Shown here piece after piece: positions 1 through 35,549 of a stretch of DNA of 35,549 nucleotides. The stretch is from a virus, in IMG/VR virus record IMGVR_UViG_3300021076_000645, positions 1 through 35,549 of that record, one strand, 5' to 3'. Position 1 is the stretch's first letter, and each line of letters begins with the position of its first letter. Made by a program: the position numbers and the translations under genes. The notes under the pieces are model-generated. The model had not been told where the DNA came from. It did not search any database and saw only the letters and a program-made list of their open reading frames with translations.

Positions 1-591
1 GGCGGTCACATAGCCCTGGCCAGTCACAAAACTCGTCGTCGCCAGGCCATTGGTGATGGGAGTGGGTACCGCCAGCGAGTGAGTCTGCACATCCCAAACT
101 GTTGGTACGCGAGAGGCCGTCAAGGTCGCGCTGGTTAAGGTCAAGCCGTTGGTGTCACCAAAAACAACCAAGGCAAACGAATTCCAGGATACGGATTCAT
201 TTGTCAGCGTGACAAAGTCAGCGACGAGCGGCTGGTTGGTGTCGCCAGTTTTCAACGTCAACACGCTGTCGATGTTGGTGCCATCCCATTGCAGGGTGCC
301 GGACAATGACCATGGCAGACCACCCCCGGACGTCCAGGGGCCAGTCAAAAGCGGCTGACCATCGAGCAGGACAGTCAGCCGATTTTCCGCCGAAAATTGG
401 GGATCGGAAAAATTGACACCTTTGGCGCTGACGGTGACGGAATCCCCCGGCTGACGAAAGTAGTTTGTAAACCCTGTTGCCCAGGCGACATTGCTGTCCG
501 TCAAAGAGTAGGAGACAGGCACGCTGTAATTGGTGATTTGGGCGAAGGCCGGGAGAGCGCTGGCCAGGGAGAGTAAGAGAATTTTTTTCAT
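1..591 (-). CDS. Sec-exported phage accessory or tail-associated protein (3' end cut by window)
   Basis: The frame is open from an ATG at 591 to the window edge (197 codons seen, no stop). It opens with a clear signal peptide: Lys-Lys, a leucine-rich hydrophobic core, then Ala-Phe-Ala before the predicted cleavage at about residue 18. The mature part is rich in Thr, Ser, Asn, Gly and Val and reads as beta structure, with no motif I recognise. Its ATG overlaps the stop of the tail-tip gene by four bases (ATGA), so it belongs to the late operon and is probably translationally coupled. The position after the tail tip is where receptor-binding or fibre genes often lie, but an export signal is unexpected there. 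It could be a tail-fibre-like protein or a host-derived cargo gene. Confidence 0.7.
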   Translation of the reverse strand, partial: MKKILLLSLASALPAFAQITNYSVPVSYSLTDSNVAWATGFTNYFRQPGDSVTVSAKGVNFSDPQFSAENRLTVLLDGQPLLTGPWTSGGGLPWSLSGTLQWDGTNIDSVLTLKTGDTNQPLVADFVTLTNESVSWNSFALVVFGDTNGLTLTSATLTASRVPTVWDVQTHSLAVPTPITNGLATTSFVTGQGYVTA

Positions 592-3446
592 TTGGCGTTT
601 TGGATCAGGAATTTTGTCACGCTGTCCACGTAACCCGGCGCTGAACACGTGATCTGGACGAAGAAATTTGTGGACAGCGTTATGGGAATATTAACCGGCT
701 GAATCGCCGTGGCATCGTAGCTGGAATACCTTGTGTCAGTAAATTTTCCCATCGATTGAGTGGTCGAAGTGGTCGTAATCAACTCACCGCCTTGCAAAAC
801 CGCGCCGCTAGTCTTGAACGAAATCGTTGCCCCTGGCGTCGAACACGAAATCCCCAGCACCCCAAAGGGCACGATTTGCCGAACGGCGACATTCCAGCCA
901 TTTACCATATGGCCAATCATTGTCGGTGCCCCAGAGACGTCCAATAATTCCACCCCATTGCAATCAAACATCTGAGCCGGCGCGCAGGCTGGAGTGGCCA
1001 CGCCTGTAACCCTCACAACGAGGTCCGTCTCAGTCACAAAATTGGTTGAATCGCGGGCGATGAGTTTGACGGTGTATGTTCCAGCCTTCTCGAAACTCAC
1101 CGTCGAAGCCAGCGGATAACTATTGGTAGGCGTGAAAATGGTATCAGCCACCAGCCGGTCGGTTGTTTCAGTGGACGAGCGAACCATGATTTTAACCTCA
1201 ACCAGGTTGCCGTCCGGGTCTGTCCACAGACCGGAAAGAGGCAGCACGGCCGGGAATTGTGTCGCCGCAATTGCAGGCGTGTACGATGCGGGCGCAGTCA
1301 GCGCCAGGGTCGGCGCTGAGAGGGACATGAGCGGGAACCGGAACGGCTCGCTGACACCCTCAGACAATGCCAGCGACGTGGCGAAGGTAGCAGGACACAG
1401 CCGAAACAAAGCATAAGACGGCGTGGTGCCAGCCGCCCGGTTTGCGCGCAGGGTTGCAAAGAGCGCACTGCCGAAACCAACAACATTAGATCGTGGTATC
1501 AGCCACACCTCACTGTTCGCGGCAAACGCCTGGGCGGCCGTGTTCTGCCGGCCGCGCAGGATTGTCAATTGATATTGTCCGGCAGAGAGCAGCGTCTGCG
1601 TGCTCACCGACATGATTTCCATAACCGCGTAGCCACTGACCTCCGCGACCTGGCTGCTGGCTGGCGTTGTGCCGTTGTCGAGTACGGGCTGGACAACAAT
1701 GGCCAGCATGGTGTCATCCTGAGCGTCATTCGCGCTGTATTGCTGGGTGAAAAAGTCAGCGTCCGGCTGCGTGGTGTCCACGTTGACGGTCAGCGCGGTA
1801 TCACTGATTGCGATCGCGTTGGCCAGAATCCCTTTTGCGGCAAAGCCACTCAACACGCCCAATGAGGAAAATGTCCCGTTGGCAGCGGTGTCGAAATAGA
1901 GCTGACAGCTTGTAATCAGGTTGCTGGGCCGCTGCACCAGCGCCGTTACTGACCCGCGAATGCCAGCCAGAATGGTGGGAATTTCCGCCAGCCGGAAATT
2001 CGTCACTGGCGGCACATTTTCCGTGTTGCTGAGAATTGGCGCGCCTTGGCCATTCCAGGGGATGGCTGACAATGTGTTATCAGCTTCAACCTCGAGCTTG
2101 ACTGGACCGGTCATTCCCCCTGTCCGTTTGGTGACGCGGAAAAACTGGAAGATGCTCTGCGCGTTCGGTTCGATATCCACATCGAGCAGCACATAATCGC
2201 CGCCGCGAATGGTCCGGCCTATTTCCCGGCGCACGGTCAGGGTGCCGGTGATCTGCGCGTGTCCGCGCACGCGCAGCGTTTCGCGGCCATGCAGCAGCGC
2301 CTGATCGGAGCGGGTGATCCAGGGCCGGTCAACCGACAATTCGCGGACTGATTTGAGCACGGCCCAGGCGCGCGGATCATCGGCATGCAGACTGATCTGC
2401 TGAAAGTTGCACTGCCGGTCATTGTAGCGCACCGTGCAGCGCGAGTAGGTTTGCTGCCAGCTCGTGCTCTTGAGTTGGGGACGCTCCGTGAGGGAATCTT
2501 CCGTCAGCGTGGTATAGGCCGCCGGCGCCACTCCGTGGCGATAGCATCCCAGCTCAATCAATTTCGTCGTCGGATTGAAACGGATAAACCCGTCAATCAT
2601 TTGGGCGAACTGATCCAGCACGCTCCGCAATGTGTCGGCGGTGTCAATGAGCGGTGATGCGCCATAAAGGGATTCGTTGGCCTGCAGGTACGTTGCAACA
2701 TTGTTAAAACTCACCGCATCGAGCGTGCCGGCATCGAGGCCGATGCCGTTGGCGCTGGTAAGTATTTCAGCAATGAAGGCAGCCAGGTTGCACTGGCCGT
2801 CCACGATGGTCGCCGGCGTCCCCGTAACGACCGTCTGCACCGGCGTCCGGCGGACAATGATTTCAATATTTGGCGCGGATTGAATTTCCTGACCCAGCAG
2901 AAAACCGCCCGAAGATCCGCCCGGTGAGGTCAGTGGACCCATGACGCAATAGGCGATGCCGGCATAAGTTGGGTGGATATCGCCGGCGTCATTGTTGCCA
3001 TTGAGCACCGCATCCACCGTTTGCGCGGATGTGCCCCAGTAGAAACGCAGCGTCCCGTAAGTGGTGTCGTCGGATGTTACGATGGAAAAATCCGAAAAAG
3101 CCGCGCCGGCCGGCGTGAAGGTGGTCGGTCGCGGAAAAGTATATTCGACCCAGTAGGCGGGATTATTGCCCGGAATGGTGGGATCTGTGTTGGCGACATT
3201 TGCCGGCACGGTGAAGGACTGCTGGGCCACCCAGACCTGGGCATCGAAGACATACATGGCGCCGGCCGAAACATTGAAAGCGCCATTGCCGGTCGGCCAA
3301 CTGGAGGCCCCCTGGGGCCAGACTTCCGAGCCGTCCAGCATGATATTCACCACGTCGTCCACGGAACCAATGCAGATCCCGCAGGCAATGGTGCCGTAGT
3401 AGTCAAAGGTGGTACTCGCGCCGCCGGATTTGCTGCTGCTGCCCAT
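588..3446 (-). CDS. Tail tip/hub protein (gpJ-like, Phage-tail_3 type) with C-terminal Ig/PKD-like domain
   Basis: At 952 aa this is the largest tail gene after the tape measure locus. The N-terminus (residues about 16-45, with YYGTIACGICIG and VDDVVNIMLDG) resembles the start of siphophage and GTA tail-tip proteins, in which a pore-forming hub begins with a strand-rich domain. Residues about 215-430 look like the central hub region of Phage-tail_3/gpJ-like proteins (search for a first material, then RxTVRYND and a RGGDYVLLDV strand). Residues about 740-850 look like a PKD or cadherin-like beta sandwich (WTDPDGN, then AGTYTVKLIARD), a common add-on for carbohydrate or receptor contact. The order after the DUF2163-like and NlpC/P60 genes matches GTA gp13-gp14-gp15. 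I infer the role from this order as well as from sequence texture. Confidence 0.78.
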   Translation of the reverse strand: MGSSSKSGGASTTFDYYGTIACGICIGSVDDVVNIMLDGSEVWPQGASSWPTGNGAFNVSAGAMYVFDAQVWVAQQSFTVPANVANTDPTIPGNNPAYWVEYTFPRPTTFTPAGAAFSDFSIVTSDDTTYGTLRFYWGTSAQTVDAVLNGNNDAGDIHPTYAGIAYCVMGPLTSPGGSSGGFLLGQEIQSAPNIEIIVRRTPVQTVVTGTPATIVDGQCNLAAFIAEILTSANGIGLDAGTLDAVSFNNVATYLQANESLYGASPLIDTADTLRSVLDQFAQMIDGFIRFNPTTKLIELGCYRHGVAPAAYTTLTEDSLTERPQLKSTSWQQTYSRCTVRYNDRQCNFQQISLHADDPRAWAVLKSVRELSVDRPWITRSDQALLHGRETLRVRGHAQITGTLTVRREIGRTIRGGDYVLLDVDIEPNAQSIFQFFRVTKRTGGMTGPVKLEVEADNTLSAIPWNGQGAPILSNTENVPPVTNFRLAEIPTILAGIRGSVTALVQRPSNLITSCQLYFDTAANGTFSSLGVLSGFAAKGILANAIAISDTALTVNVDTTQPDADFFTQQYSANDAQDDTMLAIVVQPVLDNGTTPASSQVAEVSGYAVMEIMSVSTQTLLSAGQYQLTILRGRQNTAAQAFAANSEVWLIPRSNVVGFGSALFATLRANRAAGTTPSYALFRLCPATFATSLALSEGVSEPFRFPLMSLSAPTLALTAPASYTPAIAATQFPAVLPLSGLWTDPDGNLVEVKIMVRSSTETTDRLVADTIFTPTNSYPLASTVSFEKAGTYTVKLIARDSTNFVTETDLVVRVTGVATPACAPAQMFDCNGVELLDVSGAPTMIGHMVNGWNVAVRQIVPFGVLGISCSTPGATISFKTSGAVLQGGELITTTSTTQSMGKFTDTRYSSYDATAIQPVNIPITLSTNFFVQITCSAPGYVDSVTKFLIQNAK

Positions 3447-3447
3447 A

Positions 3448-3636
3448 TTATTTTTTCCCGCGTTGTGAACTCGGCGCCGGCGCGGCGTATTTGTTGTAGA
3501 CCTCGCTCAGCGCCTTGACGGCGATCTTGCGCGTGCCCGCAACAAGGGCGACCGGCAAAGCCTGTTGCTGTGAGCACGTCATCTGGTCCTGAACGCCGAA
3601 CGGTTGCTGAGTGGTTGGATTTTGGTTTCCGAACAT
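3448..3636 (-). CDS. Small tail protein between peptidase and tail tip, unknown function
   Basis: This 62-aa protein starts at the ATG at 3636, four bases after the peptidase stop, and ends one base before the tail-tip start. An upstream in-frame ATG lies deep inside the peptidase gene and is not credible. The sequence is Gln-rich at the N-terminus, has a hydrophobic centre (LPVALVAGTRKIAVKAL) and a basic C-terminus (SSQRGKK). No membrane segment or known domain is evident. Tight packing between two tail-tip genes argues that it is a real tail assembly component. Confidence 0.6.
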   Translation of the reverse strand: MFGNQNPTTQQPFGVQDQMTCSQQQALPVALVAGTRKIAVKALSEVYNKYAAPAPSSQRGKK

Positions 3637-3640
3637 GACT

Positions 3641-4108
3641 TTATTGGGTGACTGGCCGCCAGACCTGGCCGATGCGGATCCAATAGCTGGCGTCGTGAAT
3701 GTTGTTTGTGGTGGTTCCGTTATTGCGCAGGCAATGGATGAACGTGCCTTCGGCGGCCAGCATGAGTCCGAGGTGATGCACGCAGCCGCCAATTTTCAGC
3801 CCGATCAAATCCCCCGGCTGCGGAGCGAATTTATTTTCAACGACGGTAAAATGTTCCGGATGCTCGTCTAGGAACTGCGCGATGATCGAGTCTTTGTGCG
3901 CCCCAGCCCAGTCCATCGGCCCCTCGGGAATGGCAAAGTCTTTTGGCAAAGCGCCGCATTCGACCAGAATGGATCCGACCAGCTTCTGGCAGGACACGCC
4001 CGAGCCTTTGAACGCCGCATTCGGCATGAAGGGCGTGCCGATCCACGTGCCCGCGTAAAATTGCAATTTGGCGATGCGGTCCGGAGTGTTGAAAAACGGT
4101 GTGCTCAT
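3641..4108 (-). CDS. NlpC/P60-family cell-wall peptidase of the tail tip
   Basis: The 155-aa product fits phage NlpC/P60 cysteine peptidases (GTA gp14, lambda K C-terminal domain). Cys40 in the GVSCQKLVG segment is the expected nucleophile, where the family usually has D/S-C before a helix. His111 or His112 in CVHHLGLML is the expected base, and His125 (FIHC) may be the third polar residue. The start overlaps the previous stop by ATGA. Enzymes at this position are known to cut peptidoglycan during DNA entry. The family assignment is solid. The exact bond cleaved cannot be told from sequence. Confidence 0.88.
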   Translation of the reverse strand: MSTPFFNTPDRIAKLQFYAGTWIGTPFMPNAAFKGSGVSCQKLVGSILVECGALPKDFAIPEGPMDWAGAHKDSIIAQFLDEHPEHFTVVENKFAPQPGDLIGLKIGGCVHHLGLMLAAEGTFIHCLRNNGTTTNNIHDASYWIRIGQVWRPVTQ

Positions 4109-6141
4109 TTCTTCCCTCCTCCATTGTTGGTGCTGATTTTCATCACGAACGGGTTGCCGGTTGGAATAAACGGAAAGCCACCAAACGCCGGTCCATTTTT
4201 GAACTTGGTGATGGCGGTCGCATATTGCCCGTCATAGCCCGCGAAGATTTTCACTGCGTCGCCCACGGCCGGTGCAATCGCCAGCGGCGAGGTGAGACTG
4301 AGCGTGATTTGGCCGCCGGCAAGCACTGTATTGTCGCCCACCATCCGGTACTGCACGGCGCCGGCGGTCGTGTTCTGAATGGAACCGGCCGCAAAATAAT
4401 GCGCCGTCAGCGCGGTCGCTCCGTTCAATGCCGGGTTGTTTGCTGCGATCGTGCCGATCACCAGCGTTGCCGATGTCGCGTCATAGCTCACCACCACGGC
4501 ATTCCATTGCCAGTCACTGGCCGTGAGTCCGTTATTCGGCTCAAACAAATTCCAATTATCCGCCTGCTGGTAAATACGCCGGGCAGCGGTGCGGTCAAAG
4601 ATCCAGGAGAGCGACGCGCAGGTGGCATTGAGAAGCGGACCGTCCATTGACACATCCGACACCTCGCCGGAAAACCATGCCGTAATGGCGGTCACGACAT
4701 TGCCGACCACGCTTCCCTCCGCGATATCCACCATCAGCGGAAATTCGAGTTGGAATGGAATGAGGAGCGCCAGCGGATTGCCTGTAAAGTTGCGCGTCTT
4801 GACTGTGCAATTTTGCCGCTCCAGGTTGGGGACATCCGCAATGTCCTCGTTCTCAATCGGCCGGCTGGAATAGACGTTTCCATTGGCATCCGTCAGATCG
4901 CGTTCAAAATTGGTGAAGCGCCAGATCGTGCTGCCCGCCGGCGTGGTTTGGGTAAACGTATAGAGCATCGCCGTGATGGGCAGCGCGCCCATCGTGGTGC
5001 CGTAGGTTTCGCCCGCGACCGCATTAGTCTCCCAGGGCAGCTCGCAGAATTTTAACGTGGCCGAGGCCAGATCCGGACGGCTGAAGTTCAGCTCCAGTTT
5101 CAAGTCATCGAAGCGCGTGAGGACGAGCGATTCGATCCGCGTCGTGGCCATGCCAAACGCCGCGCCAGGCGCGGCCGCCAGGTTCCACACATCGCCCGCG
5201 ACATTGCTTACTACCAGCGGCACGCGCTGAATATTGTCATTGAGCAATACGAACGAATTCGTCCCCAGTGCCGCTCCGTTGTCCACGGTTAACGTCGTGG
5301 CCGCCGCCGCCACGTTCGCCGTCAAAGCCGCTTCACTGACGGCCGCGCCCAGCCAGAAATTGTTCGTCTCGCCGCCCATGTCGGAGAAAAAACGCAGCAG
5401 ATTGAAGGCATCGTTGTTTTGCAGTTTGAAGGATTGCGTGACCTTTCGGCGATGCCGCTGGCTGTAGTACACCGTGGCCAGGGTGCGCAGGTTGCCGAGT
5501 TGCTGCCGGTCAATATCCACCTCCGAGCCGCCAGTGACCGGCACCGTGGACCACTCCGCGTCAAACGGGAACAGCGGCCGCACGCCGCCGGCGGCCGTCA
5601 AACCGTTTGGCGCGGCGAAGGCCGCCGGCGTGAGCGGGTAATTATCACTGTCCGCAAAATCAAAATCCACGCTGCAGAGCGTGTCGGTAATCATGGTCGG
5701 CTTCGGCGTGTCCTTCAAAATGCCCACCATCAGGGGATATGCAGTTGCGTATTGCAGGCTGGCCAGCAGCGTCTGCAGACCCGCTGCAGCCGTGATGCTG
5801 TTGAAGGAACCATCCGCATTGAAGACCGCATACCAGGCGGCCGTCACCGGCGCGGATGCCACCGCGGTGAAGCCGGCCGGCCAGAGCGGACAGAGGACTT
5901 GCTGGTCCGCCAGCGCCTGCAGGGAGTTTCGCAGATTGGTGATGGCGGGCGAATTGGTCAGCAGACAGGTATAGCGCGTCTCCAGCCGCAAGGTATCTCC
6001 CGTCACACGCCGCGTCTCTTTGCCGGTCAGTCCGCGCTCCGTCACCGCCGTAATGCTGGCGTCCAGGACAAAGTCACTCACCCAGCTCGGTGTGTCATCG
6101 AGCAGAAACGCCGTGGCGGCATTGAAGACGACGGGAATCAT
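4105..6141 (-). CDS. Fused distal tail protein: DUF2460-like N-terminal half plus DUF2163/BR0599 C-terminal half
   Basis: The 678-aa protein ends with a segment (about residues 645-670, GQYATAITKF then FGGFPFIPTGNPF) that closely matches the end of phage BR0599/DUF2163 proteins such as GTA gp13. The usual Cys at the start of that motif is Tyr here. The stretch from about 375 (GALPITAMLYTFTQ, then RFTNFERDL) has the standard DUF2163 opening. The first 370 residues form a separate beta-rich domain ending in NLLRFFSDMGGETNNFWLGA and LKLELNFSRPD, reminiscent of DUF2460 (GTA gp12). GTAs encode these as two genes, so this looks like a fusion. It overlaps the NlpC gene by ATGA and probably forms the hub ring between tail tube and tip. 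Confidence 0.78.
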   Translation of the reverse strand: MIPVVFNAATAFLLDDTPSWVSDFVLDASITAVTERGLTGKETRRVTGDTLRLETRYTCLLTNSPAITNLRNSLQALADQQVLCPLWPAGFTAVASAPVTAAWYAVFNADGSFNSITAAAGLQTLLASLQYATAYPLMVGILKDTPKPTMITDTLCSVDFDFADSDNYPLTPAAFAAPNGLTAAGGVRPLFPFDAEWSTVPVTGGSEVDIDRQQLGNLRTLATVYYSQRHRRKVTQSFKLQNNDAFNLLRFFSDMGGETNNFWLGAAVSEAALTANVAAAATTLTVDNGAALGTNSFVLLNDNIQRVPLVVSNVAGDVWNLAAAPGAAFGMATTRIESLVLTRFDDLKLELNFSRPDLASATLKFCELPWETNAVAGETYGTTMGALPITAMLYTFTQTTPAGSTIWRFTNFERDLTDANGNVYSSRPIENEDIADVPNLERQNCTVKTRNFTGNPLALLIPFQLEFPLMVDIAEGSVVGNVVTAITAWFSGEVSDVSMDGPLLNATCASLSWIFDRTAARRIYQQADNWNLFEPNNGLTASDWQWNAVVVSYDATSATLVIGTIAANNPALNGATALTAHYFAAGSIQNTTAGAVQYRMVGDNTVLAGGQITLSLTSPLAIAPAVGDAVKIFAGYDGQYATAITKFKNGPAFGGFPFIPTGNPFVMKISTNNGGGKK

Positions 6142-6365
6142 TTCTTGTGGAGAATCACCGGCTCAAAATTGTCGAACCGGAAAAACGTGGCCTGCAGCCG
6201 CCGGGCCTGCCCGGCGGAGATGGGGTGCAGTTCAAACTCGTGGAACGGCACGCAATGCAGGTGGAACGGCGATGGCCTCACGGTGGCGTTTTCGGCCAGC
6301 TCGCGCACCGTGGCCAGCGCGGTCGCCGCAGCCGGGCAGCAGGGAAATTGACGGGAAATTTTCAT
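6138..6365 (-). CDS. Small tail-region protein, unknown function
   Basis: This 75-aa protein begins at the ATG at 6365, eight bases after the tape-measure stop. A more upstream in-frame start would run back into the tape measure. It contains two Cys near residues 9-10, a central helix-like stretch and a His/Phe-rich segment (residues about 35-48, with FHLHCVPFHEFELH). Its stop overlaps the next gene by ATGA. Many transposable siphophages carry a short gene here between tape measure and distal tail protein, but I cannot name a family. Confidence 0.6.
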   Translation of the reverse strand: MKISRQFPCCPAAATALATVRELAENATVRPSPFHLHCVPFHEFELHPISAGQARRLQATFFRFDNFEPVILHKK

Positions 6366-6373
6366 ATATTGAA

Positions 6374-8932
6374 TCAACGGAACCGATGGATGTTTTTGCC
6401 CATCACATCTACCACCCACTTTTCATGGTCGCTGTTGCGTTCCAAGTGGTCGGCCATCTGCCGGGAATCCAGGAAGGTGTACACGCTCGTCTTGTTGCCG
6501 CCGCCGCTGCCGGCCGATCCGGCGGCTCCGGCCGTGGCTGTGTCGCCGCGCTTGATGGATTCCAGCGCGCCCACACCCATCCGCGAGACCGTTTCCGCCG
6601 GCATCACGAATTCGCCGCGATGGACAATGCCGGCCGGCTCATATTTGCCGCCGCCGCCGGTGTAACCGCCATCGGAAAAAACCGCCGCACCTTCCAGAGT
6701 GGCCAGCGTGGCGGCAAAAGCAATTGGGGCCAGAATTGGTCCGACAAAAGGAATTGATGCCATCGCCGTCGCCGCTTCAATTGCCGCCAAAATGATGTAG
6801 GGCTGACATTCCAAGATCACAAAAGCTTTGCGAATCAGTGAATAAACCAATGTCATCGCGGTCATCAGTACCTGGCCGGCAATGTGCGCTGCCGTGCGGA
6901 TGGCTACCTGGATGCCGTGAAAAATTGTTTCCATTACGCCGATGCCGCCGCGGGAAGAAGCGCCAGCTGCGGTGGCACCCGTCTTAGTAGCTTCGCCAGC
7001 CGTATGAATACCAACCTGTGCCGTGGTGTCCGCCGTCTGTTTTGCAACTTCAGCCGTATGGAACATGCTGCTGAAAGCCGCCATTAGCGTGTGCTGCAAT
7101 ATCCACTGCACCGCCATGTGGACAATCTGGTTGACAATTTCCGAGACGATTGAGTTGTAGATTGAACGCAGCGCCTGGCCCCATTTTTCCGTCCCCAAAA
7201 TCACGCCCGAAAGGTTTTGTGAAATACTGTTGACGGCCGTGTTCCACACGGCGGAAAAAGCCTGGGCGGACTGCTGTGCGACCGTGCCGATGTTCTGGAG
7301 CTTGACGATCGTCTCGCCGAGCTGGTAGCTAAAACTATCCGCGTTTTCCGCATCCGCCAATTGCCGGTCCAGATCCATCTGCTGAAGTTTGAGCTGGTTG
7401 ATTTTTTCAAGCGCCTGGGCACGAGCCATGTCACTGGTCGCGGGATTCGCCGCTATGTTTTGCTGCGCGGTAATATCCTCACCCGTGGCCTTTTGCTGCG
7501 CTTGCAGAGGAGCGATGGACATGGCCGTTTTTTGCTGGTCAGTCAAAAATGGATTGTCCTTGGTCTGACGGAGAGTCAACTCCGCCTCGCTTTGCGCGAT
7601 CTGTTTTTTTAACTGCGCCTGGCGTTCCAGTTCGGCGGTGTATTCCCGCTCGCCCTCCGTGCGTTTCTTGGCCGCCTCAGTGACCAGGTGCGTGTATTCC
7701 GCCTCCGTGATTCCGCCATCGGCCAGGACTTTCTTGGCCGCGTTCACGCGGAGGACATATTCCGCATCGGCCAGCTCGCCGCGCTTGATGCCGGCCTTGT
7801 TCTGCGAATCCGTGATCGTGTCCTCGATGCCCCGCAAATATTCCGCGCCCTCCTTTGCGGCCTGTTCGCGGATGGAATTCTCCAGCTCGGTTTCGCTGCG
7901 GAGATATTCGTCATACGTCTTTTGCAGCTCCTCGTTCTCCTTTTCGCGGAGGGCGTCAATGGCCTTTTGCTCATCCGCGCGCGTCTTCGCAATGGCCGCG
8001 TCGGCAGCCGCATCAATTCCGGCATTGCGCACGCCGCCCGTGGTCAGCGGCGCGCCGGCCAGCGCGGCGGTGGATTTGATCTCCTCGCGGATCTTCTCAT
8101 ACTTCTCATGCTGGGCGGCGATCTCCTTGGCGGTGCCTTCCAGGTCTTCCGTCTGAATCTTTTTGGTCAACTCGCCGAACTCCGCCAGAGCCTTCACCTG
8201 TTCGCCGCTAAGTGCCAGCTTCTGGTTTTCAAAGGCGCCGATCTCTGCCTGGGTGGCCGCCCGGTTTTGCACCTGGACCTGCTCGGTTCCGGTTTGAACC
8301 GGGGCGAATGTGCCATTGGCAAACGTGGGGCGTTCCACCGTGCTGGTGGCCTCAGTGGTGACGTTGCCATCCTGGCCGACAAAGAGCGGATTGGATTTGC
8401 GCTGTTCCAGCTCGCCGCGCATTTTTTCGGCGGCGGCCGGCGAGAGCAGTCCGGACTTTTGGTAGAGCGAGATTTTTTCCAGAATCGCCGGCACCTTGTC
8501 CAGGGCGTCGGTGAGATCCTTGCTGGCGGCGGCCGCTTCCGTTTCGGCGGAGGCATATTCATGCCAGGCCAGAACCCCGGCGCCAACCACTGCGCCAATG
8601 GCGACCGCGTAGGGCAGCACGGCGGCCAGGCTCACCCCTGCCAGCATGGCCGAGGTCCGCAGCAGCCGCAGGCCGTCCGTCAACAGCATGGCGCTCACGG
8701 CCAGTTCCGGGAACCGCTGGCCGGCCAGCAGCATGGCGGAGCCTTCCAGACCGCGAAACCCCTCATGGGTCAGCATGGCCGTCTCGCGCAGCTTGGTCAG
8801 CTCGCCGCCGGCGGCGGCCGATCCGGCGGCCATCCCCTTCAAGCCGCTGCCGGCGCCGGACATGAACGCTTCCAGCTTCGCGGCGGCCTCGGCCGTCTCG
8901 GCGGTGACAACAATTTTAATCGGCTCTGCCAT
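6374..8932 (-). CDS. Tail tape measure protein
   Basis: At 852 aa this would set a moderate tail length. The N-terminus (MAEPIKIVVTAETAEAAAKL) is the typical start of tape measure proteins. Hydrophobic segments lie near residues 85-125 and 700-745, and a long charged helical or coiled-coil region runs from about 180 to 545 (many Glu, Lys, Gln and Ala). Near residue 770 it has the diagnostic motif HRGEFVMPAE, seen in many siphophage tape measures close to the C-terminus, followed by a Gly-rich linker. The ATG sits one base after the stop of the -1 frame extension of the chaperone gene (TAACATG), as expected for a G/GT then H order. Confidence 0.92.
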   Translation of the reverse strand: MAEPIKIVVTAETAEAAAKLEAFMSGAGSGLKGMAAGSAAAGGELTKLRETAMLTHEGFRGLEGSAMLLAGQRFPELAVSAMLLTDGLRLLRTSAMLAGVSLAAVLPYAVAIGAVVGAGVLAWHEYASAETEAAAASKDLTDALDKVPAILEKISLYQKSGLLSPAAAEKMRGELEQRKSNPLFVGQDGNVTTEATSTVERPTFANGTFAPVQTGTEQVQVQNRAATQAEIGAFENQKLALSGEQVKALAEFGELTKKIQTEDLEGTAKEIAAQHEKYEKIREEIKSTAALAGAPLTTGGVRNAGIDAAADAAIAKTRADEQKAIDALREKENEELQKTYDEYLRSETELENSIREQAAKEGAEYLRGIEDTITDSQNKAGIKRGELADAEYVLRVNAAKKVLADGGITEAEYTHLVTEAAKKRTEGEREYTAELERQAQLKKQIAQSEAELTLRQTKDNPFLTDQQKTAMSIAPLQAQQKATGEDITAQQNIAANPATSDMARAQALEKINQLKLQQMDLDRQLADAENADSFSYQLGETIVKLQNIGTVAQQSAQAFSAVWNTAVNSISQNLSGVILGTEKWGQALRSIYNSIVSEIVNQIVHMAVQWILQHTLMAAFSSMFHTAEVAKQTADTTAQVGIHTAGEATKTGATAAGASSRGGIGVMETIFHGIQVAIRTAAHIAGQVLMTAMTLVYSLIRKAFVILECQPYIILAAIEAATAMASIPFVGPILAPIAFAATLATLEGAAVFSDGGYTGGGGKYEPAGIVHRGEFVMPAETVSRMGVGALESIKRGDTATAGAAGSAGSGGGNKTSVYTFLDSRQMADHLERNSDHEKWVVDVMGKNIHRFR

Positions 8933-8933
8933 G

Positions 8934-9248
8934 TTAGTGGTTGATGATTTTTAACATTGCCTGCTGCAGATTTTCCCAACTCCCCACGTCGCCCTGGCAG
9001 GCGACCATGATGTTTAATGTCTCGGTGGCGCGGATTTTGTTGCGGGCGTCCGCATCAGCGGTCAGTTGTTCCCAGGACAATTGCAGCGCCTGCGATCGCG
9101 TCAGGCCGGCCTCGGCGGCGAGCCGTGCGAAGACTGTGCTGAAATCTGCGCGGCGACCGCCGGGCTGGCCAGCACCTGCGCCGCCATCTCCCGGATGGCA
9201 TTGCGCTCGGCCTGCGACGCTTTGCGCCGCCGGGCAAAGGTAAAAAAA
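8934..9248 (-). CDS. T-like extension of tail assembly chaperone (read in the -1 frame)
   Basis: This frame lies exactly -1 relative to the chaperone gene and runs to a TAA at 8934 just before the tape measure. From about 9145 downstream it reads as a natural protein (FSTVFARLAAEAGLTRSQALQL, then WENLQQAMLKI), with helical texture like the T domain of GT fusions. It has no good start of its own. Expression by frameshift from the 129-aa gene would give a product of about 185 aa, whatever the exact slip point inside the overlap. Between 9242 and about 9150 the residues in this frame are Gly/Pro-rich and look like a shadow of the other frame, so the slip site is uncertain. Confidence 0.6.
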   Translation of the reverse strand, partial: FFYLCPAAQSVAGRAQCHPGDGGAGAGQPGGRRADFSTVFARLAAEAGLTRSQALQLSWEQLTADADARNKIRATETLNIMVACQGDVGSWENLQQAMLKIINH

Positions 9249-9490
9249 CCTTTCTGGTTCACCTCCCAAACCGTCGCCTGCACCAGCTCGTAGGATTCCG
9301 GCGAGAGCGATTTGATGACAGCCTCCGAGGTGCCGCAGGCCACCGCCATCAATCCAAACTCGTCGTCAATCACCACGCAACGCATGGCCCGGTCATAGTC
9401 CGCCAGGCGGATCTGCCGGACTTGGATTTCCACCGGCGTGGTGCCGTCGTCCTTCACGCACTTGAGCGTTTTGGGGAACATGTTATCCAT
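9101..9490 (-). CDS. Tail assembly chaperone (lambda gpG-like)
   Basis: This 129-aa gene sits between the tail tube region and the tape measure, the invariant place of gpG-type chaperones, which bind the tape measure during tail assembly. It begins MDNMFPKTLK with an ATG at 9490; ATG at 9481 is an alternative. The N-terminal half is beta-rich and acidic, the C-terminal half helical (RRRKASQAERNAIREMAAQVL). Its 3' third overlaps an open -1 frame containing a T-like domain, and a run of seven T on the coding strand occurs at codons 81-83. Position and frame arrangement, rather than residue identity, carry the assignment. Confidence 0.72.
   Translation of the reverse strand: MDNMFPKTLKCVKDDGTTPVEIQVRQIRLADYDRAMRCVVIDDEFGLMAVACGTSEAVIKSLSPESYELVQATVWEVNQKGFFTFARRRKASQAERNAIREMAAQVLASPAVAAQISAQSSHGSPPRPA
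9242..9248 (-). other. Candidate -1 ribosomal slippery heptamer T-TTT-TTT
   Basis: On the coding strand the chaperone frame reads GGT TTT TTT ACC, so the heptamer T TTT TTT fits the X XXY YYZ rule exactly. Slipping back one base leads into the T-like frame. It is the only canonical heptamer I find in the overlap. It lies 47 codons before the chaperone stop, earlier than in lambda, so its use is unproven. Confidence 0.45.
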
Positions 9491-9492
9491 AA

Positions 9493-10158
9493 TCAGAAAC
9501 GGAGTAGGAGGTTGGTTGTGACAACGCCATTGTTGGTTGAAACAATGGAGATGTATCGGCCGTTGCCCGGCGCGTTGGTGTTAAAGGCACTGCCGCCGGC
9601 GATATTGCCCGGAACAATGTTGGTGTAGGTAATGGCGTAGCTGGCAGCCACCGAAGGAGCCGGATCAGCACCGGACAAAATCACCGACTGCCATAGCCTC
9701 AAGGCCAGGGACAGACTGGAATCGGTGGCCGCGTTTCCAATGTCGGACGTCTGGTAAATATTGGTACCCCCGACATCCAACTGCCAGTAGTACTTCCGCG
9801 GAGTTCCGGTGACGTTTTTCTGATAGAGATGGCCACCCGTCAGATTTGTGAAATCGGTCGTTGACGGCGCCTGCAACGCGTAAAAACCGTTGGCGGATGG
9901 CATTCCAGCGCTGGTGACAATAAGCCCATTAACGTTCGTCACCGGCGTGCCCCAAATGGGGACCAGTCCCAAATTCCCCGGTGCGTTGGTGATAAAGCCA
10001 GGGCCGCTCGAAATATTGGTCCGCGAATAATTCGTGTTCCAATAATTGGTGGAAACAATGTTGGCCGGCGGGTTGGTCGCCAACTGGGCGCAAGCGGTGA
10101 AGGTGAGCTGAAATGTCAGCAGGCAGCCGAGGGAAAAGAGAGTCAATGTTTGTTTCAT
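9493..10158 (-). CDS. Sec-exported Asn/Thr-rich protein embedded in the tail operon
   Basis: The 221-aa product starts at the ATG at 10158, preceded by an A-rich leader with CAACCAAACAAAACAC and no Shine-Dalgarno. Residues 1-25 are a signal peptide (MKQ, a long Leu/Phe core, then TACAQ). The Cys near residue 23 could be a poor lipobox, but Ala-Cys-Ala fits signal peptidase I as well. The mature part is rich in Asn, Thr, Gly and Tyr and is probably all-beta, containing several TN and NAPGN segments (for example ITNAPGNLGL and NTNAPGNGRY). It lies between the tail tube region and the chaperone, where siphophages rarely have an exported protein. Function unknown. Confidence 0.75.
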   Translation of the reverse strand: MKQTLTLFSLGCLLTFQLTFTACAQLATNPPANIVSTNYWNTNYSRTNISSGPGFITNAPGNLGLVPIWGTPVTNVNGLIVTSAGMPSANGFYALQAPSTTDFTNLTGGHLYQKNVTGTPRKYYWQLDVGGTNIYQTSDIGNAATDSSLSLALRLWQSVILSGADPAPSVAASYAITYTNIVPGNIAGGSAFNTNAPGNGRYISIVSTNNGVVTTNLLLRF

Positions 10159-10182
10159 GTGTTTTGTTTGGTTGCAGAACTC

Positions 10183-10215
10183 CGGCAGTTGTCCGGCAAT
10201 GCCGGACAACTGCCG
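10183..10215. repeat. Perfect 15-bp-stem palindrome between two late genes
   Basis: The arms 10183-10197 and 10201-10215 are exact reverse complements (CGGCAGTTGTCCGGC and its partner) with a 3-base loop, AAT. It fills most of the space between the stop at 10222 and the start of the exported protein at 10158. No T run follows on the coding strand, so it does not look like a standard intrinsic terminator. It may be a REP-like element or an mRNA stability structure. Confidence 0.8.
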
Positions 10216-10221
10216 ATTGGT

Positions 10222-10380
10222 TTAATGTTTCGTTTCAGTCGGAGCCGCCGGCGCGGGAGATTTGATCTCCGTTTTTTCCGGCACCACCCGGTTGCGGGGA
10301 GCCGCCGTCGTGTGTTTGAACCGGTCGTGGTTGACCGCGCTTTGAGTTTCGGCCGCGATTTGATTTTTATCTTTGCTCAT
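10222..10380 (-). CDS. Small basic, low-complexity protein, unknown function
   Basis: This 52-aa frame starts at the ATG at 10380, twelve bases after the tail tube stop, and ends with TAA at 10222. It is polar and basic, with MSKDKNQIAAETQ at the start, then RFKHTTAAPRNRVV and a Pro/Ala-rich end. There is no membrane segment or Cys. It fits a gap between two larger genes in the same direction with normal spacing, which is the main support. The product may be a short tail or RNA-binding protein. Confidence 0.5.
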   Translation of the reverse strand: MSKDKNQIAAETQSAVNHDRFKHTTAAPRNRVVPEKTEIKSPAPAAPTETKH

Positions 10381-10391
10381 AAAAAAACGGC

Positions 10392-10961
10392 TTAGGTGGT
10401 GGCGAGCAGGCCGACATTGAGCGTGCTGTAAAGCACAGTCAGCTCGTAATTGGGTTTGACCACACTGCCTTCCTTGCTGCCCATGCCGCCCGTGATGCGG
10501 AGCAGGCCGTACAGGTCGAGGTTGAAAACGAAAGTGTCGTTCTGGTCGTAAAGTTCCGTGTGGAACCAGCCCCGGCGCGGCGCGGCCGACAGCGGATTGA
10601 ACACGCCGCCTGCCGACGTGAGCTTCTGTTTCGTCCGGTAAAAGATTTCCATGGCCAGCGCCTGGATCTCCTGGGCGGTGAATTTTTTTGTGAACTCCGC
10701 ACCTTTCTCGACGGAGTCGTAGTGCTGCATCCGGCCAGGCGACGGCTTGTAGATTTTCTCATCGCCGAGGCTTTTGGTCTCATCGGACCAGTCGGCGATG
10801 GCGCCGATGTCCTGGTAGAGTGGATCCGTGGGATCCGGTTTGTTGGTGCGCGACGCCGGACCGGCAATGGAGCCGGTGTTGGCCGCGGGAATGGTGATGG
10901 CGTCACCTTCGCGGAAGAAAAATCCGTGGTGACCGAGCGAGTAGGAGCCGAGAATTAGCAT
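10392..10961 (-). CDS. Major tail tube protein (candidate)
   Basis: The 189-aa product has the length and mixed beta texture of siphophage tail tube proteins, and it lies between the tail terminator-like gene and the chaperone/tape measure pair, which is the standard place. Segments include GSYSLGHHGFFF, a helix around residues 85-110 (FTAQEIQALAMEIFYRTKQ) and closing strands (FVFNLDLYGLLRITG, then YELTVLYSTLNVGLLATT). The start has an A-rich leader with CAACCAAATAAATAAAC and no Shine-Dalgarno, a leader type shared with other late genes. I rely on order and size more than on detectable identity. Confidence 0.68.
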   Translation of the reverse strand: MLILGSYSLGHHGFFFREGDAITIPAANTGSIAGPASRTNKPDPTDPLYQDIGAIADWSDETKSLGDEKIYKPSPGRMQHYDSVEKGAEFTKKFTAQEIQALAMEIFYRTKQKLTSAGGVFNPLSAAPRRGWFHTELYDQNDTFVFNLDLYGLLRITGGMGSKEGSVVKPNYELTVLYSTLNVGLLATT

Positions 10962-11020
10962 GTTTATTTATTTGGTTGAGTTTTGTTTTACCGGCACCGG
11001 GCCGGCAAAGTCGGAAATGG

Positions 11021-11569
11021 TTAAAGTGTCGGACCGGCGCCCAACGGCGCCTCCAGCCAGCCGCCCTTGCATTCAAGTTCGATCGCGATAGCGGCGCGGC
11101 CGGGCAGGTTTTGTTTGTCAGCCTTGTTTTTCACGATCAGCACCGATTCGTTGACCGGGTAACTGACCACGCCGGACGGGTTGGGCAGCAACTGGCCGCT
11201 CACGGATGGCACCGCCAGGGCGGCGAGGGCAAAGGCCCCCAGATTGTTGTCATCGCCGTAAAGCGCGGCCGTGCGGTTGCCGAGCACGCGATCGGAAACG
11301 AGGATATCCACCGGCAGCGACCGGCGGGTCAGCAATTTGCGCTGGCTGCTTTCCGTCTCCCAATGGGCGTCCAGCGGCACAATCAGCGCCAGGCGCTGCT
11401 CGCTAATGAGCAGCAGTTGGAACGCCTCCAGGAGATTTTCGCTGTCGAACAGTTCCACGCGTTGGAAAAGCGGGCCACTCTTGTCCGGCAACTGTATCGC
11501 CGTGAGTTGCGTTTTAATGGCGTTGGCAATGGCCGTGATGCTGGCGAAATGGGCGGTGGCGGGGGTCAT
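11021..11569 (-). CDS. Tail terminator/neck protein, Mu gp37-like (candidate)
   Basis: The 182-aa frame starts at ATG 11569; a TTG two codons earlier overlaps the preceding stop and is an alternative. The product has an N-terminal helix (HFASITAIANAIKTQL) and then alternating strands (EAFQLLLIS, RLALIVPLD, LPVDILVSDRV), as in small neck and tail-terminator proteins. The gene order capsid, gp35-like, gp36-like, then this one equals the Mu order T-35-36-37, so a gp37-like role is the best guess. It sits immediately before the tail tube gene, where a terminator is expected. Confidence 0.55.
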   Translation of the reverse strand: MTPATAHFASITAIANAIKTQLTAIQLPDKSGPLFQRVELFDSENLLEAFQLLLISEQRLALIVPLDAHWETESSQRKLLTRRSLPVDILVSDRVLGNRTAALYGDDNNLGAFALAALAVPSVSGQLLPNPSGVVSYPVNESVLIVKNKADKQNLPGRAAIAIELECKGGWLEAPLGAGPTL

Positions 11570-11571
11570 GG

Positions 11572-11985
11572 TCAATAAAGGTGGTCGCCGCGCATCCGGC
11601 CGTGGACGTAAGCCGGTCCGCCGACCAGGCCGGCGCGAGAGGCCAGGGCGGCATTGGCCACCTTGGGCAGGTTCGGCCGGTCGCCGCGGGCAATGCTTTG
11701 CAGTTCGGTCCAGGCGCTTTTGTAGCGCGTGGCCACGTCTTCCGGGGCCGGTGTGCCGGCGTTCACATAGGCGTTATAGACGGCCAGGGCGCGGATGAAA
11801 TTCGAGATGCTGGTGGCGTCCAGGATGTAGCCGGCCGAGAGCCGGGCCACGTCCGCTGCGGCTTCATCGCAGAGCTGCTGCAGCGGGTCGGCAACTTCCG
11901 TAGTCGCCAGGGCCGCAGTGAACTGCGCCACCTTGTCCGCCGAGAGCTGCAGGTTGCCAGTGATGAAGGTGTATGCGTTGGACAT
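11572..11985 (-). CDS. Head-tail connector, DUF1320 (Mu gp36-like)
   Basis: The 137-aa product matches the pattern of the Mu gp36/DUF1320 family: a short N-terminus with YTFITG, then helices with ADVARLSAGYILDA, SISNFIRALAVYNAYV and ATRYKSAWTELQSIARG. This family resembles HK97 gp6-type adaptors that join the portal to the tail. It lies two genes after the capsid in the Mu-type order and its stop (TGA at 11572-11574) is just before the next start. The Tyr-rich helical core is what led to the call. Confidence 0.68.
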   Translation of the reverse strand: MSNAYTFITGNLQLSADKVAQFTAALATTEVADPLQQLCDEAAADVARLSAGYILDATSISNFIRALAVYNAYVNAGTPAPEDVATRYKSAWTELQSIARGDRPNLPKVANAALASRAGLVGGPAYVHGRMRGDHLY

Positions 11986-11995
11986 GGTTCAAAGT

Positions 11996-12027
11996 GGGAG
12001 CGCCGCGCGCGATCGCGCGACGCTCCC
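11996..12027. repeat. Strong GC-rich imperfect palindrome between late genes
   Basis: Outer arms GGGAGCG (11996-12002) and CGCTCCC (12021-12027) pair perfectly. Inside is the self-complementary 14-mer at 12006-12019 (CGCGCGATCGCGCG), so the whole forms a long hairpin with a small asymmetric bulge. It lies between the stop of the gp35-like gene (12036) and the DUF1320 start (11985). No T run follows on the coding strand. A REP-like element or attenuator is possible. Confidence 0.75.
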
Positions 12028-12035
12028 GGTGAAGT

Positions 12036-12248
12036 TTATTCCTTCGCCTTTTTCTCTTTTTCCTCCTTGATGGCGGAGGCGTCAATGGTGACACCCTTGT
12101 CCGCCGGAGTATCGGCGTTGACCTTTTCGCCCCAGCCGCCGGCGGCGAGCGTTTTCGATTCCTCGTCGGTGACTTCAACGACGGAGCCGATTTTGTGGTG
12201 GAGTTTGCCCTTGATGACAACGGGCGTGCGGATTTTGAATTTTGCCAT
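12036..12248 (-). CDS. Small head-region protein, Mu gp35-like position
   Basis: The 70-aa product starts at ATG 12248, directly after AAACCAAACCAAT, an example of the non-Shine-Dalgarno leader of this phage. The N-terminal half (FKIRTPVVIKGKLHHKIGSVVEVTDEESKTLAAGGWGE) has the form of a short beta domain seen in Mu gp35-like and similar phage proteins, where a ligand-independent GxVVEVTDE(E)AKxLxAxGWA pattern is common. The C-terminus is a charged tail (EEKEKKAKE). Order relative to the capsid and DUF1320 genes matches Mu gene 35. Confidence 0.65.
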   Translation of the reverse strand: MAKFKIRTPVVIKGKLHHKIGSVVEVTDEESKTLAAGGWGEKVNADTPADKGVTIDASAIKEEKEKKAKE

Positions 12249-12305
12249 ATTGGTTTGGTTTAATTTTTCAGTTTTCAATTTTCTGCGGTTGGTTGGTGCT
12301 AGTGG

Positions 12306-12824
12306 TCAGTTGCTGGACTGCGAATACTGGAGGTTGACCAGCTTGACGGTGTAGGCGCTGTTATTGGTCGCCAGCGTGAGCTGCATCTGGCGGAGGTTGT
12401 TCAGCGTGGTATTGGGCCAGTTGGTCCAATACGTGTTCGTGCCGACGAAGTTTGACGGCACGGTCCATTGCAGCGGCCGCGTCGTGGTGTAGGACATGCC
12501 ATCCCCGGTCACATCCCAGCCCAGCGTGACGGTGGTGGCCGAGGCGTTGGTGCTGATGACGGTTACAAACGCGGACAGGCCGTGATCCTGACGGATCGTC
12601 TTGTCCAGGCTGTTGGTGCCGTTGGCGGTGTAGTTCGTCCCCACCGATGCGGCCAGTGTCAGCGGAAACGCATTCGTGTCCAGAGAGACAGTGTTCGGCG
12701 CATTGTTGGCATAGTTCAGCGCCGTCGGTTGCGACCAGGCCGGCATCGCGCACAGCGCGAGCAGACTGATGATTAAGCAAACCAGCAGCAGGCCGGTGAG
12801 CGTGAATTTGGAATTATTTTTCAT
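12306..12824 (-). CDS. Sec-exported protein next to the capsid gene
   Basis: This 172-aa protein has a textbook signal peptide: MKNNSKF, a hydrophobic core of about 20 residues (LLLVCLIISLLALCAM) and PAWSQ cleavage near residue 32. The mature part is rich in Asn, Thr and Ser and probably beta-structured (TTVTLGWDVTGDGMSY, then VKLVNLQYSQ). Its start codon overlaps the AACATCGAATGAAAAATAA block that also precedes the lipoprotein gene at 23809. It lies between the major capsid gene and the gp35-like gene, an odd place for an exported protein. It could be an inserted cargo gene or a surface decoration that uses export. Function unknown. Confidence 0.75.
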   Translation of the reverse strand: MKNNSKFTLTGLLLVCLIISLLALCAMPAWSQPTALNYANNAPNTVSLDTNAFPLTLAASVGTNYTANGTNSLDKTIRQDHGLSAFVTVISTNASATTVTLGWDVTGDGMSYTTTRPLQWTVPSNFVGTNTYWTNWPNTTLNNLRQMQLTLATNNSAYTVKLVNLQYSQSSN

Positions 12825-12852
12825 TCGATGTTGAATGTTCGATGTTGAATGT
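12822..12852. repeat. AACATTCAACATCG direct repeats at a start codon
   Basis: On the minus strand the 14-base unit AACATTCAACATCG occurs twice in tandem and runs straight into the ATG at 12824. Related units are found at 23807-23838 and 27591-27646. Repeats of this kind are, to my knowledge, common between genes in Verrucomicrobiota genomes. That link is recollection and not a search result. Confidence 0.7.
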
Positions 12853-12865
12853 TTGTTTGTTTTTT

Positions 12866-12900
12866 GCGTGGGGGCTGCCAGTCACCCAACAGCCCCACGC
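12866..12900. repeat. Stem-loop directly after the capsid gene
   Basis: Arms 12866-12877 (GCGTGGGGGCTG) and 12890-12900 (CAGCCCCACGC) pair with one bulged G around a 12-base loop. On the coding strand it follows the capsid stop at 12907 and is followed by an A-rich tract, not by T, so it is not a standard intrinsic terminator. It could protect the 3' end of a capsid message or reduce read-through. Confidence 0.65.
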
Positions 12901-12906
12901 AATGGT

Positions 12907-13908
12907 TTAGAACGACAGCACGCTCTGCAGATAGAACGCCGCGTTTTTGCCCACGACCTTTTCCCCGACGTAATGCTCGCCGCGATGCACGTCGGATTTC
13001 TTGGTCTCGTCGCGGTAGTCCATGATCTGGATGAGGTCCGGGCCGCCGCCGCCGGCCACCATGCCGGGGCCGGTGCCGCCGGTCGCCTGCGTGACCGGGC
13101 TGGTGAATGCCGTCCAGTAGAACGTGCGCGCAAAGTTCGGCAGTTCCAGGTCTTCGCCCTCCTCGACGTGGGCGAGCACGCAATCGTGCCCCCAGATGTC
13201 GGCGGGAGTGAATGTCTGGCCTTCCAGGTTGGTGGCCAGCACAGATTTCGCAATGGCCAGCCCGCCCTGGGGCAGGTTGAAGTAACTCGCCAGCTTATCC
13301 TCGTTGAGCAGACCGGCACTGGTGTACTTGAACAGATCCACCAGACGCGGATGCTGCTGCAACTTCAGGAAAACCGCGTTGCTGATGACCATGCGGTTGA
13401 CTTCCATGCCGGTTTGCAGGCGGATGTATTCCTTGGCGGCGTCCACGTCGTCCTTCGGGTTGCTGGCCCCATCATCCCACTTCACCGCCACGCCGGCGTA
13501 AGGTACCAGCGCCGTATTGGTGGCCAGCGTGTGGACGCGCATTTCATGGTTTACCTTGATGGTGTCCACAATCTTGCGGACCTTGGCCAGGTCGGCATCG
13601 AAGTACGCGCCATACTTCAGGCGCTCTTCATCCGGCACCAGGCCTTCCAAGCCGTAGTTCTGGCAATAATAGTTATCATTGCTCACGGAGGAGACCAGGC
13701 GCGGATAACCGCTGCCCGGCGCGCGTGGTTTAAGCACAGGCACGTTGGCGAGTTCTTCCGCGCCAAACATGTAGTACGTCGCCGACTGCAGGGCGGTTGG
13801 GAACGGCGGCGCGAGCCGCGTGCCGACAAACCCCTTCGGGTCGCGCATGAACTGATTGGCGATCTTGGTGAGAATGGGGTTGAGTGTTGCGTTAGTTGCG
13901 ATGGACAT
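12907..13908 (-). CDS. Major capsid protein
   Basis: The 333-aa product begins MSIATNATLNPILTKIANQF and has features of the capsid proteins of Mu-type and related phages: GFVGTRLAPPFP near residue 27, KVNHEMRVHTLA in the spine-helix area, MVISNAVFLKLQQHPRLVDLF near 171 and a late KKSDVHRGEHYVGEKVVGKNAAFYLQSVL. Its place after the protease/scaffold and decoration-like genes fixes the role. It should form the HK97-fold shell. The leader contains AAACCAACAGAACAAAATAAC with no Shine-Dalgarno, notable for what should be the most highly expressed gene. Confidence 0.85.
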   Translation of the reverse strand: MSIATNATLNPILTKIANQFMRDPKGFVGTRLAPPFPTALQSATYYMFGAEELANVPVLKPRAPGSGYPRLVSSVSNDNYYCQNYGLEGLVPDEERLKYGAYFDADLAKVRKIVDTIKVNHEMRVHTLATNTALVPYAGVAVKWDDGASNPKDDVDAAKEYIRLQTGMEVNRMVISNAVFLKLQQHPRLVDLFKYTSAGLLNEDKLASYFNLPQGGLAIAKSVLATNLEGQTFTPADIWGHDCVLAHVEEGEDLELPNFARTFYWTAFTSPVTQATGGTGPGMVAGGGGPDLIQIMDYRDETKKSDVHRGEHYVGEKVVGKNAAFYLQSVLSF

Positions 13909-13956
13909 ATTGTTATTTCGTTATTTTGTTCTGTTGGTTTGAAACGATCGAGTGGG

Positions 13957-14364
13957 TTACGGCACCGTGATGAACACGTCCTGGATTTCCATCACATCCC
14001 CCGCGGCATCGGCCACGGCCGGACTGATTTTGATGCCATGCGCCAGGTTGCCGCTGGCGGCCGCGATCATCGTGCCGCCCGCCTGGGCCTTCACATACGC
14101 GGGGGCCTGGCCGATGCTGCCGTCGCCGGCGACGCAGCGGACCGTACCGCCCTTGCCGGCGATGCGAACATTCCAGTTCGTGTCGCCTTCCAGCCGTTCA
14201 AACAGGAAACCGAGGAGCGGACGCCCGGCGGTGGCCGTGTAGAGCTGGATGTTGTTGGTGCCGGGAACGAGTTCCACGGCATAGCCTTCCTTGCCCACGA
14301 GGTCCGCCGGCACATTGGCCGGGAAGCTCTGGTAAGGACTGTCGTTGTAAGTTTGTTTTGCCAT
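13957..14364 (-). CDS. Capsid decoration/stabilising protein (candidate)
   Basis: The 135-aa product is short, beta-rich and lies directly before the capsid gene in the transcription order, after the protease/scaffold gene, as head decoration or DUF2190-like proteins do. It contains LVPGTNNIQLYTATAGRPLLGFLFE, then GGTVRCVAGDGSIGQAPAYVKAQAGG and AVADAAGDVMEI, a pattern of glycine-punctuated strands with an ACVA-like AAGD turn. I see no catalytic motif. The leader contains CAAACCAACACCAAC. Confidence 0.6.
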   Translation of the reverse strand: MAKQTYNDSPYQSFPANVPADLVGKEGYAVELVPGTNNIQLYTATAGRPLLGFLFERLEGDTNWNVRIAGKGGTVRCVAGDGSIGQAPAYVKAQAGGTMIAAASGNLAHGIKISPAVADAAGDVMEIQDVFITVP

Positions 14365-14410
14365 AGTGGTCTTTTACGATTTTGAGTTGGTGTTGGTTTG
14401 TTGGCGCGGA

Positions 14411-15004
14411 TTATTGGCGCTGGGCATTCGTGCGAACTTTGCTGCGGAATGCGTCCTGCAGCTCCGCGCCTTCCGGCGTGCGGGCAAAGGCGATGAACGC
14501 CTGGGTCTCGTCGGCGATCTTGTTGGTTTCTCCGTACGCCTTGGCCTTGGCCATGAAGATGTCCTCCGGCTCGCCCGAGGTGGTGGTTTCCGTGCCGCCC
14601 GCGGCATTCACGATCATGCGGCTGGCACCGGCGCGGGCCGGCAACTTGGACAGAACCGCTTCGGTCGTGGTGGCATCCGCGAGATACGCCTTTTCGTAGA
14701 ACTCAATCGTTTTGGTATCCGCGGGAGCGAGTCCCACGCGGCCGATGAACTTGGCCACGCCCGCCTTGGCCTGGGCTTTGAGCGTGTCGGTGTGCTGCGT
14801 CTGCAACGCGGTCAACTGGTCCGTGACCGGCCTGAGCGCGGCGGTGATGGCGTCGGTGACGAGGGTGTTATCCGCACCGGCTTTGGCCGGCGTGGCCGTT
14901 TCCGTCGCCTTGGCTTTCGCTTCCAGCGCGTTGACTTTGTCGCTGATGGGCTTGAGCACATTGGCGACGATCTGGCCGATCTCGGCCTGTTCTTCTGCAG
15001 TCAT
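14411..15004 (-). CDS. Nested in-frame scaffold start (Mu gpZ-like)
   Basis: The ATG at 15004 would give a 197-aa protein beginning MTAEEQAEIGQIVANVLKPI, identical to the C-terminal half of the protease gene. Upstream on the coding strand lies ACAACCAACCAAACCAAAAAAAG, the same AACCAA-type leader that precedes separate late genes, so this codon is likely a real start. In Mu the scaffold gene Z is nested in I in the same way. Evidence is the leader and the analogy; expression is not shown. Confidence 0.55.
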   Translation of the reverse strand: MTAEEQAEIGQIVANVLKPISDKVNALEAKAKATETATPAKAGADNTLVTDAITAALRPVTDQLTALQTQHTDTLKAQAKAGVAKFIGRVGLAPADTKTIEFYEKAYLADATTTEAVLSKLPARAGASRMIVNAAGGTETTTSGEPEDIFMAKAKAYGETNKIADETQAFIAFARTPEGAELQDAFRSKVRTNAQRQ

Positions 15005-15550
15005 ACTTTTTTTGGTTTGGTTGGTTGTTATGGGCGCCGCCTTGGCGAACGCCGCTTGTGTTGAAAAGCCGGGCCGGTTCACCAGCCCGCCGATGTTCTC
15101 GTTGATGAGGCCGAGAAATTTCTTCTTGCCCTTGCTGAACAGGAAATTTTGCGAAAAATAAGAAAACGCCTTGGCGCGCACGAGCGCGGCGCCAAACGGA
15201 TTCCAGTCCGGCTCCAGGCGCACGCCGCCCTTGATCGGATCATCACCACCCCAGAAGTAGCGCTTCGGTGTGAACGTCTTCTCTGCGTCATCATGGTTTT
15301 TATCCGCGAACGGCTGCGAACCTTCGCGGCTGGCGGCGCGGGCGATGAGATTTTGCAAATCCGCATTGGCCTTGGCTGCCACCGAGGCATCCACGTCCAT
15401 CTCGAAATGCTCGCCGGGATAGTCCTGCAGCGTGAACGGCACTTTTTTTCCGGGCGGAAAAACTTGAATGTCCGCCGGCAACGCACCGTCGGTGCCGATC
15501 TCCGGCAGCGCGGCCAGAGCCGAAGCGTAAATGGTGTCGAGTGTGTTCAT
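14411..15550 (-). CDS. Prohead protease with C-terminal scaffold domain (Mu gpI-like)
   Basis: The 379-aa protein has the two-part build of Mu gpI. Residues about 30-180 are the protease part: IQVFPPGK, YPGEHFEMDVD, an insert with WNPFGAALVRAKAFSYFSQNF, then ENIGGLVNRPGF, which equals the GLTNxPA step of this family. Residues about 183-379 are Ala/Lys/Glu/Thr-rich and helical, as expected of a scaffold. An internal ATG at residue 183 begins the second part and has its own leader, see the nested entry. The gene stands directly before the decoration and capsid genes. Confidence 0.78.
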   Translation of the reverse strand: MNTLDTIYASALAALPEIGTDGALPADIQVFPPGKKVPFTLQDYPGEHFEMDVDASVAAKANADLQNLIARAASREGSQPFADKNHDDAEKTFTPKRYFWGGDDPIKGGVRLEPDWNPFGAALVRAKAFSYFSQNFLFSKGKKKFLGLINENIGGLVNRPGFSTQAAFAKAAPITTNQTKKSMTAEEQAEIGQIVANVLKPISDKVNALEAKAKATETATPAKAGADNTLVTDAITAALRPVTDQLTALQTQHTDTLKAQAKAGVAKFIGRVGLAPADTKTIEFYEKAYLADATTTEAVLSKLPARAGASRMIVNAAGGTETTTSGEPEDIFMAKAKAYGETNKIADETQAFIAFARTPEGAELQDAFRSKVRTNAQRQ

Positions 15551-15566
15551 TGTTTATTTGAGACTT

Positions 15567-16178
15567 TTAGCTTTCGGGATTTTCTTTGGCGATCTGCCGG
15601 TCAAGGATTCGCTGGCTGCGCGCCAGGATGGCTTGCTCCAGCGCCGTCTTGTCCGGCAGCGCTTCCGGGTCCGCGGATTGTGTGACCGATTTGGTGAGGA
15701 GATATTCCACCGTGAATCCACGGCCGTCGGGATCCTTCACCGCCAGCAGCGCGTTTTGAAACGCGCCTTTTCCACTACGGATCAAAAAGAGCTTCAACCC
15801 GGTCTCACGTTCAAAAGTGGACGTCGTCCGGCCGTAGGCTTTTTCTTCCACCGGAATGGTGAGTGCGCCGGCCGCTTTGGCGGTGATCGGGCCACCAAAG
15901 AGTTTTTGGGCGAAACGTGGATCCGAAATGCTGACACTGATCGTGGTGGGCGATTCCTGCACGGGCGCTTGCACGCTCCACGCCATGGTCAACCAGAAAT
16001 GAGTACGGCGTTCGCTCAGACGGTTTGGCTCGCTCCGGTCCTTTTCCCGGAAATGCCGTTTGAGCTGGGCACCCACCATGCGGCCGGCGCCGAGCAGAAT
16101 GGCGCGCGGATTTTTAGTGGCGGAAATTATCCGGCCGAACTCCACCTGGAACTTGGTGTCGTCAAACGTGAGCGTCAT
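15567..16178 (-). CDS. Virion morphogenesis protein, Mu gpG/Phage_tail_S-like
   Basis: The 203-aa product starts at ATG 16178, nine bases after a strong GGGAGGT, rather than at an in-frame ATG 12 codons earlier. It contains DDTKFQVEFGRIISATKNPRAILLGAGRMVGAQLKRHF, then EPNRLSERRTHFWLTMA, and this order fits the Mu G/P2 S-type morphogenesis family (helix, basic FRE stretch, conserved W/F). This family acts in head or tail completion. It sits between the portal/membrane gene and the protease/scaffold gene. Confidence 0.68.
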   Translation of the reverse strand: MTLTFDDTKFQVEFGRIISATKNPRAILLGAGRMVGAQLKRHFREKDRSEPNRLSERRTHFWLTMAWSVQAPVQESPTTISVSISDPRFAQKLFGGPITAKAAGALTIPVEEKAYGRTTSTFERETGLKLFLIRSGKGAFQNALLAVKDPDGRGFTVEYLLTKSVTQSADPEALPDKTALEQAILARSQRILDRQIAKENPES

Positions 16179-16393
16179 TTGGCACCTCCCGACGCGTCTT
16201 GCTGAGCCTTCCATTTCAGAAATGATTTCCGATTGCGGGCGTATTCCACAAAAAACTTAATCGTGGTAAAACGGTCATAAATTTTGCAGACCATACACCA
16301 GGCCAGGGACAGGCAAAAAAGGATGCCACCCAAGCAACAAACGATGATGCCGATAACCCACGAAATATAACGGAGCGCATCCACGAAGATCAT
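16175..16393 (-). CDS. Small membrane protein, unknown function
   Basis: The 72-aa product has one long or two short membrane spans between residues about 8 and 34 (YISWVIGIIVCCLGGILFCLSLAWCMV), with five Cys, and a basic C-terminal tail (KFFVEYARNRKSFLKW). It is coupled on both sides: the portal stop overlaps its ATG and its stop overlaps the next ATG, with GAGGTGCCAA upstream of each. A holin, a superinfection exclusion factor or a head-anchor protein are possible. Nothing in the sequence decides between them. Confidence 0.7.
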   Translation of the reverse strand: MIFVDALRYISWVIGIIVCCLGGILFCLSLAWCMVCKIYDRFTTIKFFVEYARNRKSFLKWKAQQDASGGAK

Positions 16394-18225
16394 TTGGCAC
16401 CTCGTCTTTCCAGCGCCCCGCGCACCACGCCATTGACCACGCCGGCGCTCATCGTTTGTTCAATGACGCGCTCCAGGGCTTTGTGATCCATCTTGTCGAA
16501 CACGTCCGGCAATTGCTTCTGTGCCTTGGCGATCGCAGCGATAAATTCCGCATCACTCACATTGCCGGCCTTGGCCTTGGCAATCAGCTCCTCGAAAATC
16601 GGCCGCACGGCGCCGAGCCAGCGCGGCGCAATGCCCGTGGCGTCCGCCAGCGCATTGTCCACGAGTTGGTGGTTGACTCTGGGCGCGGACGCTTTGGCGC
16701 GAGCCGCCCTGGCATTGGCGGGAAGATTTTCTCCGCCCTCCTCATCGGTGCCGCCGCTGGACGGCTGACCAAAGCCGGTTGCCGGTGCCTGGCCAATCAG
16801 CGCATCCTCGTCGGATTCGGGAATCTCCAGATCATTTTCGGAATAAAATTGCTGCTTGGAAACCCGGACGCCGGGAATGGATAGCACGGTCTTAAACTTG
16901 GTGGCTATGGCCACGCCGTCTTTTGACTGCTTGGCGCTCACCACATAGCGCGGGCATTGTGTGTCATCGCCAAAGTTCCGGCGGCAGATTGCTTTGACGA
17001 ATTGCTGGTTGATGATTTTGGCCGCCCGGCCGCCGACCGCGTGGATTTTTTCGTCGCGCTTGGTTTTGCCGACCGTCGCGCTGGCCTGGGTGCCGCCGCC
17101 GCGCGCGCCCGGTCCGCCATGCTCGCTCGACATGGCTTCGGAGAGAACCACCAGGTCGCAAATCGTATCCGCCGCATCAATCAGGACTTTTTGCGGATTT
17201 TCGCCCGCGCCCTTCATGGCTTCCAGCAGCTTTAGGTCCGTTCCGGCCGGGAACGCGGCATAGGCTGCACTGCCCATGTCGCGCAGCAGCGTTTCGACCA
17301 GGTTGATGGTTTCCAGCGTCGCACCCTGTTCCCACGTCGCCCAGCGCAACGGCTGACCGAATATCTGCGAGTAATTTAAAAACCACTCCCAGGTGAAATT
17401 CTGCGCGGCCCAGAAAAAGCCCAGGATGCGCAACATGCCGGAGTTGACCGGATGTCCGGACTTTTGCTTGATGATCGAAATGATGAATTTGTCATCTGGG
17501 AACTTCGTCCACATCGAACCATCCGCGGGCAGTGGGGCATCCGGGTTGCTGAACTTCACCTCCTTGGCGTTCAACATCAGCTCGTCGCCCGCGACCGGGT
17601 AATTCGGGTAGCCGTAATAACGCGGATGCACCCAGCGCGTCGCCTTCACCGGGAAATACATTTCCGGGCCGTCCCCCAAATCTTCCGTCACCGGCGTTTC
17701 GGGAAAATCCATTTCCAAAACCGAGATCGCCTTTCCCAGCGCATCCAGCACGTCATAAACCGTGTCGTCAAAATCGTTCTCGTTCGCCTTCGTGTCCGGC
17801 GACATGTTGTCAATGATGTGCTCGATGATCCGCGCCCGGCGTTGCGCTTCCGGCGTGGGCTTCTGGCCCTTGAGCGCGAACGGCTGTAGATTCCACTCCA
17901 GATCGTTGACCGCGTTCTTCAGCTCATTGAGGTTCTTCGTGAGCCGGGGCCAGGTCTGCTCCATCAGGTCGAACATCAAATACTGCGAAATCAGATTCCC
18001 CGCCATCGCGCCGCGGCAAATATTTTCTGTATAGGTCGGCGAGTACTGCGTCAGCGTCGCCGACATCCACCGATCGCGGGCTGACGGCCGGATGATCAGC
18101 GACATCGGCGACGCCGGTGTCGGGGTGGCTAGCACAGCCGGGGCAGTCGCCCGCGCGGCAGCGGCTCTGGCCGGCAAACTGGCCGGGTCAACGATGCTGG
18201 TACCGGCAATGAGAAATTCGCTCAT
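16390..18225 (-). CDS. Portal protein, DUF935 (Mu gp29-like)
   Basis: At 611 aa it matches the length of Mu gp29-type portals. The family pattern is visible as LTQYSPTYTENICRGAMAGN (about 59-78), SPDTKANENDFDDTVYDVLDALGKAISVLEMDF, HPRYYGYPNYP, QPLRWATWEQGA, then the conserved tail LVDNALADATGIAPRWLGAVRPIFEELIAKAK and LPDVFDKMDHKALERVIEQTM. The N-terminal 45 residues are Ala-rich and probably disordered. The portal is the DNA gate of the head. Unlike Mu, no F-type gene follows it directly: that gene lies 6.5 kb upstream. Confidence 0.88.
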   Translation of the reverse strand: MSEFLIAGTSIVDPASLPARAAAARATAPAVLATPTPASPMSLIIRPSARDRWMSATLTQYSPTYTENICRGAMAGNLISQYLMFDLMEQTWPRLTKNLNELKNAVNDLEWNLQPFALKGQKPTPEAQRRARIIEHIIDNMSPDTKANENDFDDTVYDVLDALGKAISVLEMDFPETPVTEDLGDGPEMYFPVKATRWVHPRYYGYPNYPVAGDELMLNAKEVKFSNPDAPLPADGSMWTKFPDDKFIISIIKQKSGHPVNSGMLRILGFFWAAQNFTWEWFLNYSQIFGQPLRWATWEQGATLETINLVETLLRDMGSAAYAAFPAGTDLKLLEAMKGAGENPQKVLIDAADTICDLVVLSEAMSSEHGGPGARGGGTQASATVGKTKRDEKIHAVGGRAAKIINQQFVKAICRRNFGDDTQCPRYVVSAKQSKDGVAIATKFKTVLSIPGVRVSKQQFYSENDLEIPESDEDALIGQAPATGFGQPSSGGTDEEGGENLPANARAARAKASAPRVNHQLVDNALADATGIAPRWLGAVRPIFEELIAKAKAGNVSDAEFIAAIAKAQKQLPDVFDKMDHKALERVIEQTMSAGVVNGVVRGALERRGAK

Positions 18226-18233
18226 AGGACCGT

Positions 18234-18404
18234 TTAAAAAAGGGTTGATGCCTGAAAAGCCGGTTCACGCCCCAAACTGGCTTGTGGCTGACCGATTAAA
18301 TTGCCAGTTGCAACGCATTGCAGGGCATTGCAGCGCCCCGGTGCACCTTTGGCTACGGACAGTGGCGGAAAACCGCCTGCGGGCATTTGGGGGGCTTGGT
18401 TCAT
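18234..18404 (-). CDS. Possible 56-aa protein between methylase and portal
   Basis: This frame starts at ATG 18404, overlapping the methylase stop (CCATGAAC), and ends with TAA at 18234, nine bases before the portal start. It is preceded by ATCACCAAACC, close to the non-Shine-Dalgarno leader used elsewhere. The product begins MNQAPQMPAGGFPP, has two Cys (RCNALQCVATG) and no recognised domain. The exact fit into the gap favours a gene, but the low complexity leaves a non-coding spacer possible. The gap otherwise holds a small GGCGG-AAAA-CCGCC hairpin (18364-18377) and two CTGCAATGC repeats. Confidence 0.35.
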   Translation of the reverse strand: MNQAPQMPAGGFPPLSVAKGAPGRCNALQCVATGNLIGQPQASLGREPAFQASTLF

Positions 18405-19177
18405 GGTTTGGTGATGAGCAGTTCCCCGAAGCGGACCTCGGAATGCGTGCGGTTATTGCATAACCGATTCTGCGAGCTGACTGCCTCGACCTTGCAGTCC
18501 TTGAAAAGTTCACGGTTAAGCGGCGAATCATCCACCGTCACAATCCAGTTGCCGGCGAGCTTACCGATATTCCGGCGGAGCTGACGCATCTGGTCCGGCG
18601 TCCAGCCCATGTAGGCTTCCGTCGGCGCGTTCGTGTACGGGGGATCAATGAAGAAAAACGTGTCCTTGGAATCGTAATTTTTCAGACAGCGCTCATAGGG
18701 TAGGTTCTCCACCACCACGCCATCCAGGCGCTCGTGTGCCCGGCGCAGCAGCACGCCGATCTTCTGGTGATCGAATCCCACGCCGCCGCCTTTCGTCTTG
18801 GCCACGCCGAAGCTGTGCATGCCGCCGCCGAAGCTGGAACGGTTGAGCAACAGGAACCTCGCCGCCCGCTGCAGCTCCGTGAGACCCGGCTGCTGGATGA
18901 AGTCATGAAGGTTCTGCCGGCTGGATTGCAGCCATTCCAATTCCCCCAGCAGCGCCGGCAGATGAAATTGCAGGTTGCGGTACAGCGCCACCAGGCTGCC
19001 ATTCAGGTCGTTGACAATCTCCGTGGACGCGCGTGGCTTGTTGAACAGGACGGCCCCGCCACCAAAAAACGGTTCACAGTAACAGACGTGCTCTGGGATC
19101 AGCGGCAGGATGCGTTTGAGCATCCGGCTTTTTCCGCCCGGCCAGCGCAATATAGGTTTTGCATTTTCCGTGTTCAT
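18401..19177 (-). CDS. DNA adenine-N6 methyltransferase, D12/Dam class
   Basis: The 258-aa protein has the full D12-class set: WPGGKSR (12-18) and EPFFGGGAVLF (35-45) for S-adenosylmethionine binding, EIVNDLNG (53-60) and the catalytic DPPY (178-181) followed by a partner strand. The family methylates adenine, often in GATC. Specificity cannot be told here. It overlaps the terminase stop by ATGA, which places it in the packaging operon instead of with early DNA-modification genes. No restriction gene is next to it, so it is probably an orphan that protects or marks packaged phage DNA. Confidence 0.92.
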   Translation of the reverse strand: MNTENAKPILRWPGGKSRMLKRILPLIPEHVCYCEPFFGGGAVLFNKPRASTEIVNDLNGSLVALYRNLQFHLPALLGELEWLQSSRQNLHDFIQQPGLTELQRAARFLLLNRSSFGGGMHSFGVAKTKGGGVGFDHQKIGVLLRRAHERLDGVVVENLPYERCLKNYDSKDTFFFIDPPYTNAPTEAYMGWTPDQMRQLRRNIGKLAGNWIVTVDDSPLNRELFKDCKVEAVSSQNRLCNNRTHSEVRFGELLITKP

Positions 19178-20814
19178 GAAAGTCTTGCCGGAATAAAAAG
19201 CGGCCGCGTGGAGATTCGCGACCCGATGCGGATCTGGCGGACTATATCCGCCGTCAGCGCGCCGCTGGTGCCATTTACCGCGTGCAGCGAGAGTTTGCCG
19301 CTGTCAAAAGTGTCGCCGTGCTTGCCGTCAACCTGCGGCTCGCAGACATACAAGCCGGCCGATTTCACCACGAGCCGATGATCCTCTTTGACATATTCGT
19401 CGCTCGGCATCGTCGTCCGGTTGTCATTGATAACCGCCGAATACAAATCACCGAGCCAAGTCTTGTAGTTCGCATCGCGGGCATAACCGGGCGGCGCCGG
19501 TTCCACTGTGTTGCGCGCATCCACCAATTCAAAGGGGACCATCCAGCCCAGCTCCTGGGCTGTCTCGCGGGCGAAATACTGCTCGTTGGTGGAATCAATG
19601 CAGAGCCGCCGCGCCGCCCTGGCTTTGCTCTGGCGCACCGCCATGATGATTCGGGCCAGCCGGTCGCGTGCGATTTTGGGATCTCGCTCTTTCCAGATGA
19701 TGATCGCGACCTCGACATATTCCACGCCGCGCTTCTGCATCACGGTGACGCTCGTTGGGTTGCTGGTGTCGTTGGTCGTGGTGGCCACGTCACAGCCAAT
19801 GCCCGTCGGATCGTCGGAGAGATTCTGAATCAGGAATTTCAGTGCCGCCTGAAATTCCAACTCATTTTCAATGAAGAAAAATCCGCACTGACCGATGCCA
19901 CGGCGCTGCGCGGTTGTGAGCGCAAACAGATCCACGGCCGCCGCACCGCCGAATTTATGCAACAGCCGGTAGCTCTCGTCTAATCCGAGCCGGTTGGCCG
20001 GGTCGGCGCAAAACTGTTCATAGGTCAATGGCTTGCCTTCACGTGTGTCGTACAACACATGACCGGCCGCATAGGCGTCGCAGAGCGACACGCGGTGAAT
20101 CAGAATCCCGTTCTGCCCGCGATAGAAATGACCATTGGCGTCCGGTGGAAATTCCATGCCGGGTTCCGGCAATGTCATTTCAAAAAATGGATGCCGGTCA
20201 TCCCTGGGCAGGTTCGACGCGTAAATGAGCTTGAACGTCCGATCGGTGTCCATGATCGGCTTCACGGCAATCTGCAAATCGCGTTCGAGATTCGGATGCG
20301 TGAACCCGGCCTCATCGCGGACCACCGTGCCCGTCCAGCCGCGGGCGGTCGCTGGATTCGGGGCGATTACGCGGAGCCGGGAATAATCCGTGCGGTTGTG
20401 GTACAGCCGCATTTCTAACCGGGATGAGCGATACAGGTCCGTGAAATCCTCCGTGCTCAAATTCGTGTAGAGTTTGCCCGTGTCGGAATTGGCGCACTTC
20501 AACGGCATGGCGTTGGCCTGCGAAGATTCATTCATTGTCTTCTGCAGCGCGGCCGCCTCGCGGGTGACCAGGGAAGCCTGCTCGGCCGAACTCAATGTCT
20601 TGCTCACCAGTTCCGAGCCGGTCAGCAGCGACGCGCTGGCGGCAATGACATTGCGGCCCGACTCGCGGGACATCTCATCAAACGCGATGTCGCCCAGTGT
20701 GGTGGACTTCCGGCACTGCCGCGCCCAGAACAGCACCATGCAGCGGACCTTGCGGACCGCGACCAGCGCGACTTTTTGGTAAAGCCGGCGAGTCCAATGT
20801 TTGGTGGCGTTCAT
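19174..20814 (-). CDS. Terminase large subunit (Mu gp28-like)
   Basis: The 546-aa product carries a Walker A variant ARQCRKST (31-38), a Walker B segment VVRDEAG (164-170) with the catalytic Glu, and a nuclease domain starting at IGCDVATTTND (Asp342 as likely metal ligand), ending with conserved AIIWKERDPK and later LCIDSTNEQYFA-like strands. This is the layout of Mu gp28/terminase_6 proteins, which cut and pump DNA. In a Mu-type phage it packages headfuls from integrated copies. Its ATG follows the small subunit stop directly (TAAATG). Confidence 0.9.
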   Translation of the reverse strand: MNATKHWTRRLYQKVALVAVRKVRCMVLFWARQCRKSTTLGDIAFDEMSRESGRNVIAASASLLTGSELVSKTLSSAEQASLVTREAAALQKTMNESSQANAMPLKCANSDTGKLYTNLSTEDFTDLYRSSRLEMRLYHNRTDYSRLRVIAPNPATARGWTGTVVRDEAGFTHPNLERDLQIAVKPIMDTDRTFKLIYASNLPRDDRHPFFEMTLPEPGMEFPPDANGHFYRGQNGILIHRVSLCDAYAAGHVLYDTREGKPLTYEQFCADPANRLGLDESYRLLHKFGGAAAVDLFALTTAQRRGIGQCGFFFIENELEFQAALKFLIQNLSDDPTGIGCDVATTTNDTSNPTSVTVMQKRGVEYVEVAIIIWKERDPKIARDRLARIIMAVRQSKARAARRLCIDSTNEQYFARETAQELGWMVPFELVDARNTVEPAPPGYARDANYKTWLGDLYSAVINDNRTTMPSDEYVKEDHRLVVKSAGLYVCEPQVDGKHGDTFDSGKLSLHAVNGTSGALTADIVRQIRIGSRISTRPLFIPARLS

Positions 20815-21372
20815 TTATTCGGGCAATTTCACCGCACCGGATTTTTCCAATTCGTCCACGTCCGCAAAGTGATGCTTGCGCAGCAGCCGGATTTTTTCCT
20901 CGTTGGGGATGTTCAACTCCACGATGCGATTGGTTTCCTTGTCATGGACCGCCTTCAAAATTTTCTCGCAGGTCTGATACTCGAATTCCTCGCGGGCCAG
21001 CTTGAGTGCCTCGCTCTTCGTGTGCGCGTCCTTGATGCGCTTCCACGTCAGAGAATCTTTTTCCTGGATAGCCAGCGCCGAAAAAAAGAGCTGGCCGGCC
21101 ACGTCGAGTTCCTGTTGAGAGAGCGCCGGATTGCTGCTCTTCAAATCCTCCAGCACCTGGGCCACAGTGGATTCGTTCCGGGCCAACTGTTGCCGCAGCA
21201 CATACCAGGATTGAAACTCCGATAACGCTCCGAGCGAAGTGCTGAAGCCATCGGATTTCAGCCACTCCAGCGTGGCCACATAACCGACGGCCTGCAGTTT
21301 GGCAAAGATGCTGGCCTGGCGCTCTTCGGGGAGCATCTTCAGTTTGGCGTCAATGCGGGGTTTACGGTTCAT
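20815..21372 (-). CDS. Terminase small subunit, DUF3486 (Mu gp27-like)
   Basis: The 185-aa helical protein begins with a basic part (MNRKPRIDAKLKMLPEERQASIFAKLQ) and a DNA-binding-like segment (VATLEWLKSDGFSTSLGALSEFQSWY), which is how Mu gp27/DUF3486 proteins recognise the phage end. The rest is charged helix (QLARNESTVAQVLEDLK, EYQTCEKILKAV). It precedes the large subunit as in Mu. Its start overlaps the previous stop by ATGA. The length and order are typical. Confidence 0.82.
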   Translation of the reverse strand: MNRKPRIDAKLKMLPEERQASIFAKLQAVGYVATLEWLKSDGFSTSLGALSEFQSWYVLRQQLARNESTVAQVLEDLKSSNPALSQQELDVAGQLFFSALAIQEKDSLTWKRIKDAHTKSEALKLAREEFEYQTCEKILKAVHDKETNRIVELNIPNEEKIRLLRKHHFADVDELEKSGAVKLPE

Positions 21373-21650
21373 GCGTTCATTCCTGCCAGCAGATCGCGGC
21401 CCGCTGCCGTGATGCGCCAGGCGCGGTTTTCGGGGGAGAGTGTTTTGGTCACCGCTACGACGAGGCTCTTGTCGGCCAGATATTGCAGTTCTGTCTCCAG
21501 CTCACTGGCATCCAGTCCGGGTCGGCCCTCAGAGCAGGCCATTTGCAGCAGCAATGCAGCGGGCAGACCGAACCGCGCTGATGGATTCCCGTCCAAGAAC
21601 CGCAGCAGGCTCAACCGCAGTTGTTCGCGTTGTTCGGGTGAAAGTTTCAT
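21369..21650 (-). CDS. Small winged-helix protein next to terminase
   Basis: The 93-aa product has three helices followed by a likely wing: MKLSPEQREQLRLSLLRFLDG, ASELETELQYLADKSLVVAV, then a strand turn NRAWRITAAGRDLLAGM. This is the shape of small winged-helix proteins that Mu-like phages carry just upstream of the gp27 gene. It is coupled by ATGA to both neighbours. Role in packaging or regulation is a guess. Confidence 0.7.
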   Translation of the reverse strand: MKLSPEQREQLRLSLLRFLDGNPSARFGLPAALLLQMACSEGRPGLDASELETELQYLADKSLVVAVTKTLSPENRAWRITAAGRDLLAGMNA

Positions 21651-21985
21651 TGGCGAAGATTCCCTGTGTTTTTGAGCAACGCCACGATCTGCATTGGCAG
21701 TTCGCGCAACGTCTTATCCAGATCATTGCGGCCGTCGGTGATGCGCTTGTGCAACACCTTGTCCTCGAGCTCCAGCTTGGTGACGCTGTTGGCCAGATCC
21801 GTTTTGGTAGCCAGCGTCTCGACGAACCTTACATCCAGCACGGCCGGGTTTTGTCGCGGGAAGAAAATTTCCTTGCCGTAATAGACCGCCGCCAGCAATC
21901 CGCCGATCGTCACGGAAATGGTTTCCAGCGTTTTGTCCGCCGCCGGGTCAAAAAGTGCGAGCATGGTTGTAAGTGCGAGCATCAT
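21647..21985 (-). CDS. Membrane-anchored coiled-coil protein, Mu gp25/DUF2730-like
   Basis: The 112-aa product has an N-terminal hydrophobic stretch (MLALTTMLALF), another at about 24-40 (ETISVTIGGLLAAVYYGKEIF) and then a coiled coil of about 60 residues (LATKTDLANSVTKLELEDKVLHKRI). Mu gp25-type proteins have the same build and position before gp26/gp27. A lysis role as spanin-like or a packaging role have both been proposed for such proteins, and sequence alone does not decide. The gene is coupled by ATGA on both sides. Confidence 0.65.
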   Translation of the reverse strand: MMLALTTMLALFDPAADKTLETISVTIGGLLAAVYYGKEIFFPRQNPAVLDVRFVETLATKTDLANSVTKLELEDKVLHKRITDGRNDLDKTLRELPMQIVALLKNTGNLRQ

Positions 21986-22326
21986 TGAGCGTTTGGTGTT
22001 GGGAGTGGGTTGCTTGTAGGCCGGGTGCCCTCACCCGGCGTTTTTAAAGTGGTAGTTGCAGACGGAGCGCCGGCCTCCGGCCCGGCGGGCAATAATTCGG
22101 CAACCGGATGCGCATGGAGGTATTGCAGAACGGACCAACCGAACGCGCTTAGAAATACGATGGCCAATTGCTGGACGGTGAGGGCGGTCACCTGAATGTC
22201 GAATTCGGCGCACGCCTGGTGCGCCGTGGCGGCGCCGCCGTAAACAATGAGTGAATTTACGGCGCTGTCGAACGCAGTCGCGTTCATCGCGAGCCAGTAA
22301 CGCAAGATGGCAGGTGGAATTTTCAT
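21982..22326 (-). CDS. Holin-like small membrane protein with repeat-encoded C-terminus
   Basis: The 114-aa product starts at ATG 22326, overlapping the DUF1353 stop. It has a weak N-terminal hydrophobic part (residues about 8-35) and a clear span at about 55-70 (AIVFLSAFGWSVLQYL), which fits a small holin. The last 35 residues are Pro/Thr/Gly-rich and are made partly by a 32-bp palindromic element (peptide KTPGEGTRPT) also found at the end of the methyltransferase gene at 34350. This suggests that the element inserted near the stop and lengthened the protein. A holin role is inferred from place and hydrophobicity only. Confidence 0.6.
   Translation of the reverse strand: MKIPPAILRYWLAMNATAFDSAVNSLIVYGGAATAHQACAEFDIQVTALTVQQLAIVFLSAFGWSVLQYLHAHPVAELLPAGPEAGAPSATTTLKTPGEGTRPTSNPLPTPNAQ
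22014..22045. repeat. REP-like palindromic element, copy 1
   Basis: A 32-bp block identical to 34391-34422. Its core is GCCGGGTG (22020-22027), loop CCCT, then CACCCGGC (22032-22039), a perfect 8-bp stem followed on the plus strand by G and five T. On the minus strand it is translated as the end of the holin-like gene. Its form resembles a terminator for plus-strand transcripts or a REP element. Confidence 0.85.
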
Positions 22327-22862
22327 TGGCGTTTTTCCCCGTCTTGGCACCAGGCGAGCCAGCCGAAGGCCGACACGTTGAAATAAATCAGCAGCGACTT
22401 GGCGAGACCGCAGCCGTTGGCCCGCATGGCCGTGAACAAAATCCAGTCCCAATAAAACTTCATGGTCCACGATCCGCCGCGCTCGAGCTGATAGCCGTGG
22501 TCATGGATTGTTGCCGGCGCGTCGAGCTGGTCATCGCCATTCAAATCGTCCGCCAGCCAGGCGATGAGAAATCCAAGCCCGCAAATTACAAGTGACAATT
22601 CCGCGCGCCAGAACTCCGGGGAAAAACTATTGAGCAAGAATGCCAGCGCCATGATCAGCGCGCCGAGCCGGGACAGCGAAGGAATAGAAGCGAAGTCAGT
22701 GACGAATCCGCCTTCAACCACATGCACCTTTCCCGTCGGATCGCGAAACACCAACGGCTTATTAAGCTGCCAATTCTTGCCACCGGGCAACGGCGTCACA
22801 TCCAACGGCCTCAAAAATTGAGCGCGAGAAGGCCGTAAAAATTTTGTGGGGGCGATATTCAT
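22323..22862 (-). CDS. DUF1353-family protein with an inserted membrane segment
   Basis: The 179-aa product has the two signatures of DUF1353: FVTDFASIP (about 53-61) and DAPATIHDHGYQ (about 113-124). Between them lies a hydrophobic insert (ALIMALAFLLNSFSP and LSLVICGLGFLIAWLA) that would span the membrane, not usual for the family. DUF1353 proteins occur in many phages and their exact task is unknown to me; here it sits in a cluster of membrane proteins that may be the lysis module. It starts one base after the preceding stop and overlaps the following gene by ATGA. Confidence 0.78.
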   Translation of the reverse strand: MNIAPTKFLRPSRAQFLRPLDVTPLPGGKNWQLNKPLVFRDPTGKVHVVEGGFVTDFASIPSLSRLGALIMALAFLLNSFSPEFWRAELSLVICGLGFLIAWLADDLNGDDQLDAPATIHDHGYQLERGGSWTMKFYWDWILFTAMRANGCGLAKSLLIYFNVSAFGWLAWCQDGEKRQ

Positions 22863-22863
22863 T

Positions 22864-23055
22864 TCAGGGCATGGGCAGCGGTTCCGTGGTGGGATGCGCC
22901 GGCTTTATCAGCCGTGGCGACGATGTGGTCAGCCGCGCTTTGGCGTGGGCGCGCTGCAGGGCGATGTTGACGCGGGTGATGTCCAGCGACCGGGCTTCGC
23001 CCGTGATCTTGATCACCTCGCCTCTCCGGCCTTTCCAGTGCATCGGTTTTTTCAT
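22864..23055 (-). CDS. Small basic protein upstream of DUF1353 gene, unknown function
   Basis: I take the ATG at 23055 (63 aa), preceded by CACGTTTTCAAA. A GTG at 23133 would add 26 polar residues. The product is basic: MKKPMHWKGRRGEVIKITGEARSLDITRVNIALQRAHAKARL, with a proline-rich end. An ATG at 23143 just after ACCAAACC opens a 22-codon frame that ends at 23075 and could be a leader peptide. The region 23144-23215 has no gene. Function unknown. Confidence 0.5.
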   Translation of the reverse strand: MKKPMHWKGRRGEVIKITGEARSLDITRVNIALQRAHAKARLTTSSPRLIKPAHPTTEPLPMP

Positions 23056-23215
23056 TTTGAAAACGTGCCGGATTTCACTGACAGAACTTTGACTGCCTTC
23101 TGTTCGGGAATTCTTGGCCGTCCGGCGCGGCACCTGGCTGCATGGTTTGGTTTTATAAAAAGTTGCTGGCGACCGCAGAGCGGAAAGACCGGCCAGCGCG
23201 GCCTCCTTTAAGTCG

Positions 23216-23809
23216 TTACTTCGTCACCGCATTGGTCACTGCACTGGCAGCCGAAGCGGCGGTGGAAACAGCGGCGCCGGAACCGGTGGCCGCAGATACC
23301 GCGGCACCGATAATGGAACCTCCGGCAGTCCCGGTAGCAGTGATGGCGGCAACGTCGTTGCTCGTCACCGTGGACTTGATGGACCCGACCGCCACGGCGC
23401 GGCTGCCACCCAACGCGGTCTGGTTGGTGCGTGTAAACACGAGTTGCGAAGCCTCCGGATCGGTGAACACAAACGTTCCGCCGCCGGCGCTGGTATCAAC
23501 CCACTCTTCGCGGTAAGCGAGGAAGCGATGCGGCCGTTGTACCAGCGAGGTCCAGAACCCCGCCGCGTTGGTCCCGCTTGGCGCAATGACCTCGTAATCG
23601 GAAACCATGTTCTCGGCCGGCGTGTTGGTAATATCCGGTTTGATGGTCGTCCAGCCTGGAGGGGTCGTCTCGCCATAGGCCGCAATGACGTGTCGGGTTT
23701 TCGATCCGTCATGCGCGTGCGCGCAGCCGGAGGCGGCGAGGGTGAGGCCGACTGCGAAAATTCCGACGCAGGCGGTGACGATTAAACTTTGGGTGATTTT
23801 ATTTTTCAT
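23216..23809 (-). CDS. Lipoprotein in the lysis/late region
   Basis: The 197-aa product begins MKNKITQ, has a hydrophobic core (SLIVTACVGIFAVGLTL) and a lipobox AASGC with Cys near residue 29, followed by AHAHDGSK. The middle is strand-rich (GETTPPGWTTI, then PHRFLAYREEWV and GTFVFTDPEASQLVFTRTN). The end is a Gly/Ala/Ser-rich run (about 150-197) that looks like a glycine-zipper-type membrane segment. It would sit in the outer membrane; an o-spanin-like or superinfection-exclusion role is conceivable but it is longer than usual Rz1. Its start shares 20 bases with the exported gene at 12824. Confidence 0.75.
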   Translation of the reverse strand: MKNKITQSLIVTACVGIFAVGLTLAASGCAHAHDGSKTRHVIAAYGETTPPGWTTIKPDITNTPAENMVSDYEVIAPSGTNAAGFWTSLVQRPHRFLAYREEWVDTSAGGGTFVFTDPEASQLVFTRTNQTALGGSRAVAVGSIKSTVTSNDVAAITATGTAGGSIIGAAVSAATGSGAAVSTAASAASAVTNAVTK

Positions 23810-23838
23810 TCGATGTTGAGTTTTGAGTATTCGATGTT
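23807..23838. repeat. AACATCGAATG-type repeat at a start codon
   Basis: On the minus strand AACATCGAATACTCAAAACTCAACATCGAATG holds two AACATCGAAT units 22 bases apart. The second contains the lipoprotein ATG. The bases from CAACATCG to the sixth codon are identical to those at 12824. Confidence 0.65.
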
Positions 23839-23839
23839 T

Positions 23840-24010
23840 TCAGACCGCTTGGAAAAAATCGGACAGCGGCATCTGCCGGCAGGACGCAAGCGAGCGAGCG
23901 AGCGGATACTGGGATGGCGAAATGCCGCTGAAGTTGGCAGTCGAATCCGGAAACTCTGAAGTCCGGTGGGCTGGTTGGTATTGTCGCTCGCTCATTACGG
24001 GAGCGAGCAT
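23840..24010 (-). CDS. Possible 56-aa protein in an otherwise non-coding stretch
   Basis: The 288-bp stretch 23810-24097 has no strong gene. This frame starts at ATG 24010 (a second ATG lies five codons in) and ends with TGA at 23840. The product includes MSERQYQPAHRTSEF and RSLASCRQMPLSDFFQAV, which reads as normal protein but has no domain I recognise. The frame is open upstream as far as a TAA near 24048. Part of it is encoded by an 8-bp hairpin and a GCGAGC repeat, so it could equally be a regulatory or repeat element. Low confidence. Confidence 0.25.
   Translation of the reverse strand: MLAPVMSERQYQPAHRTSEFPDSTANFSGISPSQYPLARSLASCRQMPLSDFFQAV
23986..24008. repeat. Perfect 8-bp hairpin in the gap before the lipoprotein gene
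   Basis: GCTCGCTC (23986-23993) and GAGCGAGC (24001-24008) pair around a 7-base loop. A third CGAGCGAGCGAGCG run lies at about 23889-23903, so an alternative pairing over 85 bases is possible. This is the only sizeable gap in the left two thirds of the window and a possible place for a late promoter or operator. No -35/-10 pair stands out. Confidence 0.6.
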
Positions 24011-24097
24011 GGCAGAGGTGCCGGTGGAAGTATCGGTCGCGGGGACCGAATTCGTTTCTTACCCTGTGGGCCGTGTGTCCCCACACGACGGCGCGCG

Positions 24098-24544
24098 CTA
24101 ACTGAGCCGGCGCGCCTTGAGGAACTTCACAATGCTGTCACGGGCCAGCAGCGCAAAACTGTTCGGACCATCCGCCTGCAGTGGACCGCGCACCACCGTC
24201 AGCAGTGGCAGCAAAGCGTAGATGTGCTGATGGCTGCAAGCCAGAATGCGTTCCAACTCCGTGCTGCGGAGGTCGCGGTTTGGCAGCAGCAGCCGGAGCA
24301 CTTCATCCTCGCCCAGCGCCGGCATCGGCTGCTGGTAGCAAAACGCCCACGCCGATTCGGCCCAGATACGGATCTCGCGCCGATCCGCGCCCGGTGCCGC
24401 AATGTCCCAGGCAAACCGGATGACCTGGTTCTCCACGTCAATCAAGAGCGTGTCATAATCGCGGTCAAAAAAATCCGCGCAGGAATCCAACGCGAGGGTC
24501 GGTTTCGTGCGCGGCAGTTTGACTGGCAATTCGAGCTGACTCAC
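24098..24544 (-). CDS. Putative DNA-binding protein with C-terminal excisionase-like helix-turn-helix
   Basis: The 148-aa product starts with GTG at 24544 (MSQLELPVKLPRTKP) and stops with TAG at 24098. Residues about 95-147 look like an excisionase/MerR-like helix-turn-helix: STELERILACSHQHIYALLPL, a loop, then SFALLARDSIVKFLKARRL, where a helix-turn-helix is followed by a wing and a final helix. The N-terminal two thirds contain DTLLIDVENQVIRFAWDIA and have no family I know. Lying ahead of the late gene block with a long gap after it, it is a candidate late regulator in the place of Mu Mor/C. The function is inference. Confidence 0.6.
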   Translation of the reverse strand: MSQLELPVKLPRTKPTLALDSCADFFDRDYDTLLIDVENQVIRFAWDIAAPGADRREIRIWAESAWAFCYQQPMPALGEDEVLRLLLPNRDLRSTELERILACSHQHIYALLPLLTVVRGPLQADGPNSFALLARDSIVKFLKARRLS

Positions 24545-24578
24545 GGGGCAAGCTTACCACGGGCTGTCAATGACCCTT

Positions 24579-24773
24579 TTACATTTCCACAAACATTTTC
24601 AGCGGCTTGAGTTTGGCCACCACCCGGCGACCGTCCATCACCAGGATGTTCCCGTCCTGGTCCGCCACCGGCGTGTCGCCGATCAGCACGGCATACTTGC
24701 CGGCCGTCTTGCGGTCGTAACCTTGCGCCATGATCTCGGCAATCAGTTCGGGAATAAAATCGGTTTCGTTCAT
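24579..24773 (-). CDS. Small protein after the F-like gene, unknown function
   Basis: The 64-aa product starts at ATG 24773, overlapping the F-like stop by ATGA (an ATG two codons upstream is possible). It has an acidic helical start (NETDFIPELIAEIMAQGYDRKTAGKYAVLIGD) and a strand-rich end (GNILVMDGRRVVAKLKPLKMFVEM). The GYDRKTAGKYAxLIGDTP part looks like a small conserved fold met in phages near gpF genes, but I cannot name it. It is probably co-translated with the F-like protein. Confidence 0.65.
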   Translation of the reverse strand: MNETDFIPELIAEIMAQGYDRKTAGKYAVLIGDTPVADQDGNILVMDGRRVVAKLKPLKMFVEM

Positions 24774-26224
24774 AGCCATCCCAGTTCAATAAACAGCTTT
24801 TCGATCGCGTTGGCCAGCGGAGAAAAATCCGCCGCGCTCCACTGACGATCCCCGGTGGATTGCGCCGACGCCAACTGTTGCTGCAGCAGCGGGCTGCCGG
24901 ATCGTTCCGCCACGAATTGCGCGTAAGCCCGCGCCCAAATTTCCTGCGGCTTTAAGAAATAGGCGCTGGTCTCATCACCATACGTCGCATAGTGGGCGCG
25001 CAGTTTGGTTATGGCCGAGGTTTTTTCGGCGGCGTCCAGCACGGCGCGCATGAGGGGATGGTTGTCCGTCGTGGCGAAACCTCCCTTGGCCCCGATCGCG
25101 TCGAGATCCAGAAAATGTCCGGTCTCATGCACGGCTGTCAGCGCCGGCCAGGAGCCATCCGGCCGGATGGCAATGTATTTCCCGGTCAGACCATCCGGGC
25201 CATACTGCGGCTGGAAATAACCCAGCCAGCGGCGGCTCGTCTGCCAGAGCGGAATCTCCGGCAGATTGCCGTCATCATGCACCTTGTCAATGGCAGCCAA
25301 GGCGGCACGCGCCTGATCCGCCAGATCACCATGCACCTTCAACTGAATTGCATCGCTCACCGGACTCTGCCTTTGTGGAGATAGCGACGCCTCCAGCTCC
25401 TTGTCCTCAGCGACCGTGTTCCAACTGAGGGTCTGGTTTTTTTCATCAAACTTCACCTTGTTCCCAAATTCCTTTTTCAGCTTCTCCACCAGGTCCGGCG
25501 CCAGCGTCTTGATGCTGGCTTGCAGATCCGTGTTCAGGTTCAAAAACTTTTTCGGCGCCTGGATGGTTTCGCCCGGCTTGAGCAGGTGCAGTTGCTCCGC
25601 CTCGTCCCGGTCCACGTCCTCCACGTCATGTCCGCAGCCCCAGCCCCACGGTCCCCAGGGCGTGCCAAAATCATGATTGATCACCAGCCACCAGATCGGG
25701 TCATTTTTCAGATAGACCTGATTTTCATATTGCTGGTGCAGTTCGCGCGGTTCCTTCACATCGCGCACGCGGATGAACCGCATGGCCGGGAACTCGTTCA
25801 ACACGTCCGGATCCATCCCTTGTTTCCACCACCCGAAATCCTGCGCCTGCCGCGACTTCACGTCGAAAATCAAGCCCAACCGCTGCTCGCTGGCGATGTC
25901 CGTCAGACCGCCCGCGCCCCGCACGATGCCTTCCTGCGCGAGAAAATCCTGCATCTGCGAAACAAAGGCCGCCCGGCTGCCGGTGGCCAGCATCGTTTCG
26001 CCCGCCTCCGTTTTCGTTCGATTGCCGGCGAGGAAATTGCCGAGCAGATCCTGGGCGCGTTGCAGCACGCGGGCAGATTCAATGCGGGAGGAAAAAAACG
26101 CGTTGTCGCGCAACTGCAGCGGCAGGTCGCCCCACTCGCTGCTGGTGAACGTGCTGCCGATCACGGACTGGTCGCCGAGTTTCTGGATGGCCTCGTCAAA
26201 GGGGATGGGAGCGATGAATTCCAT
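24770..26224 (-). CDS. Mu gpF-like head protein fused to a C-terminal zincin metallopeptidase domain
   Basis: The 484-aa product has two parts. Residues 1-215 resemble Mu gpF/SPP1 gp7 minor head proteins: an N-terminal PIPFDEAIQKLGDQS, a helical middle, DVKSRQAQDFGWWKQGM (122-137) and the closing WGPWGWGCGHDVEDVDRDEAEQL (about 189-211), where the family has a Cys-rich W-C-R-C-like step. Residues about 290-484 carry HETGH (366-370) inside ALTAVHETGHFLDLDAIG and PQEIWARAYAQF (Glu428), the pattern of zinc metallopeptidases found in phage and polymorphic-toxin proteins. MuF proteins with toxin or enzyme domains at the C-terminus are known as an injected-effector class. The gene is far from the portal, ahead of the lysis-like cluster. 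A virion-delivered protease is the attractive reading. Confidence 0.8.
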   Translation of the reverse strand: MEFIAPIPFDEAIQKLGDQSVIGSTFTSSEWGDLPLQLRDNAFFSSRIESARVLQRAQDLLGNFLAGNRTKTEAGETMLATGSRAAFVSQMQDFLAQEGIVRGAGGLTDIASEQRLGLIFDVKSRQAQDFGWWKQGMDPDVLNEFPAMRFIRVRDVKEPRELHQQYENQVYLKNDPIWWLVINHDFGTPWGPWGWGCGHDVEDVDRDEAEQLHLLKPGETIQAPKKFLNLNTDLQASIKTLAPDLVEKLKKEFGNKVKFDEKNQTLSWNTVAEDKELEASLSPQRQSPVSDAIQLKVHGDLADQARAALAAIDKVHDDGNLPEIPLWQTSRRWLGYFQPQYGPDGLTGKYIAIRPDGSWPALTAVHETGHFLDLDAIGAKGGFATTDNHPLMRAVLDAAEKTSAITKLRAHYATYGDETSAYFLKPQEIWARAYAQFVAERSGSPLLQQQLASAQSTGDRQWSAADFSPLANAIEKLFIELGWL

Positions 26225-26225
26225 G

Positions 26226-26444
26226 TTAGTTCAGGTTGAAAACGACCATGGCGGAACTGTATTTGCCATTCGCGTGGAGGACCACCATTTTGCGCACGCC
26301 GTCACAAGTATATACTCCCGTGCCGATCGCGCCGTGATTTTCCGACAGAAAATATTCCGGCTGGGGATATTCAAAGGGCTGACCGGTCGCCGCCTCGATG
26401 CGCGCCCGAATCTGTGCCCGCTCAGTTGATGTGAAGGTTTTCAT
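26226..26444 (-). CDS. Small protein before the F-like gene, unknown function
   Basis: The 72-aa product starts at ATG 26444 (overlapping the previous stop by ATGA) and ends at TAA 26226, one base before the F-like ATG (TAACATG). It reads MKTFTSTERAQIRARIEAATGQPFEYPQPEYFLSENHG, then strands KMVVLHANGKYSSAMVVFNL, a helix followed by a small sheet. No known family or catalytic residue is evident. Conservation of place in the operon supports a real gene. Confidence 0.65.
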   Translation of the reverse strand: MKTFTSTERAQIRARIEAATGQPFEYPQPEYFLSENHGAIGTGVYTCDGVRKMVVLHANGKYSSAMVVFNLN

Positions 26445-26955
26445 CCGAATATTTTGTGGGCGGTTTGGCGCAGCCGGCCGGCGCGGCTGGCCATCTCCTT
26501 GGCCTGGCTTTCCAGCGTGGCGGCGCAATGGTGAATTTCCTCCGGACTGCAATTCTCGATGTGCCGGTAGCCGCTCTGACCGCTGATGATCCACGCCGAC
26601 GCATTCGCCAGGGCGCGCAGCCAGCGCTTGTTGTTCTCCGAAGCCGGCCGCCCCAGGGAGAGCAGAATGTCGCCCGCGGTGAACCAGCACTTGCCGCCGC
26701 GCAGAAACTCCTCCAGCCAGCGCACGTCCGCATCCGCCGCGTGTTGCGGCCGGTCAAACAGGTCTGGCTGGGCGGTGGGCATGTTATTAAGCGACACGTC
26801 TCGCACCGCTGTATGTCAGGATGCTCTTCGTGGTCTGTTTCGTGTTTGAACACTTCGTCAAGGCTTCGGCAGTCAATCCATTCGCCACACACCTGACACT
26901 GTATAAAATGTTCTCGTTCTTCGAGCTTCGCTTCTTCGTATGCTTTGTTGCTCAT
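26422..26955 (-). CDS. C2H2/CxxC zinc-finger protein with unusual long overlapping C-terminus
   Basis: The start is ATG 26955. The first 60 residues are a credible small zinc protein: CQVCGEWIDC near 20-29, FKHETDHEEH near 41-50, then RCETCR near 54-59, so a C2H2-like finger plus CxxC. The frame does not stop there but continues for about 120 more codons through the whole next gene (26441-26782) in another frame, giving Arg/Ala-rich text without protein character. A double stop TAATAA lies in a neighbouring frame just before that gene's ATG. The true stop may have been lost by a small indel, or the protein is simply longer than expected. Confidence 0.5.
   Translation of the reverse strand: MSNKAYEEAKLEEREHFIQCQVCGEWIDCRSLDEVFKHETDHEEHPDIQRCETCRLITCPPPSQTCLTGRNTRRMRTCAGWRSFCAAASAGSPRATFCSPWGGRLRRTTSAGCAPWRMRRRGSSAVRAATGTSRIAVRRKFTIAPPRWKARPRRWPAAPAGCAKPPTKYSDENLHIN
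26441..26782 (-). CDS. Winged-helix-like phage protein, unknown function
   Basis: The 113-aa product starts at ATG 26782 (an in-frame ATG eight codons upstream is less likely, since it precedes the TAATAA). It contains DVRWLEEFLRGGKCWFTAGDILLSLGRPASENNKRWLRALANAS, a helical DNA-binding shape in which AGDILLSLGRPASENNKRWLRAL would be the recognition part, then WIISGQSGYRHIENCSPEEIHH, wing-like. Proteins with this GGKxWxTAxDI pattern occur in phage accessory regions. It is coupled to the next gene by ATGA. Confidence 0.7.
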   Translation of the reverse strand: MPTAQPDLFDRPQHAADADVRWLEEFLRGGKCWFTAGDILLSLGRPASENNKRWLRALANASAWIISGQSGYRHIENCSPEEIHHCAATLESQAKEMASRAGRLRQTAHKIFG

Positions 26956-26960
26956 ATAGG

Positions 26961-27362
26961 TTAGGCGTTTTTGATAAACGCATCGCCGGTTTTGGCATAT
27001 CGTTCCCTGGCTTCCGCCCAAAAATCCGGTTCAGTGAACGGGGCTTTTGCCGCCTCAATGACTTCGCGGATTTCCCGGCCCGTCAGATCATCACGAAACC
27101 GATTTACCCAGGTGAGCCATTCTTCCAGCGTGCGCAGGGAATGATCTGAGTATGTGCCGATTCCGCCGGTTTCGCCGAAGGTCGTGTAACAAAAATCGGG
27201 ATAATCCCGATTCACTTCCATGATCAGGCAACGGGGTTTGCGCAGATGGTCAGCGAAAGCAATGTCCATCGGTTTAAAGCGAAAACGTTTAACCCCTGTC
27301 CAACGGTCAATCTGGATCGTCTCCGCCGGCATTGGGTGTTGGATGTTTCCCATATGGTTCAT
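26961..27362 (-). CDS. Accessory phage protein, unknown function
   Basis: The 133-aa product takes the ATG at 27362, which overlaps the preceding stop by ATGA; ATG at 27353 (MGNIQHP) is the alternative. The fold appears mixed: TIQIDRWTGVKRFRFKPMDIAFADHLRKPRCLIMEVNRDYPDF, then LRTLEEWLTWVNRFRDDLTGREIREVIEAA. The N-terminal GNIQHPMPAET is repeated, in a longer form, at the start of the next gene upstream, from a duplicated 35-56-bp block. No catalytic motif is seen. Confidence 0.65.
   Translation of the reverse strand: MNHMGNIQHPMPAETIQIDRWTGVKRFRFKPMDIAFADHLRKPRCLIMEVNRDYPDFCYTTFGETGGIGTYSDHSLRTLEEWLTWVNRFRDDLTGREIREVIEAAKAPFTEPDFWAEARERYAKTGDAFIKNA
27319..27353. repeat. Start-region repeat, short copy
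   Basis: This 35-bp block (minus strand ATGGGAAACATC, then CAACACCCAATG and CGGCGGAGAC) is shared with 27591-27646. The two copies agree except for one or two bases and a 21-bp insert in the longer copy. They form the 5' ends of two adjacent genes. Confidence 0.75.
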
Positions 27363-27646
27363 GACATTTTTTTACCACACCACGGGCAGTGGCTTATGGT
27401 TATCATGCGTGGATCATCGCGCTTGAGTTTTGAGCCATCGGTACGTTGAAGCGGTATTCCAAACTTGGCAGTGATATTGAGTTCGTTGATTTGGAGCATG
27501 GAGCAGGCATCCGAGAGTTTGTACCCCATTTTGCGAAGCTCATTATCTTTTTCATGCCAGCAATTGCACGAGGACTCCGTATTAGGTTTTGTCTCCGCCG
27601 TCATTGGGTGTTGGGCGTTGAATGTTGAATGTTCGATGTTTCCCAT
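27359..27646 (-). CDS. Small Cys-rich zinc-ribbon-like protein
   Basis: The 95-aa product starts at ATG 27646 (ATG at 27604 gives 81 aa and avoids the repeat). Metal-binding residues are CNCW near 30-33 and CPWCGKK near 87-93, the pattern of small phage zinc ribbons. The middle holds LRKMGYKLSDACSMLQINELNITAKFGIPLQRTDG. The first 17 residues (NIEHSTFNAQHP) are made by a repeat of the AACATTCAAC type. Role unknown; such proteins often accompany early phage operons. Confidence 0.65.
   Translation of the reverse strand: MGNIEHSTFNAQHPMTAETKPNTESSCNCWHEKDNELRKMGYKLSDACSMLQINELNITAKFGIPLQRTDGSKLKRDDPRMITISHCPWCGKKMS
27591..27646. repeat. Start-region repeat, long copy with AACATTCAAC units
   Basis: This 56-bp block equals 27319-27353 plus a 21-bp insert consisting of short units of the ATTCAAC type. 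The insert is a multiple of three, so the reading frame is kept. It covers the start codon of the zinc-ribbon gene. Confidence 0.75.
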
Positions 27647-27651
27647 AAATT

Positions 27652-28215
27652 TTAAAAAGGTTCGCCGGCATCCGCATGAAACTGCCGTCCATGCGCCAGT
27701 TGTCCCATCAGCCACTTCAACTTGCCCAGGTCCAGCGTCTCAAATTCCTCCGTGCCAAAGGCGTTCTTGGCAATGGTGGCAATCACCGCGTGCGGGGCGC
27801 GCTGCTTGATAAGCTGCAACAGCGTCTTGACCTGGGCAGCGGCCGGATCCATCCAGGCATTCAGGCTGGCCAGATCCAGCGGGTCAATCAGCAGCCCGAC
27901 CATGCCGCCGTCGCGCAGCTCGCGTCCGTTGCCCCACAGCACCAGCAGCCGGGAGAATTCGTCATTGGTCAGCACCTTGGACGACTTGTCCCGGCCGAAC
28001 GCCACAATGTGGCAGCCCTTGCGCAGATCCTCCGCCGTGGGCGCCCGGTGCTCCCGGTTGGCCCGGATTGTGGCGGCCGTGAACACCCCCTCATGCCATT
28101 CACTGGCGTCCCGCACCGCCTCATCAACCAGCCGGCCGCCGCGCATCGTCCAATGGTTGGTGCGCGTGCAGCAAACCCACCGGCGGATATATTTGTCATG
28201 TTGGCTAGGTGTCAT
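27652..28215 (-). CDS. Phage protein, possible Mu gp16/GemA-region member
   Basis: The 187-aa product starts at ATG 28215, overlapping the previous stop. It is helical: YIRRWVCCTRTNHWTMRGGRLV, then VLTNDEFSRLLVLWGNGRELRDGG (about 98-121), then LNAWMDPAAAQVKTLLQLIKQRAPHAVIATIAK and a final LGKLKWLMGQLAHGR. The centre resembles the LTxxEf..ll..w element of Mu GemA (gp16), which sits in the same early operon, but the resemblance is slight and could be chance. No enzyme motif is present. Confidence 0.55.
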   Translation of the reverse strand: MTPSQHDKYIRRWVCCTRTNHWTMRGGRLVDEAVRDASEWHEGVFTAATIRANREHRAPTAEDLRKGCHIVAFGRDKSSKVLTNDEFSRLLVLWGNGRELRDGGMVGLLIDPLDLASLNAWMDPAAAQVKTLLQLIKQRAPHAVIATIAKNAFGTEEFETLDLGKLKWLMGQLAHGRQFHADAGEPF

Positions 28216-28667
28216 GGCTGCGGGGTAAAATTGAAAAAATGCAGCGATTTGCCGAGGCGCTTCATGGACACGATGACCTCGTCGTGGTGGGCATCGCAGT
28301 ATCTGAAACCATTTTTTAAAACCCACTTTGCAGGCTCGTTGCAGGGAACCTGCCGGTTTGACTCGTCGTGGACCAGAAACATGCAGCCATCCGGTGCGGC
28401 GTCGGGCAGTTTCACCGGAGCGCCATTAGCCAGGGGAAACGGCATTTTGATTTCCGGCTCCTGGCCGTACTTCATGCGGAGGCGGTCGGTGGAAACGCGC
28501 CGACCTTGAGTGAACCAGAGCGACGGGCGCGAGGAGTTGCAGAAGCTGCCAGCAAAGCAGCGTTCCCATTCATCCAACAGCAATCCGTTCTTGGCGCGGC
28601 TGGCACGGGCCAAAGCTTGCAAAAAAGCGAGGCGGTCCAAATCGGTGATGGCAGAGTTTGGAATCAT
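28212..28667 (-). CDS. Phage protein with C-terminal Cys/His cluster, unknown function
   Basis: The 151-aa product starts at ATG 28667 (overlap ATGA with the ASCH gene). The first 35 residues are helical (ITDLDRLAFLQALARASRAKNGLLLDEWERCF). The end has CMFLV, then VPCNEPAKWVL and RYCDAHHDEVI, a possible zinc knuckle of the kind seen in small phage proteins handling nucleic acid. No match to a named family comes to mind. It is co-translated with neighbours. Confidence 0.65.
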   Translation of the reverse strand: MIPNSAITDLDRLAFLQALARASRAKNGLLLDEWERCFAGSFCNSSRPSLWFTQGRRVSTDRLRMKYGQEPEIKMPFPLANGAPVKLPDAAPDGCMFLVHDESNRQVPCNEPAKWVLKNGFRYCDAHHDEVIVSMKRLGKSLHFFNFTPQP

Positions 28668-29119
28668 AGTTGTTCGCGGACTTTTGCTTCCACATCCGCC
28701 GACAGGTTGAAAAGGCTCTGGCGACCGATGACCGGGACGGGATTTTTGAGCCGGATTACGTTGTTCCATTCCAACGCAAACCGGCCCTTGGAATAATCGC
28801 CAAGAGCACGCTCAGTTTGGGAAATAGAATCCGACCAGAATTCAATGTTGCCATTTGCCCTCACCTGGACGACTGCCACGACACAGCCAAAAGGCAACAG
28901 ATGAAAATCATTTTCAACTACATCCACGAATGCTCTTAATATTTCCGGGTGATCCACCAGCAGCCCGTCGAAAATCGCTGCCATATCGCCGGTGCTTTTT
29001 TGAGCGGCACAAATGGCCAACTCACCAAGAAAGTTTAAGCGCCGTCGACGCGTCTCAATGTGCTTGAGTCCAAGCGCAATCGCCGATGCCCAGGGCTGCC
29101 AGATGGAAATTGCTTTCAT
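28664..29119 (-). CDS. ASCH-domain protein
   Basis: The 151-aa product opens with KAISIWQPWASAIALGLKHIETR, the hallmark of the ASCH fold in which the GxKxxExR residues (Lys19, Glu22, Arg24) line an RNA/nucleotide pocket. It ends with KGRFALEWNNVIRLKNPVPVIGRQSLF, the usual last strands with PxPxxGxQ. ASCH proteins bind RNA or act on modified nucleosides, and phages often carry them. A strong AAGGAGG lies seven bases ahead of its ATG, within a 16-codon frame that ends in the ATGA overlap. Confidence 0.88.
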   Translation of the reverse strand: MKAISIWQPWASAIALGLKHIETRRRRLNFLGELAICAAQKSTGDMAAIFDGLLVDHPEILRAFVDVVENDFHLLPFGCVVAVVQVRANGNIEFWSDSISQTERALGDYSKGRFALEWNNVIRLKNPVPVIGRQSLFNLSADVEAKVREQL

Positions 29120-29166
29120 GCGACCTCCTTCGTGGGGCCGGCGTTGTTTTCGGTGGTGCTGATCAT
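29116..29166 (-). CDS. Possible 16-aa leader peptide coupled to the ASCH gene
   Basis: ATG at 29166 is followed by 15 sense codons (MISTTENNAGPTKEVA) and TGA overlapping the ASCH start. The ASCH Shine-Dalgarno is inside it. The leader in front contains AACCAAATAAATTT, the non-Shine-Dalgarno leader of other genes. It may deliver ribosomes to the ASCH start by coupling. Peptide function, if any, is unknown. Confidence 0.4.
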   Translation of the reverse strand: MISTTENNAGPTKEVA

Positions 29167-29178
29167 AAATTTATTTGG

Positions 29179-29373
29179 TTATCTAAAAAAAAGTTGAAGG
29201 GTGACTGTGATGAGCGCGCCGGCGACAAAGACCAAAGCCATCGTCGCCAGCCGGTCAATTCGCTCGCGATTCCGGCGCCGGATGATTTCCTGTTTAATGT
29301 TTTCCGCTTCGTCCCAGAATGCCTGGGCTGTCGTGCCGGTTTTCAGCGGCAGATTACTTACGACGGGTTGCAT
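29179..29373 (-). CDS. Small single-span membrane protein
   Basis: The 64-aa product starts at ATG 29373 with AAAGGAG seven bases ahead; an ATG at 29379 is too close to that site. A polar, basic N-terminal part (AFWDEAENIKQEIIRRRNRERIDR) is followed by one C-terminal membrane span (LATMALVFVAGALITVTLQLFF). The 5' end overlaps the previous gene by 20 bases. Tail-anchored proteins of this size in early phage operons are often host-takeover factors, a guess here. Confidence 0.65.
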   Translation of the reverse strand: MQPVVSNLPLKTGTTAQAFWDEAENIKQEIIRRRNRERIDRLATMALVFVAGALITVTLQLFFR

Positions 29374-29701
29374 ATTCATTCTCCTTTTGGCGGATGGCCA
29401 GTTGCTCCAGCCGGCCGCCAATTACTTGATTGAGTTTCAGAGCTTCCAGAAAGTTGTCGTCCAGGATCAAACCCTGCTGGGCGGCCAGCGTGATCGCCAG
29501 GGCTTCGTCGGTGAGCGCCACCCGCAAGTAATCGGGCGACAAAAACAATTCCATCTCCGCTCGCCGGGCTTCAGTCATTGGCTGGGCCGGGCCGATGGCC
29601 AGCGCCTCATACGTCGCTTTGCGGAATGGAATACCAAAAAGGGCAGTCATTGGCTGGGCCGGCCCGGAGGCCAGCACTCGGATGGCATCGGGCTTGCTCA
29701 T
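29354..29701 (-). CDS. Phage protein with duplicated GPAQPMT motif
   Basis: The 115-aa product starts at ATG 29701 with GGGAGG six bases ahead. GPAQPMT occurs twice, 24 residues apart (near residues 13 and 37), due to a 32-bp direct repeat with three mismatches. The C-terminal half is helical (YLRVALTDEALAITLAAQQGLILDDNFLEALKLNQVIGGRLEQLAIRQKENE). There is no known domain. It is coupled to both neighbours. Confidence 0.6.
   Translation of the reverse strand: MSKPDAIRVLASGPAQPMTALFGIPFRKATYEALAIGPAQPMTEARRAEMELFLSPDYLRVALTDEALAITLAAQQGLILDDNFLEALKLNQVIGGRLEQLAIRQKENEYATRRK
29572..29675. repeat. Tandem-like 32-bp direct repeat in a gene
   Basis: Copies 29572-29603 and 29644-29675 differ at three bases and are 72 bp (24 codons) apart, so they are in the same frame. 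Both encode LAxGPAQPMT. This looks like a past in-frame duplication. Confidence 0.75.
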
Positions 29702-29925
29702 ACGTTCCTCCCGTTGATGATCGCCAGGCAATGTTCGCAAGTGACCGGTCCGATATCGCCCTGCCAGGCCGTGGCGGCCCTGGCATTGCGGCCGCCGCCG
29801 CAGATCGGCCGGCCGGCCCGGTTGACGGCGTGAACCTTGTGCTGCTCGGTTTTGCACGCGCAAGCGTGATTCCACACCAGCAATTCACGCACGGCCGGAA
29901 CGGCAGCTTCAGCCAGGGCATTCAT
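29698..29925 (-). CDS. Small Cys/His-rich protein, zinc-ribbon-like
   Basis: The 75-aa product starts at ATG 29925 with GGAGGT eight bases ahead. Likely ligands are HACAC (about 20-24), a lone Cys in PICGGG (near 43) and CEHC (near 64-67). The first half is helical (ALAEAAVPAVRELLVWNH). The two outer pairs would bind one zinc in the usual treble-clef or ribbon spacing. Function unknown. It overlaps the neighbours by ATGA. Confidence 0.62.
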   Translation of the reverse strand: MNALAEAAVPAVRELLVWNHACACKTEQHKVHAVNRAGRPICGGGRNARAATAWQGDIGPVTCEHCLAIINGRNV

Positions 29926-30122
29926 TTTGCCACCTCCTCGGCCGGGCGCAGATCCACCATCCGCACCCAGACTTTTTCCCCGTCGCTGGTTTTTACCTGC
30001 GCGCACCCGCGCAGGATGTGCAGAATTTCCCCGGTCCGGTCCGCCGTCCCGGTCGCGGTGCCATTCACCAGGGCGCGCGTAAATGTTACCGTGTTGCCCG
30101 CGCTGTATATTGAGCGGATCAT
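29922..30122 (-). CDS. Small beta-rich protein directly after the MuB-like gene
   Basis: The 66-aa product has a strong AAAGGAGG before ATG 30122. It begins MIRSIYSAGNTVTFTRALVNGT and continues EILHILRGCAQVKTSDGEKVWVRMVDLRP, probably a single SH3-like or OB-like barrel. It overlaps the ATPase stop by ATGA, suggesting an accessory role in transposition or early control, but that is only context. Confidence 0.6.
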   Translation of the reverse strand: MIRSIYSAGNTVTFTRALVNGTATGTADRTGEILHILRGCAQVKTSDGEKVWVRMVDLRPAEEVAK

Positions 30123-31267
30123 ATACCCTCCTTTTTCTTCAGCGGTTCCGGCAGCACCCGCTCGGCAATGGCGTTCTGCACATAGTCAATCGTGAATGGC
30201 GCACCGTCGGCATCCGCCTCGTCCTTGGCGTCCTGCATGATTTCAAAGAAGCGCCGGATGCGGCCGCGCGCCCGGCCGATCTCGGTCAGGATATCCGCGT
30301 TTTCATCGGCCTTTTGCAGCCCCAGCGTGGTGGCGATCAGCACCAAATCTTTTTTCGGCGGAAAATTGGGCAGCCGCAGAAATCCGTCCCGGCCGCCCGC
30401 CCGGCCCTCAAATTGTTCCAGGTAAATGCTGTTTGCGTTAAACATCTGCTCCTCGTTTTCCGGCGTGATGCTCCAGATGATCGCGCAGCCCGTCTCGTCC
30501 TGTAGCGACCGCAGGAACTGATAGGCCGGCTGCTGCTCGATGTTCTTGCCCAGCGCCTGCAGCTTTTGGCTCGACTTCACCATGTCCTGCATGTTGTCAA
30601 TGATGATGCCCTTGGGCTGTCCGGCGTGCGGCATCATGCTCTCAAAAATCTTCGCCCGCGCCGGACCGTAGCTGATGCTCCGGCTGGCCCCGCACTTCAC
30701 CGCAAACCGGATCACAAACTCCTTCAGCGAACCGTTGTCGGTGGATTCCATCCATTTCAACAGCGGATTGCGCATCACCAGCTCTTTGTAGCTGGCCGTC
30801 TTGGAGGTGCCCGTCGGCCCCATGATCACCAAAAAACGGTTTACGCGATCGCGCCGCAGCTTTTTCTCAATGGCCCGCTTGATCGCCAAAAAAGTGCTAG
30901 TCTCCACAAACGGAATGCCGCCCTGCAGCAGCTCCACCCGTACCTGATTCCGCACCGCCTCAATCGCCTGCAGCAGATTCGTCGCGCTCACGTACGGACT
31001 CGGCAGTTCGTTGCCGTCCGCATCGTGCTTCCACCGCCCCTTCAAAATTCTCACCCAGTTCGTCTTGTCAATCGTCACTCCCACCAGCCGCGCGCGTTCC
31101 ACCAGCACGTCCACGTCGCGCTTGCACTCATCCCGCACAAACGTCTTCAGCCATTGGAATGGCTGCTGCAGCGGTCCGGGGAACAACTGCATTTCAGCCT
31201 CAATGTGCGGGTCATCCCAGTAAATGGTGACCGCCTGTCTCAACTCTCTGGATTTTTGCTCGCTCAT
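30119..31267 (-). CDS. Transposition ATPase, MuB-like AAA+ protein
   Basis: I take the ATG at 31267 (382 aa), which follows the AACCAA-type leader GACAACCAAAAAACCAAAG. A TTG at 31309 overlapping the transposase stop would add 14 residues. Walker A is GPTGTSKT (150-157) and Walker B is KGIIIDN (about 219-225). Downstream SITPENEEQMFNANS and GRAGGRDGFLRLPNF look like sensor and arginine-finger regions. MuB-type proteins bind target DNA, form ATP-dependent filaments and activate MuA. The gene follows the transposase directly as in Mu and B3. Confidence 0.88.
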   Translation of the reverse strand: MSEQKSRELRQAVTIYWDDPHIEAEMQLFPGPLQQPFQWLKTFVRDECKRDVDVLVERARLVGVTIDKTNWVRILKGRWKHDADGNELPSPYVSATNLLQAIEAVRNQVRVELLQGGIPFVETSTFLAIKRAIEKKLRRDRVNRFLVIMGPTGTSKTASYKELVMRNPLLKWMESTDNGSLKEFVIRFAVKCGASRSISYGPARAKIFESMMPHAGQPKGIIIDNMQDMVKSSQKLQALGKNIEQQPAYQFLRSLQDETGCAIIWSITPENEEQMFNANSIYLEQFEGRAGGRDGFLRLPNFPPKKDLVLIATTLGLQKADENADILTEIGRARGRIRRFFEIMQDAKDEADADGAPFTIDYVQNAIAERVLPEPLKKKEGI

Positions 31268-31305
31268 TTTCTTTTGCGTCCTTTCTTTGGTTTTTTGGTT
31301 GTCTG

Positions 31306-33468
31306 TCAATCGTCGGTAGTGCTGACGATCAAATTTTTCCGCGCCGCCGCCCGGTTCGCCTGCCGCTCCAGCCGCGCCGCCTGCCGGTCAAAATCCTCCT
31401 GGCTCACGCCCGCCGCCCGCTGTTTCAGCCGGTCGCTCATCCGCTGCACCGGCTCCGCCGTGGGCTGGACCGGCTGCGGGAAGTTGGATACGCGCTCCAC
31501 CGCGCCGACGCCCGACCGGGCCTCGTGCGATTGTGCGCCCACCGTGCCGTCCGTGCGGATGGCCACCGAGCTGCGCCGCAGCGCCTGCGCGTTCCGCCGG
31601 CTCGCGTCCAGACCGATGTCCGGGTCCAGACCGTAGCCGAGGATCCGCCGGCGGAAGCGCGTCATGCGGTTGATCTGCTCGCCCACGCCCAGGATTTCCC
31701 CGGCATGGTGCCCGCTGAAATTCTGCGCCAGCACCACCGTCGCCAGGCAGTCCGGCGCAAACGGGTTGAAATACAACTTCACCGTCGCCCCGTTGAAATT
31801 CACCATCCACTCCGCGCTGAAATCGAAAACCTCGCTGTAATCCTCCATCAGCTTCACCGTCGTCCGCACCTTGAACCCGCGCACCTTCAGCGGATCCGTC
31901 ACCACCGGCGAAAACATCCATGCCATTTTCGGATCCAGTTTCCGCAGATGCTTCGGCGCCAGCCGCTCAAAATATTCCTGGGGAATCCATTGGCCGTATT
32001 GCACCGACTTGATGAGCTGGGAATTGTGCTCCCGGATCGCCTCATGCAGCGCCTTCAACACATCCGCCAGCATCGGGAAATGGAGCCGGGGATCCGTGTG
32101 GCCATGCCGGCAACTCACCACCAGCTTGTTCGTCTCCTCATCATCCCCCATGAACCGCCCCACCTGGCCCGGCATCATGGAAAGCTTCGTCCACAGCTTG
32201 TTGAAAATGCCTTCAATGACCTTCTGGTGCGGCGACGCGGCGCGCTCAATCTTGATGTCCAGCAGGTTCAGCGTCTCCGTCACCAGCTTCGCCGCGCTCA
32301 CGCCGTGCTCCAGTATCATCGCCCGTGGATAGCCATGCTCCGTAAAGGCCGTGTGCAGCGTCGCCGTCAAATCCTCCGCCCGATACGAACTGCGCGGCCG
32401 CGCCGTGTAGTTGAATCCGGGAATGAAGTGGCTGCGATGATCTGCCGGCACCAAAAACTGAAACCGCCCCACCATCACGTGAAACTTTTCCGAGCATTTG
32501 TTCCCTGGCAAATCGAACGGCACGCAGCACACAAAATTGATCGTCGCATCGTCCAGCGTCCATTTCTCACCCGGCTCAATCTCCCGCTCCAGCCCCGTCG
32601 CCTCGTCAATCTCCAGATTCAGCGAGCCGGGCGACTCCACCAGTTTCAGCCAGGCATTCCGCGGCCCGCGATCTGCCAGCGTCGCGGCCACATTCACCCG
32701 CACCTGGTTGCGCATCGCCGGCGTGATGCAAACCTTGCCGGTGTCGAACCGGCTTTGGATGAGCGCCGCATTCTCCGGCGAGAGCAGCCCGCGCTTGAGC
32801 GCCACCCGCAGCGCCTCCGGCGTGCTGCCGGAAGTCGCGTTGCGGTTCGTCTGCAGCACCAGCGCCCGCACCGCCGCCGCCTCGGTGTCACTGAACTTGT
32901 GACCGGGCTTGCGCCCGGCTTGTTTGCTCTGTGGCAGCAGCGCGTCCAATCCTCCCGCCGCCTCGGCCCGGTCCCAGCGGTACAGCGTCTCTTTGGGAAA
33001 CCCCACCTCGCGCGCCGCCTCGTTATTCGTCTTGCCAGCCGCCTGCAATGCCCGGAACGCTTCCACCGCCGACCGCCGTAGCACCGCGGTTTTCAAATCC
33101 TCTTCCGTCACCGCAACTTTCGCCGGATCTTTCGCCACGGTAATGGTCCCGGCAGCCGTGAATACGGTCCCGGCTATGATCGCGACCGGGCCATTCGCCG
33201 CGCGTGCCACCGCGCTTGAAATTGTCTCGGCAGCCGGGGAAATGGCCCCCCGGCTGCCGGCTGATTGCGCCGGACACAGATCAGCACCTGCGTATGAAGC
33301 GGAACGGTCAGCACTGGGATTCTCGTCGGCCTGGCCGTTCCTCAGCCCGGCACCGCTGTCATATCTGCCGACGAAATTAGACTCCAGAGACAGCGCTTTC
33401 CCGCTTTCCGCTTTCCCGCTTTCCGCTTTTCGGGCGAAGGTTTCGTCTGCTCTGGAAATGGGGTTCAT
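31306..33468 (-). CDS. MuA-type DDE transposase, with Glu at the second catalytic site
   Basis: I take ATG 33468 (720 aa); ATG 33489 lies in the previous gene's end. Residues about 130-190 hold a helix-turn-helix (AFRALQAAGKTNNEAAREVGF), where end-binding domains of this family lie. The catalytic core has Asp306/307 in KWTLDDATINF, Glu387 in AMILEHGVS at the position where the family has Asp in a DNG-like step, and Glu419 in HQKVIEGIFNKLW. The C-terminal part includes a beta barrel-like region (VRTTVKLMEDYSEVFDFSAEWMVNF) and a basic, Arg-rich tail (SQEDFDRQAARLERQANRAAARKNL), typical of the domain that contacts MuB. The first 40 residues contain a short duplication (KAESGKAESGKA). Confidence 0.88.
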   Translation of the reverse strand: MNPISRADETFARKAESGKAESGKALSLESNFVGRYDSGAGLRNGQADENPSADRSASYAGADLCPAQSAGSRGAISPAAETISSAVARAANGPVAIIAGTVFTAAGTITVAKDPAKVAVTEEDLKTAVLRRSAVEAFRALQAAGKTNNEAAREVGFPKETLYRWDRAEAAGGLDALLPQSKQAGRKPGHKFSDTEAAAVRALVLQTNRNATSGSTPEALRVALKRGLLSPENAALIQSRFDTGKVCITPAMRNQVRVNVAATLADRGPRNAWLKLVESPGSLNLEIDEATGLEREIEPGEKWTLDDATINFVCCVPFDLPGNKCSEKFHVMVGRFQFLVPADHRSHFIPGFNYTARPRSSYRAEDLTATLHTAFTEHGYPRAMILEHGVSAAKLVTETLNLLDIKIERAASPHQKVIEGIFNKLWTKLSMMPGQVGRFMGDDEETNKLVVSCRHGHTDPRLHFPMLADVLKALHEAIREHNSQLIKSVQYGQWIPQEYFERLAPKHLRKLDPKMAWMFSPVVTDPLKVRGFKVRTTVKLMEDYSEVFDFSAEWMVNFNGATVKLYFNPFAPDCLATVVLAQNFSGHHAGEILGVGEQINRMTRFRRRILGYGLDPDIGLDASRRNAQALRRSSVAIRTDGTVGAQSHEARSGVGAVERVSNFPQPVQPTAEPVQRMSDRLKQRAAGVSQEDFDRQAARLERQANRAAARKNLIVSTTDD

Positions 33469-33469
33469 G

Positions 33470-34339
33470 TTATTTCTTTCCGCCTTCATTGGCCGCGTCC
33501 GCGTAGATTTTGGCGATCTCCCGCAGCGCCTCCGCCGCGGCCTTGCAATCCTCCGGCGTCATTGCCGTCGCCCGCTTCAGAATGGCCGACTTCACCTCTT
33601 TCTTGTCGCCCGCCGCCATCTCGTTCCACAGCCGGAACCGGTTGGCCACCCCGTCGGCAAATGTCTGCATGAACAATTCCAACTGACCGGACCGGTTCGG
33701 GTTGAACTTCTGCCCGTTCTTCTCCGCCTCAATCACCTGCACAATCCCCGCCTTGCACGCGCCCAGGCCGAACGGCTTGTCCGGGTCGAAAATCTTCGCC
33801 TCCCATTCCTCCCGAAAATCCGGCGCCTTCTTGAACGTCTCGTGCAGCCAGTTGGCTTGCTGAATAAGGTCGTGAGAAAAGCCCATTAGCCTCGACCACT
33901 CCTCGACCGTTTTCCCCGAAGACGATTCAATCGTGTTCGGAGAACATTGGCCTTTTCGCAGATTTTCCAGACGGCGAACCCTTTTTTGCTCGAAGGTTTC
34001 GCCCAGGATCGGGGCGGCCACATAGGCCCGCTGGCCCTTGGTCAGATTCCGGCGCAGCAACAGCTCGCGCAGGACGATTTCGTTCGCCTCCTCCGGTTCC
34101 ACCACCACGCAGGGCACTTCCTTCATCGCCCAGGCGCGTGCCGCCAGCACCCGAGTCCATCCATCCACCACCTTGCCATCCACCGTGATCTGGATCGGAT
34201 GCTTGATGCCGTTTTCCTTGATGTCGTCCTTGAATCCGTTGAACTCATCCGAATCCTCCGCCCAGCGCACCATCTTGCGCACAAAGGGCAGCGGTTGGAG
34301 TTTCGCGGGGTCCCGTAGTTCGATTTTCGTTGTATTCAT
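33470..34339 (-). CDS. ParB-like N-terminal domain protein upstream of the transposase
   Basis: The 289-aa product starts at ATG 34339 after CATTTTTTT, with no Shine-Dalgarno. Residues about 35-90 form a ParB/sulfiredoxin-like domain: IKENGIKHPIQITVDGKVVDGWTRVLAARAWAMKEVPCVVVE, where GxxxxDGWxRxxAA is the nucleotide-binding loop. A helix-turn-helix-like part (VEEWSRLMGFSHDLIQQANW) follows near 145. Such proteins act in phage DNA control as CTP-dependent DNA-binding clamps or nucleases. Its direct position ahead of the transposase suggests a role in early control or in plasmid-like maintenance, but this is inference. Confidence 0.82.
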   Translation of the reverse strand: MNTTKIELRDPAKLQPLPFVRKMVRWAEDSDEFNGFKDDIKENGIKHPIQITVDGKVVDGWTRVLAARAWAMKEVPCVVVEPEEANEIVLRELLLRRNLTKGQRAYVAAPILGETFEQKRVRRLENLRKGQCSPNTIESSSGKTVEEWSRLMGFSHDLIQQANWLHETFKKAPDFREEWEAKIFDPDKPFGLGACKAGIVQVIEAEKNGQKFNPNRSGQLELFMQTFADGVANRFRLWNEMAAGDKKEVKSAILKRATAMTPEDCKAAAEALREIAKIYADAANEGGKK

Positions 34340-34349
34340 AAAAAAATGT

Positions 34350-34916
34350 TCAGCGCTCCTTTGGGCTTTTCGACTTCGTGCCTTGAAATTTTGTAGGCCG
34401 GGTGCCCTCACCCGGCGTTTTTGAAAGGCTGATGGGTTGCTTCATGAAGACGATCCAATGCGTCTTAGCGGTGGCTCCGCATCTCTGTCCGAAGAGCGGT
34501 TTCTCTGGCGTGAGCGAGAGCACGGTCGAGACCGGAACCCGATGCTCGTTCCATTTAAAAATGAGCGTTCCGAGCGGGCATAGGACGCGGAAACATTCAG
34601 CAAATCCGGCACGAATTTCGTCGCGCCAGCCAGCCGACAGCGTGCCGTATTTTTTCGCAGTCCAGCCATTGGGACCGGCGAACGTGTGCGGCGGATCAAA
34701 GACGACCAGCGAGAACGTTGAGTCCGGGAAAGGTAGCGCTTTGAAATCTGCCAACACGTCGGGATCAATGACGATTTCACGCCTGCCTTGTCGTGTATCC
34801 GCCACGCACTTTTCTCGGCGCTTATCCACAAACAGAGCGCGCCCGTCAGCCCGGTCAAACCAGAACATCCGTGGACCACAGCAGGCATCCAGCACCGGAG
34901 GAAGATTTGCCTTCAT
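34350..34916 (-). CDS. DNA methyltransferase with DPPH motif; C-terminus extended by a REP-like repeat
   Basis: The 188-aa product starts at ATG 34916, seven bases after AAGGAGG. It has LDACCGPRMFWFDR (about 8-21), a Gly-rich S-adenosylmethionine motif, VDKR as an acidic strand end and VVFDPPHTF (about 70-78) as the catalytic DPP(Y/H) motif, with KWNEH later. Short proteins of this kind occur in phages as DNA methylases; target base is not clear (N6-adenine is most likely). The last 30 residues, KTPGEGTRPT then a Lys/Ser-rich tail, come from a 32-bp palindrome also present at 22014, so the original stop may have been lost. Confidence 0.8.
   Translation of the reverse strand: MKANLPPVLDACCGPRMFWFDRADGRALFVDKRREKCVADTRQGRREIVIDPDVLADFKALPFPDSTFSLVVFDPPHTFAGPNGWTAKKYGTLSAGWRDEIRAGFAECFRVLCPLGTLIFKWNEHRVPVSTVLSLTPEKPLFGQRCGATAKTHWIVFMKQPISLSKTPGEGTRPTKFQGTKSKSPKER
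34391..34422. repeat. REP-like palindromic element, copy 2
   Basis: Identical over 32 bp to 22014-22045. The stem GCCGGGTG (34397-34404), loop CCCT and CACCCGGC (34409-34416) are followed on the plus strand by GTTTTT. On the minus strand it encodes the end of the methyltransferase gene. Confidence 0.85.
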
Positions 34917-35185
34917 GCCGCCCTCCTTGATGTGTTGATCCAGGCAACGAAGGTCAGCCCGGATTCTCCACGCTGTTCCACTTGCAGCGCCTCGCGCTCC
35001 TCCTGGCCAATGAATGCCTTGGTATTGCCGCCGAAGAAAATCCGTGCCGCCAGGTTCCACGCTGCGGTTGCTGCCGAACCAGTACTGGTCGCCCGCAGCT
35101 TTCCTCCTGCGCGGGCGATATATCCATCAACGCCCTGCTCGCAATTGATGACGACGAGGTTCGCCTCGGTGATCGGGGTTTTCAT
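34913..35185 (-). CDS. Small phage protein, unknown function
   Basis: The 90-aa product starts at ATG 35185 with GGGAGGGG six bases ahead. It reads KTPITEANLVVINCEQGVDGYIARAGGKLRATSTGSAATAAWNLAARIFF, then AFIGQEEREALQVEQRGESGLTFVAWI. The texture is a mixed alpha/beta small fold with an Ala-rich helix and no catalytic or metal motif. It overlaps the methyltransferase start by ATGA and belongs to the same early operon. Confidence 0.6.
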   Translation of the reverse strand: MKTPITEANLVVINCEQGVDGYIARAGGKLRATSTGSAATAAWNLAARIFFGGNTKAFIGQEEREALQVEQRGESGLTFVAWINTSRRAA

Positions 35186-35406
35186 GCGCCCCTCCCGTCC
35201 AGGTTGAGTTCTTGCCGAATGAGTTGCCCGATCTGCCGGCGCTCCGCCAGAGAGTTGGAGAAACACGCCGCGCGTAGGATGCGCACCTGGGCATCTACGT
35301 TGCCGTCCAGGTAGGCCTGCTGGCAGGACGATCGGAACGTCCGCCGGTGCCGCAGATCGGCTATCAGCTCACGAATGAGAAAATTGAGAATGGTGAGTGA
35401 TTTCAT
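35182..35406 (-). CDS. Small basic phage protein, unknown function
   Basis: The 74-aa product starts at ATG 35406 (overlap ATGA with the RHH gene) with CGAGG ahead. It is helical and basic: MKSLTILNFLIRELIADLRHRRTFRSSCQQAYLDGN, then VRILRAACFSNSLAERRQIGQLIRQEL, with three Cys. No known family. The last helix and the RHH neighbour suggest a control or DNA-related role, without proof. Confidence 0.55.
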   Translation of the reverse strand: MKSLTILNFLIRELIADLRHRRTFRSSCQQAYLDGNVDAQVRILRAACFSNSLAERRQIGQLIRQELNLDGRGA

Positions 35407-35549
35407 ATAGCCTCGTCTGAAATTTGGATTCCGTTTCTGGCAAGTTTTTCGCGAATGGCAGCGCGCACAAATTTTGATCTGTCTGTGTCTTCTTTGCGCA
35501 CCCCCCGTTCGATATAAGGGAAGTAATCGCGTGGAACCCACACCGTCAT
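35403..35549 (-). CDS. Ribbon-helix-helix (CopG/Arc-like) DNA-binding protein, start at the window edge
   Basis: The 48-aa product is MTVWVPRDYFPYIERGV, then RSKFVRAAIREKLARNGI. This is a ribbon-helix-helix: a short strand TVWVPRD, a helix and the conserved SxFVRxAIxxKL helix. Such proteins act as dimeric repressors or antitoxin-like regulators. The ATG is the last codon of the window, so a start further upstream cannot be excluded. It heads the early gene train seen here and could help control it. Confidence 0.65.
   Translation of the reverse strand: MTVWVPRDYFPYIERGVRKEDTDRSKFVRAAIREKLARNGIQISDEAI

Follow-up and report, generated by a model that had tools for sequence, protein, structure and literature searches.

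The locus analysed here is probably a polymorphic-toxin cassette of the MuF type, in which a minor head protein carries a predicted zinc protease and is followed by the gene for a putative immunity protein, in a Mu-like temperate phage. It lies in IMG/VR virus record IMGVR_UViG_3300021076_000645, a stretch of 35,549 nt that is referred to below as the window. The assignment as a toxin–immunity cassette is based on a delivery part that stays fixed, an enzyme that is exchangeable, a small gene that moves along with it, and copies of that small gene that occur as orphans elsewhere. Judged by its gene content (a MuA-like transposase, a MuB-like protein and a Mu-type portal), the window is a transposable, temperate phage of the Mu-like kind, and its host is probably a member of the Verrucomicrobia. 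The features relevant to the analysis are the following.

24770–26224, minus strand: muf-zincin gene (484 aa), MuF minor head protein with a C-terminal zincin metallopeptidase domain
25535–26224, minus strand: MuF carrier domain, residues 1–230 (approximate), from phrog_220 and hhalign to PF04233-bearing N-termini
25373–25534, minus strand: linker between carrier and effector, residues 231–284, where the C-terminal module switches in homologues
24773–25372, minus strand: zincin metallopeptidase domain, residues 285–484, from AlphaFold2, Foldseek and 41-sequence conservation
25277–25279, minus strand: His316, found in 41/41 domains
25115–25129, minus strand: HETGH, predicted zinc-binding and catalytic motif, residues 366–370, 40/41 domains
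25106–25108, minus strand: Asp373, three residues past HExGH, 39/41 domains
24941–24943, minus strand: Glu428, predicted third zinc ligand, in EIWARAYAQF, 41/41 domains
24579–24773, minus strand: 64-aa gene, predicted zincin immunity protein or inhibitor, from ATGA overlap with the muf stop and partner-family homology
24098–24544, minus strand: 148-aa gene 3' of the partner gene, context outside the cassette, with a similar gene at the same place in locus L143
19174–20814, minus strand: terminase large subunit (TerL), context, from P-loop-like ARQCRKSTT and RDEAG motifs and position
16390–18225, minus strand: portal protein, context, PF06074 Portal_Mu, E 7e-52
31306–33489, minus strand: MuA-like transposase, context, phrog_310, E 1.9e-18
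30119–31309, minus strand: MuB-like protein
12907–13908, minus strand: major head protein
14411–15550, minus strand: head-maturation protease candidate, phrog_3017, E 1.6e-4
6374–8932, minus strand: tape measure

The open reading frame at 24770–26224, proposed in a first-pass annotation that did not give its strand, is real, and its translation was checked; WGWGCGHDVE, HETGH at residues 366–370, and Glu428 in PQEIWARAYAQF are all present in the 484-aa product. Because the transposase, MuB, portal, head and tape-measure genes are all on the minus strand, muf lies downstream of the transposition genes and at some distance upstream of the terminase and portal genes, and the order reads MuA-MuB-...-muf-64aa-...-TerL-Dam-portal. 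The large terminase subunit was assigned by motif and position since its product had no library match, and its homologues in related loci are likewise downstream of muf. The first-pass annotation had remarked that muf is displaced from the portal. As a description of the gene order this is correct, with muf upstream of the terminase gene and non-adjacent to the portal, but it does not hold as a special feature of this locus. The same separation is found in Akkermansia phage Chantilly and in loci where MuF has a short or another C-terminus, and, being common to related phages with or without the zincin, it characterises the carrier lineage; we have dropped it as a toxin-specific trait. A D12-type adenine methyltransferase gene (PF02086, E 2e-23) is located at 18401–19177, between the terminase-like gene and the portal. 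A 27–28 bp sequence that occurs at 22014–22040 and at 34390–34417 matches a single spot in L004 (2992–3018) with about 96% identity, and could be a short repeat or a regulatory site.

The N-terminal part of the protein, approximately residues 1–230, matches phrog_220 ("minor head protein and DNA pilot") with E 9.7e-14. A direct search with the Pfam MuF models gave no above-threshold match for the window protein, and the assignment to proteins with an N-terminal PF04233/PF06152-like domain comes from phrog_220 together with profile–profile alignment: hhalign pairs the profile of the carrier family with the N-termini of MuF proteins in other phyla (97%, E 1.1e-10), some of which reach the PF04233 cut-off. 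The MuF-like N-terminus of the first-pass annotation is thus well founded. In the structural model, low confidence is found at about residues 273–283, inside the linker between carrier and effector.

For the C-terminal part, Pfam returned only sub-threshold matches to LPD1 (E 0.0016, residues 418–441), Peptidase_M43 (E 0.12) and M64 (E 0.23), and Pfam alone would therefore miss the zincin; nothing above threshold was found for it in Pfam or NCBIfam. The LPD1 match scores 18.9 bits for the window protein and 22.2 bits for the best homologue, compared with the 27 required. Since these scores are below the curated cut-off, we leave the domain out of the Pfam LPD1/MPTase-PolyVal families, of which it is likely a distant relative. 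When the full-length protein is modelled with AlphaFold2, the pLDDT of the C-terminal domain is about 90–98, and the domain modelled alone reaches pLDDT 95.7 and pTM 0.93. In the model, HExxH is placed on helix 360–377 and Glu428 on helix 426–442, both past a three-stranded sheet, which is the architecture of the zincins of the gluzincin type; the metal-site pattern pointed out in the first pass is thus borne out by structure prediction. The top matches of the model in a Foldseek search of the PDB are zincins, namely 4l7a, anthrax lethal factor and PPEP-1 (E 3e-3 to 0.1, probability at most 0.90), although all of these are distant and none has E below 1e-3. Among viral models (BFVD), "Phage head morphogenesis" proteins come out best, with E 2e-14 and TM 0.85 for the top match. 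A PDB sequence search gave only short matches to ADAMTS-5 in the HExxH region.

Over 41 homologous domains, His316, Glu428, Arg432, Tyr434 and Gln436 are invariant, and His366, Glu367, Gly369 and His370 are conserved in all except one (L035, discussed below). The first-pass annotation had named a lack of conservation of HETGH in homologues beforehand as grounds for giving up its proposal; HExGH is kept in 40/41 domains. This degree of active-site conservation, together with the confidently predicted fold, argues that the zincin pattern has not arisen by chance. By alignment and modelling the C-terminal domain is confirmed as a zincin metallopeptidase, and we predict that it is a zinc enzyme with proteolytic activity.

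The first-pass annotation had also suggested a search for this domain in other MuF proteins, and it is indeed found on diverse MuF carriers, including bona fide PF04233/PF06152 MuF proteins of other phyla. The contigs, several of which are metagenome bins, have been assigned to Verrucomicrobia, Zoogloea, Methylomonas, Acidobacteria, Armatimonadetes and Planctomycetales, and further ones to Deinococcota, Chloroflexi, Spirochaetales, a cyanobacterium and Actinobacteria. The distribution is sparse, with 7/388 genomes positive in the phylum of L012, fewer in other groups, and two positive entries among 50,697 phage records, both of them Akkermansia phages; plasmids gave no match. Single-sequence searches of viral and genome contigs returned no matches, and alignment-based searches were required. 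Four weak family matches (L048, L050, L051 and L056) resemble other families in sequence, mostly other metallopeptidases, and were excluded from the members.

The carrier is not tied to one effector. Among 80 viral relatives of the carrier that we surveyed, the C-terminus may be short, a zincin of the window type (16, duplicates removed), another HExxH domain (L065, L066, L086, L098, L113 and L123), or a large unassigned region in proteins of about 900–1056 aa in total. A variable C-terminal enzymatic domain on a constant carrier, as expected of MuF toxins, is thus present. The exchange is visible in the DNA of Akkermansia phages. Chambord and L010 share 92.5% identity as far as position 18762 (muf codon ~321), have no detectable similarity over 18763–19629, and are 94.5% identical from 19630, 5 nt 5' of the terS start. 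The zincin and the small ORF that follows it have thus been swapped as one unit of ~0.87 kb between flanks that are 92–96% identical. L010 and L011 have a different HExxH domain and a different 78-aa ORF in the exchanged slot, so that each zincin type comes with a small ORF of its own. On this comparative evidence, zincin and small gene are a removable and exchangeable unit, and the MuF part is fixed.

Several related observations were made on the same carrier. L009 (7764–9221) has the same MuF part as L011 (7764–9608), which has the second HExxH domain, but in L009 a stop precedes the motif; as read from the sequence, the alternative effector is broken and the carrier part retained. L065, L066, L086, L098 and L123 have further HExxH types and, where it can be made out clearly, a distinct small ORF behind each type (80 aa in L065/L066 and 97 aa in L098/L123). 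The C-termini of L076 and L079 contain a motif of the type HNHPxGxGPSxxD, by eye that of a JAMM/MPN-type metalloprotease, with an overlapping ORF of 63–70 aa downstream. L063, L068, L070 and L087 have C-terminal extensions of 640–800 aa without Pfam match, and the C-terminus of MuF in L077 has a sub-threshold match to Kinase-PolyVal (PF18762, E 2e-4).

The 64-aa gene of the window starts in an ATGA overlap with the muf stop codon. An overlapping small ORF is present 3' of 26/32 zincin-MuF genes, compared with 38/157 (24%) of the other long genes in the same loci (p 2e-9), or 25/32 (p 1e-8) when one spurious ORF is removed. A 62-aa ORF that follows the gene in L025/L111 was rejected as spurious, since the true partner homologue is on the opposite strand. 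In an independent viral set, such an ORF occurs at 13/16 zincin-MuF genes against 3/21 short MuF genes (p 6e-5). Despite their divergence, many of the small proteins are related, and their common pattern is a helix followed by G-(Y/F/M/I), four residues and A, and then another helix followed by G-(D/E); a close group shares G18, D20, T23, A24, Y27, IGD and P35. In 16 of 26 leave-one-out trials, the profile puts the left-out partner in first or second place of 3086 small ORFs, and the ORF that most often outranks it is the inverted partner of L025. With a profile built only from the window and the genomic loci, the ORFs downstream of 9/16 zincin-MuF genes in the viral set are recovered at E<0.05 (best 1.6e-10), and no match behind non-zincin MuF genes falls below E 3.8. 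When viral contigs were searched with the close group alone, all seven loci recovered had a zincin-MuF upstream; six were already known and one was new, with the zincin-MuF directly upstream.

Position, homology and specificity of the small downstream gene are thus those of a MuF-toxin partner. Its retention does not depend on co-translation, as a partner homologue is kept in L025/L111 even though it is inverted there, and L004, the closest relative of the carrier (76%), has neither zincin nor partner. The partners are very divergent, and several genes in the partner slot (among them those of L018, L026, L040 and L041) do not match the profile; either the slot accepts unrelated small genes, or the ORFs were miscalled in these loci. 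When partner and zincin were tested for co-variation beyond that of the carrier, a Mantel-type test gave p 0.07. The window protein has no match in Pfam, PHROGs or NCBIfam, and partner proteins in general have no confident PHROG match. These comparisons assign the 64-aa gene to an uncatalogued family of small proteins whose occurrence tracks the zincin rather than the carrier, and its product is the predicted immunity protein of the zincin. The first-pass annotation proposed the 64-aa gene as candidate partner and added that no immunity gene stood out; the association of the family with the zincin strengthens the candidate.

Lone homologues of the partner are encoded in chromosomes. L145, L146 and L147, and L148 and L149, are such orphans from three genomes of the phylum of L012, two of them with a syntenic, non-phage neighbourhood. 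In these two loci of Verrucomicrobiota, no MuF or zincin occurs within 19 kb, and the neighbouring genes resemble, by eye from the sequence, a sulfatase and a glycosyltransferase. A broader proposal, which we put forward tentatively, is that many bacterial phyla harbour a metalloprotease toxin that phages deliver and that is paired with a small inhibitor protein of its own, and that some Verrucomicrobiota keep chromosomal orphan inhibitors as protection against it.

By analogy with SPP1 gp7 and Mu gpF, one copy of the protein, or a few, would be built into the head at the portal through the MuF part. Entering the next cell together with the DNA, the zincin would then cut a host protein in the cytoplasm of that cell, and, as suggested by the genetics, the co-translated 64-aa protein would bind and block the protease in the producing cell and in lysogens. 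Delivery by the virion is inferred from the MuF class, for which it has been hypothesised by Jamet et al. 2017 (PMC5576092). Of the 191 putative MuF toxins that these authors listed, 20% contain a metallopeptidase domain, and 89% have an ORF shorter than 150 aa behind them. The MuF carrier, the variable C-terminal effector and the small downstream ORF are common to that class and to the window. Unlike in the class, where muf is usually just after the portal in the packaging/head module, it is far from the portal in the window, and the window zincin has a specific partner family and no above-threshold Pfam or NCBIfam match; the metallopeptidases of PMC5576092 may include the window clade. In Bxa, a MuF toxin of a Bacteroides stercoris prophage with the immunity proteins Bsi and BAH (PMC11699363), and in Apk2 with its immunity protein IapK (PMC12226406), the toxin is neutralised by small proteins that bind the enzyme. 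The arrangement of MuF, C-terminal enzyme and small gene, with different enzymes on one MuF carrier, is similar to that in the window, but the effectors are an ADP-ribosyltransferase or alarmone synthetase instead of a zincin. The gluzincins of the lethal-factor/PPEP type share with the window domain the fold, a HExGH-type motif and the helix-borne Glu, but identity is ~12–18%, E is 3e-3 at best, and carrier and context differ; we make no claim of a common substrate.

MuF toxins with metallopeptidase domains have thus been described before, and what is new, as far as sequence comparison goes, is the zincin clade and its partner family, the former having no curated model above threshold and the latter being absent from the libraries searched (Pfam, PHROGs, NCBIfam). 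No metallopeptidase pair is characterised in the cited literature (PMC5576092, PMC11699363, PMC12226406), and the locus offers a compact conserved protease with a 64-aa partner that is directly testable. L004, where the cassette is absent, and L035, with a dead site, provide natural minus-controls, cultured Akkermansia phages have a cassette exchange with borders near base level, and with the orphan partner genes of host chromosomes the idea of immunity to a virion effector could be put to the test.

The nearest rival to the toxin–immunity reading is an anti-defence effector that is silenced during assembly, and here the polyvalent proteins described by Iyer et al. 2017 (PMC5512222) are the relevant comparison. 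Their zincin-like MPTase domains (PF18818, PF18796), which occur with LPD1, resemble the window zincin in the HExxH helix, the later Glu helix, an extra His and an Asp at +3, the last two being features of one MPTase clade, and in the LPD1 match, which in the window is weak and covers the Glu428 helix. The His of that clade is at the end of strand 2, however, whereas His316 follows helix 1, and polyvalent proteins are multidomain giants, in contrast to the 484-aa window protein with a single effector on a small MuF carrier. An injected metallopeptidase of this type would act in the infected cell on host defence or regulation, with the small protein silencing it during assembly. We regard this as rather unlikely. 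In its favour, no domain is commoner in phage polyvalent proteins than the zincin metallopeptidase, which is proposed to act on entry (PMC5512222), LPD1 matches weakly but repeatedly, and one distant match (L055) resembles a larger protein of the polyvalent type; the chromosomal orphan partners and the joint exchange of zincin and specific partner are nevertheless more typical of toxin–immunity pairs. The two readings overlap, and comparative genetics separates them incompletely.

It is less probable still that the 64-aa protein is a chaperone or adaptor for loading of the effector and not an inhibitor. Co-translation and effector specificity would suit such a role, but chromosomal orphans free of zincin and MuF, and the inverted, retained copy, fit an inhibitor better. 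A protease that cuts MuF or other head proteins at assembly, as in self-processing or head maturation, would agree with the structural nature of the gene product and with the auto-processing proposed for other polyvalent-protein zincins (PMC5512222). This is very unlikely, considering that the window has a separate head-maturation protease candidate at 14411–15550, that L004 and other short MuF proteins manage without a zincin, and that the partner gene is left unexplained. That the zincin is a catalytically dead structural domain is hardly credible: the MuF of an Akkermansia prophage (L035, 7077–8618) has lost the motif, which decayed to QAMAR, and kept the domain, but every catalytic position is kept in the other 40 of the 41 domains at ~30–40% identity across phyla. 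The partner gene is also absent from L035, which by its sequence is a natural loss of both motif and partner.

A minor observation relates to the partner frame in Akkermansia phages. In L001, L002, L005, L006, L008 and L038, a conserved small frame overlaps the end of muf, with no ATG, GTG or TTG at the usual place; it has an in-frame CTG, and a AAAAAAGG run is located just 5'. Translation of this frame may begin at the CTG, or a −1 frameshift may fuse the partner to the zincin, both being possible from the sequence.
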